The notes beneath the pieces were generated by a model. It did no database searches and had not been told where the DNA came from. It saw only the letters and a list, made by a program, of their open reading frames with translations. A stretch of 64,000 bases of DNA from Bacteroides sp. (GTDB lineage Bacteria > Bacteroidota > Bacteroidia > Bacteroidales > Bacteroidaceae). A program made the position numbers and the translations under genes. Shown in pieces: positions 1 through 64,000 of the stretch; the stretch's first letter is position 1, and each line of letters begins with the position of its first letter. The stretch is taken from contig JAFUNS010000032.1 of assembly GCA_017472925.1 (NCBI GenBank), positions 1-64,000 on the forward strand, in the 5' to 3' direction.

Positions 1-2073
1 GCCAACGGCATCAGCGCCGATTGGAAGACACCGGAGCAAATCAATGTGAAGCCCGTATATACTAAGGAAGACCTCGAAGGCATGGAACACCTCGACTATG
101 TAGCCGGTATTCCTCCTTACCTCCGTGGCCCTTACTCTATGATGTACACTTTCCGTCCTTGGACCATCCGTCAGTATGCCGGATTCTCTACTGCCGAAGA
201 AAGTAACGCATTCTACCGCCGTAACTTGGCATCTGGTCAGAAAGGTCTTTCTGTAGCATTCGACCTTCCTACTCACCGCGGTTACGACCCTGACCACCAA
301 CGTGTAGTGGGTGATGTGGGTAAGGCTGGTGTATCCATCAGTTCACTCGAAAACATGAAGGTTTTGTTCAACGGTATTCCTTTGAACAAGATGTCTGTTT
401 CCATGACCATGAACGGTGCGGTACTCCCGATTATGGCCTTCTACATCAACGCCGGTTTGGAACAAGGCGCCAAGTTGGAAGAAATGGCAGGTACTATCCA
501 GAACGATATCCTGAAGGAATTCATGGTGCGTAATACCTATATTTACCCACCAGCATTCTCTATGAAGATTATCTCTGACATCTTCGAATATACTTCACAG
601 AAGATGCCTAAGTTCAACTCGATTTCTATCTCGGGCTACCACATGCAGGAAGCCGGTGCTACTGCCGACATCGAATTGGCTTACACTTTGGCCGACGGTC
701 TCGAATACCTCCGTGCCGGTGTAGCAGCAGGTATCGACATCGACGCCTTCGCTCCTCGCTTGTCATTCTTCTGGGCGATTGGTATGAACCACTTCATGGA
801 AATTGCCAAGATGCGTGCTGCACGTATGTTGTGGGCGAAGATTGTGAAGCAGTTCAACCCGAAGAACCCGAAGTCATTGGCTCTCCGTACACACTGTCAG
901 ACATCCGGTTGGTCGCTCACTGAACAGGATCCGTTCAACAACGTAGGCCGTACTTGTATCGAAGCGATGGCAGCTGCCCTCGGTCACACTCAGTCGCTCC
1001 ACACCAACGCATTGGACGAAGCGATTGCATTGCCTACCGACTTCTCGGCTCGTATTGCCCGTAACACTCAGATTTACATCCAGGAAGAAACGAACGTCTG
1101 CAAGAACGTGGACCCATGGGGCGGTTCTTACTACGTGGAAGCGTTGACCAACGAATTGGCTCACCGTGCTTGGGAACACATCCAGGAAATCGAAAGCCTC
1201 GGCGGTATGGCGAAGGCTATCGAAACAGGTGTGCCTAAGATGCGTATCGAAGAAGCTGCTGCCCGTACTCAGGCTCGTATCGACTCGGGTGCTCAGACTA
1301 TCGTGGGTACCAACAAGTACCGCCTCGAAAAGGAAGACCCAATCGATATCCTCGAAGTGGACAACACAGCCGTTCGCTTGGAACAGGTAGAAAACTTGAA
1401 GCGCCTGAAGGAAGGCCGCAACGAAGAAGAAGTGAAGAAGGCCCTCGAAGCCATCACCCGTTGCGTGGAAACAGGCGAAGGCAACTTGTTGGAATTGGCC
1501 GTAGAAGCTGCACACGTTCGTGCTACCCTCGGCGAAATCTCCGATGCTTGCGAAAAGATTGTAGGTCGTTATAAAGCAGTAATCAGAACTATTTCAGGCG
1601 TGTACTCATCAGAAAGTAAGAAGGATGCAGATTTCGCACGTGCATGCGAACTCACCGAAGAATTTGCGAAGAAGGAAGGCCGTCGTCCTCGTATCATGAT
1701 TGCCAAAATGGGTCAGGACGGACACGACCGTGGTGCTAAGGTAGTAGCTACAGGTTATGCTGACTGTGGTTTCGACGTGGATATGGGACCGTTGTTCCAG
1801 ACTCCGGAAGAAGCTGCCCGCGATGCCGTAGAAAACGACGTTCACGCAGTAGGTGTATCTTCACTCGCTGCCGGTCACAAGACCTTGATTCCGCAGTTGA
1901 TGGAAGAACTCAAGAAGCTCGGCCGCGAAGACATCCTCGTGTTTGCCGGTGGTGTCATCCCTGCACAGGACTATGACTTCTTGTACCAAGCTGGTGTAGT
2001 AGCCATCTTCGGCCCGGGTACTTCGGTTGCCAAGGCTGCTTGTCAGATTATGGAAATCATGTTGGAAGATTGA
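1..2073 (+). CDS. mutB: Methylmalonyl-CoA mutase large (catalytic) subunit, 5' partial
   Basis: Isomerises succinyl-CoA and (R)-methylmalonyl-CoA using adenosylcobalamin; in gut Bacteroidales this belongs to the succinate-to-propionate route. The reading frame is open from base 1, and GTG at 46 is an internal codon, so the N-terminus lies before the window. The visible ~690 residues hold the substrate-binding TIM-barrel half ([13 protein letters not shown], then [12 protein letters not shown]) and a C-terminal B12-binding domain with the cobalamin ligand motif DGHDRG near nt 1717. The small subunit is expected upstream, outside the window. The MeaB chaperone GTPase for this enzyme is encoded separately near 26.3-27.4 kb. 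Codon use looks strongly biased, as expected for a highly expressed metabolic gene. Confidence 0.97.
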
Positions 2074-2098
2074 TTTTTCTGACAATATATAAAAAAGT

Positions 2099-2130
2099 AA
2101 TGGCGACTCTCGATTGAGGGTCGCCATTTA
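2099..2130 (+). terminator. Rho-independent-like terminator after mutB
   Basis: A hairpin with arms GGCGACTCT and AGGGTCGCC (one G-U pair) is followed by a short T-rich stretch. It starts about 26 bases after the mutB stop. Confidence 0.75.
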
Positions 2131-2215
2131 TTATGAAGAAATTCGCCTATTATAAAATAGGAATTCCCCTACCAAGAAATAGGGAAAATCCCAATAATGC
2201 AACAGAAACAACCTC

Positions 2216-2223
2216 TATCTTTG
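2216..2223 (+). promoter_or_regulatory. Bacteroidetes -7 box (TATCTTTG) for the DUF4476 gene
   Basis: TATCTTTG matches TAnnTTTG. The predicted transcript start is near 2230, so the ATG at 2247 is used rather than the in-frame ATG at 2133, which lies upstream of the promoter. No clear -33 TTG is visible. Confidence 0.6.
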
Positions 2224-2246
2224 TACTCAATAAAACTCCAAAGACT

Positions 2247-2654
2247 ATGAAACGAATTTCAAAGACTATCATCATCCTGATTCTGTTTGCATGGATAGGG
2301 AATGGAATTAATGTAGAAGCACAACAACGTCGTCCACATTATGACCGACCAATTAATCGAAGTATCGTTATGAACAAACACGACTTTGAATTTCTATATA
2401 AGATTATCAAACAAAAATCTTTCAAAGATGACCGTTTGGAATTGCTTAGCGTAGGAGTATTGGACAATTATTTCAGTTGCAAACAATGCGTCAAAATCAT
2501 GTCTCTTTGCAGCTTTGATAGTGAAAAACTGAAAGTACTCGATATCATGGCCAAGCACATTGTCGACTTAGAGCATGCTGATTTGATATTGGAATCCTTC
2601 ACGTTTGACTCCAATCGGGAAAAAGCTGCCAAAACATTATTAGATATAAACTAA
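2247..2654 (+). CDS. Small secreted DUF4476-type protein
   Basis: This is a 135-residue protein of unknown function. An N-terminal signal peptide (KRISKTIIILILFAW, cleavage probably after VEAQ) predicts export to the periplasm or cell surface. The mature part contains two short helical repeats of the DUF4476 kind, with the recurring pattern (S/T)FxxD(R/S)xxLxxL around KSFKDDRLELL, CSFDSEKLKVL and FTFDSNREKAA. Start choice: the frame extends back to 2133, but the -7 box at 2216-2223 and the signal peptide both place the start at 2247. It is monocistronic between a terminator and a long repeat-rich gap. The family call rests on the repeat pattern alone. Confidence 0.7.
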   Translation: MKRISKTIIILILFAWIGNGINVEAQQRRPHYDRPINRSIVMNKHDFEFLYKIIKQKSFKDDRLELLSVGVLDNYFSCKQCVKIMSLCSFDSEKLKVLDIMAKHIVDLEHADLILESFTFDSNREKAAKTLLDIN

Positions 2655-2742
2655 CACATCTATCTTCCAATCAACATACATTCACCTCTGCCAGCCAATG
2701 ACAACAGCTTGACATAGCTGTGCAAAAATGTTGGCAGAGTTT

Positions 2743-2786
2743 TGCCAACGGCTTTGCACTATTCTGCCAACAGGTTTGCACCACTC
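2743..2786. repeat. 22-base tandem repeat, two units plus partials
   Basis: Two adjacent 22-base units share TGCCAACnGGnTTTGCACnA (2743-2764 and 2765-2786). A third partial unit (TGCC...) begins at 2787. A copy in the opposite orientation lies just upstream (GTGCAAAAATGTTGGCAGAG, about 2720-2739), so the block can fold on itself. Confidence 0.7.
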
Positions 2787-2910
2787 TGCCATCCTTATGG
2801 CACAACTGGAAGAATAGGAAAGGATTACAAGAGATGCATTATAAAAAGAGGATAAAATGCCACTAAACACATCAAAGCACACGCTTAAAAGCGCGAAAAA
2901 TGGCATTCGT

Positions 2911-2997
2911 GTAGGATAATGTAGGATAAGAACAAGTATCCTACATAAATATATTGTTGATTCTCAACGTCCTATGTAGGTATGTAGGCATGTAGGA
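2911..2997. repeat. TGTAGGAT inverted and tandem repeat cluster
   Basis: GTAGGATA occurs twice in tandem (2911 and 2921). ATGTAGGAT pairs with ATCCTACAT (2919-2927 with 2938-2946). Three ATGTAGGN octamers lie at 2974-2997. The repeated heptamer is far more frequent here than expected by chance and occurs in both orientations. Confidence 0.65.
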
Positions 2998-3088
2998 TGC
3001 TTTCGCAAAAACATTTCGGCATAGAATAAATCGTTAAAGAACTCTAATACTGTACGGAAGTAGGGTCACAAGCTATTCTATTTTTCCT

Positions 3089-3096
3089 TAATTTTG
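3089..3096 (+). promoter_or_regulatory. -7 box (TAATTTTG) for the tolC-emrA-emrB operon
   Basis: TAATTTTG fits TAnnTTTG. The predicted start near 3103 gives a leader of about 180 bases before the ATG at 3283. That leader contains what looks like a worn copy of the GTCATCC palindromic element. Confidence 0.5.
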
Positions 3097-3146
3097 CCGA
3101 AAATTCAAGAAAGATGTTCAATAACGGTTCTACATATACGCTTAAC

Positions 3147-3231
3147 AGCTCGCCCAAGGTCTTTATTTGGGGGAACGAACATCCTTTCAACCAAATCATT
3201 TAGCAGTTGTATTCTGTCACTCAGAATGACA
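3147..3231 (+). repeat. Degenerate GTCATCC-type palindromic element in leader (tentative)
   Basis: The left part GCTCGCCCAAGGTCT resembles CTCGCGAAGGATCT of the copy at 23504, and the right end CAGAATGACA is identical to that copy's end. It is strongly eroded compared with the copies at 41 kb, 44.5 kb and 49.3 kb. Confidence 0.35.
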
Positions 3232-3282
3232 TTTGCAATTGTCTTTCACCAAAACATTAATCACTTATTCAATATTATCAGT

Positions 3283-4596
3283 ATGAGAAAAGCCTATTTT
3301 CTCATAGTGTCGTTTATAGCGTCACTATGTACACAGGTGTGTGCACAGTCGGTTGATACGCAAAGCCTCAGCATCGAACAGATGTTCGAATTGGCCGAAC
3401 AGAACAACAGCCGTATCAAAGCACATACCACAGCCATCAGACAAGCCCAAGAAGGGATAAAGGTAGCCAAGAATGCTTTCCTTCCCTCCATCGATGCATC
3501 GCTCTCCCTATCGCTTAATGGAGACGGGATGGTGATGGATCGGGATTTCAATTACCTGATGAAGGCAGAGATTCCGGAATTCGGTAATAACTTTGTCCTC
3601 GAAGTATCGCAAGTAATCTATGCCGGGGGAGCCATCAGCAGTGGAGTGAAACTATCGGAACTACAAGCACAGATAGCCGCACTTGATGCCGACCGCAACC
3701 GTCAGGAAGTACGTTTCTTAATCGTAGGGAATTACCTGGAACTTTGCAAGTTGGAAAATCAGCTGAAGGTTTTCGAAAGCCATATCATCCAAACCGAAAA
3801 GGTACTGAAGGATATGAGTATCCACCACGAACAGGGAACGGCCCTTCACAATGACATCACCCGTTACGAACTTCAGTTGCAGAATCTGAACTACACAAAG
3901 ATCCAACTATTGAATGCCAAACAAATACTGAACAATCAGTTGACCACCACTTTGGGACTTCCGCAAACAACTTGCATCCGTTCGGGTGAAATCCACATCA
4001 GCCAACTGGCCGACAAAGATTCTATTGCTTGGCAAAACGAAGCGTTACTCTCGGCTATTCCCATCAAGATGGCCGAAACGGCTATCCGTATGAGTGAGCA
4101 GAAAAAGAAACTTTCCCATTCCGACCGTTTACCTAAAGTGGCCTTGTTTGCCATGAACAACCTGACAGGTCCGGTAACCATCGAAATACCGGCACTCGAC
4201 AATAACTTTAACTATTGGGCGGTAGGTGTAGGCATCAAGTATAACATCGGCAATCTCTTCAAGGCGAACAAAAAAGTGAAAGCCGACAAACTCGGTATTC
4301 AGAAGGCGCAAGAGGAAATGCAAGTGGCACAAGAACAAATCATGTTGGGTATGCAGGCCGCTCACATCAAATACAAGGAAGCATACACCTTACTCAAGAC
4401 CAAGGAGAAAAGCGTGGAACTTGCCACTCAAAACTACGATGTGGTGAATTACCGCTACACCAACGACCTGGCTTTGATAACCGATTTACTCGACGCCTCT
4501 TCGCAAAAGTTAAATGCAGAACTGGAGGAAGTCAATGCCCGTATCAACATACTATATAATTATTACAAATTACACTATATTTCTGGAACTCTCTAA
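3283..4596 (+). CDS. TolC-family outer-membrane efflux protein
   Basis: Outer-membrane channel of a tripartite efflux pump, 437 residues. A signal peptide (KAYFLIVSFIASLCTQVCAQ) precedes the OEP domain, and long alpha-helical stretches such as LDADRNRQEVRFLIVGNYLE and the C-terminal YNYYKLHYISGTL are typical of TolC-like proteins. The frame is open upstream to 3094, but the signal peptide begins at the ATG at 3283. It is the first gene of an operon with an EmrA-like adaptor 11 bases downstream and an EmrB-like inner-membrane transporter, the classic order for a three-part exporter. The substrate cannot be read from the sequence. Confidence 0.9.
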   Translation: MRKAYFLIVSFIASLCTQVCAQSVDTQSLSIEQMFELAEQNNSRIKAHTTAIRQAQEGIKVAKNAFLPSIDASLSLSLNGDGMVMDRDFNYLMKAEIPEFGNNFVLEVSQVIYAGGAISSGVKLSELQAQIAALDADRNRQEVRFLIVGNYLELCKLENQLKVFESHIIQTEKVLKDMSIHHEQGTALHNDITRYELQLQNLNYTKIQLLNAKQILNNQLTTTLGLPQTTCIRSGEIHISQLADKDSIAWQNEALLSAIPIKMAETAIRMSEQKKKLSHSDRLPKVALFAMNNLTGPVTIEIPALDNNFNYWAVGVGIKYNIGNLFKANKKVKADKLGIQKAQEEMQVAQEQIMLGMQAAHIKYKEAYTLLKTKEKSVELATQNYDVVNYRYTNDLALITDLLDASSQKLNAELEEVNARINILYNYYKLHYISGTL

Positions 4597-4607
4597 AACC
4601 TCATATT

Positions 4608-5639
4608 ATGGACAAGAAAAGAAAAAAGATAATCGCCAACATTGTTATCATCGCATTCATCCTTTGTGGTATCTGCTGGATTGCCTCCCTATTCATCCAC
4701 ATTGGAGGAGAATATACCAACAATGCCCAGATACGTCAAAACATTGTACCCGTCGCCGCTCGTGTACAAGGATTCATCAAGGAAATCCGCTTTGAAGAAT
4801 TCCAGCCGATTGAGAAAGGCGACACCTTGGTACTCATCGAAGATAGTGAATATCGGTTGCGATTGGCCCAAGCCAAGGCCGACTACCAAAACGCATTGGT
4901 AGGAAAATCGGCTATGGAAACCGGTATCTCTACCATTCAAAACAATCTTTCGGTTACCGATGCCAGTATGCAGGAAGTGGAAATCCTGATGAAGAATGCC
5001 GAGGCCGATTACAACCGTTTCAAGGTATTGATGGAGAACAAGGCCGTAACCCGCCAACAATTCGAAGGCATACAGACCAAATACGAATCGTTGAAGGCCA
5101 AGTTGGAAACCATGAAACGCCAGAAACAAAGCACCCGTTTGGTAAAGAACGAACAAACCCAACGTCTGGAACAGAACGAACTGCGTATTGAAGTGGCCAA
5201 AGCAGCCCTCGACTTAGCCCAACTGAATCTATCGTATACCGTTATATTGGCTCCTTGTAACGGTACAATGTCACGAAAGACTATTCAAGTAGGCGAACTG
5301 ATGATGCCAGGCAAGCCCTTATTTTCCGTAATAGACAATAGCAGCAAATGGGTAATTGCCAACTACCGCGAGACCCAACGAGAAAACATCCATGTAGGCG
5401 ACAAAGTTGAAATCGAAGTCGATGCATTCCCAAGCACAACGTTAGAGGGGAAAGTGGAAGCCATTTCCAATGCTACCGGTGCACAATATTCTGTTTCATC
5501 GCCCGACAATTCGGCCGGCAACTTTGTAAAGGTAGAACAACGCATCCCTGTAAAGATTATCTTTACTGACAATAACGACCCGAAGATATTGGAACAACTC
5601 GGATCGGGTATGAATGTAGAATGTAAAGTACTGAACTGA
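4608..5639 (+). CDS. HlyD/EmrA-family periplasmic adaptor protein
   Basis: Membrane-fusion protein of 343 residues linking the EmrB-like transporter to the TolC-like channel. One N-terminal membrane anchor (about residues 8-28) is followed by the lipoyl half-motif (VQGFIKEIRFEEFQPIEKGD), a long coiled-coil hairpin (about 75-195) and the second lipoyl/beta-barrel part (LNLSYTVILAPCNGTMSRK). EmrA-type adaptors usually pair with DHA2 MFS pumps, which matches the next gene; their coding regions are separated by one base. The translation ends at VECKVLN without the longer C-terminal extension of MacA/AcrA relatives. Confidence 0.92.
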   Translation: MDKKRKKIIANIVIIAFILCGICWIASLFIHIGGEYTNNAQIRQNIVPVAARVQGFIKEIRFEEFQPIEKGDTLVLIEDSEYRLRLAQAKADYQNALVGKSAMETGISTIQNNLSVTDASMQEVEILMKNAEADYNRFKVLMENKAVTRQQFEGIQTKYESLKAKLETMKRQKQSTRLVKNEQTQRLEQNELRIEVAKAALDLAQLNLSYTVILAPCNGTMSRKTIQVGELMMPGKPLFSVIDNSSKWVIANYRETQRENIHVGDKVEIEVDAFPSTTLEGKVEAISNATGAQYSVSSPDNSAGNFVKVEQRIPVKIIFTDNNDPKILEQLGSGMNVECKVLN

Positions 5640-5640
5640 T

Positions 5641-7200
5641 ATGGCTTGGCAACAAGGACCTTTCCGTTTCATGACGTTCAAGGAGTGGGTACCCGACAAG
5701 TACCGTTTCTGGGTATACATACTATTCCTCGTGGCTTTTCAGTTCTCGAACGGCATGTACTTTACCGCCATGAGTCAGATGCAAGGCGAAATATCCATCA
5801 CCATGAACGATGTGAAGATGATGAGCCATGCCGTACTTATCGGACTTACCCTCTACTTCCCGCTGGCCTTCCGCTTGAAGTTCTGTTTCACCAACCGGAC
5901 TTCCTTGATAATCGCAGCCACGGGATTGGTGGTATGTAACCTCATCGTACCCTATATCGACCAACCGTTTCTATTGGTTGTATTAGGCTTTGTGGCCGGT
6001 TTCTTTCGCTTGTATGGTACCTTTGAATGTTTCTCAAACATATTGCCGAAGATTACACCGACCTACAACTATCCCGTATTCCTGTCGTTTGTATTCTTCG
6101 TGGTATTGGGAGTCATTCATGTATTCGATGCCATCAGCATGCAGATTATCTATTATTATGATTGGCAACACTTGCATATGTTGGCTATCGGCCTATTATT
6201 GATAGTGATTCTTTTGGCAAGCATATTGATGCGACCTTTCCGGGCCATGCCGAAAATGCCTTTATTCGGTATAGATTGGTTAGGTATGATATTATGGGCC
6301 ATTTTTATTCTATCGGCTATCTTTGTTGTTCAATACGGTTATCAACTCGATTGGTTCCATTCACCTTATATTCGTATAGCTATGGGAGCTACTTGCATCT
6401 CGTTAGGATTCAACATAGCCCGAATGAACTACATCCGCCATCCATTCTTGGAGATTGCCGCATTCCGAGTGAACAACCTCACCCACCTGTTGTTGGCCTT
6501 CCTGTTCTTAGCGATTCTATTGGCCTCAAAGAATACATTACAAAACACTTATACAGGTGGTGTATTGCATTGGGATGCCCTCAATCTCAGCAAACTCAAA
6601 TGGTTTGAATTCTTAGGTTCTTTGTTAGGAGCCGGATTCTCATGGTATGCGCTTATCCGTTTGAAATGGTCGCATAAGTTAATCACCTTCATTGGTTTCG
6701 CTATGATTTTGATATATGTAGCTTCCATGTATTTCTTGGTCACTCCTTATACCAACATCGAAAAGCTTTACCTACCATTGATGTGTTGCGGGTTCGGACA
6801 TTTGGCCATCTTTATCGCCTTGACCGTCTATATTCAAGCTACCGCTCCGTTCAAGAACTATTTCCAAGTGCTCTGTATCTTAGGATTTGTACGTACCGGA
6901 ATCGGTTCACCGATTGGAGATGCCATTTACCAACAAGGGATTACCGGCTTAATGAACAAACATCTGGCTGAAATAGGCAATCAGGTAAATATCGGACTAT
7001 TGAATTCGATGGAACAATTAGGACATATCGGTACCGAAGCGATGGTTTCTACTATACGAGAATTATATGGTTATACTTTTATCTTCGGTATAGGAGTACT
7101 GGTCCTTTTAGCTGGCAGTAGATTCAAGAAGCATGTAAAGAAGCCTATTCCTTCCTTACGATTGTTGTATACTCTATTATCAAAAAAGCGTTCCATTTAA
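5641..7200 (+). CDS. EmrB/DHA2-like MFS inner-membrane transporter
   Basis: Polytopic protein of 519 residues with about 14 predicted membrane helices, encoded one base after the adaptor gene. Position and topology identify it as the MFS pump of this operon. The usual family signatures are weak: no clear motif A (GxLaDrxGrkxxL) after helix 2 and no G-P-rich antiporter motif C in helix 5. It therefore belongs to the divergent Bacteroidetes branch of EmrB-like proteins. The likely role is proton-driven export of drugs, fatty acids, bile compounds or siderophore-like molecules. Coding ends at 7200 with no evident hairpin terminator. Confidence 0.85.
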   Translation: MAWQQGPFRFMTFKEWVPDKYRFWVYILFLVAFQFSNGMYFTAMSQMQGEISITMNDVKMMSHAVLIGLTLYFPLAFRLKFCFTNRTSLIIAATGLVVCNLIVPYIDQPFLLVVLGFVAGFFRLYGTFECFSNILPKITPTYNYPVFLSFVFFVVLGVIHVFDAISMQIIYYYDWQHLHMLAIGLLLIVILLASILMRPFRAMPKMPLFGIDWLGMILWAIFILSAIFVVQYGYQLDWFHSPYIRIAMGATCISLGFNIARMNYIRHPFLEIAAFRVNNLTHLLLAFLFLAILLASKNTLQNTYTGGVLHWDALNLSKLKWFEFLGSLLGAGFSWYALIRLKWSHKLITFIGFAMILIYVASMYFLVTPYTNIEKLYLPLMCCGFGHLAIFIALTVYIQATAPFKNYFQVLCILGFVRTGIGSPIGDAIYQQGITGLMNKHLAEIGNQVNIGLLNSMEQLGHIGTEAMVSTIRELYGYTFIFGIGVLVLLAGSRFKKHVKKPIPSLRLLYTLLSKKRSI

Positions 7201-7243
7201 TATGAATTAATACATTATTCATAAATTGTAACCAAATAACTCT

Positions 7244-7251
7244 TACCTTTG
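7244..7251 (+). promoter_or_regulatory. -33/-7 promoter (TTG...TACCTTTG)
   Basis: TACCTTTG matches TAnnTTTG, and a TTG at 7226-7228 sits close to position -33 for a start near 7258. It directs transcription into a small open frame beginning 5 bases later, supporting that frame as a gene. Confidence 0.6.
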
Positions 7252-7262
7252 TATTCAAATCA

Positions 7263-7631
7263 ATGGACATGGAATATTTTAGGTATCAAATAGTGACGAG
7301 AATAACAGCAGTTCTACTGACTGTTATTCTCCAACTTGACATCCTTGATTATCTTACTTCCACCCATTTCCCCTTACCCACCCAAACAACTACAGAACAA
7401 ACGGTTCAAGATGCAGATGATGTTCAAGAGGAAAGTGATGATACAAGTTTATCACTACAACATTCCAGAGCCATCCAGAAAAGCCGAATACGGGAGATGG
7501 TTTGCCTACAAAATGGTTTAAATATACCTATTTTACACCTTTTACAAGTCCGTTCCCATACAAATTGCATCAATGCCATCTGGCAGGAAACTTGCCCATT
7601 ACGGACTTTATTCTGTGTATTCCGAATTTAG
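7263..7631 (+). CDS. Small hypothetical protein with N-terminal hydrophobic segment
   Basis: A 122-residue frame that I do not recognise. It starts with a hydrophobic segment (ITAVLLTVILQLDILDYL, about residues 14-31), followed by an acidic Thr/Ser-rich stretch (TTTEQTVQDADDVQEESDD). A cysteine-containing tail ends in FCVFRI. Support for reality is a well-placed -33/-7 promoter immediately upstream, its fit between two real genes, and no competing frame. An ATG six bases in (7269) is an alternative start. It may be a small membrane or secreted protein. Confidence 0.5.
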   Translation: MDMEYFRYQIVTRITAVLLTVILQLDILDYLTSTHFPLPTQTTTEQTVQDADDVQEESDDTSLSLQHSRAIQKSRIREMVCLQNGLNIPILHLLQVRSHTNCINAIWQETCPLRTLFCVFRI

Positions 7632-7733
7632 CCCATCTTTTCAGACTATCCTATAGTCCGTACTTATCCTATTTTTTTTATCACTAATCATTCACATGCC
7701 GATACAATTAGTTTATCGGCCTAAATTTATTTT

Positions 7734-8780
7734 ATGGGACTCGTAATATTTTATTTGTTATTGGCACTTTCTGTGTCATTCTTATGTTCGGTACTCGAAG
7801 CCGTATTACTTTCTACTCCTATTTCTTTTATCACCATGAAAGAGCAGGAAGGAGTCAAGAATGCTCCACTTATGAAACGTCTGAAACAAGACATCGACAA
7901 GCCGATTTCGGCCATTCTATCACTGAATACCATTGCTCATACCGTAGGTTCTGCGGGAGTGGGTGCCGAAGCTGTCAAAGTTTTCGGTGATGCGTATTTT
8001 GGTGTCATATCTGCTGTATTGACTATACTAATATTAGTAGTATCGGAAATTATCCCTAAAACAATCGGTTCTTACTATTGGCGGCAGTTGGCCATGTCTA
8101 CTGTGCCCATCATTCGAGGTATGATCTTTATCAGCTATCCGTTGGTATGGTTATCCGAATGGATTACCAAATTGGTGGCATCCAAACAACAGCCCGTTTC
8201 CGTCAGTCGTGAAGAAGTGTCGGCCATGGTCAGTGTAGGTACACAAGAGGGTGTTTTCGAAAGCAACGAAAGCAAAATGATTCAGAACTTGTTCAAGCTG
8301 AACAGCATCACACTTTATGAAATCATGACCCCTCGAACGGTAGCCATCACAGCATCCGAGAAAACCAAGCTCAAGGAATTCTACGGCAACCAAATGCACC
8401 GTATTTATTCACGTATTCCTGTTTACGATGACAATCCTGACTTCATTACCGGCTTTGTCCTTAAACAAACCGTGCTCGAAGAACTGGCCGACGACCATTT
8501 CGACAAGCAATTAAAGGATGTCCGTCGTCCTATATTGGCTTACAACGAGGATGCTTTGGTAAGTGATGTCTGGGAAGAAATGCTGAAGAAGAAAGAGCAC
8601 ATAGCCCAGGTGCAGAATGAATATGGTTGCTTCTTGGGTATTGTTACCATGGAAGACATTATAGAAACCATCATCGGTCAAGAGATTGTCGACGAAAGTG
8701 ATACCGTAGTAGACCTACAAGCCTATGCCCGTGAGAAATGGCAACGGGCACAACGCTTCAAAAAAGGATTCAAATCCTAA
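7734..8780 (+). CDS. CNNM-domain (DUF21) / CBS-pair membrane protein
   Basis: A 348-residue member of the CNNM/CorC (hemolysin-C-like) family, usually linked to divalent cation (Mg2+/Co2+) efflux. The N-terminal DUF21 transmembrane domain covers about residues 1-135 (LSVSFLCSVLEAVLLSTP, and IIPKTIGSYYWRQLA). A CBS pair follows from about residue 197 (IMTPRTVAI) to about 325 (TMEDIIETIIGQEIVDE). It lacks the C-terminal CorC_HlyC domain of ~80 residues found in longer relatives of about 420-440 residues. It stands alone, followed by a strong bidirectional terminator. Transport by this protein itself is inferred from the family. Confidence 0.88.
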   Translation: MGLVIFYLLLALSVSFLCSVLEAVLLSTPISFITMKEQEGVKNAPLMKRLKQDIDKPISAILSLNTIAHTVGSAGVGAEAVKVFGDAYFGVISAVLTILILVVSEIIPKTIGSYYWRQLAMSTVPIIRGMIFISYPLVWLSEWITKLVASKQQPVSVSREEVSAMVSVGTQEGVFESNESKMIQNLFKLNSITLYEIMTPRTVAITASEKTKLKEFYGNQMHRIYSRIPVYDDNPDFITGFVLKQTVLEELADDHFDKQLKDVRRPILAYNEDALVSDVWEEMLKKKEHIAQVQNEYGCFLGIVTMEDIIETIIGQEIVDESDTVVDLQAYAREKWQRAQRFKKGFKS

Positions 8781-8790
8781 CTAAATCCAT

Positions 8791-8825
8791 AAAAAAACTC
8801 CTTGAAAAATTTCAAGGAGTTTTTT
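8791..8825. terminator. Bidirectional terminator between convergent genes
   Basis: Arms AAAACTCCTTGAAA and TTTCAAGGAGTTTT are flanked by an A run and a T run, so it can end both the CNNM gene (+) and the DASS transporter gene (-). Confidence 0.9.
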
Positions 8826-8844
8826 ATAATTATGATGGAATAGA

Positions 8845-10362
8845 TTATCCAAAGAAACCTATTGAGCCAAGCAATACTAACATGCCATAACCCAATACCA
8901 AGCCAATGACACCCATAATCAAACCAGACTTAGCCATGTACTTCTGTTCAATCATACCTGTACCGTGAGCCAATGCATTCGGTGGAGTAGAAATCGGGAG
9001 AATCATTGCTACAGAAGCAGCGATAGCGATACCAATCAACAAACAAGCCACACCACCGATAGGAGCCAATTCGGCAGTCATACTCTTACCCACAACGGCC
9101 AAGATAGGAACCAACAAAGCAGCAGTAGCAGTGTTTGAGATAAAGTTGGACAAAGTATAGCAGATTACACCCGAACCAATCAATACAGCCAATACCGGCC
9201 ATGAGTTGAACGGAATGGCATTAATCAAGTTAGCAGCCAAGCCTGTTTCGTTCAAAGCCACACCGAGGGCAAAACCACCGGCAACCATCCAAAGAACGGC
9301 CCAGTTGATTTCTTCCAAGTCGCGACGGGTAATCACACCGATACCGGCAAATACAGCTACCGGGAGCAAAGCTACCACGTTAGAATTAACACCTGTTACT
9401 TTATCTGTTACCCACAACAATACAGTTACTGCAAAAGTGATGTAAACGATGATAGACCGCCAGTCCTTCTTTGCTTCACCTTCAATCTTCAATTCAATAG
9501 TCTTTTGTTTAAATGGGAACAACTTTAATAAAAGCATCCAACCAATAACAAGAATAATGATAGTGAACGGCAACATGAACATCATCCATTCACCGAAACC
9601 AAGATTCATGTTCAAGCCTTCAGGATCGTTCAAATACTTCAAGGCAATAGCATTCGGAGGAGTACCGATAGGAGTACCTAAACCACCCACGTTAGCACCG
9701 ATAGGAATAGCCATAGCCAAAGCAATCTTACCCTTACCATCGGCAGGAAGAGCCTTCAACACCGGAGTCAAGAAGGTAAGCATCATCGCAGCAGTAGCGG
9801 TGTTACTCAAGAACATAGAGAAGATACCTGTTACCAAAACAAAACCTAACAACACATACTTGGATTGAGTTCCGAAAGGTTTCAACATCACCTTAGCCAA
9901 AGCCGAGTCCATACCGGTCTTGGTAGCTGCAATTGCCAAGATAAAACCACCCAAGAACAACATGATGATAGGATCGGCAAAACAGTACACGATAGATTTG
10001 TACTTGATTAGCTTACCCAATTGTTCAGCATCATAACCTTCGCGGAACAACCACAAAGCACTGTCCGAAGCGGTAAAAAGCAACACAACCATAACAATAA
10101 CCGAAGTTACCCAAGCAGGTACAGCTTCGAAAATCCACATCAAGGTAGCAAATGCGAATACGGCAATGACACGTTGTTCTACATAAGTCAAACCTTCAAT
10201 ACCGAAAGTATCTGTAGGAAGTAACCACAAAAGCAATGAAACACCTACAGCTACCAAAATTTTGATAGTCTTTGAAAGAGTCTGATCATCGGCCAAACGT
10301 CTTTCTTTTCTTTTTCTTTGGTACTCTTCTACCAAATGAAATCCAGGGAAAATTTTAAACAT
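8845..10362 (-). CDS. DASS-family (SLC13) sodium:dicarboxylate symporter
   Basis: Inner-membrane transporter of 505 residues from the divalent anion:Na+ symporter family, which moves succinate, malate, fumarate, citrate or sulfate. The family hallmarks occur twice, as expected from the inverted-repeat fold. SNTATAAMMLTFL and GTPPNAIALKYL lie in the first half; SNTATAALLVPIL and STPPNALAHGTG in the second. A cytosolic N-terminal basic stretch (about residues 14-22) precedes the first helix. For a succinate-producing Bacteroidales, C4-dicarboxylate exchange is plausible, but the substrate is not decided by sequence. It is divergently oriented to topB with its own promoter. Confidence 0.92.
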   Translation of the reverse strand: MFKIFPGFHLVEEYQRKRKERRLADDQTLSKTIKILVAVGVSLLLWLLPTDTFGIEGLTYVEQRVIAVFAFATLMWIFEAVPAWVTSVIVMVVLLFTASDSALWLFREGYDAEQLGKLIKYKSIVYCFADPIIMLFLGGFILAIAATKTGMDSALAKVMLKPFGTQSKYVLLGFVLVTGIFSMFLSNTATAAMMLTFLTPVLKALPADGKGKIALAMAIPIGANVGGLGTPIGTPPNAIALKYLNDPEGLNMNLGFGEWMMFMLPFTIIILVIGWMLLLKLFPFKQKTIELKIEGEAKKDWRSIIVYITFAVTVLLWVTDKVTGVNSNVVALLPVAVFAGIGVITRRDLEEINWAVLWMVAGGFALGVALNETGLAANLINAIPFNSWPVLAVLIGSGVICYTLSNFISNTATAALLVPILAVVGKSMTAELAPIGGVACLLIGIAIAASVAMILPISTPPNALAHGTGMIEQKYMAKSGLIMGVIGLVLGYGMLVLLGSIGFFG

Positions 10363-10398
10363 AATATCTATTTTTTATAATATTTCCACAAAACGCTG

Positions 10399-10406
10399 CA
10401 AAGGTA
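10399..10406 (-). promoter_or_regulatory. -7 box (TACCTTTG) for the DASS transporter
   Basis: On the minus strand TACCTTTG lies 36 bases upstream of the start codon at 10362, a normal distance. No clear -33 TTG is seen. Confidence 0.6.
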
Positions 10407-10543
10407 CGCTTTTAAATCGGTAAAAAATAGCCTTTTGGACAAAATATTTAGGTGCAAATTCAATTCTTCTCTTTTCAGAGTTATCAATCTGGCAGATTCT
10501 ATACTTACCATCGGAAAGGTACCAACTATTTCCTTTTTTTTCT

Positions 10544-10551
10544 TACCTTTG
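10544..10551 (+). promoter_or_regulatory. -7 box (TACCTTTG) for topB
   Basis: TACCTTTG sits 27 bases before the topB ATG at 10579, behind a T-rich stretch. Confidence 0.65.
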
Positions 10552-10578
10552 TACCCCGATAATCGAAAATAAACATAT

Positions 10579-12744
10579 ATGATAGTTTGTATTGCCGAAA
10601 AGCCCTCCGTAGCACGTGACATTGCCCATGTATTGGGAGCCAACACCTCGCGTGACGGGTATATGGAAGGAAACGGATATCAGGTAACCTGGACATTCGG
10701 ACATCTTTGCACCTTAAAGGAACCGCATGATTATACCCCTTCATGGAAAGCCTGGAGTCTGTCCAGTCTACCCATGATTCCTCCCCGCTTCGGTATCAAA
10801 CTCATCGAAAGGGACCAAGGCATCGAGAAGCAGTTCAAGGTTATCGAGAAACTGATGCAGGCCGCAGACGAGATTATCAATTGCGGGGATGCCGGCCAAG
10901 AAGGGGAACTCATCCAACGATGGGTAATGCAGAAGGCAGGAGCCAAATGTCCCGTTAAGCGTTTATGGATTTCCTCGCTTACAGAAGAATCTATACGAGA
11001 AGGCTTCAAGAGCCTGAAAGAGCAAAAAGAATACCAACCTCTTTACGAAGCAGGGTTGAGTCGCGCCATTGGCGACTGGTTGCTTGGCATGAATGCCACC
11101 CGTCTTTATACATTGAAATATGGACAAAACCGTCAGGTACTTTCCATCGGACGGGTACAAACCCCTACCCTGGCCTTGATAGTAAACCGTCAGCACGAGA
11201 TAGAGAACTTCGAGCCCAAACAATATTGGGTACTTTCTACCCTTTATCGGGATACTACTTTCAATGCCATCTTGAAACGAAGTGAAGAAGACTTGATGGC
11301 CGACATTGAGAAACAAAAGGAAAAGGCCGAAAAAGCCGGACAGCCTTTTGATGTGGCAGAAGCACTCCAGAAAGCAGAAGCCAACAATCCGGGCATCGAG
11401 CCCATTGCCAACGAGGCACAAGGAATGGCCTTGCTCGAACAAATCAAGCAAGCCCCCTTTATCATCACTTCCATTACCAAGAAAGAAGGGAAAGAAGCGC
11501 CACCCCGATTGTTCGACCTTACCTCCCTGCAAGTGGAGTGTAACAAAAAGTTCGGTTATTCGGCCGATGAAACCTTGCGCTTGATCCAATCGCTTTACGA
11601 AAAGAAGATTACCACCTACCCTCGTGTAGATACCACCTTCTTGAGCGATGACATCTACCCGAAATGTCCCGGCATATTGGCAGGTATCAAGCCTTATGAA
11701 GCATGGACGACGCCACTTGCCGGTACCAAGCTGAACAAATCGAAGAAGGTGTTCGACAATTCGAAGGTAACCGACCACCATGCCATCATCCCTACGGGAC
11801 AAAATCCCGTGAACCTGACGGACATGGAGAAACGTGTGTTTGATTTGGTGGCACGCCGATTCATCGCGGTATTCTATCCCGATTGCAAATTCTCCACCAC
11901 AACGGTCATTGGTGAAGCCGATGGCATTGAATTCAAGACCACCGGCAAACAGATATTGGAACCTGGGTGGAAAGTTATCTTTGCCAAGCCTCAAACCAAC
12001 TTGCCCACCGGCATGAACGATGCTGAGGGCGAAAACAAAGAGGAAGAAGAAAGAACACTCCCCACTTTCCAGAAAGGAGAAAGCGGTCCTCACGAGCCTA
12101 AATTGGACGAAAAGTGGACACAACCTCCCCGCCCCTATACCGAAGCTACGCTACTCCGCGCCATGGAAACGGCCGGAAAGTTCGTGGATAATGATGAATT
12201 GCGCGATGCCATGAAGGACAATGGTATAGGACGCCCATCTACCCGTGCAGCTATCATCGAGACTTTGTTCAAACGGCACTATATCCGTAAGGAACGAAAG
12301 AACCTGATAGCTACCCCAACAGGTATAGAACTCATCGGGTTGATTCACGAAGAACTCTTGAAATCGGCCGAGCTGACTGGTATCTGGGAAAAGAAATTGC
12401 GCGAGATAGAACGTAAAACGTACAACGCATCGACCTTTCTCGACGAATTAAAACAGATGGTGAACGAGGTTGTGCATAGTGTACTGAGCGACAACACCAA
12501 CCGACGAGTAACCGTTGTAGCAGATACACCTAAAGAATCTACTTCAAAAGAAGTCAAGAAGAAGCGTGCATCTGCCTCCCGAAAGCCGAAAACGGAAACC
12601 GCCAAAGAACAACCGTTGAAGATAGACGATAGCATGTTGGGCAAAGCCTGTCCGCTTTGTGGAAAAGGCATTATCATCAAAGGGAAAACCGCCTATGGTT
12701 GCTCGGATTGGAAGAACGGATGTACCTTCAGACAAGGGTTCTGA
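10579..12744 (+). CDS. topB: DNA topoisomerase III (type IA)
   Basis: ATP-independent topoisomerase of 721 residues that passes single strands and decatenates DNA. The TOPRIM start (MIVCIAEKPSVARDIA, with the conserved Glu at residue 7) and the acidic motif DAGQEGE (104-110) bind Mg2+. The catalytic tyrosine is Y347 in TTYPRVDT. An extended low-complexity linker (KKKRASASRKPKTETAKE) leads to a C-terminal zinc-finger-like module beginning CPLCGKG and ending GCTFRQGF. The shorter insert is typical of TopB rather than TopA. The last 17 bases overlap tail-to-tail with the rsmF-like gene. Topoisomerase III genes also occur on mobile elements, but nothing mobile adjoins this one. Confidence 0.95.
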   Translation: MIVCIAEKPSVARDIAHVLGANTSRDGYMEGNGYQVTWTFGHLCTLKEPHDYTPSWKAWSLSSLPMIPPRFGIKLIERDQGIEKQFKVIEKLMQAADEIINCGDAGQEGELIQRWVMQKAGAKCPVKRLWISSLTEESIREGFKSLKEQKEYQPLYEAGLSRAIGDWLLGMNATRLYTLKYGQNRQVLSIGRVQTPTLALIVNRQHEIENFEPKQYWVLSTLYRDTTFNAILKRSEEDLMADIEKQKEKAEKAGQPFDVAEALQKAEANNPGIEPIANEAQGMALLEQIKQAPFIITSITKKEGKEAPPRLFDLTSLQVECNKKFGYSADETLRLIQSLYEKKITTYPRVDTTFLSDDIYPKCPGILAGIKPYEAWTTPLAGTKLNKSKKVFDNSKVTDHHAIIPTGQNPVNLTDMEKRVFDLVARRFIAVFYPDCKFSTTTVIGEADGIEFKTTGKQILEPGWKVIFAKPQTNLPTGMNDAEGENKEEEERTLPTFQKGESGPHEPKLDEKWTQPPRPYTEATLLRAMETAGKFVDNDELRDAMKDNGIGRPSTRAAIIETLFKRHYIRKERKNLIATPTGIELIGLIHEELLKSAELTGIWEKKLREIERKTYNASTFLDELKQMVNEVVHSVLSDNTNRRVTVVADTPKESTSKEVKKKRASASRKPKTETAKEQPLKIDDSMLGKACPLCGKGIIIKGKTAYGCSDWKNGCTFRQGF

Positions 12745-14161
12745 TTTCTTCCGGCAAATAACCGCTACGGATACGCCATTCTTGGGGATAGAGATTATTC
12801 GCCCGATTGCCGATGTTCTTAACAAAGCCCAAAGGCACTTGCTTGTAGGTCACCAAGACGTAACCACGAGGCACGGAAGCATCGAGCACCAGTCCTTCTT
12901 TCCGGAGATAGGCGATAGCTTGCTCGTAAGATAATTCCGCTTGTGGAAAAGCATCTTCTTTCCTTGCCATACTCATAGCCAATGAATGATGAGGGATAAA
13001 GTCCTTTCCTTTCACCTCACCCAACGTTATGCCCGAATGGATAACCTTGAGCTGTTCTTGCAACAAGGTATGGACAGAAGCATGTTTCTGAGGGAAAGCA
13101 ACGGCTATAGCATCTTTCATTTCCACCTGATAGTCTTCGTATCCTACCAACCAACCTTTCACTTCTTTGGGGACAGATAAGGGTTGCGGACGCCCTTTCG
13201 TATCTTTCCCTTTTTTAGTCTTACGAGTTTTGCTTCGTAAAACGGCGTTTTCTTCCTCGTAAAACGACGGTTTGTCATCCGTAAAACGACGTTTTCTTAA
13301 AACCGCCAAGAAGAGTCCTTCGCCTTTGGTGCGATGGGGCAGGAAACGATACACCGGGAAGTCAGCACCAATCAGGTTTCCGGTAATTCCCCAAGCATCG
13401 TCAACGGGCACTTCCAATATGTCCGCGCCCAGTTCTTTGGCTATCCATGCCACATTGTCCTCGTTCTCTTCGCGATTGAAAGTGCAAGTGCTATAAATCA
13501 ACAAGCCACCGGGCTTCAAGGTGGGCCAAATATCATTCAAGATTCTACGTTGCCTTTGCCAACAAACATCTACATTGTCTACACTCCATTCTTCGATGGC
13601 CACTTCGTCCTTGCGGAACATTCCCTCGCCCGAGCAAGGTACATCGGTAAGGATTACATCAAACAAGGGAGGGAGTTCGGTAAAGTCGGCCGGGTCGTTA
13701 TTGGTTACAATTACATCGGGATACCCCCACTTGATGAGGTTTTCGGCCAAGATTTGCGAACGGTTACGCATCACTTCGTTGGCCACCAACATACTTCCTT
13801 CGGGGAGTACACTACGCGAGAGGGTGGACTTCCCCCCAGGAGCCGCACAAAGGTCGAGCATCACCACCGGTTCCTTTACATAGGCTTGAAGCACCTGTTC
13901 TACGAACATCGAGGAAGCTTCTTGTACATAATAACATCCGGCATGAAAGAGGGGGTCGAACGTAAAGGTAGGTCGATGGTTCAGATACAAGCCCGATGGT
14001 GCCCAAGGGATAGATGTTCCTTCTATGGGATACGAACATTTCTTGGGATTAGGGCGTATGCTTACGGGCACTTCCCGTTGAAGTGCTTCTTCGAATTTCG
14101 GATATTGCTCATCGCCCAAAAGTTGGCGGGTTCTTGCTATAAATGATTGCGGTAAGTTCAT
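12728..14161 (-). CDS. RsmF-like 16S rRNA (cytosine-5) methyltransferase
   Basis: NOL1/NOP2/Sun-family RNA m5C methylase of 477 residues. The SAM-binding motif is LCAAPGGKSTL; the two catalytic-site cysteines are in DVPCSGEGMFR (motif IV) and YSTCTFNREEN (motif VI). A C-terminal PUA/RsmF-type domain (ending QEWRIRSGYLPEEIRTLV) favours RsmF over RsmB, since the RsmB N-terminal NusB-like domain is absent. The open frame includes a GTG at 14167, but that lies in the promoter box; the ATG at 14161 is preferred and would give an almost leaderless transcript. A basic linker (about residues 295-320) is encoded by DNA carrying three CGTAAAACGnCG repeats. Confidence 0.9.
   Translation of the reverse strand: MNLPQSFIARTRQLLGDEQYPKFEEALQREVPVSIRPNPKKCSYPIEGTSIPWAPSGLYLNHRPTFTFDPLFHAGCYYVQEASSMFVEQVLQAYVKEPVVMLDLCAAPGGKSTLSRSVLPEGSMLVANEVMRNRSQILAENLIKWGYPDVIVTNNDPADFTELPPLFDVILTDVPCSGEGMFRKDEVAIEEWSVDNVDVCWQRQRRILNDIWPTLKPGGLLIYSTCTFNREENEDNVAWIAKELGADILEVPVDDAWGITGNLIGADFPVYRFLPHRTKGEGLFLAVLRKRRFTDDKPSFYEEENAVLRSKTRKTKKGKDTKGRPQPLSVPKEVKGWLVGYEDYQVEMKDAIAVAFPQKHASVHTLLQEQLKVIHSGITLGEVKGKDFIPHHSLAMSMARKEDAFPQAELSYEQAIAYLRKEGLVLDASVPRGYVLVTYKQVPLGFVKNIGNRANNLYPQEWRIRSGYLPEEIRTLV
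13236..13296. repeat. AAAACGnCGTTTT-type short repeats inside the rsmF-like gene
   Basis: Three copies of CGTAAAACGRCG(TTTTC/GTTT) begin at 13236, 13258 and 13280, within the part of the gene that encodes the basic linker. Related AAAACGTCGTTTT dyads occur in the intergenic region near 40.78 kb. Confidence 0.6.
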
Positions 14162-14166
14162 GAACA

Positions 14167-14174
14167 CAAATATA
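14167..14174 (-). promoter_or_regulatory. -7 box (TATATTTG) for the rsmF-like gene
   Basis: TATATTTG on the minus strand predicts a transcript start at about 14160, at or within one base of the ATG at 14161. This would be a leaderless mRNA. Confidence 0.45.
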
Positions 14175-14290
14175 AGACAAAAAATAGGAAGTTTTTTGGG
14201 AAAATCTAAAAAATATTTCGTCTATTTGCAACCAAAAGCAATTATGCTTCCGTCTAATGCATAGAAAACAATATAAATAAGTATATAATC

Positions 14291-14845
14291 ATGAAACATT
14301 TAGCTTTAACCGCAATCGCCCTTATGGCAAATACTTTACCCGGCATGGCTGGTCATCTTCGTTTTGGCGAGCTTGACCACAACCATATTGCAGCCTTATC
14401 CATCATCATGGTATTTGGGTTGCCTGTCTTCATTGTAGCCATTCTTCTATATTTCAGCTACAAGAATAAACAAGCCAAATACAAGTTGGCTTCCGAAGCA
14501 CTGGCCGCCGGTAAAGAAGTACCCGAAAACTTGTTCAAGAACAATCCGCAAAAGGAAAACGTCGACGTGCTTCAGAAAGGTATCAAGAATGTATTCTTAG
14601 GCATCGGACTTGGAGTATTCCTTTGGGTATTGACCGAAGAAAGAGGAATTGCTGCTATCGGCTTTTTGATATTCTGTATTGGGATGGGACAAGTTGTTAT
14701 CGCATATGTTACACGTGAACGAACTCCCGATATCAAATCTCCAAACAAACCTTTCATCCAAATGCATGAAGACAAGGATGGTAGCCGACACATCAAGGTG
14801 GGCAGCATAGAAATGAAGAGGGAGAAGAACGACGGAAACGAATAA
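14291..14845 (+). CDS. DUF6249-like membrane protein upstream of ECF sigma factor
   Basis: A 184-residue membrane protein with a putative signal/anchor (KHLALTAIALMANTLPGMAG), a helix around residues 35-57 (AALSIIMVFGLPVFIVAIL) and a pair around 98-140 (KNVFLGIGLGVFLWVL, IGFLIFCIGMGQVVIAYV). The tail is charged and cytosolic. It looks like the DUF6249 family often found next to ECF sigma factors in Bacteroidetes; that name is given from memory of the pattern. It heads a compact operon: 3 bases to the sigma factor, then a DUF5056-like gene, thyA and folA. It may sense or transmit an envelope signal to the sigma factor. Confidence 0.65.
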   Translation: MKHLALTAIALMANTLPGMAGHLRFGELDHNHIAALSIIMVFGLPVFIVAILLYFSYKNKQAKYKLASEALAAGKEVPENLFKNNPQKENVDVLQKGIKNVFLGIGLGVFLWVLTEERGIAAIGFLIFCIGMGQVVIAYVTRERTPDIKSPNKPFIQMHEDKDGSRHIKVGSIEMKREKNDGNE

Positions 14846-14848
14846 GCA

Positions 14849-15388
14849 ATGAGCCAACTCAACGACATAGCGTTGGTAGCACAAGTTGTCGTACTTGGCA
14901 ACAAACGGGCCTTCGATACATTAGTCAAAAAGTATCAATCGCCCGTCAGGCGCTTTTTCCTTCATCAGACATTAGGCGATGCGGAACTGAGCGACGACTT
15001 GGCACAAGAAACATTCATCAAAGCTTATACGCATTTGGCATCGTTTAAAAATCTCTCAAACTTCAGTACTTGGTTGTTTAGAATTGCATATAATATTTTT
15101 TATGACTATATTCGCAACCGAAAAGAAACCTCCGGGTTAGAAGATTGGGAAGTGGATGCCACTTATCAAACGGAGCAAAGACGTATAGGAGAAGAGATGG
15201 ATATCTATCGGGGCTTGTCCATATTGAAGGAAGCCGAGCGGACTTGCATCACCCTCCGTTATATGGAAGACTTGTCGGTTGATAAGATTGCAAACATAAC
15301 GGGAATGCCTTCGGGCACCGTCAAATCGCACTTGTCGAGAGGAAAAGAAAAACTTGCCAACTTCTTAAAACAAAATGGTTATGAATAG
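14849..15388 (+). CDS. ECF-type RNA polymerase sigma factor
   Basis: A 179-residue sigma-70 family factor with only regions 2 and 4. Region 2 (about residues 20-90) contains the RNAP-binding and -10 recognition stretch DLAQETFIKAYTHLASF and TWLFRIAYNIFYDYIR. Region 4 (about 125-175) has the helix-turn-helix LRYMEDLSVDKIANITGMPS followed by GTVKSHLSRGKEKL. No FecR-like anti-sigma gene follows. Instead it is sandwiched between two small membrane proteins, which are the candidate regulators. The next coding region overlaps its 3' end, implying translational coupling. Confidence 0.92.
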   Translation: MSQLNDIALVAQVVVLGNKRAFDTLVKKYQSPVRRFFLHQTLGDAELSDDLAQETFIKAYTHLASFKNLSNFSTWLFRIAYNIFYDYIRNRKETSGLEDWEVDATYQTEQRRIGEEMDIYRGLSILKEAERTCITLRYMEDLSVDKIANITGMPSGTVKSHLSRGKEKLANFLKQNGYE

Positions 15389-15707
15389 AAATGATGAACA
15401 ACTGATCAGCAGCTTCATGAAAGCCAACAAACAAGAGTTGGCCGACAATGGCTTTTCACGCCGAGTGATGCGCAAGCTACCGGTATCTGCCAAAGTATGG
15501 TCGGATATACTTACGGCGGTATGCGTGATACTTATCTGCATATTGTTGGTTGTGTTCGACGGATTCAATGTCATCTTCCAATCCATCCGCGAGGTTATTC
15601 AAAACCAATCCATGGAAATAATGAACAGCAATCTCCAAACATTGCTCGTGGCATTTGCCACCCTCTCATTCCTTTGCATACGGAGTGTATGGACAATCAA
15701 GGAGTAA
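15381..15707 (+). CDS. DUF5056-like small membrane protein, putative anti-sigma partner
   Basis: A 108-residue protein whose start overlaps the last 8 bases of the sigma-factor gene; an in-frame ATG at 15375 is an alternative. The N-terminal cytosolic part (SSFMKANKQELADNGFSRRV) resembles the short zinc-less anti-sigma-like segments of DUF5056 proteins. Two membrane helices follow at about residues 38-62 and 84-102. Placement directly after an ECF sigma gene suggests it anchors or inhibits the factor, but no functional motif proves this. Confidence 0.65.
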   Translation: MNRNDEQLISSFMKANKQELADNGFSRRVMRKLPVSAKVWSDILTAVCVILICILLVVFDGFNVIFQSIREVIQNQSMEIMNSNLQTLLVAFATLSFLCIRSVWTIKE

Positions 15708-15726
15708 CCATTAAAATAGTCGATTC

Positions 15727-16521
15727 ATGAAACAATACTTAGATTTATTGAACCGCATCCTAACAGAAGGTGTCCGTAAGGAAGACCGTACCGGTACCGG
15801 TACCATCAGCGTATTCGGCCATCAGATGCGTTTTAATTTGGAAGACGGATTTCCACTTCTTACCACCAAGAAACTACACCTCAAATCCATCATTCACGAA
15901 CTGCTATGGTTCTTGAAAGGTGATACCAATGTCAAGTATCTACAGGAAAATGGTGTCCGTATCTGGAATGAGTGGGCCGACGAGAATGGAGATTTAGGTC
16001 ACATCTATGGTTATCAGTGGCGTTCATGGCCCGATTATAACGGAGGACACATCGACCAAATAAGTGAAGTGATTGACCAAATCAAAAACAATCCTGATTC
16101 TCGTCGTATCATTGTCAATGCGTGGAATGTAGCCGATTTGGGCAACATGAACCTTCCTCCTTGCCACATGTTCTTCCAGTTCTATGTAGCCAATGGCAAA
16201 TTAAGCCTTCAAATGTATCAGCGCAGTGCCGATACTTTCTTAGGTGTACCGTTCAATATCGCATCATATGCCCTGTTGCTCATGATGATGGCACAAGTAA
16301 CCGGCTTGAAACCCGGTGAATTCATCCATACAACCGGTGACACTCATTTATACGTAAACCATTTGGAACAAGTACAATTGCAGCTTACCCGTGAGCCACG
16401 TGCATTGCCTAAGATGAAAATCAATCCGGATGTAAAGAGCATCTTCGACTTTAAATACGAAGACTTCGAATTGGTTGATTACGATCCGCACCCACACATT
16501 AAAGGAGTAGTAGCCGTGTAA
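15727..16521 (+). CDS. thyA: Thymidylate synthase
   Basis: Converts dUMP and methylene-tetrahydrofolate to dTMP and dihydrofolate. At 264 residues it has exactly the length of the Escherichia coli enzyme, and the catalytic cysteine falls at residue 146 in [12 protein letters not shown]. Other signatures are the N-terminal [20 protein letters not shown], the substrate-binding [20 protein letters not shown] and the C-terminal folate-contacting [14 protein letters not shown]. folA follows 3 bases later, pairing dihydrofolate production with its reduction. The gene starts only 19 bases after the DUF5056-like gene, so it may be read from the sigma-factor operon. Confidence 0.99.
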
Positions 16522-16524
16522 GTT

Positions 16525-17016
16525 ATGAAAATAAACATCATTGTAGCTATAGCTATGAACAACGCCATAGGGTTCGAGAACAAACTCCTCTATTGGCTCC
16601 CCAATGACTTGAAACGTTTCAAGGCTTTGACCACCGGACACACCATCATTATGGGTAGAAAAACATTCGAATCCTTCCCTAAGGGTGCCCTTCCTAACCG
16701 TCGCAATGTAGTATTGACACGTCAGGATATCGCTTTTCCTGGTGCCGAAAGATATGGTTCATTGAAAGAGGCCTTGGATAGTTGCAAAGGAGAAGAAGAA
16801 GTATACATCCTCGGAGGTGCAAGTGTATATCAAGAAGCACTTCCATTGGCCGACAAACTTTGCATCACCCTCATTGAAGATACACCTAAGGAAGCCGATG
16901 CATTCTTCCCTGTAATCAACTTGAATGAATGGAAAGAAATAAGTAGAGATGCCCATGTTACTGATGAAAAGCATCTCTACCCTTATACCTTCATTGATTA
17001 CGAACGAATCAAATAA
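16525..17016 (+). CDS. folA: Dihydrofolate reductase
   Basis: NADPH-dependent reduction of dihydrofolate to tetrahydrofolate, 163 residues. The start INIIVAIAMNNAIGFENKLLYW is the classic first strand and Met20-like loop; PNDLKRFKALT contains the catalytic acidic residue, GHTIIMGRKTFESFP the NADPH-binding helix, and VYILGGASVYQEALP the GG motif. It is cotranscribed with thyA. Its stop codon abuts the stop codon of the convergent Lrp-type gene with no base between. Confidence 0.98.
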   Translation: MKINIIVAIAMNNAIGFENKLLYWLPNDLKRFKALTTGHTIIMGRKTFESFPKGALPNRRNVVLTRQDIAFPGAERYGSLKEALDSCKGEEEVYILGGASVYQEALPLADKLCITLIEDTPKEADAFFPVINLNEWKEISRDAHVTDEKHLYPYTFIDYERIK

Positions 17017-17499
17017 TTATTCATCTTCGTCGGATGCCACATCCAGAATTGGCATCTGACGATTGATAGCTTCGTGGAAAGAAATAATCGTTTCTGTTCG
17101 TGCCAAATGCAAAGGCTGTAATTTATCATGAATAATGCTTAACAAATGATGATTGTTCTTCGCATAAATCTTAATGAACATATCGTATTGACCGGTTGTA
17201 TAATGGCATTCTACTACTTCCGGTATGTTTTCCAAAGCCTTAGTCACTTCATCAAACTGTTCCGGATTCTTTAGGAACAAACCCATATAGGCACAAGTTT
17301 CATACCCTATCTTTTCCGGATCAATCACATATTCAGCCCCCTTCAAGATTCCCAAATTAGTAAGTTTCTGTATTCTCTGATGAATAGCTGCCCCTGATAC
17401 ATTACATGCACGGGCAACTTCCAAAAAAGGAATGCGAGCATTAGAAGCAATCAATTTCAAGATTTGCTCATCTAATTTATCAAGTTGATGATATCCCAT
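17017..17499 (-). CDS. Lrp/AsnC-family transcriptional regulator
   Basis: A 160-residue DNA-binding protein, probably dimeric to octameric, that responds to amino acids. The N-terminal winged helix-turn-helix (LDEQILKLIASNARIPFLEV, then ARACNVSGAAIHQRIQKL, about residues 7-50) is followed by the AsnC/RAM effector domain (about 70-150, containing VVECHYTTGQYDMFIKIY). An acidic tail (DVASDEDE) ends the protein. It has its own promoter divergent from the GNAT gene, so autoregulation or control of that neighbour is possible. The ligand is unknown. Confidence 0.93.
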   Translation of the reverse strand: MGYHQLDKLDEQILKLIASNARIPFLEVARACNVSGAAIHQRIQKLTNLGILKGAEYVIDPEKIGYETCAYMGLFLKNPEQFDEVTKALENIPEVVECHYTTGQYDMFIKIYAKNNHHLLSIIHDKLQPLHLARTETIISFHEAINRQMPILDVASDEDE

Positions 17500-17523
17500 A
17501 GTTACGTTTATCTAATTCGAATA

Positions 17524-17531
17524 CAAAGATA
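17524..17531 (-). promoter_or_regulatory. -7 box (TATCTTTG) for the Lrp-type gene
   Basis: TATCTTTG on the minus strand lies 25 bases upstream of the start at 17499. It is back-to-back with the promoter of the GNAT gene, so one bound regulator could affect both. Confidence 0.65.
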
Positions 17532-17552
17532 GGTTTTTACTTTCATAAATAC

Positions 17553-17560
17553 TATCTTTG
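17553..17560 (+). promoter_or_regulatory. -7 box (TATCTTTG) for the GNAT gene
   Basis: It predicts a transcript start near 17567, which rules out the in-frame TTG at 17558 and supports ATG 17579. Confidence 0.65.
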
Positions 17561-17578
17561 CAAGCAAATAAAAATAAT

Positions 17579-18106
17579 ATGATAGAACTAATTGAAATAA
17601 AGACAGACAGTGCTCTATATAACTATGCTGAGCAATTAATGACAACCTCTTTTCCACAGGAAGAACGACGAGATACAGAACAACAACGATGGTATACGGA
17701 TTATAAGACATTCTTCCATTACTGCATTATAATGGATAATGCTATTCCATTAGGATTACTAACCTATTGGGATTTCCAAACATTTATCTATATTGAACAT
17801 TTTGCAATTGATAACAAGCTACGCAATTTAGGATATGGTAAACAAGCCCTAAAAGCGTTTACAGAGCAAATTAAGCTTCCTATCGTATTAGAGGTAGAAG
17901 AACCTACCAACGAAACAAGTAAACGTAGAATAAGTTTCTACGAACATCAAGGCTTTACTCTACATGAACTACCCTATTTACAACCACCTTATCGAAAGGA
18001 TGACACGTGGTTTCCACTGAAACTAATGACATACGGTGAAATAGACATGCATGGAATGTATGAAGAAGTTAAGGAAAGGATCTATAGAGAAGTATATAAT
18101 CAATAA
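17579..18106 (+). CDS. GNAT-family N-acetyltransferase
   Basis: A 175-residue acetyl-CoA-dependent acyltransferase of unknown substrate. The GNAT core shows the beta4 strand FIYIEHFAIDNKLRNLGYG, followed by the pyrophosphate-binding turn RNLGYGKQALKAF (about residues 80-95) and the beta5 region KLPIVLEVEEP. The late motif RRISFYEHQGFTLHELPYLQ is typical of small-molecule or peptide acetyltransferases. Start choice follows the promoter. It is AT-richer than most neighbours and monocistronic, ended by a strong hairpin. Confidence 0.85.
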   Translation: MIELIEIKTDSALYNYAEQLMTTSFPQEERRDTEQQRWYTDYKTFFHYCIIMDNAIPLGLLTYWDFQTFIYIEHFAIDNKLRNLGYGKQALKAFTEQIKLPIVLEVEEPTNETSKRRISFYEHQGFTLHELPYLQPPYRKDDTWFPLKLMTYGEIDMHGMYEEVKERIYREVYNQ

Positions 18107-18135
18107 AAAAGGAGTTGCTTTTGCAACTCCTTTTT
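18105..18135. terminator. Bidirectional terminator between GNAT and exbD genes
   Basis: Arms AAAAGGAGTTGC and GCAACTCCTTTT with a TTTT loop, flanked by A and T runs, serve the + strand GNAT gene and the - strand exbD operon. Confidence 0.9.
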
Positions 18136-18156
18136 ACATATTTCATACTAACTTAA

Positions 18157-18621
18157 TTACTGTCTTTGAGTAGCAGAATAGTTAATATTCAAAGCATAAG
18201 CTTGACGAAGAGCCTGCTTCACATCGGTTACGATACCCATCTTTGTTTCTTTATCAACTTTCAAAGATACAGTCATAAACGGTTGGTCTTCTTCCTTCAT
18301 GTTTTCACGTTCCTGATAGATGTAGTCCTGTACAGCAGAAACATCTTCGAACTTATCGTTCAACTGGATACGTGTTTCAGAACCCATTTGCTTTTGGAAT
18401 TGAGCAGTTGGCTTACCAATATAAATAAAGGTCACCAATGATTTCTTTTCCAACTTTTCAAGCTCTGTTCCTTGCGGTGCTCTAAACTGAACCTTCAACG
18501 TTACCTCACGCATTGTTGTAATCATCATAAAGAAGAACAACAAAGAGAAGATAAGGTCAGGCAAAGATGAGGTATTCAATTCAGGCATTCCCCTTTTACC
18601 GGATTTATTAAATTTTCCCAT
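18157..18621 (-). CDS. ExbD/TolR-family biopolymer transport protein (second copy)
   Basis: A 154-residue inner-membrane protein of a proton-driven ExbB-ExbD motor. The single helix near residues 18-38 carries the family pattern LPDLIFSLLFFFMMITTM, with the functionally key Asp in PDLIF; the rest is periplasmic (about 45-154). It is the last gene of the exbB operon, two bases after the first exbD. Two different ExbD proteins per ExbB are common in Bacteroidetes and suggest a heteromeric stator that energises TonB-dependent nutrient receptors. Confidence 0.9.
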   Translation of the reverse strand: MGKFNKSGKRGMPELNTSSLPDLIFSLLFFFMMITTMREVTLKVQFRAPQGTELEKLEKKSLVTFIYIGKPTAQFQKQMGSETRIQLNDKFEDVSAVQDYIYQERENMKEEDQPFMTVSLKVDKETKMGIVTDVKQALRQAYALNINYSATQRQ

Positions 18622-18623
18622 AA

Positions 18624-19217
18624 TTATTTACCTCCATACTTTTTAGGTTCAGCTTCTGAAATCTTTTGAGGATAGAAATCGCGAATAGCCTTTTGTTGGT
18701 CTTCTTCCAATTCGGCATATAATTGACCAAACTTAGCCTTTGACAATTCATCTCTCAATTCATTATAAGCAGCCACCAATTCATTCTGAACGTCGATATA
18801 TGCTTGATAAGAAGTACCAACGTCATTAGTTACCGAAATTACATGCTTTTCCGTTACCATGCATTCACCACCGAGCAATGGAATATTCTTCACATGCTTT
18901 TCAGGCAAATTTTCATCGTTATTCGGATTAGCGATAAATTCCTTAGCCTTAGCTTTCAATTGACCGACTTCCATGTATTCGGAGCCAACCATCAATTGAT
19001 TATCCTTATTCAAACGTACTTGGAGTACATTACGTTCCTTCACGATAACATTATCTTGTTGTTTTTGAGATGGATCTGGCGGAGGCGGAAGACGTCTTGC
19101 CAAACCTTTGTCAGTATCCATTGATGTTGTGATAAGGAAAAAGATAAGCAAAATGAAAGCCATGTCGGCAGTTGAGCTGGAATTAATTCCAGGAGTCTCT
19201 CTTTTCTTTCTTGCCAT
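18624..19217 (-). CDS. ExbD/TolR-family biopolymer transport protein (first copy)
   Basis: A 197-residue ExbD-like protein. The membrane helix (about residues 15-35) contains STADMAFILLIFFLITTSM with the proton-path Asp in ADMAF. A Pro-rich hinge (RRLPPPPDPSQKQQ) and a longer periplasmic part follow. It is larger than the usual ~140-residue ExbD owing to an added helical segment (about 110-190, containing AYIDVQNELVAAYNELRDEL). The gene lies between a small membrane-protein gene and the second exbD, 2 bases apart. Confidence 0.9.
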   Translation of the reverse strand: MARKKRETPGINSSSTADMAFILLIFFLITTSMDTDKGLARRLPPPPDPSQKQQDNVIVKERNVLQVRLNKDNQLMVGSEYMEVGQLKAKAKEFIANPNNDENLPEKHVKNIPLLGGECMVTEKHVISVTNDVGTSYQAYIDVQNELVAAYNELRDELSKAKFGQLYAELEEDQQKAIRDFYPQKISEAEPKKYGGK

Positions 19218-19245
19218 TTTTACTTATTTTTAATCAATGATAATG

Positions 19246-19707
19246 TTATTTCTTGAAGATACCGCTCATGTTAACAATAGTTGCAACAGCAGCGATAGCA
19301 ACCAAAAGATACATCGAATAAATAAACATATCAGCTAACTTCAGCATGGAAATGTCTGTATATGGTTCACCATTTACCAAAATAGGTTCAGAAGAAGCCA
19401 TACCATAACATACTGCGATAACAGCAGCCAACAATGCTAAAGCAATCACAGACTTAATAGCACCCTTTGGATTATCCTTCAAAGAAGCCACAAATTGAGC
19501 CAAACCTGCGAAAACAGCCAATACGATAGTAACAACCACCAATGCATATTTCAAATAAATTAATGCATTTGTATATTGGGGTTCCTTCAAACCCGCAGCA
19601 TTTATTGTATCAAATCCTACACAGTAATAAAGCACCAATACTACTGCAATAATAGCGAATAGTGCATATAATACGTAATAGGACATTTTATATGATAATT
19701 TAGCCAT
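19246..19707 (-). CDS. Conserved membrane protein of the exbB-exbD operon
   Basis: A 153-residue protein with about four hydrophobic helices (residues ~10-28, 48-68, 83-100 and 128-147). It has no signature I can assign. It is embedded between exbB and exbD, 40 bases after the first and 28 before the second, so it is probably an accessory part of the ExbBD motor or its assembly. The arrangement exbB / small membrane protein / exbD / exbD recurs in Bacteroidales as far as I know. Confidence 0.75.
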   Translation of the reverse strand: MAKLSYKMSYYVLYALFAIIAVVLVLYYCVGFDTINAAGLKEPQYTNALIYLKYALVVVTIVLAVFAGLAQFVASLKDNPKGAIKSVIALALLAAVIAVCYGMASSEPILVNGEPYTDISMLKLADMFIYSMYLLVAIAAVATIVNMSGIFKK

Positions 19708-19747
19708 TGTTCTAATTTTTAAATATTAGACTTTCCGTGAGATTTGA

Positions 19748-20503
19748 TTACTTCTTGTACTTCAAGTTGTACTTCATGATCATATCCAGCAATGTGATAG
19801 AAGATTCTTCCATAGCTGCTGTCAAAGCTTCAATCTTAGACAAAATGTAGTTATAGAAAATCTGAAGAACCAATGCTGCTACGATACCGAAGATAGTTGT
19901 AATCAAAGCCACTTTCATACCACCGGCAACAACTGTCGGAGAAATATCACCAGCTGCTTGGATATCGTCGAACGCCATAACCATACCGATTACAGTACCC
20001 AAGAACCCAAGTGACGGAGACATTGCGATGAACAATGTAATCCAAGAGCAACCCTTTTCAAGGTAACCAGCTTGAACGCCACCGAAAGAAACTACAGAAC
20101 GTTCTACTACGTCCAAACCTTCGTCGATTCTCATCAAACCTTGGTAGCAGATAGAAGCAACAGGACCACGAGTGTTACGGCAGATAGTCTTAGCACCTTC
20201 TACATCACCCTTTTCCAAAGCAGCTTCCAAGTTAGCCATCAATTTCTTAGTGTTAACTTCAGCCAAGCTCAAGTAAACGATACGTTCAATACAGAATGCC
20301 AAACCGATAACCAAAGCGATAGATACCAAAGACATAAAGTCAGCACCACCTTCGATGTACTTAGTCTTAATTTCCTTGTGGATACCACCTTCTTCAACTA
20401 CAGTTGTTTCAGCTGCAGCAGCTTCTTCCTGAGCCATCATAGGCTGAATTGAACCAAGAGTCATGACTCCCATCACTGCAAGAATTGCAAATAACTTTTT
20501 CAT
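19748..20503 (-). CDS. ExbB/TolQ-family proton channel protein
   Basis: A 251-residue pore-forming subunit of the ExbBD motor. Unlike short ExbBs it has an N-terminal signal-like segment and an Ala/Glu-rich stretch (residues ~22-45, EEAAAAETTVVEEGG) before helix 1 (about 52-75, FMSLVSIALVIGLAFCIERI). The MotA/TolQ/ExbB core covers about 100-240, with helix 2 at APSLGF-like SPSLGFLGTVIGMVMAF and helix 3 at VALITTIFGIVAALVLQIF. First gene of the operon; the tRNA-Ser gene lies 69 bases upstream on the same strand and no clear promoter was seen in between. Confidence 0.93.
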   Translation of the reverse strand: MKKLFAILAVMGVMTLGSIQPMMAQEEAAAAETTVVEEGGIHKEIKTKYIEGGADFMSLVSIALVIGLAFCIERIVYLSLAEVNTKKLMANLEAALEKGDVEGAKTICRNTRGPVASICYQGLMRIDEGLDVVERSVVSFGGVQAGYLEKGCSWITLFIAMSPSLGFLGTVIGMVMAFDDIQAAGDISPTVVAGGMKVALITTIFGIVAALVLQIFYNYILSKIEALTAAMEESSITLLDMIMKYNLKYKK

Positions 20504-20572
20504 GTGTGTCTAATTTTTTAAGATTAATTAATAATATTATTTATACATTTAATTGTTTACTATTTCACTTGC

Positions 20573-20659
20573 GGAGAGAGCGGGATTCGAACCCGCGAAA
20601 CACTTTTGGCGTTTACACGCTTTCCAGGCGTGCCTCTTCAACCACTCGAGCATCTCTCC
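20573..20659 (-). tRNA. tRNA-Ser (anticodon GGA)
   Basis: The minus strand gives an 87-base tRNA: acceptor arms GGAGAGA/TCTCTCC, D-arm GCTCGAGTGGTTGAAGAGGC, anticodon stem-loop CACGC-CTGGAAA-GCGTG (anticodon GGA), a long variable arm typical of Ser, and GGTTCGAATCC in the T arm. It reads UCC/UCU serine codons. CCA is not encoded. Confidence 0.95.
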
Positions 20660-20806
20660 TTTTGGCACTTTCAAGACCACTCTTCCGAAATCGGCTGCAA
20701 ATTACAAAGAAATTTGGGAATTGCAAACGTTTTCAGCTACAAATGTATCCTTTTTTTTCGTCTTAAGCAGATTTATTAAGATTAAACTCATTTAAAGAGC
20801 CAATTT

Positions 20807-21601
20807 TTAATAAACTTTAAAGACTTTCTCCACCCTTTTGAACACTTTTAAAGCATTTCGGGTGGTTTCCTTCTTTATTTCTCCAACCTCCACTCCATGT
20901 ACTTCTGCCAACTTTTCGGCCACCTTTATTATATAGGATGTTTCATTCCGTTTTCCACGATAAGGCACAGGAGCCAAATAAGGTGAATCCGTTTCCAATA
21001 CCAAACGTTCTAAAGGTACCGTTTGTAGAATTTGGGGCAAAGTACTTTTTTTGAAAGTTACCACCCCATTAATCCCAATCATGAAACGGTCATAATCCAA
21101 CACTTGTTCCATTTCTTCGGAAGTTCCTGTAAAACTATGAAAAATACCGTTCAGTTGGGTATTCTTATAGGGGGCCAACACTTCGAAAAGTTTTGTAAAG
21201 GCTTCACGGCAATGAATGACCAAAGGTAAATCATATTCAAGCGCCCAATGGATCTGTTCATCCAATACTTGTTGCTGTTCTTTCAGATAAGTCTTATCCC
21301 AATACAAATCCATGCCCACTTCACCAATGGCGATATAAGGATGCCCTTCGCCCAACAGTTCTTTCATCGCCTTTACCTTCTCCATGGATTCTCCATCAAC
21401 AGACGTAGGATGAAAGCCAAGCATAGGAAAGCAATAATCCGGATATGCATTACAAACGTTCAACATATCAGCAACGGTAGTATCGTCGATATTAGGCATA
21501 AATACATGAGTGATTCCCACCTCCTTAGCCCGTTGGATCACTTCCGTCAGATCGTCTGTAAACTCTTCGACAAACAAATGAGAATGTGTATCTATCATCA
21601 T
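20807..21601 (-). CDS. TatD-family metal-dependent hydrolase (DNase)
   Basis: A 264-residue TIM-barrel amidohydrolase-like nuclease. Metal ligands are visible in MIDTHSHLF (HxH), IGEVGMDLYW (Glu), LPLVIHCREAF (His), IFHSFTG (His) and LETDSPYLAPVPYRGKRN (Asp). TatD proteins are 3'-5' exonucleases/DNases with roles in DNA repair. Its ATG overlaps the stop codon of the polyprenyl synthase gene by one base, so the two are translationally coupled. Confidence 0.93.
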   Translation of the reverse strand: MMIDTHSHLFVEEFTDDLTEVIQRAKEVGITHVFMPNIDDTTVADMLNVCNAYPDYCFPMLGFHPTSVDGESMEKVKAMKELLGEGHPYIAIGEVGMDLYWDKTYLKEQQQVLDEQIHWALEYDLPLVIHCREAFTKLFEVLAPYKNTQLNGIFHSFTGTSEEMEQVLDYDRFMIGINGVVTFKKSTLPQILQTVPLERLVLETDSPYLAPVPYRGKRNETSYIIKVAEKLAEVHGVEVGEIKKETTRNALKVFKRVEKVFKVY

Positions 21602-22578
21602 TACATTTTCCGATTCATCATACTACATGCAAGCGCTTTCAGCGTTTTTTTCCTGTCTTCCGGCAATTCAACCGTCGACAAAGCAGCCAACCCCTCTTCA
21701 TACAATGCATCAATCTTTCTTTGGCAAAGTTCACCTATACCTATATTATTATAGATACGAGTAACTGCCGCAATTTTTTCTTTTTCCTGACCTTCCCGTA
21801 CCGACAACCAATACTCCAATTCCTTTCGTTGTTCTTCATCAGCCATAGCCAATGCGGTAATCAACATATATGTTTTCTTGTTACACAAAATATCACCACC
21901 GATATTTTTGCCAAACACCTTAGGGTCACCATACACATCCAAGAAATCATCTTGTAATTGGAAAGCCAATCCCATCTTCACACCAAACTTATACAATTTG
22001 TCCTGATCTTCCACCGAAGCATCAGCCAGGCAAGCACCAATCTTCAAGGCTGCCGCCAACAATACCGAAGTTTTCAGTCGAATCATTTCTATGTATTCGT
22101 CAGCTGTTACGTCTTGACGGGTTTCAAATTCCATGTCCCATTGCTGTCCTTCACAAATCTCCATGGTGGTAGTTGTAAAAATATCCAATACCAGCTTCAA
22201 TTTGTCTTCCGGACAATCGGCCATCAGCCGATAAGCCAAAATCAGCATAGCGTCACCCGATAGGATAGCAGTATTCTCGTTCCATACATTATGTACAGTA
22301 GGTTTTCCTCGACGCATATCCGCTTTATCCATCACATCGTCATGCAACAACGTATGATTATGATAAGTTTCCAAACCGACAGCTTGCGGCAAAATTGTAT
22401 CCACATCTTCCTTATATAAATTATAGGCCATCAACATCAGCACAGGACGAATACGTTTGCCTCCTAATGACAATTCATAAGAGATAGGTTCATACAGCCC
22501 CATAGGTGGGCGAGCATAAGGCATTTGCTTGATATAAGCATTCACTTTTTCCAGCAATTCATGAGCAGAACAACACAT
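21601..22578 (-). CDS. Polyprenyl (isoprenoid) diphosphate synthase
   Basis: Trans-prenyltransferase of 325 residues that condenses isopentenyl diphosphate onto allylic diphosphates. The first aspartate-rich motif lies in LLHDDVMDKADMRRG (DDxxD) and the second in QLQDDFLDVYGD; SLGGKRIRPVLMLMAYNL is the substrate-binding GKxxRP region. The open frame continues 21 codons upstream, but that part crosses the hairpin ending the tonB gene, so MCCSAHELLEKV at 22578 is preferred; ATG 22584 is the other option. Chain length cannot be fixed; the bulky residues before DDxxD suggest a medium chain product such as for menaquinone. Confidence 0.9.
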   Translation of the reverse strand: MCCSAHELLEKVNAYIKQMPYARPPMGLYEPISYELSLGGKRIRPVLMLMAYNLYKEDVDTILPQAVGLETYHNHTLLHDDVMDKADMRRGKPTVHNVWNENTAILSGDAMLILAYRLMADCPEDKLKLVLDIFTTTTMEICEGQQWDMEFETRQDVTADEYIEMIRLKTSVLLAAALKIGACLADASVEDQDKLYKFGVKMGLAFQLQDDFLDVYGDPKVFGKNIGGDILCNKKTYMLITALAMADEEQRKELEYWLSVREGQEKEKIAAVTRIYNNIGIGELCQRKIDALYEEGLAALSTVELPEDRKKTLKALACSMMNRKM

Positions 22579-22589
22579 AGGCATTATAA

Positions 22590-22597
22590 TAAAGGTA
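22590..22597 (-). promoter_or_regulatory. Candidate -7 box (TACCTTTA) for the polyprenyl synthase gene
   Basis: It deviates from TAnnTTTG in the last base and would give a leader of only about 5 bases. It is placed between the tonB terminator and the start codon. Confidence 0.35.
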
Positions 22598-22601
22598 ACA
22601 G

Positions 22602-22630
22602 AAAAAGAGGCTGCTTTTCGGGCAGCCTCT
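22602..22630 (-). terminator. Terminator after tonB
   Basis: On the minus strand AGAGGCTGC pairs with GCAGCCTCT and is followed by a run of T, 20 bases after the tonB stop codon. Confidence 0.85.
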
Positions 22631-22649
22631 ATTTGATTCAATTCAAAGA

Positions 22650-23336
22650 TTACTGTAATCTAAACATAACCGGCAAAGTATACTTAACGCGTACAGCCTT
22701 ACCACGTTGCTTACCTGGCTTCCACTTCGGCATCAAACCTACTACGCGGAGAGCTTCCTTGTCCAAATAAGGGTCAACACCACGAGCAACAGTTGCATCA
22801 ACGATAGAACCGTCACGGTTAACCACGAACTGAACGATTACACGACCTTGTACACCATTTTCCTGAGAAATAGTAGGATACTTCATGTTCTTACCCAACC
22901 ACTTCATACATTCACCCATACCACCGGGGAATTCAGGCATTTCTTCTACCACTTGGAAGATTTGTTGTTCTTCCACTTCTTCTTCTTCCACTTCAACCGG
23001 CACATATTTAACTTCTACAGCCTTATCAGTTTCGTCAGAAGCCTGAATAGTAGTTTCTTCTACGTCTGCATCATTTTCTGCAATTTCGATAATTTCTTCA
23101 GCCTTAGGAGCTTCAGGTGGTGGAGGCGGAGCCTTTTGTTCTTCCTGTTCTGTGATAGGAATCATTTCTTCTTCAAATACGACTTCGGACAGACCAGAAT
23201 CAATGTTGATGACCTTATCACGTTCACTCCATTCGAACGCAATAAACATCACCGCCAATGCCAGTACATAACCGATAAGCAGACCGGTACTCTTCTTACC
23301 TTCCAAGTCCGCTTTGGGCGATTTTTTAACTTCCAT
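22650..23336 (-). CDS. TonB-family energy transducer
   Basis: Periplasm-spanning protein of 228 residues that carries ExbBD energy to TonB-dependent outer-membrane receptors such as SusC-like ones. An N-terminal helix (about residues 18-36, GLLIGYVLALAVMFIAF) is followed by a proline/acidic linker (APPPPPEAPKAEEI, then VEEEEVEEQQ). The C-terminal TonB domain holds GVQGRVIVQFVVNRDGSI and ends KVKYTLPVMFRLQ-like at VMFRLQ. It is separated from the exbB operon by tatD and tRNA-Ser but lies on the same strand. Confidence 0.93.
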   Translation of the reverse strand: MEVKKSPKADLEGKKSTGLLIGYVLALAVMFIAFEWSERDKVINIDSGLSEVVFEEEMIPITEQEEQKAPPPPPEAPKAEEIIEIAENDADVEETTIQASDETDKAVEVKYVPVEVEEEEVEEQQIFQVVEEMPEFPGGMGECMKWLGKNMKYPTISQENGVQGRVIVQFVVNRDGSIVDATVARGVDPYLDKEALRVVGLMPKWKPGKQRGKAVRVKYTLPVMFRLQ

Positions 23337-23381
23337 AAATGAAATTTAAATTGGTTAATACTAATGTGCTTTCACACGAGG

Positions 23382-23389
23382 CAAAAGTA
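23382..23389 (-). promoter_or_regulatory. -7 box (TACTTTTG) for tonB
   Basis: TACTTTTG on the minus strand, 45 bases before the tonB start, fits TAnnTTTG. Confidence 0.55.
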
Positions 23390-23484
23390 ACACAATTATT
23401 TTAAATAAAAAGCATTCACTCAATAAAATTATGCTAAAACCTGTTATTTTTTTGAGAATATAATAGAGGGATTTTTGTTTTCAT

Positions 23485-23492
23485 TATCTTTG
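23485..23492 (+). promoter_or_regulatory. -7 box (TATCTTTG) for cmk-ispH
   Basis: TATCTTTG predicts a start near 23499 and a ~110-base leader made almost wholly of a palindromic repeat element (23504-23579). Confidence 0.6.
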
Positions 23493-23503
23493 TACACCTT
23501 TCT

Positions 23504-23579
23504 TGTCATCCAGAACTCGCGAAGGATCTGTTAGCACAAACGTAAATGTACCAGATTCTTCACTTTGTTCAGAATGACA
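23504..23579 (+). repeat. GTCATCC palindromic element, diverged copy in the cmk leader
   Basis: The left arm begins TGTCATCCAGAACTCGCGAA and the right arm ends TTCAGAATGACA. Arms and spacing match the copies at 40984, 44533 and 49343, with more substitutions. If transcribed, it would fold into a hairpin just before cmk. Confidence 0.7.
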
Positions 23580-23609
23580 TTATACATTAGTCATATAAAA
23601 CGTTCTACA

Positions 23610-24299
23610 ATGAAAAGAATAACAATTGCCATCGACGGCTACTCGTCTTGCGGAAAAAGTACAATGGCCAAGGATTTGGCTCGCGAAATCGGTTATATTT
23701 ATATCGATAGTGGTGCGATGTATCGGGCTGTCACTTTATATGCTTTAGAAAATGGGCTGTTCGGTTCAGAAGGTATTGACACGGAAAAGTTAAAGCAAGC
23801 CATACCTAATATTCAGATTTCTTTCCAATTAAATCCGGAGACTCAACGACCTGTGACCTATTTGAACGGTAAATTGGTGGAAGACCGCATCCGTAGCATG
23901 GAAGTATCTTCACACGTTAGCCCAATAGCCGCATTGGATTTTGTGCGTGAGGCATTGGTTAAGCAGCAACAAGAAATGGGTAAGGCAAAAGGTATCGTAA
24001 TGGACGGCCGTGACATCGGCACAGTTGTATTCCCAGATGCAGAACTGAAGATATTTGTTACCGCTTCTGCCGAAATCCGTGCCCAACGTCGCTACGATGA
24101 ACTAAAGGCTAAAGGACAAGAAGCGTCCTTCGAAGAAATTCTGAGCAACGTAAAGGAACGCGATTATATCGACCAAAACAGAGCGGTAAGTCCTCTTAGA
24201 CAAGCTGAAGATGCCCTACTACTTGACAATAGTAACTTGACCATTGAAGAACAAAAGCAATGGTTGGCCGAACAATATCAACGAGTTATCCATGGTTAA
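23610..24299 (+). CDS. cmk: Cytidylate kinase
   Basis: Phosphorylates CMP/dCMP to the diphosphates; 229 residues from ATG 23610. The P-loop is [16 protein letters not shown], with [17 protein letters not shown] for nucleotide binding and [20 protein letters not shown] as the family-specific block; [10 protein letters not shown] is the LID region. The open frame extends back to 23565, but that part lies in the repeat-derived leader and has no homology. Its last 8 bases overlap ispH. Confidence 0.96.
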
Positions 24300-25179
24300 T
24301 GTAGAAATTGACAACGGATCCGGATTCTGCTTTGGAGTAACTACAGCTATCAAAAAAGCCGAAGAAGAATTAGCAAAGGGGAACACACTCTATTGCTTGG
24401 GGGACATCGTGCATAATGGACAAGAATGTGAACGCTTAAAAAAAATGGGATTGATTACCATCAATCACGAAGAATTTGCCCAATTACGCCATGTAAAAGT
24501 ATTACTTCGAGCCCACGGAGAGCCTCCGGCTACTTATGAATTGGCCCGCAAAAATCAAATAGAAATTATCGATGCTACTTGTCCGGTAGTCTTACGTTTG
24601 CAAAAACGTATTAAACAAGAATATGACAACACCCAAAATGGACGTTCCAAACAAATTGTCATCTATGGAAAGAACGGCCATGCAGAAGTATTGGGATTAG
24701 TGGGACAAACGAATGGAGAAGCCATTGTCATCGAAAATTTAGGGGAAGCAAACCGACTTGATTTCACCAAAGACATTCGTCTCTATTCACAAACCACCAA
24801 ATCGGTTGATGAGTTTTGGCAGATTGTAGAATATATTAAAGCTCACATTTCGTCAGAAGCCAGTTTTGAATATTTCGATACCATTTGCAGACAAGTAGCC
24901 AACCGAATGCCAAACATTCGGGATTTTGCCACCAACCACGACCTCATCCTGTTTGTTTGCGGAAGAAAGAGTTCCAATGGAAAAATCTTATACCAAGAAT
25001 GTAAACAAGTGAACAACAATACATACCAAATAGACCAGCCTAACGAGATTGAAGCACAATGGCTGGAAAATGCCCATTCTATCGGTATATGTGGAGCTAC
25101 TTCTACCCCCAAATGGTTAATGGAAGAATGTAAAAAAGTCATCCTACAAGAAGAAACAGCCAACAAAAATGCTGATTAA
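24292..25179 (+). CDS. ispH: 4-hydroxy-3-methylbut-2-enyl diphosphate reductase
   Basis: Last enzyme of the non-mevalonate isoprenoid pathway: reduces HMBPP to IPP and DMAPP. It has 295 residues. Its three iron-sulfur cysteines are at C13 (GSGFCFGV), C97 (DATCPVV) and C199 (FDTICRQV). Catalytic GEP and histidine motifs appear as DIVHNGQE and RAHGEPP. The start at 24292 lies inside the cmk 3' end (ATGGTTAATG), giving translational coupling; the open frame upstream of that is cmk sequence. Co-transcription with cmk is usual in Bacteroidetes, as in the Gram-positive fused or paired arrangements. Confidence 0.96.
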
Positions 25180-25204
25180 ACCAACATTGAATCGATAATG
25201 TTAT

Positions 25205-25212
25205 TAACTTTG
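25205..25212 (+). promoter_or_regulatory. -7 box (TAACTTTG) for pfkA
   Basis: TAACTTTG lies 25 bases ahead of the pfkA ATG at 25238. Confidence 0.6.
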
Positions 25213-25237
25213 CACCTGTAAATAAAAAAAGATTGTT

Positions 25238-26218
25238 ATGGGAACAATTAAAAGTATTGGTATTTTAACTTCCGGAGGCGATGCCCCTGGAATGAACGCA
25301 GCCATTCGTTCGGTAACCCGCTCGGCTATCTACAATGGGCTGAAAGTATTTGGTATCTATAGAGGATACAAAGGATTGGTTACTGATGAAATCCAAGAAT
25401 TCAAAACTCAAAACGTAAGTAATATCATTCAAATGGGAGGTACCATCCTTAAAACCGCCCGTTGCAAAGAATTCACTACCCCAGAAGGACGTGCCCAAGC
25501 TTATGAAAACATGAAGAAGCACGAAATTGATGCTTTGGTAGTAATTGGCGGTGATGGGTCATTGACCGGTGCACGTATTTTCGCTCAAGAATATGACATA
25601 CCTTGCATCGGACTTCCTGGTACTATCGACAATGACTTATATGGTACAGATACAACCATTGGTTATGATACTGCACTGAACACTATTTTGGATGCAGTTG
25701 ACAAGATTCGTGATACAGCTACTTCACATGAACGTTTGTTCTTCGTTGAAGTAATGGGACGCGATGCCGGTTTCTTAGCTTTGAATGGCGCCATAGCTGC
25801 TGGTGCAGAAGCTGCCATTATACCGGAGTTCAGTACCGAGGTTGACCAATTGGAACAATTCATCAAGCAAGGTTTCCGAAAGTCCAAGAGTAGTAGTATT
25901 GTATTGGTAGCCGAAAGCGAACTGACAGGTGGGGCTATGCATTATGCAGAACGCGTAAAGAATGAATATCCAGAATACGATGTACGTGTGACCATTCTCG
26001 GGCACTTACAACGTGGGGGACGTCCAACCGCTCACGACCGTATCATCGCCAGTCGCATGGGAGTAGCCAGTATTCAAGCTTTACTCGAAGGCCAACGCAA
26101 TGTTATGATTGGTATTGAGAACAACAAGATAGTTTATGTTCCATTTGCCAAAGCCATCAAGAATGATAAGCCTATCGACAAAGAACTGGTAAATGTACTT
26201 CATGAATTGAGTATCTAA
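25238..26218 (+). CDS. pfkA: 6-phosphofructokinase (ATP-type signature)
   Basis: Commits fructose-6-phosphate to glycolysis; 326 residues. [19 protein letters not shown] is the nucleotide-binding start. [12 protein letters not shown] carries the glycine that marks ATP-dependent rather than pyrophosphate-dependent enzymes, which have GGDD there. [20 protein letters not shown] contains the catalytic TIDND, and [12 protein letters not shown] and [14 protein letters not shown] bind fructose-6-phosphate. It is monocistronic, with its own promoter and a bidirectional terminator. Confidence 0.97.
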
Positions 26219-26225
26219 TAAATAA

Positions 26226-26257
26226 TAAGAGCCTTCATTTTGAAGGCTCTTTTTTAT
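26226..26257. terminator. Bidirectional terminator between pfkA and meaB
   Basis: Arms AAGAGCCTTCA and TGAAGGCTCTT with a short T loop and a T run. The right edge touches the meaB stop. Confidence 0.9.
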
Positions 26258-27351
26258 TTCAACAACTGATAATACGTATCCAACAAATGTTTGGCTGCAA
26301 CAAATGATGTCACTTGCCCATTCAAGACATCCCTTTCCTTAGCAGCCAACATCGTTTCAATGGTAGGATTGTTGTAGAAACTATCACGCAAATGTTCGTT
26401 GATACTTTCGTACATCCAATATTTGGCCTGCTCATTCCGACGGTATTCAAAATAGCCATTAGTCTTTACAAAAACAAAATACTCGTCTATCATATCCCAA
26501 ATTTCTTTGATTCCCAATCCATAGAATCCGGAATAGGTAAAGACTTTGGGCGTCCAGCCCGAATCGGGAGTGGGGAACAAATGCAAGGCGTTTCTAAAAT
26601 GACTAGCTGCCAACTGAGCTTTCTCTATATTATTACCATCAGCTTTATTAATTACAATACCATCGGCCATTTCCATAATACCCCGCTTAATACCTTGCAA
26701 TTCATCACCTGTACCAGCCAGTTGGATAAGCAAAAAGAAATCAACCATGGAGTGTACGGCTGTTTCACTCTGCCCTACTCCAACAGTTTCAACAAAAATC
26801 TTATCAAAACCAGCCGCTTCGCAAAGAATGATGGTTTCACGAGTTTTACGTGCTACTCCACCTAAAGAGCCAGCCGAAGGACTGGGACGAATGAATGCTT
26901 TAGGATGAACCGACAGTTTTTCCATACGGGTCTTATCACCCAGGATACTTCCTTTGGTACGTTCACTACTGGGGTCAATAGCCAATACTGCCAATTTGCC
27001 TCCTTTTTCCAACACATGTAAGCCAAACACATCAATACTCGTACTCTTCCCAGCTCCCGGTACACCACTAATACCAATGCGTACCGAATTACCTGCATAA
27101 GGCAAACACTTCTCAATCACTTCCTGAGCAATGGCCTGATGTTCGGGTTTGGTACTTTCTACCAATGTTACAGCCTGACTGAGCACTGTCATATTACCTT
27201 GCACAATTCCTTGTACATATTCATCTACGGTAAACTCACGGCGTTTGGGTTTCTTGCGTAGTTTCAAATATGGATTGACTATAGAAGGCTGCTCTATACC
27301 AGCATTAACGGTCAGTCCCTTATATTCTTCGCTATTCTCCGGATGTTCCAT
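26254..27351 (-). CDS. meaB: MeaB/ArgK G3E GTPase, methylmalonyl-CoA mutase chaperone
   Basis: P-loop GTPase of 365 residues that protects methylmalonyl-CoA mutase and gates its adenosylcobalamin loading. Walker A is GISGVPGAGKSTSIDVFG; LAVLAIDPSSERTKGSILGD is the Mg/switch region; FVETVGVGQSETAV and GIVINKADG the base-recognition NKAD. The C-terminal dimerisation arm ends HLLDTYYQLLK. Its client enzyme subunit is the first gene of this window, about 24 kb away, so the pair is unlinked here. It follows the DUF1573 gene by 7 bases. Confidence 0.95.
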   Translation of the reverse strand: MEHPENSEEYKGLTVNAGIEQPSIVNPYLKLRKKPKRREFTVDEYVQGIVQGNMTVLSQAVTLVESTKPEHQAIAQEVIEKCLPYAGNSVRIGISGVPGAGKSTSIDVFGLHVLEKGGKLAVLAIDPSSERTKGSILGDKTRMEKLSVHPKAFIRPSPSAGSLGGVARKTRETIILCEAAGFDKIFVETVGVGQSETAVHSMVDFFLLIQLAGTGDELQGIKRGIMEMADGIVINKADGNNIEKAQLAASHFRNALHLFPTPDSGWTPKVFTYSGFYGLGIKEIWDMIDEYFVFVKTNGYFEYRRNEQAKYWMYESINEHLRDSFYNNPTIETMLAAKERDVLNGQVTSFVAAKHLLDTYYQLLK

Positions 27352-27358
27352 TGTTATT

Positions 27359-28429
27359 TTATTTGGAAGTTGCTTTTACATTGACAATCATTTTGGGGCG
27401 ATTCGGATCATTCGTAATAATCATGATTCTCGGAGTACGTTTCTGGTTTTTCAGTTGCGAACCATAAACCGTCACTTTAAGGTTGGTCTTGGCCCCCGGT
27501 TTGAGAACATGTTTCTTTAAATGTACACCAACAGATGGATCAAACACCTGTACATCGGTAATTTCCAAATTACGTTTACCCACATTCTTAATCACTATAT
27601 TCTGCGATTTCTTTCCCATAGCAGGAACTCCCACTACATTCAAATCAGTAGTAGAAAGTTCAATAGCCGGTGGATTTTGTAATTCGGTTTGACTGAGCTG
27701 ACTGAAATCAGGCAACAATACCGCTGATACAGGAATCGCATTTTCTTCCCCTACCTTATCCCCCAAGAAACGAGATAAGTAAACGGTAGCTTGAGTGACT
27801 CCAAACTTCGGAAGTTTTTCCGTATCGAGAGTCACCTTTATCTTTCCATAACCTTCCTTCGGCAAGACTGCAGGAGTAGCTTCGGCACTCAAATAAGGAG
27901 GAAGATGCATCAGTACAGGCTGATAATTCTTATCCGATGTGTTGGCAACTAATATTTCCACAAAAGGTTTGTCACCCTTATTGGCATCATCAAATTCAAT
28001 CACATCCTTATCCAATTTAATGTCTCCAATCTGATAAGGAAGTACCAACGCTTTCTTCGGGTCAGCAGTCACTTCTCCACGAATGGACAGATAAATCGGA
28101 CGATATTCAGCATTGCAATATACACCTATACTTTTTTGGAAACGTCCCAATGCCTTGGCATCGTAAGTAGTTGTGATAGTTCCCGAGGCCCCAGGTGCAA
28201 TGGGTGTCTTGGTCCAATCAGCTTCCGTACAACCACAAGAAGTCGTGATATTTGATATAACCAAAGGTTTATCACCCGAGTTGGTAATCTTAAACGTAAC
28301 GGTAGCAGGATTCTTCCAAAGTATAGTACCAAACTGATGGGTTTTCTTATCAAACTCCGCTTTAGGTTGTGCCTGAGCCGTCATTCCCCAAGCAAGAGCC
28401 ACCAACAATATATATAAAATACGTTTCAT
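27359..28429 (-). CDS. Secreted DUF1573-domain protein
   Basis: A 356-residue exported protein starting with a signal peptide (RILYILLVALAWGMTAQAQ). Immunoglobulin-like DUF1573 repeats are visible, the first beginning AEFDKKTHQFGTILW with NSGDKPLVISNITTSCGCTE, a motif typical of the family. A second repeat includes NVGKRNLEITDVQVFDPSVG. The function of DUF1573 proteins is unknown; they are abundant in Bacteroidetes envelopes. It is probably co-transcribed with meaB from a -7 box at 28456-28463. Confidence 0.88.
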   Translation of the reverse strand: MKRILYILLVALAWGMTAQAQPKAEFDKKTHQFGTILWKNPATVTFKITNSGDKPLVISNITTSCGCTEADWTKTPIAPGASGTITTTYDAKALGRFQKSIGVYCNAEYRPIYLSIRGEVTADPKKALVLPYQIGDIKLDKDVIEFDDANKGDKPFVEILVANTSDKNYQPVLMHLPPYLSAEATPAVLPKEGYGKIKVTLDTEKLPKFGVTQATVYLSRFLGDKVGEENAIPVSAVLLPDFSQLSQTELQNPPAIELSTTDLNVVGVPAMGKKSQNIVIKNVGKRNLEITDVQVFDPSVGVHLKKHVLKPGAKTNLKVTVYGSQLKNQKRTPRIMIITNDPNRPKMIVNVKATSK

Positions 28430-28455
28430 TTATTTATCTTCATTTATTCAGCGAA

Positions 28456-28463
28456 CAAAGATA
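28456..28463 (-). promoter_or_regulatory. -7 box (TATCTTTG) for the DUF1573-meaB operon
   Basis: TATCTTTG on the minus strand lies 26 bases upstream of the start at 28429, between that gene and the alpha-2-macroglobulin-like gene. Confidence 0.65.
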
Positions 28464-28486
28464 CATATTTATTTTTAAATATCCGT

Positions 28487-31400
28487 TCATTCCACTTGTA
28501 CTTTACCCCCACCCACATGACCTCCAAATTCGGGGGCATAAACCGATTGGATGGTAGCTGCACCTTCCTGATAGGTACCAGCCATATTCACATACACTTC
28601 ATACGAAAGCGTATAAGTACCTTTACGTAGTTGGTCCATGTAGAAAGACGTTGATGAATCCTTCGTGCGTTGATAATAGCCCAAACCATTCATCCAATGA
28701 TAGCCGGAAAGTACATCCACCGGCTCCATACACGCGGCCCGTTCATCCTTCACTTCGATGAAGTCCATATCCCGGTCGGCCTTGATCGTAAGACGTATCG
28801 TAAGCTTATCGCCTACTTTCAGGACATCGGTGTTGCCCAACGGTTTGCCGTCTTTATAGACATCCTTACGAATACTCAACGCATTGCCTTGCACACCTAT
28901 CTTGTCCATATCTTCCCAATATTCGGCATAGACGGCTCCCCAACCAATTCCTTTAGAATCTTTTTTTATCGTAACTTTCCGAATATCCAAAACATCTCCC
29001 TTTATTTCCTGATGAACATAAGCCAACGTATCGTTCTTGGTTACACGTATCTTTTCCTTGCCTAAAACGATTTGACATTCACCCGTATTCGTCAGTACGT
29101 TTTCGCCTACATTCAACAAAGCATAAACGGCATCGGCAGTAGCTATAGGAGTATCCCAGTCTTGGGTTCTCTTCTGTTGCAAAAGCCAGCGCTTCAATTC
29201 TTCTATCGTTTTTTCTTCATTGGCTATCCGATGTATGGCTTCAATAACTGCTACCTGAGTCGGTATCTTATAGCTATACCACGAATATTCTGCCCGAGGC
29301 GTATCGAAATAGCGTCCCATTTCATCCGTATATACGGAATACTCCATTACCGATTGGAGATATGCCTTTGCTTTCGCTTCATATCCCGCATCCTGAAGAA
29401 TGATGGAAGCACATGCCTTACCATAGATAGTAAGCAGACGCATGTTATCCAACTGAACCAACTTTTCTATAAAATAGCGATTCACTTCTTTATCGGTTTT
29501 TTGGTTACCATTCAGTGCACAGATGTACAAATAATGAAGGACCTGTTCGGAAGGACAAAGATTCTTCATACCCTCCTTCTTCCATTTCTTCATACGGGTA
29601 TATTCTTCCTTGGCTATCTTGGCCAAATAGCCCAAAGCCTTTTCATACATTCCATTGCTTTCTTTTTCAACCAACGGTTGGCCTGTCAATTGTTGCAAAC
29701 GAGTCAGTAATTCCATTACCTGTGTGGTGATGTATCGGCTACCGCTCATTCCCTTGTACCAGCTCCAGGCTCCTTCGGCATCTTGCAATTCCTGCAACTG
29801 ACGGATAGCCATAGAGGTACGAGCGCTTAATGTATCCGCATCGAAACGGGAAGTGATTTCAGCATTTGTCTTTGCCAAATAACCGGTCAACGTATTGGCA
29901 TAATAAGCCACCGCCCACGAAATGGCATTCTCATTATCCGGATTCTGCAATAAAGGTAAGGCCTGTACGGCATACCAACCCGGATTACCCGTAAATTCTA
30001 CAATCATCTTCGGATGGCTGATGCTCTTGCTATGATGATTGAACAGACTCTCGAGTGAGAAAGTGGAAGTACCCTCGCCATTGATGTACAAAGGTACACT
30101 TTCCGTTATCTGTTGCTTGTTGCTGAGTACCGGAAGCACCCGTTGTTCTCCATCACTGAATGTATTGCCTTCGGCTATCCAGCGAACGGCCAAATCCGTA
30201 TACTCCTCGCTCACTTCAAAGCCGAAATGAACCGTAGTCGTTGCATTCGGAGTAATCAGGAAGCGTTGTTTCTTAACCATATATACCTTGTCGGTAGCCG
30301 GATTGAACAATTCCATCCGTACATTACCAATCACATCCTTATCACTCTGATTGATGAGCGAAGCAGACAGGCTCACTTCGTCACCTATCCGTACGAAACG
30401 AGGCATATTGGGTTGTAACATAAATTCCTTGCTGGCCACTACTTCCGATGCAATCTGTCCGTAATCCATATCCTTAGTATGTGCCAATCCCATGAACTTC
30501 CAAGTGGTCAGACTTTCGGGAAGTGTAAATTCAATCTTCACCTCACCGTTGGCATCGGTACGCAAATTCGGATAGAAGAAGGCTGTTTCGGCAAAGTTGG
30601 TACGAAGCATCTTATTATCGGTACTTTTTTCATCTATCACATCAGATTGTTTTAGTTCTACCATTTCCTCATCTGCATTGTTTTCGGTTATAACAATCAC
30701 CTCATTCAAAGCTTTGGAAGAACGGGCACTATACATCACCATACCTCCTGTCCATACATCCATTCTAAAAGGAATAATCAACTCACTATAATCCAACGGA
30801 GCTGTTTTCAAGGGACGAAGAGGAAAATTCAGATTCAACCAACTCGGATTATTACTTTCCACCCTCCATGAAGTATGAGGTATATTTCGATTAAAAAGCA
30901 AACGGAAATTCCAATGATGAGGTACAAAGCCATCCAAAGAAGCATCGTACATGGTAGCCAACAATTCTGCATCAGCCGGTGTTCCATTCGGATAAGCCAC
31001 CTGCAAGGTCCATGTTTCCTTACTTCCCGGCTGAAGCTTGTCACGGAAAGTTGTCCACTTCAATTGTAAATCCTTATCCGGTTGAGGTTTCTTGATAGTG
31101 AAATACTGATGATAAAGTTGGCTATTCTTGACGAATGCCATAGATACCATGACACCATCTCCGTATTCTTCCTTATAATCAAAATCCATGCGAAGTAAAG
31201 AATCCGACAATGCTATCTGTTTACTCTCGAGTCGTTTATTACCCGAAAATACGTCATAGAATACGATTACGTCCTTTTCTTTAGTACCGAAATAAAGAGA
31301 AGCCGGGAAAGTATCACTCGTTTGATAATTCCACTCCATTTCATCACAAGGCACACGAGTATCCTTCAATGAGAATAGAACAAACGGATAACTTTCCTCA

Positions 31401-33652
31401 CAAACATTTCCTTGTTCGTCCTTTGCACTCACTTTCATTGTATATTCTCCAGAAGGCAATGGTTTGAAGGCGTCAGACGTAAAGAGTTCATTAGACTTAA
31501 CCTCAAAAGATAAGAGCGATTGTTCACCTTTAAATACTTTACAATCCACCATCGTAGCAATCGGTTGCCCCATGAGATTTTGTACATCGACGGAGATTTT
31601 TTCCGGTTGTTCTTTGACAAATGTCTCCTTCCAATGATTCACGTTCAGTCGTAAAGAGGAACTTCCCAAAGGCAATGTCAATTCTACCATCTGTGTCTCA
31701 CCGGCCATTGAAGTCACTTGTGCAGATACAACATAGGAATAATACCAATATTTCTTTTCGTCAGGACTCGGGAGAAAGCGTACAGGAATGGTAAAGCACC
31801 CGTCAGCATCAGTCAAGGCCTCCCCTTCCGTACGATGTACCGTCGAACCTCTCATTCGCCACCATGCATTTTCCCTACAAGTAATATCATAGTTTACCCG
31901 AGCATTTTGTACGGGTGCACCGGCAAAAGTCGTAGCCTTCCCCGTTATTTGAATGGAATCTCCTGCTTGATAAGTTGTATTTACGGGATTGAATGTCACT
32001 TCAAAAGTCGGACGCTTGTATTCTTCTACCCTTATCGACACGGTAGTGCTCGTTGCTTTGATAAGCCATACTCCCGTCTGACAATTCTCTGGTAAAACAA
32101 AAGAATGGCTGAATGTACCAAAATCATTCGTCTTCAACTCCAATGTATTAACTTTCTTATAATTATCATCCAACAAAGACACCTGCATGGATTTTCCTTT
32201 CATCACCTTGACTGAATCTTGTTGCTGTTCATAAACAAGCCCTGAGAAATATACCGTCTGGCCGGGGCGATAAATTGCACGATCGGTAAACAAACTGACT
32301 TTTATCCGTTTCATGTCATTATCCGAATAATTGTATCGATTCCATCTTTCCTTCTCTTTACTTATCGACACTTTATTCGGCTTGCCCGTTTCCTTATCCA
32401 GGATAACCGTTTCTATTTTATTGTCGGGCAATGGACGATAGATTTCCATTTCTGCATTTACTACCAACGACGTTCCGTCCTTGACATCGGCACGGGTCTT
32501 ATCCATCATCATTACATAATAGACTCCTTCAGGAAGCGGTTTCAAATAGGCCAATGTATCCGTCATCCGATAATCGGGAGTCGGCAACAAGTCAATGGTT
32601 TCTTTACGATACAAGGTACCATATTTCTTTACCGTCTTTTCGTTCACTTTTGGAAGTTCTTTAGAATCGGACTCTAAACGGAGCTGATATATCTCTACAT
32701 CCAACCGTTCCAAATTGCGATAATTAACCGATACCTTTATCGATTTGTCGGGATAAGCCGAAGGTATCTTCACACTTACTTTTGGCGAAAGGATTTCCTT
32801 CTCCATATTCTTCAGAACATTCACCCGATTGTAGTTGGGATAACGACGGATACCTTCTCGTACCACCTCCAAGCGTTCGGCCGGATTGTCTTCATGCGCC
32901 ATGCGTTGGGCCAACCGGATATAGACTTCTGCACAAACATCCAAATCTTCGTATTCCTTTCTCCATGTACGAAGTTTGGCTTCATCAGCACCCGAATCGG
33001 CATCAAGAGCAGTCAGCAACCAAGCACTTCGCTTGCCCGTCTTTTCATAATGGTCAAGCAATATTTGATAGGTTTTGGATATCTCTTCTTCTACTTTAGT
33101 CCTTTCGGTTCTCCATTGATGTTCCCTCCACAAATCAATGGCTCTACGGGCCAACAAATCATACAAGTTGTCATCGAAATACAACAGGCTGGTTGTCCCC
33201 ACTTTTACCATCGGCACCAATTTACCCGCCGGATACTCAAAAAGAGTCAGACTATCCTTCAATGAAGCAAGCAAATAAGCATTCCCTTTTTCAAAGTCCT
33301 GTTCGATGTACAAGCCTGCCAAGATGGAATGAAGTACAGCCTTATCCACCACCGAAGTGGCCTTATCTTCCGCCCACTCCCTCAGGTAGTTTCTATCCAC
33401 TTCAATGCTATCGGGGGCTATTTCACCCCGATATGTCATCATGGTGAGATAAGCCTTCATCATCTGTGGAGCATTTTTCTCGGCCTTTGCCTTCTCAAAA
33501 ATCTTTTGAGCCTCGGCTATGACAGATTTCGGCAAGTCCTTCTTTTCCTGTTCCTCCACCTGTTTCCAAAGACGATTGTATGATTGAGCTTGAATAGTAG
33601 TCATGATACTAAAAATAAAAAGGATGATTCCAATGATTCGTAATTTGTTCAT
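28487..33652 (-). CDS. Alpha-2-macroglobulin-family protein (large, thioester-less)
   Basis: A giant exported protein of 1721 residues. The signal peptide is RIIGIILFIFSIMTTIQAQ. MG-type domains include FTDRAIYRPGQTVYFSGLVY and QAGDSIQITGKATTFAGAP. The central bait/ANA region reads FYPNLRTDANGEVKIEFTLP then LTTWKFMGLAHTKDMDYG; a late alpha-helical toroid follows (QELQDAEGAWSWYKGMSGS, then LGYYQRTKDSSTSF). At the place where trapping relatives carry C-x-E-Q, the sequence is LPLLQNPDNENAISWAV with no cysteine, so covalent trapping is unlikely. Bacterial members are thought to guard the periplasm against proteases or help envelope repair. No pbpC gene adjoins it. Confidence 0.88.
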   Translation of the reverse strand: MNKLRIIGIILFIFSIMTTIQAQSYNRLWKQVEEQEKKDLPKSVIAEAQKIFEKAKAEKNAPQMMKAYLTMMTYRGEIAPDSIEVDRNYLREWAEDKATSVVDKAVLHSILAGLYIEQDFEKGNAYLLASLKDSLTLFEYPAGKLVPMVKVGTTSLLYFDDNLYDLLARRAIDLWREHQWRTERTKVEEEISKTYQILLDHYEKTGKRSAWLLTALDADSGADEAKLRTWRKEYEDLDVCAEVYIRLAQRMAHEDNPAERLEVVREGIRRYPNYNRVNVLKNMEKEILSPKVSVKIPSAYPDKSIKVSVNYRNLERLDVEIYQLRLESDSKELPKVNEKTVKKYGTLYRKETIDLLPTPDYRMTDTLAYLKPLPEGVYYVMMMDKTRADVKDGTSLVVNAEMEIYRPLPDNKIETVILDKETGKPNKVSISKEKERWNRYNYSDNDMKRIKVSLFTDRAIYRPGQTVYFSGLVYEQQQDSVKVMKGKSMQVSLLDDNYKKVNTLELKTNDFGTFSHSFVLPENCQTGVWLIKATSTTVSIRVEEYKRPTFEVTFNPVNTTYQAGDSIQITGKATTFAGAPVQNARVNYDITCRENAWWRMRGSTVHRTEGEALTDADGCFTIPVRFLPSPDEKKYWYYSYVVSAQVTSMAGETQMVELTLPLGSSSLRLNVNHWKETFVKEQPEKISVDVQNLMGQPIATMVDCKVFKGEQSLLSFEVKSNELFTSDAFKPLPSGEYTMKVSAKDEQGNVCEESYPFVLFSLKDTRVPCDEMEWNYQTSDTFPASLYFGTKEKDVIVFYDVFSGNKRLESKQIALSDSLLRMDFDYKEEYGDGVMVSMAFVKNSQLYHQYFTIKKPQPDKDLQLKWTTFRDKLQPGSKETWTLQVAYPNGTPADAELLATMYDASLDGFVPHHWNFRLLFNRNIPHTSWRVESNNPSWLNLNFPLRPLKTAPLDYSELIIPFRMDVWTGGMVMYSARSSKALNEVIVITENNADEEMVELKQSDVIDEKSTDNKMLRTNFAETAFFYPNLRTDANGEVKIEFTLPESLTTWKFMGLAHTKDMDYGQIASEVVASKEFMLQPNMPRFVRIGDEVSLSASLINQSDKDVIGNVRMELFNPATDKVYMVKKQRFLITPNATTTVHFGFEVSEEYTDLAVRWIAEGNTFSDGEQRVLPVLSNKQQITESVPLYINGEGTSTFSLESLFNHHSKSISHPKMIVEFTGNPGWYAVQALPLLQNPDNENAISWAVAYYANTLTGYLAKTNAEITSRFDADTLSARTSMAIRQLQELQDAEGAWSWYKGMSGSRYITTQVMELLTRLQQLTGQPLVEKESNGMYEKALGYLAKIAKEEYTRMKKWKKEGMKNLCPSEQVLHYLYICALNGNQKTDKEVNRYFIEKLVQLDNMRLLTIYGKACASIILQDAGYEAKAKAYLQSVMEYSVYTDEMGRYFDTPRAEYSWYSYKIPTQVAVIEAIHRIANEEKTIEELKRWLLQQKRTQDWDTPIATADAVYALLNVGENVLTNTGECQIVLGKEKIRVTKNDTLAYVHQEIKGDVLDIRKVTIKKDSKGIGWGAVYAEYWEDMDKIGVQGNALSIRKDVYKDGKPLGNTDVLKVGDKLTIRLTIKADRDMDFIEVKDERAACMEPVDVLSGYHWMNGLGYYQRTKDSSTSFYMDQLRKGTYTLSYEVYVNMAGTYQEGAATIQSVYAPEFGGHVGGGKVQVE

Positions 33653-33749
33653 ATCTCAATGGTTTAGTTTTAACAAAGAAACGAAAACTCCTTGAAAAGA
33701 CTGCATAATGGAACGTTAAATAAAACAAAGCAGATGGTTTAAATAGAAA

Positions 33750-33825
33750 TTTAGGCACGGATTACACGGATTAACACGGTTTTTAATATATGGATTCCGT
33801 GCAATCCGTGTAATCCGCGCCTAAA
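33750..33825. repeat. Long inverted repeat TTTAGGCACGGATTACACGG (copy 1)
   Basis: TTTAGGCACGGATTACACGG (33750) is complementary to CCGTGTAATCCGCGCCTAAA (ending 33825), with a loop around TTTTTAATATATGGA. It lies immediately downstream of the GH95 terminator. A related copy lies at 56196-56283, upstream of the GH2 gene. Each is followed or preceded by a GGATGTGC motif. Confidence 0.8.
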
Positions 33826-33853
33826 AAAGAGGATGTACTTTTAAGCACATCCA
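33822..33853 (-). terminator. Terminator after the GH95 gene
   Basis: On the minus strand GGATGTGC pairs with GTACATCC and is followed by TCTTTTTT, 14 bases after the GH95 stop codon. Confidence 0.8.
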
Positions 33854-33866
33854 CTTTTAGAATGAA

Positions 33867-36335
33867 TTACAACCCTCTTTCCAAGCTATAATCCTGTCCC
33901 TTTTCGGTCATCAAATCGTATTCATAGACTTGATTCAAGATAGGATATTGCGGGTTGATAGCTTCCGATACGATAGGAGTCTTGATTTCCGGCAACGCAT
34001 AGAATACATTGGGGTTCTTACCTTCGGCTGGCTTCAAGCCCTTACCCTTCAAAGGAACATACGAACGGATGCGGAGATTACCACCCAAACGGGAATGGAT
34101 CTTTGCACGCTGCAATTGGGTTCCGTCCCATTCCATATCCACTACAAAGCCTCCACGAGCCACCAAACCTTGTACGCTACCTTTTCCCCAAGCATCGGGC
34201 AAGGCCGGCAACAGATGTACTGCACCATCGTGACTTTGCATCAACATTTCGGCTACACCGGCGGTATACCCGAAGTTACCGTCAATCTGGAAAGGTGGAT
34301 GGGCATCGAACAAGTTCGGATACGTACGACCTTGACGATATTGGGCGGCCACTTCATCACTCGGCAGAAGCTTCAACAAATTGCTGATCATCTTATAGGC
34401 ATGATTACCATCCAACAAACGGGCCCACAAATTGATTTTCCAACCAATTGACCAACCGGTAGCCTCATCGCCACGTTGTATCAAGGTATTCTTGGCAGCC
34501 TGGAACAACAACGGATGGCTATAAGGAGATACTTGGTTACTTGGGAACAAGCCATATACATGCGAGATGTGACGATGCTGGTCCTTCGGATCGTCCAAAT
34601 CTTCCAACCATTCCTGCAACTGATTATGACGACCAATCTGCATCGGGGGTAAGGCATTCATCACTTGCTTCAACGAATCCTGATAAGCCTTCGGTTGGTT
34701 CAACACCACAGCTGCCTGCAATGCATTGCTCAACACATCGAAAATAATCTGATTGTCCATGGTACATCCGGCCACAATGGTCGATGCCTTTTGGGTATTT
34801 TCACCCTTAGGGCCATGTTCGGGCGACATAGACGGAGCTGTCACCAACCAACCGTATTCCGGATGCTTCACCAAATAATCCATATAGAAATCGGCAGCTC
34901 CCTTCATGGCCGGATAAACAGTTTGAAGGAATTCCACATCGCCGGTATACAGATAATGTTGCCACAAATGGGTAGTCAACCAACCGCCACCCATGGGCCA
35001 AGTACCATAGAAAGCACTGTCTACCGGACCGGTTGCACGCCAAATGTCTGTATTGTGATGAGCCACCCAACCGTCGGCACCATACATCTTGCGGGCTGTC
35101 TCCTGTCCGTTAACCGACAAATCCTTTACCAACTCGAACAAAGGTTGGTGAGTTTCTGTCAGGTTGGTCACTTCGGCCGGCCAATAGTTCATTTCTGTAT
35201 TGATATTGATGGTATATTTACCGTCCCAAGGTGCATTCAACCGATGGTTCCAAATACCTTGCAGATTGGCCGGTTGTCCACCCGGTTGGGAAGAAGAAAT
35301 CAACAGATAACGACCGTACTGGAACATCAAAGCAGCCAACGAAGGGTCTTTACCTTCATTGAACTTCGCTACACGTTCTACCGTTTCCATCTTGGCCGAG
35401 GCAGATGTACCCAAGTCTAGCTTCACCCGATTGAACTGTTCCTGATAGTAAGCGATATGATTGGCCAAAGCGGTATCGTACTTTTGCTTCATGGCCAACT
35501 TCAAATAATTGCCGGCACGCTTGCTTTCGTTGGCATCGGCATGCTTATAGTCAACAAAATTGGTAGCTGTTGATACGTAAAGGATCACTTCATCCGCTCC
35601 TTCCACTTGGATACGGTCGGCCAAGACCTTCATCTTACCACCTTGCGGAACGGCCTGTGTCTGGGTTTCCATACGGATGATTCCCTTTACCCCTTCGTGG
35701 TCGGTACCCTTACCGGTAAGCACCAGTTTCTTTCCACGGGCAACCACCTTCTTTCCCGGCAACGGAGTATCATAGCTTACCGAAAAGTTCAGCTTACCCT
35801 TTTCGCTGGCAGTCAGCTTGACAATCAATACATTATCGGCAAATGAAGTGAACACCTCACGTTGGTAAGTCACCCCATCCACCACATAACGGGTAGTAGC
35901 TACGGCCTTCGAGATATCCAGATCGCGATAATAATCGGTTGCCTTTTCGTGTCCCGGGAAATCCAGGAATACGCTACCCACAGTTTGGTAAGGCATACCA
36001 TAACGACCGGTATAATAGGAACGCTGGATGAGTTCCTGAGCCTCCATATACTTCTTTTCGAATATCAATTTACGAATAGCGGGAAGACTATCCAATGCCC
36101 CTTCCTTTTCATTCCGATACGGGCTACCTGCCCACAATGTTTCTTCATTCAACTGAAGTTCTTCGCGCGATGTACCTCCAAACACCATTGCTCCCACTCG
36201 TGAGTTACCCAAAGGAAGCGCTTCCACCCAAGTCTTGGCAGGACGGCTGTACCACAACTTAACATCCGATGAATACAACTTTCCTGTGAAAAGAAGCATC
36301 ACACTCAAACAAACAACAAACAAACGATTTTTCAT
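33867..36335 (-). CDS. Glycoside hydrolase family 95 (alpha-L-fucosidase-type)
   Basis: Exported 822-residue inverting glycosidase that removes alpha-1,2-linked L-fucose (or L-galactose) from host or plant glycans. A signal peptide ([18 protein letters not shown]) precedes the N-terminal beta domain ([20 protein letters not shown]). The (alpha/alpha)6 barrel carries the activating Asn pair in [12 protein letters not shown], the acid Glu in [13 protein letters not shown], and the later Asp in [18 protein letters not shown], matching residues known from fucosidase AfcA. No susC/susD genes or sulfatases adjoin it, so it is not part of a visible polysaccharide utilisation locus. Downstream is a hairpin terminator. 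Confidence 0.93.
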
Positions 36336-36414
36336 GGTTCTTTTTATATAAATTTAGTTGAAAAGACAAAGTAACAAAAAACTTTGTAATTCTACAAATA
36401 ATGCATCATAAAAC

Positions 36415-37716
36415 TCAAGGAAATACAATGCGGAAACGGGTGATGCCATCCTCGTAAGTACGGAGTGAGAAGCTGCATCCATGTTTCATCAACACTTCGC
36501 GGATAAAGATAAGGCCGATACCCTGGCCATTGGGCTTGGTAGAGAAGAAAGGAGTGAACAATTTGGTTTCCACTTCTTTGGAGATGCCCCGACCAGTGTC
36601 AGCCACCTCGAGCATGACAGGAGAAGCAGACGTACGAAGGGTAATGACACCGTTCTTCTCGATACTCTCCACGGAATTCTTCACCATGTTTATCAGCACT
36701 TGTTCAAAGAGCGAGGTATCTATCTTCACCCACGGATTTTCTTCGCACAAATCCATACGAAGGTCTACTTGATGGTCTTGACAGATGTTTTCCAGGAATC
36801 TTTCGCAAGCCGATATACGATCGTTCAAGCGCACTTCTTCCAACTGAGGTTCGGGAATCTTTACCACATCGGCAAAACGGGTGATGAACCGACTTAGGCT
36901 ATATCCCCTTTCGATGCACACCTTCATCACTTCGCGCAGGTCGTCCGTATCGTCCATCGTTTGAAGGGCATCGTCCACGGTATCAAGGGTAGACGTAATA
37001 CCCGCCACGGAGTTGTTCACTTCATGGGCAATCATGCGGATTACCTTTTCGTAAGCTTTCTTTTCGGCCTTCATCACTTCGGATGTCAGGCTTTCTATCA
37101 AGAAGAACGGATGGGCAAAGCCACGGTCAACAAACGAGAGTCGGGAACATCGGTATATATGCGAATCGCTCAAACGGATGGTTTCTGTGGTATCCTTGGG
37201 CAAACGGCTCATTTCTTCGGCCAAAGGTGTTTTCAAATCCTCCATTCCTTTATTCAACATATCTTCTTCCGTATCCACTTCCAGGAATTTCAAGGCGGCC
37301 TTGTTGGCCATGGAAACCTTCCCGTCGAAAGTCAGGATAACCACCCCCATAGGCGATACGCTGATCAGCAAATCGAGGAAATGGTTTTGTTCGCGAAGGC
37401 GGAGGCGTTCTTCCTTCAGTTGTTGCATCATGCGATTGAAGATATCCACAATGCGGTCGGCTTCCAGTTGGCCCACCGACTTCAATCGACTGCTGAAATC
37501 CTGCTCGCGAAGCAAGTCCATCCCGTTGGCAATGGTATCGAGCGGTTTCACCACCTTGTGATAGAAATAGACCAAATATATGAGACTGAGGGTAATGATG
37601 CCTTCCACCAGATAAAACTTCCACCCTACTTCCTTGATGGGCATGATGAGAAACATCAGCCCCCACGCAACCATCAGGAGCAAAGCCAACAGCAGGAAGA
37701 AGATTCTCAGTTTCAT
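36415..37716 (-). CDS. NtrB-like sensor histidine kinase
   Basis: A 433-residue sensor kinase paired with the adjacent NtrC-type regulator. Two membrane helices (about 4-26 and 34-52) are joined by only about seven residues (MPIKEVGWK), so there is practically no periplasmic domain. A HAMP-like segment (about 53-105) and a PAS domain (about 112-200, SPMGVVILTFDGKVSMANKA) follow, then HisKA with H231 in MIAHEVNNSVAG and HATPase (NMVKNSVESI, VADTGRGISKEV, FFSTKPNGQGIGLI). The stimulus must be sensed in the membrane or cytoplasm. It is last in a tolC / response regulator / kinase operon. Confidence 0.92.
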   Translation of the reverse strand: MKLRIFFLLLALLLMVAWGLMFLIMPIKEVGWKFYLVEGIITLSLIYLVYFYHKVVKPLDTIANGMDLLREQDFSSRLKSVGQLEADRIVDIFNRMMQQLKEERLRLREQNHFLDLLISVSPMGVVILTFDGKVSMANKAALKFLEVDTEEDMLNKGMEDLKTPLAEEMSRLPKDTTETIRLSDSHIYRCSRLSFVDRGFAHPFFLIESLTSEVMKAEKKAYEKVIRMIAHEVNNSVAGITSTLDTVDDALQTMDDTDDLREVMKVCIERGYSLSRFITRFADVVKIPEPQLEEVRLNDRISACERFLENICQDHQVDLRMDLCEENPWVKIDTSLFEQVLINMVKNSVESIEKNGVITLRTSASPVMLEVADTGRGISKEVETKLFTPFFSTKPNGQGIGLIFIREVLMKHGCSFSLRTYEDGITRFRIVFP

Positions 37717-37722
37717 ATCCTA

Positions 37723-39075
37723 TCAAGATTTGGGCGTAACAATATTGTATTTCTCCAACCTACGATAGAGGGCACCCCGACTAAGTCCCAACGAGAGAGC
37801 CACCTTCGACATGTTTCCGTTGTATTGCTCGATGGCCTGAATAATGCGTTGCTTGTCCACTTCCTCCAACGTAAGCCCGTTCAGATTTCCTATCGCCGAT
37901 ACCTCCATGACCGATGTATTCTGTGCCTTGAAGTCGTCCACATCGAGCAGTTCCTTTCCGCTGACCAGCAAGGTCCTTTCCACCAGATTCTTCAACTCGC
38001 GGATATTGCCCGGGAAAGGCAAGCGTTGCAAGTAATCCATGGCCGCTTGTGTAAAGTCCACTGCCTGAAGACCGTTCGCTTGACAAAGCTTGTCGGCAAA
38101 GTGGCGTACCAGCAACGGGATGTCTTCTTTACGTTCGCGCAAGGCGGGTAAATGCACGGTAATCAAGTTAATACGATAGAACAAATCCTCGCGGAAGGTA
38201 CGTTCCTGCACCCGTTGGGCAAGGTCTACATTCGTGGCACTCACCACACGGATATCCACCTTCCGGGGACGACTATCGCCTAATACTTCGAAAGTCTGTT
38301 CCTGCAATACCCGGAGGAGCTTTACCTGACAACTCAAATCCAGGTCGCCTATTTCGTCAAGGAAGATAGTTCCTTTATCCGCCATTTCAAAACGTCCTAC
38401 CCTATCGGCCGACGCATCGGTAAAGGCTCCCTTCTTATGCCCGAACATCTCGCTTTCAAACAAGGTTTGCGAAATACCGCCCAAATTCACCTTCACGAAA
38501 GGTTTCTTGGCTCTGGGGCTGTTCTTATGAAGGGCTTCGGCTATCAGTTCCTTGCCCGTACCGCTTTCGCCCGTCACAAGTACCGAAGCATTGGTTTTCG
38601 ATATGCGCTTGATGGTTTCCAGCACATCCATCAACGCCTTGCTTTTCCCGATGATGTGACTACGGTCGAATCCCTCTTCGTCCACCTCTTTCGGTGCTTC
38701 CTTCCTGGCATTCAGCTCGAGGGCCGTTTCTATGCGTTGCATTAAGGCAGCATTGTTCCAGGGTTTGGTCACAAAGTCGAAAGCACCGGCCTGCATCCCC
38801 TTTACGGCCAAATCGATGCTTCCCCAAGCGGTCATCAGGATAACAGGCGCATCGGGCTGGAAGATCTTGACCTGTTTCAAAAGGGTGATGCCTTCGTCTC
38901 CACTCGTGGTGAGGGAGAAGTTCATGTCCATCAAGATTAGTTCAGGACACACGGAGCGCACTACGGCCATTGCTTCCTTGGGGGTGGCAACTGCCTGAAC
39001 TTCATACTTGGCCCGTTTCAGCATAAAGCTGAGGGAAGTACGGATAGCGCTATCGTCGTCTATAATTAGAATCAT
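37723..39075 (-). CDS. NtrC-family sigma-54-dependent response regulator
   Basis: A 450-residue transcription activator. The receiver domain (1-120) has the phospho-acceptor D50 (LILMDMNF), acidic pair DDD (6-8) and K104. The AAA+ domain (about 138-365) has Walker A GESGTGKE (169-176), the sigma-54-contact loop GAFTDA (216-221, a Gly-to-Asp variant of GAFTGA), and Walker B GTIFLDEIGDLDL. The C-terminal Fis-type helix-turn-helix (YNGNMSKVALSLGLSRGALY) binds DNA. It lies 18 bases after tolC and 6 before the kinase. Its likely targets are the two sigma-54 promoters at 40606-40621 and 49465-49480. Confidence 0.95.
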   Translation of the reverse strand: MILIIDDDSAIRTSLSFMLKRAKYEVQAVATPKEAMAVVRSVCPELILMDMNFSLTTSGDEGITLLKQVKIFQPDAPVILMTAWGSIDLAVKGMQAGAFDFVTKPWNNAALMQRIETALELNARKEAPKEVDEEGFDRSHIIGKSKALMDVLETIKRISKTNASVLVTGESGTGKELIAEALHKNSPRAKKPFVKVNLGGISQTLFESEMFGHKKGAFTDASADRVGRFEMADKGTIFLDEIGDLDLSCQVKLLRVLQEQTFEVLGDSRPRKVDIRVVSATNVDLAQRVQERTFREDLFYRINLITVHLPALRERKEDIPLLVRHFADKLCQANGLQAVDFTQAAMDYLQRLPFPGNIRELKNLVERTLLVSGKELLDVDDFKAQNTSVMEVSAIGNLNGLTLEEVDKQRIIQAIEQYNGNMSKVALSLGLSRGALYRRLEKYNIVTPKS

Positions 39076-39093
39076 AATGTTGCAAAGATAACA

Positions 39094-40581
39094 TTATTTT
39101 TTCACGATCGCTTCAAAATCCGCATCAATGTTGGTGTTCTTCTCAAAGTCCCAAAGGGTGAGGCTACGGAGCTGGTAATAATAATACCAGTAATAGAACA
39201 ACTCGCTGATGTGCTTCTGACGGGCCTCGTCCTTGCTCACCTGTGCATCGTTCAGGTCGAGGGTGCTGATTTTTCCTATCATGAAGGTCTCTACATTGGT
39301 GTGATAACGCTTTTGGGCAATGGCATCGGCCTCATTGGCTATATCGAGCTGCGCCCGTTGGTTATTGAATTGCTCCACCAGGATAAAGAGGTTCTGGTTG
39401 AAGTTCATCGTTTCCTGGCGGAGGCGGCTTTCGGTCACTTCCCGATTGCTTTGCGCCACCTTTACCTGTCCGCGACGCTTGCCCCAATCCAGGATGGGAA
39501 TCTTGAATCCCACTTCCACCACCTGATTGTCCTTTAGCGGATGATAGGCGCCCTCGAACGTGCGGTCGGTCCCCGTAAATCCCACTTGGGCAAAGAGCGT
39601 AATCTGTCGCATGTTCCCCTTTGCCTTGGCCACCTGATAGTCGGCTTCCAATTGCCGGCGACGGATGTTGTGGGCAAAGGAATTGTTGGCAAGCGCCTTG
39701 TCGAGCACATCCTGATAGTTGAGCAGCATCTTAGGGAGCATATCGGGCAATACCGGTTCCAGTTCTTCGTTCTCGCCCAAGGCCAGGAACGAGCGCAGTT
39801 GGAACATATTGCTTTTCAGTGCGCTTTCGTTGTCGGTGAGCGACGATTGGGCATTCAGCATGTTCAGCTTCAGTTGCAGCACATCGTTCTCGCTTATTTG
39901 CCCCATCTTTCGTTTGGCCTTGGCCACCTCGTACAACTTCTCGGCATTCTCCAGGTTCTGTTTGGCTATCCCCACATTCTCCTTGGCCAGCAAGAGGTTG
40001 AAGAAGTAGTTGATGGTGGTCATGGTCACCTCCTCGGTAGCACTGAGGAAAGCCGCCTTGGCCTCGGCATAGCGCACCGGCTCGATGCGTCGGTTCCACT
40101 TGATGTTGTTCACCCCGAAGATGGGCTGGTTCAAGGTCAAGGCGATGGGTACCGACATAAATCGTTTGTCCTTGTCTCCATCCAACTGCTTCATAAAGTC
40201 GAGCGAGGTGTTGAGAGAGAGTGTACCGCCCGTGAGCCAGATGTTCTGGTCGATGGAGAGCTGGCCGTTCATCTGCATGTAGTTGTTGCGCACAAAGGTA
40301 TAGGCTCCGTTCTCCTGCTGATAGGAGTTGTATGCCTTGTTGTAGCTGGGCGCGATGGCCGAGAGGTTCACCTCGGGCAACAAGTCGGCCTTATAGGTGC
40401 GATACTCCCAATAGGCTGTTTTCAATTCGTTCAGCGCCACGGCGGCATCCACGCTCTGGGTACGGGCAAGAAGGATAGCCTCGTCCAGCGTAATCTGGCG
40501 CACCTGTGCTGTATTTCCGGCGGCTGCGCTCAATGCGAATCCCAATGTTACCGCCCAAGTCATTATTCTTTTTCTGTCCAT
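39094..40581 (-). CDS. TolC-family outer-membrane efflux protein
   Basis: A 495-residue outer-membrane channel. The signal peptide (TWAVTLGFALSAAAGNTAQ) fixes the start at ATG 40581; the frame runs 17 codons further but into the promoter. The OEP helical segments include ITLDEAILLARTQSVDAAVA and LFILVEQFNNQRAQLDIA. The first gene of the operon with the sigma-54 activator and kinase, it sits behind a clear -24/-12 promoter. The MacA-like adaptor, ATPase and permeases 7-9 kb away on the same strand have no channel of their own, so this one likely completes them. Confidence 0.92.
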   Translation of the reverse strand: MDRKRIMTWAVTLGFALSAAAGNTAQVRQITLDEAILLARTQSVDAAVALNELKTAYWEYRTYKADLLPEVNLSAIAPSYNKAYNSYQQENGAYTFVRNNYMQMNGQLSIDQNIWLTGGTLSLNTSLDFMKQLDGDKDKRFMSVPIALTLNQPIFGVNNIKWNRRIEPVRYAEAKAAFLSATEEVTMTTINYFFNLLLAKENVGIAKQNLENAEKLYEVAKAKRKMGQISENDVLQLKLNMLNAQSSLTDNESALKSNMFQLRSFLALGENEELEPVLPDMLPKMLLNYQDVLDKALANNSFAHNIRRRQLEADYQVAKAKGNMRQITLFAQVGFTGTDRTFEGAYHPLKDNQVVEVGFKIPILDWGKRRGQVKVAQSNREVTESRLRQETMNFNQNLFILVEQFNNQRAQLDIANEADAIAQKRYHTNVETFMIGKISTLDLNDAQVSKDEARQKHISELFYYWYYYYQLRSLTLWDFEKNTNIDADFEAIVKK

Positions 40582-40605
40582 AATTGTTCTTTTTATTTCT
40601 ATACG

Positions 40606-40621
40606 TGCAAAAGTCATGCCA
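40606..40621 (-). promoter_or_regulatory. Sigma-54 promoter (-24/-12) for tolC-RR-HK
   Basis: On the minus strand TGGCATGACTTTTGCA matches TGGCAYRNNNNTTGCW, with GG and GC at -24 and -12. It lies 24 bases upstream of the tolC start codon. Upstream at fixed distances are the 14-bp element and the TGTCC dyad. Confidence 0.85.
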
Positions 40622-40633
40622 AACACAACCACA

Positions 40634-40647
40634 ATTGATTATCAACA
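40634..40647 (-). promoter_or_regulatory. Conserved 14-bp TGTTGATAATCAAT element, IHF-like
   Basis: The element lies 12 bases upstream of the -24 box and is identical in sequence and offset at the second sigma-54 promoter (49493-49506). On the + strand TATCAACAACTTA fits the IHF consensus WATCAANNNNTTR. Confidence 0.65.
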
Positions 40648-40665
40648 ACTTACTACATTTACAAC

Positions 40666-40681
40666 TGTCCGATAATGGACA
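40666..40681. promoter_or_regulatory. Candidate activator (enhancer) site TGTCC-N6-GGACA
   Basis: The dyad TGTCCGATAATGGACA lies 44 bases upstream of the -24 box. The same half-sites, N6 spacing and distance recur at 49526-49541. It is the likely binding site of the NtrC-type regulator. Confidence 0.65.
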
Positions 40682-40956
40682 CCTCTTTCATTTTCGAACA
40701 CTATAAGATGGTTAGGATGACAAGAAGGAGAAAAACATCCTCTTGTTTTGAAAAAACATCACGGCGTTTAGCAAAGAAGAAAACGTCGTTTTCCGGCCGA
40801 CAACACGTCGTTTTCCTTCATCGAAAACATCCACTTCCGTAGCCTGTAGTTCGTAGCTTATCTTCGTACAACAAAAATACAATCTCACAATAGCGGTTGT
40901 CAAGTATTTCGGGATTTATTTTTTGTGATAGGTGAAAAAAATCCGAAGTGATGTGA

Positions 40957-40978
40957 GTTGCGGGTTGCGGGTTGCGTT
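40957..40978. repeat. GTTGCGG/GCAACCC tandem array
   Basis: Three GTTGCGG(G) units ending GTTGCGTTTA. Related arrays occur at 41135-41155, 41285-41312, 41757-41797 and 44454-44473, some in the opposite orientation. Confidence 0.75.
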
Positions 40979-40983
40979 TAATT

Positions 40984-41067
40984 TGTCATCCTGAGCGTAG
41001 TGAAGGATCTGAATACACGAACGTAGATGTAAACAGATCCTTCGTCACTTCGTTCCTCAGGATGACA
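40984..41067. repeat. GTCATCCTGAG palindromic element, intact copy A
   Basis: The left arm starts TGTCATCCTGAGCGTAGTGA and continues GGATCTG. The right arm is its near-perfect complement, CAGATCCTTCGTCACTTCG to TCAGGATGACA. The whole is about 84 bases and could form a long cruciform or RNA hairpin. Confidence 0.85.
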
Positions 41068-41134
41068 AGATAAGTAGAGTTCCTATGGATGATAAAGGTT
41101 GCGCCTTTTAGAGGGTGTGGTTGCGCCCCCAGAA

Positions 41135-41155
41135 ACGCAACCCGCAACCCGCAAC
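41135..41155. repeat. GCAACCC tandem array
   Basis: Three tandem GCAACCC units, opposite in orientation to the array at 40957, so the palindromic element at 40984 lies between inverted arrays. Confidence 0.7.
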
Positions 41156-41272
41156 TTTTTTCGATTTTCCTTAGGCGCTCGTGCGTGCGTATGCGTACCT
41201 TATATATATAAAATTAAAATAAAAAAAAAGAATATACCTATAGGGTTGCGCTTACGGACACCCAAAAACATC

Positions 41273-41661
41273 CTAAAAAACAAAAACGCAACCGGGTTGC
41301 GGGTTGCGTTTTTGGGTTGAGAAGCAGTATGGAAAGAGTCGTTTGAAAGGTTCCGCTTTTGGAGAAGGAATGGATTGGATAATGCGGAAAAGTTGTTCTG
41401 TATCAGCCACATCTGTCAATCTCATTTTTCCATCTTCAGCACGTAATTTCAACTGGTGACAATTTGTCACCGGTTCAAATCCTTCTTCTTTCAAGCGCTG
41501 TTTCAGTTTGTTCCAATATTTTCTGGCTGTCTGATAATCTTTACTTTCAGCAAGAATATTTACCACATCAACTATAGAAAAATACCATTTTTCCTGTTCA
41601 TCGTCCCAAACGGTACGCACTTTCTTTTCTTCAAATAGTTTTATCGATTCTTTTTTTTCAT
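41273..41661 (-). pseudogene. Truncated BRO-N (phage antirepressor-like) gene
   Basis: The translated core reads SIKLFEEKKVRTVWDDEQEK and FSIVDVVNILAESKDYQTAR, a BRO-N domain of the kind found in Bacteroidales mobile elements. Two lesions are seen. At the 5' end the expected ATG (41661) is followed by eight A residues, giving ATG AAA AAA AAG and a quick stop; nine A would restore the frame. The only in-frame ATG upstream, at 41695, sits in the -7 promoter box. At the 3' end homology stops after PSPKAEPFKR and runs into a GCAACCC repeat; intact relatives are about twice as long. Confidence 0.75.
41285..41312. repeat. GCAACC/GGTTGC inverted array at the broken end of the BRO gene
   Basis: ACGCAACCGGGTTGCGGGTTGCGTT contains the unit in both orientations; the BRO reading frame ends inside it. 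Confidence 0.7.
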
Positions 41662-41692
41662 GATATGATATCTCTAAATGTAAAATTATATA

Positions 41693-41700
41693 CAAAGATA
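41693..41700 (-). promoter_or_regulatory. -7 box (TATCTTTG) of the BRO remnant
   Basis: TATCTTTG on the minus strand predicts a start near 41686, 25 bases ahead of the frameshifted ATG at 41661. Confidence 0.55.
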
Positions 41701-41771
41701 AGTGTTTTTATCGATAAAACGAAGCATTTGCTTTTACATTTATATCCGCAAAAAATGCGGGTTGCCATTTC

Positions 41772-41819
41772 TCAAAAACGCAACCCGCAACCCGCAACTT
41801 TCATTGAAAATCACTTTTT
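41772..41819. repeat. 48-bp direct repeat, left copy (contains GCAACCC array)
   Basis: The 48 bases starting TCAAAAACGCAACCCGCAAC and ending TGAAAATCACTTTTT are identical to 44448-44495 in the same orientation. This copy ends 23 bases from the stop of the promoter-distal permease gene. Confidence 0.9.
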
Positions 41820-41842
41820 CATTTCTAATCCGCCATCACTCG

Positions 41843-43090
41843 TTATTCATCATGCAAGGCCTCGGCCGGATGTACCTTCATGGCCTTACGGGCCGGGATG
41901 CTGACACCAATGGTTATCATCAAGCCTATGAACAGGAAGCTGATGAGGGCACAAAGCAGCAGGCGGTCGACTTCGAGGGTAGTACCGTTCCGTAGGGCAT
42001 TCAATTCGGCATAAGCCAAATTGAAGTCGATGAGCAATGCAAGGGGTGTCACCAAAAGCAAGATTCCCCACCCTTCACTGAGCAGACGGGTGAACATCAT
42101 GCGATTAGTGGCTCCATGTGCTTTGTGCAAGGCTATTTCACTCTTGCGTTGTTGGGTACGGAACCAGAAGGTACCAAGCAAGCCAAGGAATATATTCACT
42201 AACAAGAAAGTCATTCCTGTAACCTCATTACGGATTTTGTTGGTTTGGTTTTGTTGGAAAGCACGACGTTTGTCCTTGAACGAATAGATGTTGCTGATAA
42301 AGATATTCCCTATGCGGTATTGGCTTTCGCTATCAGCCTTGATGTGGGCAATGAAATCCTTGTCGTGTTCGGGGCGGACACGCACGCAAAGCTCTTGCGT
42401 GCGGCTGACATGTTCCATCGGGAACTTATCCACAATTGAAAAGCTATAATCGGCCTGTTCATAATCCGAGAAACGGACAGAGTTCAATACCGCGCCCAAG
42501 ATGTGTGTACGGGTAGTGTCGCCATACAGATAAAATGACTTGCCTATCAGTTCGCTTGGCTTGCCATCCAAGTACTTGCAAAGGCTTTCGGAAAGCAGGA
42601 ACTTGCCATCTTCCACCATCTGCGCCAACTGCTCGGGCGTTTCGCCGTTCACACCCGTGTAGCGGAACACACGAAGGAAGTCGGGGGTCACGATACGCTG
42701 GAGAATGTTGCCTCCCAACTGATTACCACCTACCGGCTGGATGGTAGTAACCGAATTACTGATATTATAAGGGTAGGCATTATTGGAAAGGCTCACCGCC
42801 TCTATGTCGGGGCGATGCTGAAGACGGTCAATCAGTTCGAGTACATCGCGTTGAAGTTCCTCAACCGATTGGTAAATCACAAAGTCGGGACTCTTATCGT
42901 TGAGCAATCCCATCTCGATGTGATAAGTATGACTAATGTCGAAACCTCGCGGCTCTATGTAGGTGGCAGTGGCGCAATAAAGGCTATCCACGATGTACCA
43001 CATCACCACACTGACCAGCAACAGCTCAATGCTCAGCCACAAGTTGCTCCGCCATTCGTTCTTTATTTGCGTAAATAGTTTTTTGTTCAT
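41843..43090 (-). CDS. MacB/FtsX-type ABC permease, type 2 of pair A
   Basis: A 415-residue inner-membrane permease. The N-terminal helix (SIELLLVSVVMWYIVDSLY, about 17-35) is followed by a large periplasmic MacB_PCD domain (about 40-275). Three C-terminal FtsX helices follow (TGMTFLLVNIFLGLLGTFWF, then GWGILLLVTPLALLIDF and LICALISFLFIGLMITIGVS), ending VHPAEALHDE. It resembles the permease at 45404-46717 (ending LPADALRDE) more than its neighbour, so the two are paralogues. No ATPase domain is present, so it must borrow the ATPase at 44692. Confidence 0.9.
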   Translation of the reverse strand: MNKKLFTQIKNEWRSNLWLSIELLLVSVVMWYIVDSLYCATATYIEPRGFDISHTYHIEMGLLNDKSPDFVIYQSVEELQRDVLELIDRLQHRPDIEAVSLSNNAYPYNISNSVTTIQPVGGNQLGGNILQRIVTPDFLRVFRYTGVNGETPEQLAQMVEDGKFLLSESLCKYLDGKPSELIGKSFYLYGDTTRTHILGAVLNSVRFSDYEQADYSFSIVDKFPMEHVSRTQELCVRVRPEHDKDFIAHIKADSESQYRIGNIFISNIYSFKDKRRAFQQNQTNKIRNEVTGMTFLLVNIFLGLLGTFWFRTQQRKSEIALHKAHGATNRMMFTRLLSEGWGILLLVTPLALLIDFNLAYAELNALRNGTTLEVDRLLLCALISFLFIGLMITIGVSIPARKAMKVHPAEALHDE

Positions 43091-43101
43091 AGCTCAGTGA
43101 T

Positions 43102-44397
43102 TTAATGCAATCTTCCCCCCAACGCATTTACAATGCCGATGCGCGAAGCACGCCAAGCGGGGAAACCGGAAGACAATAAGTTCAATACAAAACAGAAGAA
43201 AAGTGCCCAGAGGAATGTGTCGGTCTGTAACAGGATGGAAGCATCCACTTCGGGCAGATTGAGCGTTTGGCTATAGGGTTGTGCAAAGAGGAAATGATTG
43301 CCGGTATAAGCAAACACCACACTTAACAGCAATCCCAATACACCGGCTATCAGCGTAATGATGAAGTTCTCGGCTATAATTTGCATCATCAATTCTGATC
43401 GGGTACTACCGAAAGCCCGACGCACTCCAATCTCACTGACACGTTGCCGCAAACGACTTTGCGTCATGCTGCTAATATTGATAGCGGGTACAAGGAGCAG
43501 AATCAAATAGATGATGAACTGCTGCCTGCGATGAGCCGCTACATCCGGCTCCCAGTTGGCAGCCATGCCAAGGGTGTTCTTCTCTTGGTCCCAGGGGCGG
43601 TTGCGTGAAATGATTTTCCACCCGTTTTCGCTAATGATGTTGTTGTATTCCTCCAATCGGCGATCGCATTCTTGGCGAATGGTAGGAAAGTCATCACGAT
43701 TTTTGGCAAGAATGGTGCAGCTCATCATCCCCATGTGTCCGTCGTTCCATCGGTCGTTATCCAATCCTCCGGCAGAGTAAGGAATCCATACCTGTCCGTA
43801 GGCCGAATCGGCAAGGGTAGATACATCCTTTACTACTCCGCATACCTTGTAGGGTGCATGGTTCAGCAGAAACTCCTTGCCCACAATGCCTTGGGTGGTG
43901 CCAAAGAGTTGGCGCGCTACGGTTTCGCATACCACCGCTACCGGAATGGCGGCATCGAACGTAGCCTTGTCGAAGGGTTTTCCGTCCATGAAACGGAAAT
44001 CGAACACTTGCCAAAACACATCATCCGTCTGTCGAAGATCGAATGTAGTAGTGGGTTGCCCCGGGAGGTTGAAAGGTGTGGCAAATGTACAAATGCCATA
44101 AATGGTCACCGCCTCAGGGGTTCTTAATGATTGATAGAGTTCTTTAGCCGTCAGGGCACTCATCGGGCCGTTACTGCTACCATCGCCCCATCCGCTGTTT
44201 GTAATACTTGCAAAACGTACATGCAGGAAACGGTCCCGATTACTTTCCGGAGCAAACGGGGCAGTTTTCACCTGTTGTATCATCACCACCAACATGATGA
44301 GGAAGATGGCAAGGGCCGTTCCTACCACATTGATGGCACTGATGAGCGGTGATTGGCGCAACTGCACCAAAGCTTGTTGAATGGTTTTCTTTATCAT
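43102..44397 (-). CDS. MacB/FtsX-type ABC permease, type 1 of pair A
   Basis: A 431-residue ABC permease. The start MIKKTIQQALVQLRQS at 44397 is chosen; the frame's first 31 codons run into the 48-bp repeat. Helix 1 is VVGTALAIFLIMLVVMI, the periplasmic part runs about 45-280, and the FtsX helices follow (YLILLLVPAINISSMTQSRL with the characteristic GVRRAFGSTRSEL motif). It resembles the permease at 46724-48025. Together with the type 2 gene 11 bases downstream it forms a heterodimeric permease pair. Confidence 0.9.
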   Translation of the reverse strand: MIKKTIQQALVQLRQSPLISAINVVGTALAIFLIMLVVMIQQVKTAPFAPESNRDRFLHVRFASITNSGWGDGSSNGPMSALTAKELYQSLRTPEAVTIYGICTFATPFNLPGQPTTTFDLRQTDDVFWQVFDFRFMDGKPFDKATFDAAIPVAVVCETVARQLFGTTQGIVGKEFLLNHAPYKVCGVVKDVSTLADSAYGQVWIPYSAGGLDNDRWNDGHMGMMSCTILAKNRDDFPTIRQECDRRLEEYNNIISENGWKIISRNRPWDQEKNTLGMAANWEPDVAAHRRQQFIIYLILLLVPAINISSMTQSRLRQRVSEIGVRRAFGSTRSELMMQIIAENFIITLIAGVLGLLLSVVFAYTGNHFLFAQPYSQTLNLPEVDASILLQTDTFLWALFFCFVLNLLSSGFPAWRASRIGIVNALGGRLH

Positions 44398-44447
44398 AAT
44401 AAATCTGTTATCAATTATAAATGAGAGCCTTAAGATGCGGCAGCTTA

Positions 44448-44495
44448 TCAAAAACGCAACCCGCAACCCGCAACTTTCATTGAAAATCACTTTTT
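44448..44495. repeat. 48-bp direct repeat, right copy
   Basis: Identical to 41772-41819 over 48 bases and in the same orientation. It lies 50 bases upstream of the pair A type 1 start, so the two copies bracket pair A exactly. Confidence 0.9.
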
Positions 44496-44532
44496 ATCCC
44501 ATCTTGTCGTCCTATGGAACTTTCCTTTTCCT

Positions 44533-44616
44533 TGTCATCCTGAGCAAAGCGAAGGATCTGTTTACATCCACGTTTATGTCTTCAGATCCTTCGTCACTTC
44601 GTTCCTCAGGATGACA
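44533..44616. repeat. GTCATCCTGAG palindromic element, intact copy B
   Basis: Left arm TGTCATCCTGAGCAAAGCGA then AGGATCTG; right arm CAGATCCTTCGTCACTTCG to CAGGATGACA. It lies between the ATPase gene and the downstream permease pair A, inside the putative operon. Confidence 0.85.
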
Positions 44617-44691
44617 TGGAAGAAGGGATCAGGATGACTTAAAGAGGGGACCAAGATGAATTGACCAAGAGCCAAGACGGGTACTAACGAC

Positions 44692-45366
44692 TTATTGTAC
44701 CTGACGTCCATCAAAGAAGCGGACGGTTCTTGATGTCTGCTTGGCCTGGTCTTCGTTGTGAGTTACCATCACGATGGTGCGTCCGTCTTCCTTGTTGAGT
44801 TTATGGAGGAGTTCCATCACTTCGGCTCCCATCTTCGAGTCGAGGTTACCGGTAGGTTCGTCGGCCAGGATGATTTCGGGATTACCCACAATGGCGCGGG
44901 CGATGGCTACACGCTGGCATTGTCCACCCGAAAGTTGGGTAGGCATGTGGCGCATACGGTGGCTGAGGCCTACTCTTTCAAGTACGCTCTTGGCCAAGGC
45001 GGTACGTTCCGAGGCCGACATCTTGCGATACAGCAACGGAAGTTCTACATTATCGAGTACATTGAGTGAGTTGATGAGGTGGAAACTTTGGAAAACAAAG
45101 CCGAGTGTCTTGTTACGGAAAGCAGCCAGTTCCTTGTCGCCCATCCCCTCGGTAGTGGTTCCGTTGATGGTGATGGTACCCGAAGTAGGTGTATCGAGCA
45201 GCCCCATGATGTTGAGTAGCGTGGATTTTCCACATCCCGAAGGCCCCATAATGCTGAGGAATTCGCCTTTTTGCACTTCCAAGTTCACGTTTTCGAGGGC
45301 TTGGGTTTCAATTTCGTCTGTACGGTAAATCTTGTTGATACCTTTTAATTCAATCATTGTAGTCAT
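44692..45366 (-). CDS. MacB-type ABC transporter ATP-binding protein
   Basis: A 224-residue ATPase of the LolD/MacB class. Walker A is [14 protein letters not shown], the Q-loop [11 protein letters not shown], the signature [19 protein letters not shown] and Walker [17 protein letters not shown]; the H-loop His is in [10 protein letters not shown]. The start [15 protein letters not shown] at 45366 is preferred over codons further upstream. It is the only ATPase among four permeases, so it may serve both pairs, or the second pair has lost or shares its own. It drives mechanotransmission rather than substrate transport through the bilayer in known MacB systems. Confidence 0.94.
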
Positions 45367-45403
45367 AATATTCTTTGTTTTTATTGTTATTATTCTTTTT
45401 TGT

Positions 45404-46717
45404 TTATTCATCGCGTAAAGCATCAGCCGGAAGGACTTTCGTAGCTCTTATTACAGGGATAAGCGTACCCACCCATGCAATGACAAGCAAGGCCAAATAA
45501 GTAATGACGCTCACCATAAGGAAGTGCGGATTCTCTTCCATAAACCAGTTGACGGACATAAACTCCATATCGCCCGTACATTGAAACTTGGCCATATTGT
45601 CCTGCATGGCATAATGAACCAAGATGATAAGCGATACCACAAAAGCAGCCGTTATCAGAAGGGTAGATTCGGTCAAGAAACGAGAGGTGATGCCCTTTTT
45701 GGTGGCTCCCAAGCTACGCATCAGCCCTATTTCCTGCCGGCGGGCATTGCATCGAATCCAGAAAGTGCCCACCATGCCCAAGAAGATGCACAATAGGGCA
45801 AAAGATGCCAAAGCAAGCTTCAGACGGATAACATTGTATGTACCATTCTGCTTGGCCCAAGTGGTGCGTTGTTTCTCGAAAGACAACAAGCGGTCAAAGA
45901 AGAAGTTGGCCATAGCCATATTAGGTGCCACTTCTTTTTCGAAGCGTTCTACAAAGGCGTCTTCGTCCACCCCTTCCTTCAAGTTGAAGGCAATCATGTA
46001 TGTCCAGTGCATATAGGGGCTTATACGCACCTTATTATTTATGCTTATTATCAATGGATAGATAGGTTCAAAATCGCGATGCTTGTAATCCTTGAATACA
46101 GCAGCTATTTCATGCGCCCTATCTCTATAATCATACACCTTCTTCCCTACTGCATCCGTAGTACCGAACATGTGGCGGGCAAAATTTTCGGATACATAAA
46201 TCAAATTCCGTCCACCGGCATCTTGAGGCACTTCTATATCACCTCCCGTCAAGGCATTTTTCATGCCATACGTCTTGAAGATGTTTCCACCACCCGCATT
46301 ATTGAAGGTGTATTCTTGTGTGCTAACGTGTTTTCTGTCATCCGATTTGAGGGTATCGGCATAATAGGCGGCACCGTTCCAGCTTCCTCCGTTGGGGAAC
46401 GAACTGTTTTGTACCAATAAGGCACTTTCCACCTCAGGGCAATCGCGCACCAGGCGAAGCATGTTGTCTATAGCCATTTTTTGTTGCTCTTTGGTTACGG
46501 TCGTATCGCGCATGCCATGTTTCTCTCCATAAGCTCCAAAGCGAAGTACATATCGGCCGTCTTCTTCGTATCCCTTGGGGGTGAAGTGGTTGACGGTGAG
46601 TACATATACGGGGTCAATAACCGTCCACAGAAAAAATCCTGCAATGATGAGTTCCAATAGAATCCAGCCATTCTGTCGGCGCTGGTTCCATACTTGTTTG
46701 ATGATATTCTTTAGCAT
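45404..46717 (-). CDS. MacB/FtsX-type ABC permease, type 2 of pair B
   Basis: A 437-residue permease with one N-terminal helix (ILLELIIAGFFLWTVIDPVYV, about 19-38), a periplasmic domain (about 45-290) and three C-terminal helices ending VIRATKVLPADALRDE. The characteristic IGLMRSLGATKKGITSRFL stretch follows the second helix. It is a paralogue of 41843-43090. It lies 6 bases after the type 1 gene and 37 before the ATPase, whose start is just downstream. Confidence 0.9.
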   Translation of the reverse strand: MLKNIIKQVWNQRRQNGWILLELIIAGFFLWTVIDPVYVLTVNHFTPKGYEEDGRYVLRFGAYGEKHGMRDTTVTKEQQKMAIDNMLRLVRDCPEVESALLVQNSSFPNGGSWNGAAYYADTLKSDDRKHVSTQEYTFNNAGGGNIFKTYGMKNALTGGDIEVPQDAGGRNLIYVSENFARHMFGTTDAVGKKVYDYRDRAHEIAAVFKDYKHRDFEPIYPLIISINNKVRISPYMHWTYMIAFNLKEGVDEDAFVERFEKEVAPNMAMANFFFDRLLSFEKQRTTWAKQNGTYNVIRLKLALASFALLCIFLGMVGTFWIRCNARRQEIGLMRSLGATKKGITSRFLTESTLLITAAFVVSLIILVHYAMQDNMAKFQCTGDMEFMSVNWFMEENPHFLMVSVITYLALLVIAWVGTLIPVIRATKVLPADALRDE

Positions 46718-46723
46718 AATAGT

Positions 46724-48025
46724 TTACCTCTTTGAATGAATGGAATAAATAATGGGGTGACGAAGCGCTACAATAGTAGGTACCAAGGCCGAAATAAGAT
46801 TCAGCAATACACATACACCAAGCACCGTAAGGAACAAGGGCAGGTTGATGAGCATTTCCAAATGAATGGCCATAGGATAATCGCGATTAAAATACATATC
46901 TTCATTGAATATGCTCAAGACCAACTCACCACCCATACAAACAAGGGTGTAAGCCAAGGCCAAGCCCAACAAGCCTCCCACGAGTGTAAGCAAAAGGTTT
47001 TCGGTAAGAACCTGATGAATAATACTACGATTGGTGGCTCCGTAGGCTTTGCGCACGCCCAATTCGCTCATACGTTCGTCCATCCGCGAGGATATCATGC
47101 CACACAAGTTCAAGGCAGGGATAAACAGGAAAGCCAAAAGCATGTAGAGGATACCCCGTATGGCTGAAGCAATATCGGGCTCACCGGCACAAGAGGTACG
47201 GAAATAATTTTCCCACCACGTATCGGGCTGACCGAACATTTTATTGTCATACTTATCTTGCAAGCTGTGTTGCTTGACCACTTCCTGCACTTCTGTACGA
47301 AGGGCTTCCACATCGTCATCCTTGGACAGGAGATAAAGCTGGATGTTTCCGGTCAGGCCAGTATCATGAGCTTCCGGGCTCAACAATCCTCCCCAATACA
47401 AGGGCAAGTACACTTCGCCCATGGTGACACTGGTAGCGGTAGAGGCATCCTTCACCACCCCGCATACCTGTACATCCTTCCCATCAAGGCTGATGAACCG
47501 GCCTACCACATCGGTTTGGGCGAAGATACGTTTGGCCATACTTTCGGAAAGTATCGCTTTGGGAAGTGTTGAGGCCACATCGGCCTCGGTAAACGGATGT
47601 CCGCTGACAAAACGGAAGGTAAACACCTCCCAAAAATCCTGGTTTACCAATTGTACGATAGGCGAATATTGTTCGTTGGTTTCGGGAATAACTATCGTTA
47701 CGCCCAAAAAATCGCCTATATTGGAAGCTGCGGCCATCTTGTCCAAATGTGGCAGATTCTTCAATAAATCAAAGATACGGGCATTCACTCCACTATTGCA
47801 AGAATAATTGTTGTCATTTTCCTTGTTCACCGCACTCATGCTATTGACAACGAGCGTCCGGTTACGGTTATACTCCGGATAGATGGGGGCAAACTTTACA
47901 TAATAAATAATGAACAGAATCAGTGTAAAGGCCACGGACAACCCCGTACCCGCCACATAAATGGTGGTAAAGAGGCGGTTCTGTTTCATCATAGCCCACG
48001 CCTGTTTAAAAGATGTCTTTATCAT
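46724..48025 (-). CDS. MacB/FtsX-type ABC permease, type 1 of pair B
   Basis: A 433-residue permease starting KTSFKQAWAMMKQNRLFTT with helix 1 (VAGTGLSVAFTLILFIIYYV). The periplasmic domain covers about 45-285. The last three helices include YMLLAFLFIPALNLCGMI and the GVRKAYGATNRSI motif shared with its pair A relative. The C-terminus IVALRHPIIYSIHSKR lacks the usual PxxALR-type ending. It lies 29 bases after the adaptor gene. Confidence 0.9.
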   Translation of the reverse strand: MIKTSFKQAWAMMKQNRLFTTIYVAGTGLSVAFTLILFIIYYVKFAPIYPEYNRNRTLVVNSMSAVNKENDNNYSCNSGVNARIFDLLKNLPHLDKMAAASNIGDFLGVTIVIPETNEQYSPIVQLVNQDFWEVFTFRFVSGHPFTEADVASTLPKAILSESMAKRIFAQTDVVGRFISLDGKDVQVCGVVKDASTATSVTMGEVYLPLYWGGLLSPEAHDTGLTGNIQLYLLSKDDDVEALRTEVQEVVKQHSLQDKYDNKMFGQPDTWWENYFRTSCAGEPDIASAIRGILYMLLAFLFIPALNLCGMISSRMDERMSELGVRKAYGATNRSIIHQVLTENLLLTLVGGLLGLALAYTLVCMGGELVLSIFNEDMYFNRDYPMAIHLEMLINLPLFLTVLGVCVLLNLISALVPTIVALRHPIIYSIHSKR

Positions 48026-48054
48026 AATTGAGAACGAATAATGTGGTAATTTCT

Positions 48055-49302
48055 TTATTTCACTTTTAGTTTCTTCTTGTTGCGGAACTCGCTCATGTCG
48101 CTCACCACTACCTGGTCACCCGATTGAAGACCACTCACCACCTCAACGTATTCAAAATTGGAGTCGCCCAACTTCACTTTACGCTTCACCAATTCGTTGT
48201 CGCCATTGAGCACAAAGAGTTCGTAATCGCCACGACCTACATAATACGAGGCATTGGCAATGCGCATCACATCCTCCTTTACGGCATTCATTACATAAAC
48301 ATCGGTTTTGAGTCCTGAACGAAGGCGCTTGTGGTTATCTTCGGCCAACTGGACACTGAAGGAGATGACTCCATTCTTAGACAAGGGAGTTACACTACTC
48401 ACCGTTCCTTCCAGTTTTTCGCTGCCTATCTTCACGATGACCTTTCCGCCGGCCATCACTCTATCGCCGTAGGTATCGGCAATCTCGCCTTCTACCTTGA
48501 AGTGGCTCAAATCGGACACGATGGCCACTTGCGAACCTTGCGAGACTTGTGCACCCACCTGATTGTTGATATAGGTAAGGATAGCCTTGCGGGGCGAACG
48601 GATTTGTGCATCTTCGAGGGTACGTTTCATCTCGGCCAATCCTTTGGAAAAGATATTGAATTCCAATTCCTTCACCTTCATATCGGCGGCCTTCACTTGC
48701 TTTTCGTTTTCGTATTGTTGGCGAAGTTGTTCCAGTTCCAATTTTCCGGTGTTATAGGCCAGTTCGGCTTGGCGCACCTTGTCGGTAGTTCCGCTTCCCA
48801 GACTGTCGAGGTATCGCTCGTTACGCAGTTCCACCTCCATCCGGTTGAGCTTCATGGCACTCACCTTGACATTCATTTCAAGGTTGCTCAAATAGGTGTG
48901 GTTGTTGAGGCGCAATTGTTCCAATTGGTAACGACGCATCTGCTCCTCGTCGAGCAATTTCTTGTACTCGGTTTCTGTACTCTGAAGATCGAGCTTCAAC
49001 AAAGGGGTACCTACATCCACGCTATCGCCTCCCTTGCCATAAACTTCCACAATACGGGTACTGACGGGTGAGTTGATGATTTCTTCGAAAGCGGGCACCA
49101 CTTCGCCCGAGGCACTCACGCTGACCTCTATCGTCCCCTTATCGACGGTAGAAAGGACGAGGTCCTTTTTCTTCACACTACTTTGCATCCACGAGACCAG
49201 TACGGCCATGCATACCACCGATACAATTCCGATGGCTCCATACTTCATTAATTTCTTGTTGCGCTCCTTTTGGCGCACTTCTTTTGGTATTTCTCTGTCC
49301 AT
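48055..49302 (-). CDS. MacA-like RND/ABC periplasmic adaptor protein
   Basis: A 415-residue membrane-fusion protein. A single helix (LMKYGAIGIVSVVCMAVLVS, about 18-38) is followed by the lipoyl half-motifs (VSASGEVVPAFEEIINSPV and VYGKGGDSVDVGTPLLKLD), a long hairpin (about 105-200), the second lipoyl part (ILTYINNQVGAQVSQGSQVA) and a beta-barrel/MPD domain ending SDMSEFRNKKKLKVK. It is the first gene of the exporter operon, transcribed from the sigma-54 promoter at 49465. A palindromic repeat lies in its leader. Confidence 0.94.
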   Translation of the reverse strand: MDREIPKEVRQKERNKKLMKYGAIGIVSVVCMAVLVSWMQSSVKKKDLVLSTVDKGTIEVSVSASGEVVPAFEEIINSPVSTRIVEVYGKGGDSVDVGTPLLKLDLQSTETEYKKLLDEEQMRRYQLEQLRLNNHTYLSNLEMNVKVSAMKLNRMEVELRNERYLDSLGSGTTDKVRQAELAYNTGKLELEQLRQQYENEKQVKAADMKVKELEFNIFSKGLAEMKRTLEDAQIRSPRKAILTYINNQVGAQVSQGSQVAIVSDLSHFKVEGEIADTYGDRVMAGGKVIVKIGSEKLEGTVSSVTPLSKNGVISFSVQLAEDNHKRLRSGLKTDVYVMNAVKEDVMRIANASYYVGRGDYELFVLNGDNELVKRKVKLGDSNFEYVEVVSGLQSGDQVVVSDMSEFRNKKKLKVK

Positions 49303-49342
49303 ATTATATATTTTTGTTTCTTCTTTATTGATGCCCCCGTTA

Positions 49343-49436
49343 TGTCATCCTGAACGTAGTGAAGGATCTCTATACGTCCATACTATAAACTATGTTTGTC
49401 TTCAGATCCTTCGTCTCTTCGTTCCTCAGGATGACA
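49343..49436. repeat. GTCATCCTGAG palindromic element, intact copy C
   Basis: Left arm TGTCATCCTGAACGTAGTGA then AGGATCT, right arm CAGATCCTTCGTCTCTTCG to TCAGGATGACA. It occupies the leader between the sigma-54 promoter and the MacA-like gene. Confidence 0.85.
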
Positions 49437-49464
49437 TTTTAAGAGACGAAAACATATTATCTAT

Positions 49465-49480
49465 AGCAAAGACCGTGCCA
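49465..49480 (-). promoter_or_regulatory. Sigma-54 promoter (-24/-12) for the exporter operon
   Basis: On the minus strand TGGCACGGTCTTTGCT is a consensus match (TGGCACG-N4-TTGCT). It stands 162 bases upstream of the MacA-like start, with a palindromic element in the leader. Confidence 0.88.
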
Positions 49481-49492
49481 AACTATTAACTT

Positions 49493-49506
49493 ATTGATTA
49501 TCAACA
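49493..49506 (-). promoter_or_regulatory. Conserved 14-bp TGTTGATAATCAAT element, second copy
   Basis: Identical to 40634-40647 and at the same 12-base distance from the -24 box. The IHF consensus half TATCAA is present but its TTR half is weaker than in the first copy. Confidence 0.6.
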
Positions 49507-49522
49507 TAAAGACAAAAAGAAA

Positions 49523-49544
49523 GGGTGTCCATTTTCGGACACCC
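49523..49544. promoter_or_regulatory. TGTCC-N6-GGACA dyad, dual activator site and pepD terminator
   Basis: GGGTGTCC-N6-GGACACCC contains the TGTCC-N6-GGACA dyad (49526-49541), 45 bases upstream of the -24 box, mirroring 40666-40681. Read on the minus strand it is also a hairpin followed by TTTCTTTTT, 35 bases after the pepD stop, and so may end pepD. Confidence 0.6.
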
Positions 49545-49578
49545 TGTTCGGTTATGTTGTTCGGAATGAACAGTTTTC

Positions 49579-51039
49579 TTATTCTTTTACCGGTGTATTG
49601 GCCAAAGTAGCTGTCAAGAAATCGTAGAACTTGGCTACGGTAGGAATCAAGCAACGTTCGTCGGGTGAGTGAGGCGAGCGCATTGTAGGACCGAATGAAA
49701 TCATGTCCAAACCAGGCATCACCGCACCGATAATACCACATTCCAAACCGGCATGAATTACCTTCACGGCTGGTTCGTTGCCAAATTGTGCCTTATAAGA
49801 TTCCTTCATGGCCTTCAAAATAGGAGAATCCACATTAGGTTCCCAACCTGAATAACCACCCGAACGTACTACCTGCATGCCTGCCATAGCGAAACAACTT
49901 TCAAGACTGGTATTGAGGTAATCCTTCATCGAATCGCGGGAACTACGGGTAAGAATCTTGATTTCAGCCTTACCACCACCTATATTTACAATAGCTAAGT
50001 TGGATGAAGTTTCTACGGTATCGGGGATAGTAGGAATCATACGGAGTACACCATTCTGACAAGCATAGATGGCATCTACCAAATTGTCGCGGATTTCGGC
50101 AGGAACCATCATCTTAGGAAGTTCCACTCGTTCAGCAGTAAAGGTAATCGGAGTTTCGTGTACGTGGTATTCTTCATTCCACAAGGTTTCGCAATCCTTC
50201 ACGAATTCCATTACATCAGCTTCTTCTTCGGCAGGAATGGTAATCACCACTTCGCATTCACGTGGAATGGCATTACGCATGTTTCCACCATTCCAGGATA
50301 CCAGACAAGCCTCATCGAAAGCAATCACCTGATTGACGAAACGGGCCATCAGCTTGTTGGCATTGGCACGACCTTCGTTGATTTCCAAACCGGAGTGACC
50401 ACCACGAAGTCCCTTCAAAGTAACTTTCAAAGCAACATCTTCAGGATCGGTTTCTTCTTCCTTGTATTCCAAAGTAGCGGTCAAGTCTTCGCCACCGGCA
50501 CAACCGATATAGAGTTCGCCTTCATCTTCCGAGTCAAGGTTCAACAAGATATCACCGGTTACAGTACCTGGTTTCAAGCCGAAAGCACCATACATTCCGG
50601 TTTCTTCATCGGCAGTAATCAAAGCTTCGAGCGGACCATGTACCAAGGTCTTGTCTTCCATAACCGCCATGATAGCAGCCACACCAATACCATTGTCACC
50701 ACCCAAAGTAGTACCTTTAGCCTTCACCCAATCACCATCAATATAAGTTTGGATAGGGTCGTTTACAAAATCGTGAACGGTATCGTTATTCTTTTGAGGC
50801 ACCATATCCATGTGAGCCTGAAGAATGACAGTCTTACGGTTTTCCATACCCGGTGTAGCGGGTTTACGATAGATGATATTACCTACTTCGTCTTGAAATG
50901 TTTCTACACCTACACTCTTACCGAACTCTAACAGAAACGCCTGAATCTTTTCCAGGTGACCCGATGGACGGGGAATCTGTGTCAACGAATAAAAATGCTT
51001 CCACACATTCTGTGGAGCCAATGATTGAATTGTACTCAT
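49579..51039 (-). CDS. pepD: Aminoacyl-histidine dipeptidase (M20C)
   Basis: Cytosolic zinc dipeptidase of 486 residues (cytosolic non-specific dipeptidase). Metal ligands and catalytic residues: QAHMDMVPQ (His, with D two on), LGGDNGIG, ADEETGMYGAFG (Glu pair) and NLDSEDEGELYIGCAGG. The lid/dimerisation domain covers about 185-380. The late HAGLECGIIGAVMPGLDMIS, then GPTMRSPHSPDE, completes the site. It lies 22 bases after the flippase-like gene and ends in a dyad that probably terminates it. Confidence 0.95.
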   Translation of the reverse strand: MSTIQSLAPQNVWKHFYSLTQIPRPSGHLEKIQAFLLEFGKSVGVETFQDEVGNIIYRKPATPGMENRKTVILQAHMDMVPQKNNDTVHDFVNDPIQTYIDGDWVKAKGTTLGGDNGIGVAAIMAVMEDKTLVHGPLEALITADEETGMYGAFGLKPGTVTGDILLNLDSEDEGELYIGCAGGEDLTATLEYKEEETDPEDVALKVTLKGLRGGHSGLEINEGRANANKLMARFVNQVIAFDEACLVSWNGGNMRNAIPRECEVVITIPAEEEADVMEFVKDCETLWNEEYHVHETPITFTAERVELPKMMVPAEIRDNLVDAIYACQNGVLRMIPTIPDTVETSSNLAIVNIGGGKAEIKILTRSSRDSMKDYLNTSLESCFAMAGMQVVRSGGYSGWEPNVDSPILKAMKESYKAQFGNEPAVKVIHAGLECGIIGAVMPGLDMISFGPTMRSPHSPDERCLIPTVAKFYDFLTATLANTPVKE

Positions 51040-51061
51040 GGTCTTAATTATTTAAGTTTCA

Positions 51062-52069
51062 CTATTTCTTTTTATTAACAAACGGCAAAGCCGCCAATCC
51101 ATATATTCCCAACAAAATTATTAAAAAAGTTTGGATTCCATGCACTAAGAGTGCAAAAATCCCCGCATCTTCCTTTCCTACCCCATAAAGCACCATCATG
51201 GTGATGATGGCAAAATGCCAGGGACCGGCTCCATTGGGGGTAGGAACAATGACCGCAATACTGCCTACGGCAAACATGACCAATGCCGCTACTACACCCA
51301 AATGCGATGAGAATCCGAAACTGAAGAACGCTACATAGAATTCCAAAAAGAAACTGGCCCAAATACCTATGGTATATAAAAGGAAAAGTGGCAAATTCTT
51401 GACTTTTCTCAACGACAAGATTCCTTCAAATACATTATGAAGGATACCCCGAAGACGAGCAAACACCGCTACATTGCGTATCAAGAAGAAAGCCAACAGG
51501 CATATTGCGATGACGCATACTATAAGGAGGTAAAAATTGGCCGAAGTGAACAATTGGGTATATCGGCCCACATCAGTTCCTGTTTCTTTAAAGAAAGTGG
51601 CAAAGACGGGAGCCTGCAACAATAAGGTGGTTCCCGTTATCAATGCCACACACAAGCTATCGATAAGGCGTTCGGTCACAACCGTACCCAGTGATTTGGC
51701 AAAAGACACGCCATCGTATTTAGACAAGATACCACATCTCGACACTTCGCCTACCCTGGGTATTACCAAATTGGCTGCATACGAAATGAAGATGGAATAT
51801 ACGCAATTGGCTGTTTTGGGATACTCATTCAGAGGTTCCAAGGTAAGTTTCCAACGCAAGCCCCGACACAATTGGGCAGTAACGCCAAACACCAAAGAGA
51901 ACAGCATCCATCCGTAATTCATTCCCCCATCAAGCACTTGCCATACCCGTTCAAAATGGAAGTCTCGGTAGGTCCAATACAGAATTCCTGCCCCCAAAAG
52001 AAGGGGAAAAACTATCTGCAAGCATTTTTTTACTATCTTTTTTATATCTGTCTTTTCCAAAATCTGCAA
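51062..52069 (-). CDS. LPG-synthase-TM/flippase-like membrane protein (UPF0104)
   Basis: A 335-residue protein with about eight membrane helices, starting at KKCLQIVFPLLLGAGILYWT. Family features are MLFSLVFGVTAQLCRGLRWK and GEVSRCGILSKYDGVSF (the GE-R-L motif region), the Asn/Pro-containing VGSIAVIVPTPNGAGPWHF, and a Gly-rich tail. Members of the family flip or synthesise lipids or glycolipids. The substrate is unknown. It precedes pepD in the same transcript. Confidence 0.85.
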   Translation of the reverse strand: MQILEKTDIKKIVKKCLQIVFPLLLGAGILYWTYRDFHFERVWQVLDGGMNYGWMLFSLVFGVTAQLCRGLRWKLTLEPLNEYPKTANCVYSIFISYAANLVIPRVGEVSRCGILSKYDGVSFAKSLGTVVTERLIDSLCVALITGTTLLLQAPVFATFFKETGTDVGRYTQLFTSANFYLLIVCVIAICLLAFFLIRNVAVFARLRGILHNVFEGILSLRKVKNLPLFLLYTIGIWASFFLEFYVAFFSFGFSSHLGVVAALVMFAVGSIAVIVPTPNGAGPWHFAIITMMVLYGVGKEDAGIFALLVHGIQTFLIILLGIYGLAALPFVNKKK

Positions 52070-52086
52070 TTTTTAAATTAATTGTT

Positions 52087-52094
52087 TACCTTTG
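52087..52094 (+). promoter_or_regulatory. -7 box (TACCTTTG) for rsmA-mgtE
   Basis: Predicted start near 52101. It faces the minus-strand promoter at 52115-52122, so transcripts would cross each other's promoter. Confidence 0.55.
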
Positions 52095-52114
52095 CATATT
52101 GCAACCTCAGGCTG

Positions 52115-52122
52115 CAAAGATA
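52115..52122 (-). promoter_or_regulatory. -7 box (TATCTTTG) for the flippase-pepD operon
   Basis: Predicted start near 52108. It lies inside the leader of the divergent rsmA transcript. Confidence 0.6.
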
Positions 52123-52160
52123 ATAATAAACCGATTCATTAAACGTAGAAAAAACTTAAA

Positions 52161-52946
52161 ATGGGACTAGTAAAGCCAAAAAAGTTTTTAGGACAGCATT
52201 TCTTGAAAGATTTGGGCATCGCACAAGACATAGCCGATACCGTAGACGCTTGTCCTGACCTTCCGATTCTTGAAGTAGGACCGGGCATGGGAGTACTCAC
52301 CCAGTTCCTGATGAAGAAGCAACGAGAGGTGAAGGTGGTGGAACTCGACTTTGAGTCGGTAGCCTATCTGAAAGAGAATTTCAGTGCGCTGGAAGGAAAC
52401 ATCATAGAATACGATTTCTTGAAATTGAAATTGGAAAACCTTTTCGAGGGCAAACCGTTTGTACTGACGGGCAACTATCCCTATAACATTTCCAGCCAAA
52501 TATTCTTCAAGATGCTGGATTATAAGGATTTGATTCCTTGTTGTACGGGCATGATCCAAAAAGAAGTGGCCGAACGCATTGCCGCCGGCCCTGGAAGCAA
52601 GACCTACGGCATCTTAAGCGTATTGATACAAGCTTGGTATAGAGTGGAATATCTGTTTACCGTACATGAGCATGTATTCAACCCTCCTCCTAAAGTGAAG
52701 AGTGCGGTCATACGAATGACACGTAATGACACAACGGACTTGGGATGTGACGAGAAACTGTTCAAGCAAATCGTCAAGACCACCTTCAACCAAAGAAGGA
52801 AAACATTGAGGAATTCCATTTCACCGATATTGGACAAGAACAATCCTCTGAGCAACGACCCGATATTCAACAAACGACCGGAACAATTGTCAGTACAAGA
52901 GTTCATTGAGCTGACCAATCGGGTGGAAGCCGCATTAAAAGCATAA
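52161..52946 (+). CDS. rsmA: 16S rRNA dimethyladenosine transferase
   Basis: Methylates the two adenines of the helix 45 loop of 16S rRNA during 30S maturation; 261 residues. The Rossmann start is VKPKKFLGQHFLKD, the SAM motif LEVGPGMGVLTQFL, and the catalytic motif IV is NYPYNIS (most bacteria have NLPY). The Cys/His-poor C-terminal helical domain includes TFNQRRKTLRNSISPIL. An mgtE gene follows 28 bases later and is likely cotranscribed. Confidence 0.96.
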   Translation: MGLVKPKKFLGQHFLKDLGIAQDIADTVDACPDLPILEVGPGMGVLTQFLMKKQREVKVVELDFESVAYLKENFSALEGNIIEYDFLKLKLENLFEGKPFVLTGNYPYNISSQIFFKMLDYKDLIPCCTGMIQKEVAERIAAGPGSKTYGILSVLIQAWYRVEYLFTVHEHVFNPPPKVKSAVIRMTRNDTTDLGCDEKLFKQIVKTTFNQRRKTLRNSISPILDKNNPLSNDPIFNKRPEQLSVQEFIELTNRVEAALKA

Positions 52947-52974
52947 ATTGTATAATCCTTAAATCAAAAAAAGG

Positions 52975-54321
52975 ATGATAAAAGAAGACATCGACCTGGA
53001 TATGCTCCGGGAACTCATTGAGCAGAAAGCCTCTGAAAGAATCAAGGAACTTCTGACCGATCTTCACCCTGCCGACATCGCCGAAATGTGTGATGAACTG
53101 GATGTAGACGAAGCCAGATTCATTTATCAGATATTGGACAACGAAGATGCTGCCGACGTACTCGTAGAAATGGACGAGGACGCACGTAAGGACATTCTCG
53201 ACACCCTCCCTTCTGAAACCATTGCAAAGAAATTCGTGGACTATATGGACACGGACGATGCCGTAGACATCATCCGCGAAATGGACGAAGAAAAACAGGA
53301 GGAAATCCTTTCGCACATCGAAGACATTGAACAGGCAGGAGATATCGTTGACTTGTTGAAATACGACGAAGATACCGCCGGTGGTTTGATGGGTACAGAA
53401 ATGGTTATCGTAAAAGAGAACTGGAGTATGCCCGAATGTCTCCGCGAAATGCGTCAACAAGCAGAAGAAATGGACGAGATATACTACGTCTACGTCGTTG
53501 ACGATGAAGAACGTCTACGCGGTGTATTCCCATTGAAGCGCATGATTACCAGCCCTTCGGTTTCGAAGGTGAAGCACGTTATGCGTAAAGAACCTATCTC
53601 CGTACACGTAGACACTCCGATTGACGAAGTGGTTCAGACCATCGAAAAGTACGACTTGGTAGCCGTTCCGGTAGTCGACAGCATCGGACGATTGGTGGGA
53701 CGCATTACCGTAGACGATGTTATGGATGAAGTACGTGAACAAGCCGAACGCGATTACCAATTGGCTTCGGGTCTTTCGCAGGACGTAGAAACCGACGATA
53801 GCGTACTCCGTCAAACTTCTGCCCGTTTGCCGTGGTTGCTTATCGGTATGGCCGGAGGTATTGGCAGTTCTATGATTTTGGGTAATTTCGACAATACTTT
53901 TGCCGCTCATCCAGAAATGGCACTTTTCATCCCGCTTATCGGTGGAACAGGAGGTAACGTAGGTACACAGTCTTCGGCAATTGTTGTTCAAGGCTTGGCA
54001 AACAGTTCTCTCGATGCCAGCAACACTTGGAAACAAATTCTCAAGGAATCGGTGGTTGCACTTATCAATGCCACCATCATTTCCATGTTGGTATACATCT
54101 ATAATTTCATCTGCTTTGGTGCTACTGCCACTGTTACTTACTCAGTATCGCTCAGTTTGTTTGCAGTAATTATGTTCGCTTCCATTTTCGGTACCCTTGT
54201 ACCGCTTACACTGAACAAAATGAAAATAGACCCAGCTATCGCTACAGGACCTTTTATCACAACTACCAACGATATATTGGCCATGGTATTTTATATGGGA
54301 ATTACAGCATTATTAGCATAA
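52975..54321 (+). CDS. mgtE: MgtE-family magnesium transporter
   Basis: Mg2+ channel of 448 residues. The cytosolic N domain (about 25-125) holds the repeated ADIAEMCDEL and AVDIIREMDEEKQEEIL helices; two CBS domains follow (about 130-255, VKHVMRKEPISVHVDTPIDE), then five membrane helices from about 285 (LPWLLIGMAGGIGSSMIL). The pore motif lies in PLIGGTGGNVGTQSSAIVVQ. It is regulated by Mg2+ at the CBS/N domain interface in the known structure. It shares its transcript with rsmA and ends in a long hairpin. Confidence 0.95.
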   Translation: MIKEDIDLDMLRELIEQKASERIKELLTDLHPADIAEMCDELDVDEARFIYQILDNEDAADVLVEMDEDARKDILDTLPSETIAKKFVDYMDTDDAVDIIREMDEEKQEEILSHIEDIEQAGDIVDLLKYDEDTAGGLMGTEMVIVKENWSMPECLREMRQQAEEMDEIYYVYVVDDEERLRGVFPLKRMITSPSVSKVKHVMRKEPISVHVDTPIDEVVQTIEKYDLVAVPVVDSIGRLVGRITVDDVMDEVREQAERDYQLASGLSQDVETDDSVLRQTSARLPWLLIGMAGGIGSSMILGNFDNTFAAHPEMALFIPLIGGTGGNVGTQSSAIVVQGLANSSLDASNTWKQILKESVVALINATIISMLVYIYNFICFGATATVTYSVSLSLFAVIMFASIFGTLVPLTLNKMKIDPAIATGPFITTTNDILAMVFYMGITALLA

Positions 54322-54337
54322 ATAAGAAAGAAATACA

Positions 54338-54388
54338 AAAAAAATTAAGGGAAAAAGTATGAAATACTATTTTTTTTCCCTTAATTTG
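54338..54388 (+). terminator. Long hairpin terminator after mgtE
   Basis: AAATTAAGGGAAAAA pairs with TTTTTCCCTTAATTT around a GTATGAAATAC inner stem-loop. The stem is AT-rich and the right arm itself provides the T run. Confidence 0.75.
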
Positions 54389-54438
54389 TAACTTGTTGCA
54401 ATGACAACAAAAGATAGTTGACTTTAAAAACCAGTACG

Positions 54439-56151
54439 ATGGACTCATTAGAAACTAAAATCCTCAACAGAGAAGCTGTCATAGTACGCCTCGCTGAGAT
54501 GAACCTACAAGAAGAACCGATAGAAAGAACAGAACTTGAAACTCTGAAACAAACTTTCTACAAGTTACGTATCGCTGAAGTGGAAGCCGCCAAAAAAGAA
54601 TTCGAAGAAAACGGTGGCAATCCCGAAGAATTTGTTCCCGAAAAGGATCCGTATGAAGAACGGTTCAAAGAAATCATGAGCGCCATCAAGGAAAAAAGAA
54701 GTGCTTTAAAAGCCGAAGAAGAACAAGAAAAACAAGAAAATCTGGAGAAAAAGCAAGCCATCATCGAACGTATGAAAGAATTGGCTGAAAATCCGGATGA
54801 GGCCAATAAGGCTTACAATGAGTTCAAGCAATTACAAGCCGATTGGAAGGAAATAAAGAACATTCCTGCTGCCAATATCAACGAGCTATGGAAAAGCTAC
54901 CAGCTCTATAGTGAAAAATTCTATGATTTAATCAAGCTGAACAACGAATTCCGTGAATACGATTTCAAGAAAAACTTGGATTTGAAACTTCACCTTTGCG
55001 AAGCTGCTGAAAAGTTAGCCGAAGAAGAGGATGTCATTTCCGCTTTCCATCAGCTCCAGAAGCTGCATCAGGAATATCGCGAAACAGGTCCTGTAGCCAA
55101 AGAACAGCGCGAAGAAGTATGGAACCGTTTCAAAGCAGCTTCATCGGTAGTCAATCGTCGTCATCAGCAACATTTCGAAGAAATCAAGGAAAAGGAACAA
55201 CGTAATCTGGACGAAAAGACGGTTATCTGCGAAATTGTAGAAGCCATGGAATACGACAAGATGACTACCTTCCAACATTGGCATGACAAGACCGAAGAAA
55301 TCTTGGCCTTGCAAGCCAAATGGAAAACCATCGGTTACGCTCCTCAGAAATTAAACACTAAGATTTTTGAAAGATTCCGTGCTGCTTGCGACGAATTCTT
55401 CAAGAAAAAGACTGAATATTTCAAGACGCTGAAAAGCGGAATGAACGAAAACTTGGAAAAGAAACGTGCTCTTTGCGAACAGGCCGAAGCACTTAAGGAC
55501 AGTACGGATTGGAAAGCCACTTCTGAAATTTTATCCAAGCTACAAAAAGATTGGAAGAAAATTGGTCCTGTATCCAAGAAGTATTCTGAACCCATTTGGA
55601 AACGTTTCGTATCTGCATGCGACTATTTCTTTGACCAGAAAGCCAAAGCCACTTCTTCACAAAAGAGCGTTGAACATGCAAATCTGGAAAAGAAAAAGGC
55701 CATCATCGCTCAATTGGAAGAAATAAACAAGGATGAAGTTCCAGATAGTGAAACATCCATCCGCAATTTGATGAAGGAATGGAACTCCATTGGTCATGTA
55801 CCTTTCAAGGACAAGGATAAGATTTACAAGCAATATCGTTCGGTAGTTGATGAACTTTTCGATAAATTGAATCTTTCAGCATCCGAAAAGAAACTGAACA
55901 GTTTCAAGACCAGCATCAGCGGAAAGGAAAACAACCTCTACCGCGAACGTGAAAAATTGGTACGGGCTTACGATAACATGAAGGCCGAAATCAAGACATA
56001 CGAAAACAACCTCGGTTTCTTGACAAGTGCTTCCAAGAAAGGCAACAACTTGGTAAGTGAAATGAACCGAAAAGTGGAGAAGTTGAAAGCCGACCTTGAA
56101 TTGATCAGCAAGAAAATAGCTGTTATCGATGAATCCATCAAGGAAGAGTAA
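54439..56151 (+). CDS. DUF349-domain coiled-coil protein
   Basis: A 570-residue, highly charged, mostly helical protein. Several DUF349 repeats are visible, with the pattern FxxLQxxWKxIGPVxxxxxExxWxxF, for example LQKLHQEYRETGPVAKEQRE, LSKLQKDWKKIGPVSKKYSE and MKEWNSIGHVPFKDKDKIYK. The C-terminal part (about 480-570) is a coiled coil ending KIAVIDESIKEE. ATG 54439 is chosen; a TTG-based start at 54418 adds seven residues. Function unknown; the domain occurs widely in Bacteroidetes. It is flanked upstream by a terminator and downstream by an inverted repeat. Confidence 0.9.
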   Translation: MDSLETKILNREAVIVRLAEMNLQEEPIERTELETLKQTFYKLRIAEVEAAKKEFEENGGNPEEFVPEKDPYEERFKEIMSAIKEKRSALKAEEEQEKQENLEKKQAIIERMKELAENPDEANKAYNEFKQLQADWKEIKNIPAANINELWKSYQLYSEKFYDLIKLNNEFREYDFKKNLDLKLHLCEAAEKLAEEEDVISAFHQLQKLHQEYRETGPVAKEQREEVWNRFKAASSVVNRRHQQHFEEIKEKEQRNLDEKTVICEIVEAMEYDKMTTFQHWHDKTEEILALQAKWKTIGYAPQKLNTKIFERFRAACDEFFKKKTEYFKTLKSGMNENLEKKRALCEQAEALKDSTDWKATSEILSKLQKDWKKIGPVSKKYSEPIWKRFVSACDYFFDQKAKATSSQKSVEHANLEKKKAIIAQLEEINKDEVPDSETSIRNLMKEWNSIGHVPFKDKDKIYKQYRSVVDELFDKLNLSASEKKLNSFKTSISGKENNLYREREKLVRAYDNMKAEIKTYENNLGFLTSASKKGNNLVSEMNRKVEKLKADLELISKKIAVIDESIKEE

Positions 56152-56195
56152 AATTCAATAAGCAATTCTTTAAAGAAGATGTGTCATAAATGTAT

Positions 56196-56283
56196 TTTAG
56201 GCACGGATTACACGGATTGCACGGATAAATTTAATGTAAACATACACTAAGAACCGTGTTAATCCGTGTAATCCGTGCCTAAA
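56196..56283. repeat. Long inverted repeat TTTAGGCACGGATTACACGG (copy 2)
   Basis: TTTAGGCACGGATTACACGG (56196) is complementary to CCGTGTAATCCGTGCCTAAA (ending 56283). The loop differs from copy 1 (33750-33825) but the arms agree, and a GTGGATGTGC motif follows, as it does next to copy 1 in the opposite orientation. Confidence 0.8.
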
Positions 56284-56347
56284 AAATAGTGGATGTGCAT
56301 TTCCGCACAATTCTTTTTTTTTGTAAAAACATTTACTTTAAATTACC

Positions 56348-59300
56348 ATGAAAACAAAATTATTATTTATCGTATGTTTATTACTAAGCCAAAGCATTAG
56401 CCTATTGGCGAACGAGCGGAAAACAATCAATTTATCTGGTAAAGGATGGTTTCTCTGGCAAGACAAGGAAGCCGATTGGAAGAATGAAATTCCCCAACTA
56501 AATTACGCCGATGCCCTTCAACAACCCATTGCCAAACCTTCACAGGGATGGGAAGTATTGATGTCCCCGCAAGCTGTTCCCGTCTGTGTACCGGGTACCG
56601 CCGAAGAATATCTGCAAGAAACGCCTGGCCCCGAAGGTGATATTACAGGGGTTACCTGGTGGACAAGAAAAGTAGATATTCCCTCTTTCAAGAAAGGGCA
56701 AAAGGTTCTATTGAGATTTTCGGCCATCCGTTTAAGAGCCGAAATCTTCATCAACCGTCAATTGGCCGATTGCCAAGTGATAGACAATGTAGCCTTTGAA
56801 ACGGATATTACTAAATTCGTAAAATCAGGTGAGACTTGTGAACTCGCTGTACGTATAACCGATGCAGGCGGTAATCACGATTGGAGAGATTCACGCACCA
56901 TCAAATGGAACGATAAAATGCTTCCTCCGGGCCATGGTTTTGGCGGAGTTACTGGAGAGGTATGTTTAAAAGTTCTTCCTGAAGTACATGTATCAGACAT
57001 ATACATGCAGAATACACCCGAAGTAAAGAAAGTAAATGCCAACATATCTATCAGCAACCACTCAAGCAAAAACGAGAAACGGAATGTACGCATCACGCTA
57101 TACGAATGGAGTAATCCTCAGAACGTACTTTGTTCTTATGAATTAAAGAATAAGGTTTTGAAGCCAGGTGATAATGAACTTTCCGTTCCTATAACAGCCG
57201 ATAACGCCAAATTATGGAGTGTAGAAGAGCCTAATCTATACATGTGTCAGGTTACACTTGAAAAAGGAAAAAACACTCTTGACCAGTCTGAAAAGCGCTT
57301 TGGCTTCAGATGGTTTGAAGCAACCGGAATTGGTAAAGATGCCATCTTCAGACTGAATGGCAAACGAATAGTTCTTCGTTCAGCCATAAGTTGGAGTTTC
57401 TGGCCGGTTAATGGTATTTTCCCGACCAAAGAATTAGCCAAGAGACAAATCAAGATAGCCAAGGAATTAGGATTGAACATGCTGAACTTCCACCGTTTCA
57501 TCGGACATGAAGATGTCTTGGATTACGCCGACGAATTGGGATTGCTATACTTTGAAGAACCCGGAGGCTTCAGACTCAATGTAAAAGAGCCTTTCTTGAA
57601 TGCTGTACTTCACGAGAAAGTGCTTCGTATGGTGAAAAGAGACCGAAGTCATCCATCTCTCGTCATCTATAATTTGATGAACGAGTCGGGTGATGCCGCT
57701 CCTGACAAACTGGAATTGGAGCTCAAGGCCATGAAAGCCATGCATCAATTAGACCCTTCCAGAGTTGTACTACGTACTTCTGCTTGGGCCAAAGCTGATT
57801 ACATAGACGACCAATCCAAAATTCACATGCGTCCATTCGATTCTACCATCTACTGGAATGGTTGGTACGATTATCATCGGGCAGGCGGTCCGGCTGTATG
57901 GAACGAAGCTTTATACAAGGGACCAGACGATTATTACAACAATACGACCAATCAGAAGGAAATCGTTTTCTTTGGTGAAGAAGGTGCTGTATCATCTCCT
58001 CCACGCCTGGAAAAGAACATGATAGATTTAAAGAAATATACTTATTTAGGATGGGACAGCAAAGAGTTCATCCGTTGGTATAAAGAATTTGAACAATACA
58101 TTGATGACAAAAACTTACGGAGTGTATATCCTACCGTAGACGATTTATGTGTTGCTATGGGAACCGTTTCTTATGAACATCAAGGTAGAAAAATCGAATC
58201 GGCTCGCTTAAACAATATCACCGATGCTTATGTAGTAAACGGTTGGGAATCCGAATTGACAGAAAACTATTCGGGAATTGTTGACTGTTTCCGATACCCC
58301 AAATCAAACCCGAGTATCATTGCCCGATACAACCAACCTCTTTACGTAGCGGTCAAGACACGCCAACAGATTGCAGCAACGGGTACCGATATTGTGACCG
58401 ACTTCTACCTTATCAACGAGAAAGATGTCAAAGGAAAACATTTACTTGTTGTCAGCATTTCAGATATAGACGGAGAGAAAACATGGACTAAAAAATATGA
58501 AGTTCAAGTAAGTGGTGGTGAAACATATGGTGAGCCACTCATGAAAGGTATTTCCATACCCATGCCCCAAACCGGTGGAACTTGTCGCATTAAAGCCGAA
58601 TTATACCAAGGGAAGGAATTGGTAACAGAAGGATATGACGACGTACTTGCAGTTAATTTATCGTCCAACCAACTGGCAGGGAAAGGAGCTGTATGGGAAG
58701 ACGGATATGCTTTACAAAATTTCCTCAAGGGGAAAACCAAAGAAAATGTAATTACCTATTCCGACAATGCCGAGAAGTTGGACTGGATTATCGTAGCTCG
58801 TCCTCCCAAACAAGAGCAGCTGACCATGGTTCCAACTGAAGCATTGTTCACCACCGATGGAAAACCAGGTTTGGAATGCATCTATTACGAAGATATGAAC
58901 TTCGAGAAAGAGGTCTATCGTGAAATATCCAAGGTAGTAAATCTGAGTGCCATCGAGGGAGCTACACCTTCTCCTTTCGTACACATGCTACAAGGATACG
59001 GTATCAAATGGAAGGGAGTAATTGTTCCCCAGACAACTGGTGAATACACCTTAATGCCACAATCCAACAACCGCAGCCTAATTGAATTGGATGTAAACGG
59101 AAAAACCATTTGTAAGATGGCTAAAGAAACTGAAGGAGATGGTAAAGTCTACTTGGAAGCTGGCAAACCGACAACCATCGAAATACGGTTCAAGCACCCA
59201 CGAAGCAATGCGCGTTGTCGGTTGGATTGGGCGGTTCCCAACGAAAACATGCCTTGTCCGCAAAAGCTGATGGAACGTGCACAAAAGGATGGAACCAAAA

Positions 59301-59719
59301 TTTACATTATTCAAAGTGCCGACGAATGGTCGGAATACATCGCGGCCAATAGTCAAGCTACATTCAAAGACAAGTTCTTTGTAGGAACCAACTGGTTGGG
59401 TGGTGTCATGTTCAACAAACCACATGCCATATTTAAGGAATTACCAAGTGGATCGGCTTTGAACTGGCCTTATCAGGCATTGATACATACCGGAGTAGAA
59501 CGCCAGGGCTTTGTGATGGATGGAGAAGAATTACTGATTGGTGCCTATCACACCTACCCCATGGCTATCGGTACTGCTATGGGAATCATCCCTATGGGTA
59601 AAGGAACTGTATTGTTTTCCACTTTGGATATTTATGGAAACATCATTAATCCATCATCAGCCGGATTGGTTGCACAGAAATTGATATTCAATATGATTGA
59701 CTCATCACGCAATGAATAA
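56348..59719 (+). CDS. Glycoside hydrolase family 2 protein with a PA14-like domain
   Basis: Exported 1123-residue retaining glycosidase, beta-galactosidase/glucuronidase type. The signal peptide (LLFIVCLLLSQSISLLANE) leads to a jelly-roll sugar-binding domain (WWTRKVDIPSFKKGQ, LRFSAIRLRAEIFINRQLAD) and an Ig-like domain. The TIM barrel has the acid/base Glu in VIYNLMNESGD and the nucleophile Glu in IVFFGEEGAVSSP. Past the barrel is a segment (about 830-1000) with GLECIYYEDMNFEKEVYREI and GEYTLMPQSNNRSLIELDV resembling a PA14 carbohydrate-binding domain. The substrate is open. No SusCD genes adjoin. It follows a repeat and ends in a terminator. Confidence 0.9.
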   Translation: MKTKLLFIVCLLLSQSISLLANERKTINLSGKGWFLWQDKEADWKNEIPQLNYADALQQPIAKPSQGWEVLMSPQAVPVCVPGTAEEYLQETPGPEGDITGVTWWTRKVDIPSFKKGQKVLLRFSAIRLRAEIFINRQLADCQVIDNVAFETDITKFVKSGETCELAVRITDAGGNHDWRDSRTIKWNDKMLPPGHGFGGVTGEVCLKVLPEVHVSDIYMQNTPEVKKVNANISISNHSSKNEKRNVRITLYEWSNPQNVLCSYELKNKVLKPGDNELSVPITADNAKLWSVEEPNLYMCQVTLEKGKNTLDQSEKRFGFRWFEATGIGKDAIFRLNGKRIVLRSAISWSFWPVNGIFPTKELAKRQIKIAKELGLNMLNFHRFIGHEDVLDYADELGLLYFEEPGGFRLNVKEPFLNAVLHEKVLRMVKRDRSHPSLVIYNLMNESGDAAPDKLELELKAMKAMHQLDPSRVVLRTSAWAKADYIDDQSKIHMRPFDSTIYWNGWYDYHRAGGPAVWNEALYKGPDDYYNNTTNQKEIVFFGEEGAVSSPPRLEKNMIDLKKYTYLGWDSKEFIRWYKEFEQYIDDKNLRSVYPTVDDLCVAMGTVSYEHQGRKIESARLNNITDAYVVNGWESELTENYSGIVDCFRYPKSNPSIIARYNQPLYVAVKTRQQIAATGTDIVTDFYLINEKDVKGKHLLVVSISDIDGEKTWTKKYEVQVSGGETYGEPLMKGISIPMPQTGGTCRIKAELYQGKELVTEGYDDVLAVNLSSNQLAGKGAVWEDGYALQNFLKGKTKENVITYSDNAEKLDWIIVARPPKQEQLTMVPTEALFTTDGKPGLECIYYEDMNFEKEVYREISKVVNLSAIEGATPSPFVHMLQGYGIKWKGVIVPQTTGEYTLMPQSNNRSLIELDVNGKTICKMAKETEGDGKVYLEAGKPTTIEIRFKHPRSNARCRLDWAVPNENMPCPQKLMERAQKDGTKIYIIQSADEWSEYIAANSQATFKDKFFVGTNWLGGVMFNKPHAIFKELPSGSALNWPYQALIHTGVERQGFVMDGEELLIGAYHTYPMAIGTAMGIIPMGKGTVLFSTLDIYGNIINPSSAGLVAQKLIFNMIDSSRNE

Positions 59720-59723
59720 CAAA

Positions 59724-59758
59724 TAAAAAAAGGAAGTTCTTAAGAACTTCCTTTTTTA
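59724..59758. terminator. Bidirectional terminator after GH2 and tRNA-Gln
   Basis: Arms AAAGGAAGTTC and GAACTTCCTTT around TTAA with A and T runs. It ends the GH2 gene (+) and also lies just past the 3' end of tRNA-Gln (-). Confidence 0.9.
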
Positions 59759-59760
59759 AG

Positions 59761-59831
59761 TTGGACTACCAGGACTCGAACCTGGAAAAACAGGACCAGA
59801 ATCTGTTGTGTTACCATTACACCATAGTCCA
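59761..59831 (-). tRNA. tRNA-Gln (anticodon CTG)
   Basis: On the minus strand the acceptor TGGACTA/TAGTCCA starts with the U1-A72 pair typical of tRNA-Gln. The D arm reads GTGTAATGGTAACAC and the anticodon loop TTCTGGT gives anticodon CUG. The T arm carries GGTTCGAGTCC. Length 71 bases; one A-C mismatch at the base of the anticodon loop. Confidence 0.92.
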
Positions 59832-59990
59832 ATCTATCCATCGGAGCACCGCTCCAATTTTGACGGTGCAAAGATACGTCTTTTTTCATTCCCAACAAAC
59901 TTTTTCTCGTTTTTTTTCATCTATTTTCTGTTTACCACCTTATTTAAAGAGATTTTGCATCTTTTTTTTCGTTGGTCGAATAAAACCAAG

Positions 59991-59998
59991 TATCTTTG
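59991..59998 (+). promoter_or_regulatory. -33/-7 promoter (TTG...TATCTTTG) for rsfS-ftsH-cdsA
   Basis: TATCTTTG with a TTG at 59972-59974, exactly at -33 for a start near 60005. This is the best-formed vegetative promoter in the window. Confidence 0.7.
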
Positions 59999-60051
59999 CG
60001 CTTTGTTTTACCAAAACAATGAGCAACAAACTATAGTTTAAATATATAAGA

Positions 60052-60411
60052 ATGAATCAAACTAAGACATTAGTAAAAAAAATAACCGAAGGAATACAAG
60101 AAAAGAAAGGAAAGAATATTGTTGTAGCCGACTTGACAGAAATAGATGATACCATCTGTAAATATTTCATTATCTGCGAGGGTAATACCCCTACCCAATT
60201 GGCTGCCATTACAGATTCGGTATACGACTATGTACGCAAAAATACCGGTGAAAAGCCTTATGGAGTAGACGGATTACGGAATGCCCAATGGATTGCATTG
60301 GATTATAGCGATGTGCTGGTACATATCTTTTTACCCGAAACCAGAGAATTCTACAATTTGGAAAACTTATGGGCAGATGCTAAACTGACTCACATTCCCG
60401 ACATTGATTAA
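60052..60411 (+). CDS. rsfS: Ribosome silencing factor RsfS
   Basis: A 119-residue protein that binds uL14 on the 50S subunit and blocks joining with 30S under starvation. Conserved blocks: VADLTEIDDTICKYFIICEG, TPTQLAAITDSVYDYVRKN and GLRNAQWIALDYSDVLVHIF, ending with EFYNLENLWADAKL. It is the first gene of the rsfS-ftsH-cdsA operon with a 14-base gap to ftsH, an order common in Bacteroidetes. Confidence 0.95.
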   Translation: MNQTKTLVKKITEGIQEKKGKNIVVADLTEIDDTICKYFIICEGNTPTQLAAITDSVYDYVRKNTGEKPYGVDGLRNAQWIALDYSDVLVHIFLPETREFYNLENLWADAKLTHIPDID

Positions 60412-60425
60412 ACCCTATATTATAC

Positions 60426-62408
60426 ATGGAAGAAAACGAAAAGAAACCTAAAATAAATATGCCACGCTTCAATTTAAGCTGGTTATATATGTTCATCGCC
60501 CTAACCATTGGCTACCTTTATTTAACCAGTGACGGAAGCGGTATGGACAAACAGATTACCTATACAGAATTCAAGGAAATGGTGAACAAGGGTTATGCCG
60601 ACAAAATCATAGCCTACAACGACAATACCGTAGACATGTTCATCAAACCACAATATGTAAAGGAAGTATTCAAGGAAGATGCCAAAAAGGTAGGCAGAAG
60701 TCCTTCCATCCATATTGAAGTAGGCTCCATCGAATCGTTGGACAAATTCATGGAAAAAGCGCAGGAAGAAGGTAAATTCACCGGTTCTATCAGCTACAAG
60801 AAGAAGGATGATATGTTTGGTGCCTTGTTTTGGAACATCGCTCCTCTGATTTTCATTGTTGCCATTTGGATATTTATCATGCGCCGCATGAGTGGTGGTA
60901 TGGGAAGCGGAGGAATGAATCCATTCAACGTAGGTAAAAGCAAGGCTCAAGTATACGAGAAAGGAGATCAGAACAATCGGATTACGTTCAAGGATGTAGC
61001 CGGACAAGAAGGAGCCAAACAAGAGGTACAGGAAATTGTAGATTTCTTGAAGCAACCTCAAAAATACACCGAACTTGGAGGAAAAATTCCCAAGGGAGCC
61101 TTGTTGGTTGGACCTCCGGGAACCGGTAAGACCTTACTTGCCAAGGCTGTAGCCGGTGAAGCCGATGTACCGTTCTTCTCTATGTCGGGTTCCGACTTTG
61201 TGGAAATGTTTGTGGGGGTAGGTGCTTCACGTGTACGCGACCTTTTCCGTCAGGCTAAGGAAAAGGCACCATGTATCATTTTTATTGACGAAATTGATGC
61301 TGTAGGTCGTGCCCGTAGCAAAGGCCCCAATATGGGAGGTAACGACGAACGTGAAAGTACATTGAACCAATTACTTACCGAAATGGACGGATTTGGCACC
61401 AATAGTGGTGTCATTATCCTTGCTGCTACTAACCGAGCAGATATTTTGGACAAAGCGTTGCTCCGCGCCGGACGCTTCGACCGTCAAATCCATGTAGACT
61501 TACCCGATTTGAACGAACGCAAGGCGGTGTTTGAAGTACATTTGAAACCCTTGAAATTAGATTCATCTGTCGATGTGGATTTATTGGCCCGTCAAACTCC
61601 CGGATTCAGTGGTGCTGACATAGCCAATGTTTGTAATGAAGCAGCTTTGATTGCTGCCCGTCATCAAAAATCGGCTGTTGGCAAACAAGACTTTTTAGAT
61701 GCTATCGACCGTATCATTGGTGGTTTGGAAAAGAAAACCAAGATCATGACTACAGCCGAAAAGCGTACCATAGCCCTTCACGAAGCCGGTCATGCCACCC
61801 TTTCATGGTTCCTGGAACATGCCAACCCATTAATCAAGGTTACTATTGTTCCTCGCGGTCGTGCATTGGGAGCAGCCTGGTATTTGCCCGAAGAGCGTCA
61901 GATCACTACCAAAGAACAGATGCTTGACGAAATGTGCGCCACCTTGGGAGGACGTGCTGCTGAAGAATTGTTCACCGGCCATATTTCAACAGGAGCGATG
62001 AACGATTTGGAACGGGTTACCAAACAATCATATGGCATGATTGCCTATGCTGGTATGAGCGACAAGTTGCCCAACTTATGTTACTATAATAACGAAGAAT
62101 ATTCTTTCAGCAAGCCTTATAGTGACCGTACTGCTGAACTTATCGACGAAGAAGTAAAGAGAATGATAAACGAGCAATACGATCGCGCCAAGAAGATGTT
62201 GTCCGAACACAAGGAAGGCCATAATCAATTGGCCCAATTGCTGATGGACAAGGAAGTTATTTTTGCAGAAGATGTGGAACGCATTTTCGGCAAGCGTCCT
62301 TGGGCATCCCGTTCGGAAGAGATTATGAATACGGATGAATCCCCCAAAGCATTGGAGAGCGAAGAAGTGGATTCCTCCGTTCCACAATTGGAAAACAAAG
62401 AAGCATAA
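60426..62408 (+). CDS. ftsH: ATP-dependent zinc metalloprotease FtsH
   Basis: Membrane-bound AAA+ protease of 660 residues. The N-terminal helix ([17 protein letters not shown], about 14-32) and a second helix (about 132-150, [17 protein letters not shown]) enclose a periplasmic part. Walker A is [19 protein letters not shown], Walker [13 protein letters not shown], and the arginine-finger block is [13 protein letters not shown]. The zinc site is HEAGH in [15 protein letters not shown], with the third ligand further on. A C-terminal tail of about 30 acidic residues ([20 protein letters not shown]) varies between species. Confidence 0.97.
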
Positions 62409-62420
62409 AAGACAACGATT

Positions 62421-63257
62421 ATGAAAAACTTCATTCAAAGAGCCATTACCGGCATTATCTTTGTAGCCGTATTAATCGGTTGTATTATAAGCGGGCCATT
62501 CTCGTTCGGTATTCTTTTCTGTATTATCAGCGCCATGGCCACTTATGAATTCTGTACATTAGTCAACTACCAGGAAGAAGTGGATATCAACAGAAACATC
62601 TGTACGTTAGGTAGCGTATTTTTGTTCTTTTGCTTCTTTTATTATGGTATCAATCCCGCAGAAACAGGTATATTCATTCCCTATCTGGCATTGATAATTT
62701 ACTTGTTGGTCAGTGAACTTTATCTGAAGAAAAAGAATCCGATTAACAATTGGGCCTACTCCATGATGAGTCAACTATACGTCGGACTTCCTTTTGCCTT
62801 ATTGAATGTGCTGGCTTTCCAAAACAATCTGGAAATCTCGGTTTCACAATATGTATTCATATTACCGCTTTCCATCTTCATTTTCAATTGGGTAAACGAC
62901 ACCGGCGCCTATTGTACAGGTATGCTTTTCGGCAAGCATCGGTTGTTTGAGCGTATATCTCCTAAGAAATCATGGGAAGGTTCTATTGGAGGAGGCGTAT
63001 TCAGTATCATTGCCGCCTTTGCTTTGGCCCATTTCTTCCCCATCATGCCTACCGCCACCTGGATTGGAATGGCGCTCACTGTTGTGGTATTCGGCACCTG
63101 GGGAGATTTGACGGAATCTTTGATGAAACGTCATTTAGGCATTAAAGATTCGGGTAATATACTTCCGGGACATGGAGGAATGCTCGACCGTTTCGACAGC
63201 ACATTGATGGCTGTACCAGCGGCTGTAGTCTACCTCTATATCACCTCACTTCTGTAA
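62421..63257 (+). CDS. cdsA: Phosphatidate cytidylyltransferase
   Basis: Makes CDP-diacylglycerol from phosphatidate and CTP, the branch point of phospholipid synthesis. Protein of 278 residues with about eight membrane helices. The family signature reads SLMKRHLGIKDSG then ILPGHGGMLDRFDS with the paired basic and acidic residues intact. It lies 12 bases after ftsH. Its last 12 bases overlap the 3' end of the convergent lpxB gene. Confidence 0.95.
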   Translation: MKNFIQRAITGIIFVAVLIGCIISGPFSFGILFCIISAMATYEFCTLVNYQEEVDINRNICTLGSVFLFFCFFYYGINPAETGIFIPYLALIIYLLVSELYLKKKNPINNWAYSMMSQLYVGLPFALLNVLAFQNNLEISVSQYVFILPLSIFIFNWVNDTGAYCTGMLFGKHRLFERISPKKSWEGSIGGGVFSIIAAFALAHFFPIMPTATWIGMALTVVVFGTWGDLTESLMKRHLGIKDSGNILPGHGGMLDRFDSTLMAVPAAVVYLYITSLL

Positions 63258-64000
63258 GAGTTCCAGCATTTTGGAAGCAGCCCGACGGGAAGCGCCCGAC
63301 GGTCCTAAGATATGAATCATGCGGTCATATTCAGCCAACATTTGGTTGCGATAGGCCGCATTATTCAATAGGGCATCCAACTCATTCTTGACATTGGATA
63401 CAGTCATGCCATCGGCCACTAATTCACGGACAATTTCTTTATCTGCCACCAAATTTACCAAAGAGATATACTTTACTTTAAGTATCTTTCTACGCAACCA
63501 GGATATCAACTTTCCCATAGCAACATAATAGCAGGCCACTTGAGGTACCCGGAACAGTGCCGTTTCCAACGTTGCAGTTCCCGAAGTAACCAAAGCTGCA
63601 TCGGCTTGTTGAAGCAACCGATAAGTTTGTCCAAAAACAATTTTTACCGGCACATCCTCACGCAGATATTTCTGATACGATGCTACATCCATACTTGGAG
63701 CACCCGCCAAAACCAATTGATAGCGCCCAACAAAATCTTTGGCAGCCTCCAGCATGATGGGCAGATTATCCTTTATTTCCTGTTTGCGGCTGCCCGCCAG
63801 CAAAGCAATGATGGGTTTGTCTTCCAATCCATTATCCTGTACATAATCCTCCAAGCTTTCCTGTTGTTCTTTACGGAAATTATCTACCGCATCCACACAC
63901 GGATTTCCCACATAATGTATCGGATACTGATGCCCCTTAAAGAAAGGCACTTCAAAAGGAAGGATGGAGAACAATTCGTCTACATCCCGCTTGATGTTTT
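63246..64000 (-). CDS. lpxB: Lipid-A-disaccharide synthase, 5' end beyond the window
   Basis: Condenses UDP-2,3-diacylglucosamine with lipid X to give the lipid A disaccharide. About 251 C-terminal residues are visible; the frame is open to the right edge (the codons before the TTG at 63974 read NIKRDVDE, as in other LpxBs), so the start is outside. Conserved blocks: FSILPFEVPFFKGH, VGNPCVDAVDN, IALLAGSRKQEIKDNLPIML and SGTATLETALFRVPQVACYY. The tail PSGASRRAASKMLELLQK ends the gene. It converges on cdsA with a 12-base overlap. Confidence 0.94.
   Translation of the reverse strand, partial: NIKRDVDELFSILPFEVPFFKGHQYPIHYVGNPCVDAVDNFRKEQQESLEDYVQDNGLEDKPIIALLAGSRKQEIKDNLPIMLEAAKDFVGRYQLVLAGAPSMDVASYQKYLREDVPVKIVFGQTYRLLQQADAALVTSGTATLETALFRVPQVACYYVAMGKLISWLRRKILKVKYISLVNLVADKEIVRELVADGMTVSNVKNELDALLNNAAYRNQMLAEYDRMIHILGPSGASRRAASKMLELLQK

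Follow-up and report, generated by a model that had tools for sequence, protein, structure and literature searches.

The locus raises the question of whether two operons on the minus strand of a 64,000-nucleotide stretch of Bacteroides sp. DNA (contig JAFUNS010000032.1; this whole stretch is hereafter the window) are switched on together by a regulator that one of them encodes. The initial annotation had placed a sigma-54 promoter before each operon, with an identical 14-mer and a dyad upstream, and had proposed one activator, one DNA-bending protein and autoregulation by the NtrC-type response regulator (RR) of the first operon (Table 1). This RR scores above the cut-offs of PF00072, PF00158 and PF02954, and remains below the curated equivalog cut-offs of AtoC (414 of 714 bits), NtrC (TIGR01818; 398 of 559) and ZraR (330 of 760). 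Its loop reads GAFTDA and not GAFTGA; among 80 relatives the loop was KGAFTDA in 72, GAFTGA in two, GSFTDA in one and left unread by the script in five, and a passage of PMC4641369 places GAFTDA among the variants that would keep activity. The histidine kinase (HK) carries two N-terminal hydrophobic segments separated by a very short loop, such a loop being seen in four kinases, in each case by eye only. The Pfam MacB_PCD domain is above cut-off in two permeases of operon 2, the exporter falling below the NCBIfam MacB cut-off (best permease 64 and ATPase 228 of 966 bits).

Table 1. Features of the two operons and their promoter regions (positions are those of the window)
Feature	Position	Strand	Remarks
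Histidine kinase (HK), operon 1	36415..37716	-	HAMP/HATPase; HisKA below Pfam cut-off
NtrC-type response regulator (RR), 450 aa, proposed activator, operon 1	37723..39075	-	receiver, sigma-54 AAA+ with GAFTDA, HTH_8
TolC-family outer membrane efflux protein, 495 aa, operon 1	39094..40581	-	PF02321
Sigma-54 promoter, operon 1	TGGCATGACTTTTGC at 40607-40621; TTGGCATGACTTTTGC at 40607..40622	-	25 bp 5' of tolC ATG
IHF-type frame, operon 1	40628-40640	-	5' half matched; 3' TTR unmatched
14-mer TGTTGATAATCAAT, operon 1 copy	40634-40647	-	exact; 12 bases to -24 box
Activator dyad (UAS, predicted) TGTCCATTATCGGACA, operon 1	40666-40681		44 bases above TGGCA
Degenerate distal dyad TGTTCGAAAATGAAAG, operon 1	40685..40700	-	19 bp register upstream; by eye, register as in relatives
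FtsX-type permease, operon 2 (final gene)	41843..43090	-	
MacB-core/FtsX permease, operon 2	43102..44397	-	
ABC ATPase (LolD/MacB-like), operon 2	44692..45423	-	
FtsX-type permease, operon 2	45404..46717	-	
MacB-core/FtsX permease, operon 2	46724..48025	-	
HlyD/MacA-type periplasmic adaptor, 415 aa, operon 2	48055..49302	-	
Sigma-54 promoter, operon 2	TGGCACGGTCTTTGC at 49466-49480; TTGGCACGGTCTTTGC at 49466..49481	-	exact core
IHF-type site (predicted) AATCAATAAGTTA, operon 2	49487..49499	-	exact WATCARN4TTR
14-mer TGTTGATAATCAAT, operon 2 copy	49493-49506	-	exact; 12 bases to -24 box
Predicted intrinsic terminator on operon 2 dyad, AGGGTGTCCGAAAATGGACACCCT then TTCTTTTT	49514..49545	-	hairpin 49522-49545
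Activator dyad (UAS, predicted) TGTCCGAAAATGGACA, operon 2	49526-49541		45 bases above TGGCA
Degenerate distal dyad, operon 2	49545..49560	-	right arm CGAACA intact; by eye

Base for base, the two sigma-54 promoters stand where the initial annotation had put them, before tolC-RR-HK and before the exporter operon, each with an exact TGGCA-N6-TTGC core and with GG and GC present. The 14-mer with its 12-base gap was likewise found exact at both and nowhere else in the window, and the dyads, claimed at 44 or 45 bases above the -24 box, are exact TGTCC-N6-GGACA at those distances. The presence of rpoN, a check proposed at the same time, was established by one match in the assembly, a match being found in 29 of the 30 genomes searched. 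Bacteroides housekeeping (-33/-7) promoters follow the consensus TTTG...TAnnTTTG, and the misreading of such a promoter as TTTGGCA...TTTGC was considered and rejected, the two TTTG lying far too close together and the second having no preceding TAnn in either promoter (both by eye). With one mismatch allowed, TGGCA-N6-TTGC occurs 23 times in the window, hardly an enrichment over the 16.8 expected. The exact dyad occurs in the 2.8-Mb assembly (79.7% complete) only as the two window copies, and its count was rejected as a sign of enrichment, two being about the number expected by chance (~2.7; 2.8 Mb/4^10); the case rests on arrangement and conservation.

The arrangement of dyad and sigma-54 site is far beyond chance. 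Of 201 family genomes, 13 contain the pattern dyad-N{36,56}-TTGGCAN6TTGC, with 17 occurrences in all and 0 when read backwards; the gap is always of 41-44 bases, though 36-56 were permitted. The composite of dyad and sigma-54 site was present in 25 of the 201 genomes (reversed control 0), and 78 composites were collected from 95 sequences, 14 picked by the pattern and 80 by the RR, the reversed reading again giving 0; 75 of the 78 lie within 700 bp upstream of TolC, HlyD, permease or ATPase homologues. A composite with a gap of 35 in L127, having neither exporter nor regulator homologue just downstream, was taken as chance and dropped together with two duplicates, which left 75 promoters. The operator derived from relatives measures 16 bp, TGTYCG-N4-CGRACA, and is doubled in tandem in 32 of these promoters, so that the shared dyad of the initial annotation was retained as present and conserved, in a longer and often tandem form. 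Apart from the single 35, the gaps to the -24 box among the composites fall at 30, 41-44, 53-54 and 61-65, one lineage using the 30/53 spacing, and the dyads are phase-locked to the -24 box (phase vector 0.76 at 10.5 bp).

The composite also follows the regulator. Window's RR is encoded in 24 of the 25 composite-bearing genomes versus 49 of 201 overall (Fisher p 1.9e-16, uncorrected for phylogeny), the RR being not detected in the remaining one, G092. Among 74 RR loci (six of 80 left out for less than 300 bp of upstream DNA) the composite stands directly before TolC-RR in 41, the reversed reading giving 0 of 74, and it heads the co-directional gene run holding the RR in 51 of 80 relatives, such runs including gaps of up to 427 bp and being no proof of a single transcript. 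The conservation beside orthologous operons and the co-occurrence with the regulator that had been anticipated are thus borne out, and the NtrC-type RR gains support as the candidate activator from that co-occurrence and from the composite heading its gene run. The strict composite is absent from 25 of the 49 RR-bearing genomes, and no composite was found in the scanned stretch of 33 of the 74 loci (19 of 60 with TolC beside the RR and 14 of 14 without); fused operons or contig ends account for some of the RR loci without a composite, not for all. In the near-identical MAG L065, about 4.2 kb of other genes lie between TolC and the RR. An orthologous composite is present in the genome of the laboratory commensal Phocaeicola vulgatus ATCC 8482 (L071).

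Paralogous regulators pair other recognition helices with other dyads, the helix and the operator switching together. A TGTGCG-type dyad accompanies the C5-class regulators in 8/8 readable cases (30 loci; 14 have a sigma-54 site in the 700 bp upstream, 8 a readable palindrome), and a TGTCYA-N5-type dyad the C21 class in 7/7 (30 loci, one without a readable EBP and one truncated; a sigma-54 site in 8, a readable palindrome in 7), the remaining loci of both classes being uninformative. Three of the C21-class dyads start with CGTCCA. The palindrome filter was not blind, because it admitted only palindromes with TG or CA at the ends and one or more TGT/ACA. LYRK alone does not determine the class, since it is carried by some distant window-class regulators as well as by the C5 class. 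These pairings, with the tracking of window's RR by the composite across genomes, make it highly improbable that a different enhancer-binding protein activates both promoters, the adjoining RR being no activator and autoregulation being absent, even with three further strong PF00158 matches in full-length regulators of the assembly and with the ability in principle of sigma-54 activators to act in trans.

The 14-mer corresponds to the upstream half of a predicted IHF-type site, at one fixed offset. The IHF consensus WATCARN4TTR is derived from E. coli. Its exact form is found in 23 of 60 aligned promoters, always at -18, and the best-conserved positions of the alignment are those of the consensus (A at -14 in 59/60, TTA at -8 to -6), the constancy of GG in the same 60 promoters being circular because the scan required GG. 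The element also precedes promoters bearing other dyads, and it is absent from the lineage with the 30/53 dyad spacing (0/15). Accordingly, the 14-mer stood as a shared half-site of fixed offset, and its specificity to this activator did not, as promoters with other dyads use the same IHF-type site. In L163, an IHF-type promoter with window-class dyads precedes an ORF unrecognised as an exporter. That the 14-mer is no bending site, and instead belongs to the operator of a second regulator or forms an AT-rich contact for polymerase, is unlikely, if considerably less so than the other alternatives weighed here: exact consensus matches are confined to those 23 promoters, the consensus is an E. 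coli one, and the candidate proteins are six HU/IHF-family (PF00216) matches in the assembly, against which stand the coincidence of the conserved positions with WATCARN4TTR, the single offset of the exact matches and the occurrence of the element before promoters with other dyads.

The likeness of the two promoters might also stem from a recent local duplication only, as the identity of the 14-mer and the equal offsets within one window would suggest, together with the runs in relatives in which a single promoter covers both gene sets. However, the spacer bases between the elements differ at the two window promoters, the same parts with diverged spacers precede both operons in other genera, and a common origin would leave the selection seen there intact. 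This explanation is already disfavoured, because neither conserved spacers nor absence of the elements in relatives was seen, and we give it very little credence.

The preferred reading, to which we assign a probability of about 0.86, is that the two promoters would form one regulon unit under the window's RR, with IHF/HU-type bending, sigma-54 and positive autoregulation. The membrane HK would phosphorylate the RR, which would bind the TGTYCG-N4-CGRACA dyads, placed ~43 bp above the -24 box and roughly on one face of the DNA; between the two, an IHF/HU-type protein may bend the DNA at the WATCARN4TTR site, and the AAA+ ring would open the sigma-54 polymerase at both promoters, so that tolC-RR-HK and the HlyD/MacB/FtsX exporter would be raised together. 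The sites, their spacing and phase, the RR co-occurrence, the position at the head of the gene run and the pairing of helix and dyad classes can be read from sequence and conservation; phosphorylation of the RR, its binding and activating role, DNA bending, autoregulation and the exported substrate are inferred. The initial proposal of one activator, one bending protein and autoregulation is well supported in silico because of the operator/regulator pairing, the IHF-type site and the paralogue pairings in relatives, with the qualification that the IHF-type site is missing in one lineage. Further points against a single regulon are the imperfect IHF-type site of operon 1 and the degenerate distal dyads of the window.

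The operator of operon 2 may have a further role. Its dyad lies 37 bp past the stop of the upstream M20 peptidase gene, in a stem of 10 pairs, 6 of them G-C, followed by TTCTTTTT; the fold is strong (z -4.28) and also scores as a terminator, the region holding 16 terminator-like sites versus 9.3 expected. The operon 1 dyad has neither stem extension nor T-run on the minus strand, and gives a weak 6-pair terminator-like match on the plus strand. Among the 75 promoters, at least four Watson-Crick pairs extend the proximal dyad in 24, with a T-run in 19 of them. The extension varies with the orientation of the upstream gene, which is new here: with G-T pairs counted it occurs in 25 of 41 operators having a close co-directional gene end versus 0 of 17 with divergent genes, without them in 19/41 versus 0/17, and after collapsing similar flanks in 7/22 versus 0/13 (p 0.03), the cut being post hoc, set after viewing the rows at 4 pairs and 110 bp, with divergent genes as the only comparison. 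With codon-usage gene calls, terminator-like dyads were found in 22 of 45 promoters with a co-directional gene within 200 bp versus 4 of 27 others (p 0.003); these calls replaced longest-ORF ones (21/44 versus 6/31), which had spurious overlaps. Against a pure neighbour effect, the extension is also present in 5 of the 14 promoters whose co-directional gene is distant, and 8 of the 24 extended dyads have an A-run on the 5' side, additional or instead.

From these hairpins it might be argued that the dyads are intrinsic terminators of upstream genes only, their proximity to sigma-54 sites being incidental. This is very improbable, since the 12 conserved core bases are needless for a terminator, the positions are phase-locked to the -24 box, a second dyad is present in 32/75 promoters, the core is kept without extension beside divergent upstream genes (0/17), and the dyad sequence tracks the regulator class. 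The operator is probably also the intrinsic terminator of a co-directional gene that ends just before it, as at 49526-49541. More tentatively, and with somewhat less than even confidence, one palindrome may serve as DNA as the enhancer of a sigma-54 exporter/regulator switch and as RNA as the terminator of the incoming gene, within parallel exporter switches that share an IHF/sigma-54 chassis and keep private operators; in this two-job arrangement the differing flanks would pair and add stem, mostly with a T-run and chiefly near co-directional gene ends. Binding of the activated RR could then also alter upstream read-through.

The NtrC/ZraSR-type scheme combines upstream dyads, IHF and -24/-12 sigma-54 promoters. 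The window RR likewise joins a receiver, AAA+ and Fis-type HTH, adjoins its kinase, and has dyads upstream of -24/-12 with an IHF-type site between; it differs in falling far under the AtoC/NtrC/ZraR cut-offs, in GAFTDA and its own operator, in its compactness, with the nearest dyad 30-44 bp above TTGGCA, and in its putative targets, the TolC-RR-HK operon and an ABC exporter. The peptide-sensing BceRS-BceAB-type modules of Firmicutes have a two-helix kinase with hardly any loop, an FtsX-type ABC transporter and an OmpR-type output; the kinase here may resemble theirs in its two putative membrane helices and, by eye, minimal loop, and is likewise linked to an FtsX-type ABC transporter, whereas the output is NtrC/sigma-54 and the exporter MacB-like and tripartite. 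Adaptor, ATPase, MacB-core permeases and TolC recall the MacAB-TolC and darobactin-type (DarC/DarD) exporters, unlike which the proteins here lie under the NCBIfam cut-offs for MacB, DarC, DarD and LolD and include four half-size permeases. Passages of PMC12316311 state that ZraR autoregulates its own operon and predict, in 2025, sigma-54 control of FtsX-type ABC (COG0577/COG1136) transporters in Bacteroidia, in agreement with the promoters found here before such genes; the terms IHF, UAS, TolC, palindrom* and inverted repeat occur 0 times in its main text, and in its passages on these transporters, unlike the present analysis, we saw neither an operator nor an activator assignment nor an overlap with a terminator. 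The accessible text of PMC3162934 has 0 occurrences of Bacteroid*, that of PMC10434189 offers no usable link to the window's RR, and among the matches listed from the open-licence literature none gave sigma-54 enhancer sites or activator-promoter assignments for Bacteroidaceae.

The analysis provides a conserved operator with its spacing rules, a likely activator and a set of at least three different operator classes, by which such regulons become predictable from sequence across gut Bacteroidales. As the exporters are pump-like, their inducers would bear on the antimicrobial handling or peptide export of gut commensals. The overlap of operator and terminator offers a testable case of selection on one sequence at the DNA and RNA levels and, if true, a change in read-through could insulate the switch when off or couple the neighbouring genes when on.

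Both operons of the window, whose coordinates are collected in the table below, start at a consensus sigma-54 site, and on re-reading of the sequence all elements and offsets proposed for the two promoters in the initial annotation proved exact. The sigma factor itself, on which that proposal depended, has one rpoN match in the surrounding assembly (2.8 Mb, 79.7% complete), which also holds seven PF00158 matches, four of them strong (>220 bits) and in regulator-sized frames and three at 20-32 bits. Between the two operons stands a solitary 140-aa Bro-N domain ORF (41273-41695); its coding score is weak, and a strong hairpin (41281-41314) marks its end. The stretch that separates the operon-2 promoter from HlyD carries an inverted repeat of MITE/REP-like appearance by eye (49340-49440); its arm, GATCCTTCACTACGTTCAGGATGACA, recurs upstream of operon 1 (40984-41009) and is found at 33 places in the assembly with at most two mismatches. 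The composite, i.e., the dyad with a sigma-54 site at a set gap, is 179 bp from the HlyD match in the window versus ~40-100 bp at other loci.

Coordinates of the operon genes and operon-2 promoter elements in the window
Feature	Position	Strand
tolC (operon 1)	40581-39094	minus
NtrC-type response regulator (operon 1)	39075-37723	minus
Histidine kinase (operon 1)	37716-36415	minus
HlyD adaptor (operon 2)	49302-48055	minus
MacB/FtsX permeases, ABC ATPase and two more permeases, after HlyD (operon 2)	to 41843	minus
Exact WATCARN4TTR (operon 2)	49487-49499	
Hairpin with the operator dyad as its core (operon 2)	49522-49545	

At least 583 relatives of the response regulator were confirmed by scan, and the best 80 loci (67-99% identical) were retained; among the matches listed, the closest are of Bacteroidaceae, including Phocaeicola vulgatus at 80%. 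The dyad is conserved beside the orthologous operons, as had been expected of a genuine operator: with at most one mismatch per composite part, the composite precedes TolC-regulator genes in 41 of the 74 loci with at least 300 bp upstream, and the reversed control in 0/74. It was found in 41/60 loci with TolC next to the regulator versus 0/14 without. In several of the remaining loci, TolC and the regulator come after the exporter genes in a single run, and the composite precedes HlyD; the two operons of the window look like a split form of this run. Since the composite heads a purely co-directional run including the regulator in 51/80 loci (gaps within the run up to 427 bp), autoregulation is predicted to be a conserved arrangement. 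In L065, from a near-identical metagenome-assembled genome, ~4.2 kb (436-4623) separate TolC from the regulator (at 39095/39100 of the window) and carry two large genes on the opposite strand that look transglutaminase/DUF3857-like by eye; barring a misassembly, this uncouples the regulator from the promoter.

Exact dyads number two in the 2.8-Mb assembly, approximately the chance number; unlike this bare count, the arrangement of the dyad with a sigma-54 site exceeds chance. Thus, Dyad-N{36,56}-TTGGCAN6TTGC matched at 17 sites, spread over 13 of 201 family genomes, every gap being 41-44, and a broader composite (TGTYCRN4YGRACA, gap 26-56) was present in 25/201, while the reversed form of either pattern gave 0 in the 201 genomes. 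The regulator, called at E <= 1e-120, was found in 49/201 genomes, and the hits co-occur with it as proposed: 24 of the 25 composite-bearing genomes encode it, versus one composite in 152 regulator-less genomes (G092, an 81% complete assembly; Fisher p 1.9e-16, computed with genomes as independent and shared ancestry ignored). The broader pattern is absent from 25 regulator-bearing genomes.

The window and 94 loci (80 picked by the regulator, 14 for holding a composite) yielded 78 composites versus 0 reversed, preceding TolC (44), HlyD (21), permease/ATPase homologues (10) or none of these (3), and refined the dyad to TGTYCG-N4-CGRACA. Its gaps to TTGGCA are 30, 41-44, 53-54 and 61-65, plus one of 35 taken as chance, so that the dyads share roughly the same face of the helix (phase vector 0.76, 109 gaps). 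In the first layout (60 promoters), the near dyad is at 41-44, with a second copy at 61-65 in 17/60; in the second (15 promoters, among them those of Bacteroides clarus and B. gallinarum), the dyads are at 30 and 53-54. The IHF consensus, WATCARN4TTR, is exact in 23/60 promoters of the first layout, where its distance above TTGGCA is invariably 18 bases, and in 0/15 of the second; A(-14) is present in 59/60 of the first; the window has it exact at operon 2, and the operon-1 element is without the 3' TTR.

The 14-mer shared by the two promoters corresponds to the upstream half of this IHF-type element plus its TTGAT arm; it is not specific to this activator, as the element is also found at promoters with other dyads. 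WATCARN4TTRN5TTGGCAN6TTGC occurs 28 times in 24/201 genomes (0 reversed), including promoters with TGTGCG-N4-CGCACA, TGTCYA-N5-TRGACA and TGTAAAG dyads that precede apparent TolC, FtsX-permease or ABC-ATPase genes (by eye). Accompanying recognition helices differ: R[AGQP][AST]LYRR in 77/80 relatives of the window class (three not read; LYRK in distant members) and, across 30 loci for each of two other classes, R[YF][AST]LYRK with TGTGCG in 8/8 readable promoters and RQTLYNK with TGTCYA-N5 in 7/7, RPTFYAK being paired with TGTAAAG in one case. Three of these regulator classes are present in the window's own assembly. This pairing is the strongest in-silico reason for assigning the dyad to the next-door regulator, and the IHF-type element would be a common chassis on which the dyad is the address. 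At L043 (12683-17561), after the TolC/HlyD genes (named by eye) of the paralogous class C5, the first 50 residues of two adjacent FtsX-type permeases (794 and 791 aa) are identical, which suggests a recent tandem duplication.

The operon-2 dyad, 37 bp from the M20 peptidase stop, forms the centre of AGGGTGTCCGAAAATGGACACCCT, after which comes TTCTTTTT; together they make a terminator-like site (16 such sites listed in 9.7 kb versus 9.3 expected) whose fold reaches -18.8 kcal/mol (z -4.28). The dyad of operon 1 (fold z -2.72) is 591 bp away from the closest upstream gene end predicted; neither a stem extension nor a minus-strand T-run was found there, although the plus strand scored as terminator-like at this place, weakly and with 6 pairs. 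Among 75 promoters, extension by at least 4 pairs, G-T allowed, marks 25/41 whose co-directional upstream neighbour ends no more than 110 bp away versus 0/17 with a divergent neighbour (p 6e-6), under cut-offs set after a first look (22/45 versus 4/27). With Watson-Crick pairs only, the counts are 19/41 for close and 5/14 for distant co-directional neighbours, 0/17 for divergent and 0/3 for none; with similar flanks collapsed, 7/22 versus 0/13 (p 0.03). Proximal dyads are extended in 24/75 and distal ones in 1/32, and those 24, with twelve different flank pairs, carry a 3'-side T-run in 19 and a 5'-side A-run in 8. Together these counts are good, though short of conclusive, evidence for co-option of the operator as a terminator where one is needed.

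Judging from the protein families, the kinase would phosphorylate the regulator, which would bind the dyad, an IHF-type protein would bend the DNA, and ring formation would precede opening by sigma-54; a basal promoter would have to start the autoregulatory loop. The regulator has GAFTDA, likewise 72/80 relatives, a variant among those that would keep activity (PMC4641369). The operon-1 kinase and those of L042, L043 and L044, all beside strong sigma-54 activators of the assembly, have two N-terminal hydrophobic segments separated by a loop of some 5-10 residues (by eye), recalling, as a lead only, Bce-type transporter-coupled sensing.

Exact TTGGCAN5TTTGC sites at contig positions C68:32138 and C49:59349 of the assembly (loci L017 and L016) lie upstream of apparent dnaK and clpB starts (by eye), which suggests that its heat-shock genes may be under sigma-54; PMC12316311 gives GrpE and GroES as sigma-54-dependent in B. 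thetaiotaomicron. The same paper predicts that FtsX-type ABC exporters of Bacteroidia are under sigma-54 control, its main text having 0 occurrences of IHF, UAS, TolC, palindrom* or inverted repeat, and among the matches listed from the open-licence literature no description was found of the operator TGTYCG-N4-CGRACA, of the activator acting on it or of an operator that overlaps a terminator. The system is thus best read as a putative NtrC-type autoregulated sigma-54 switch, the new features of which would be its own operator class, a compact phase-locked layout and a probable overlap of operator and terminator.
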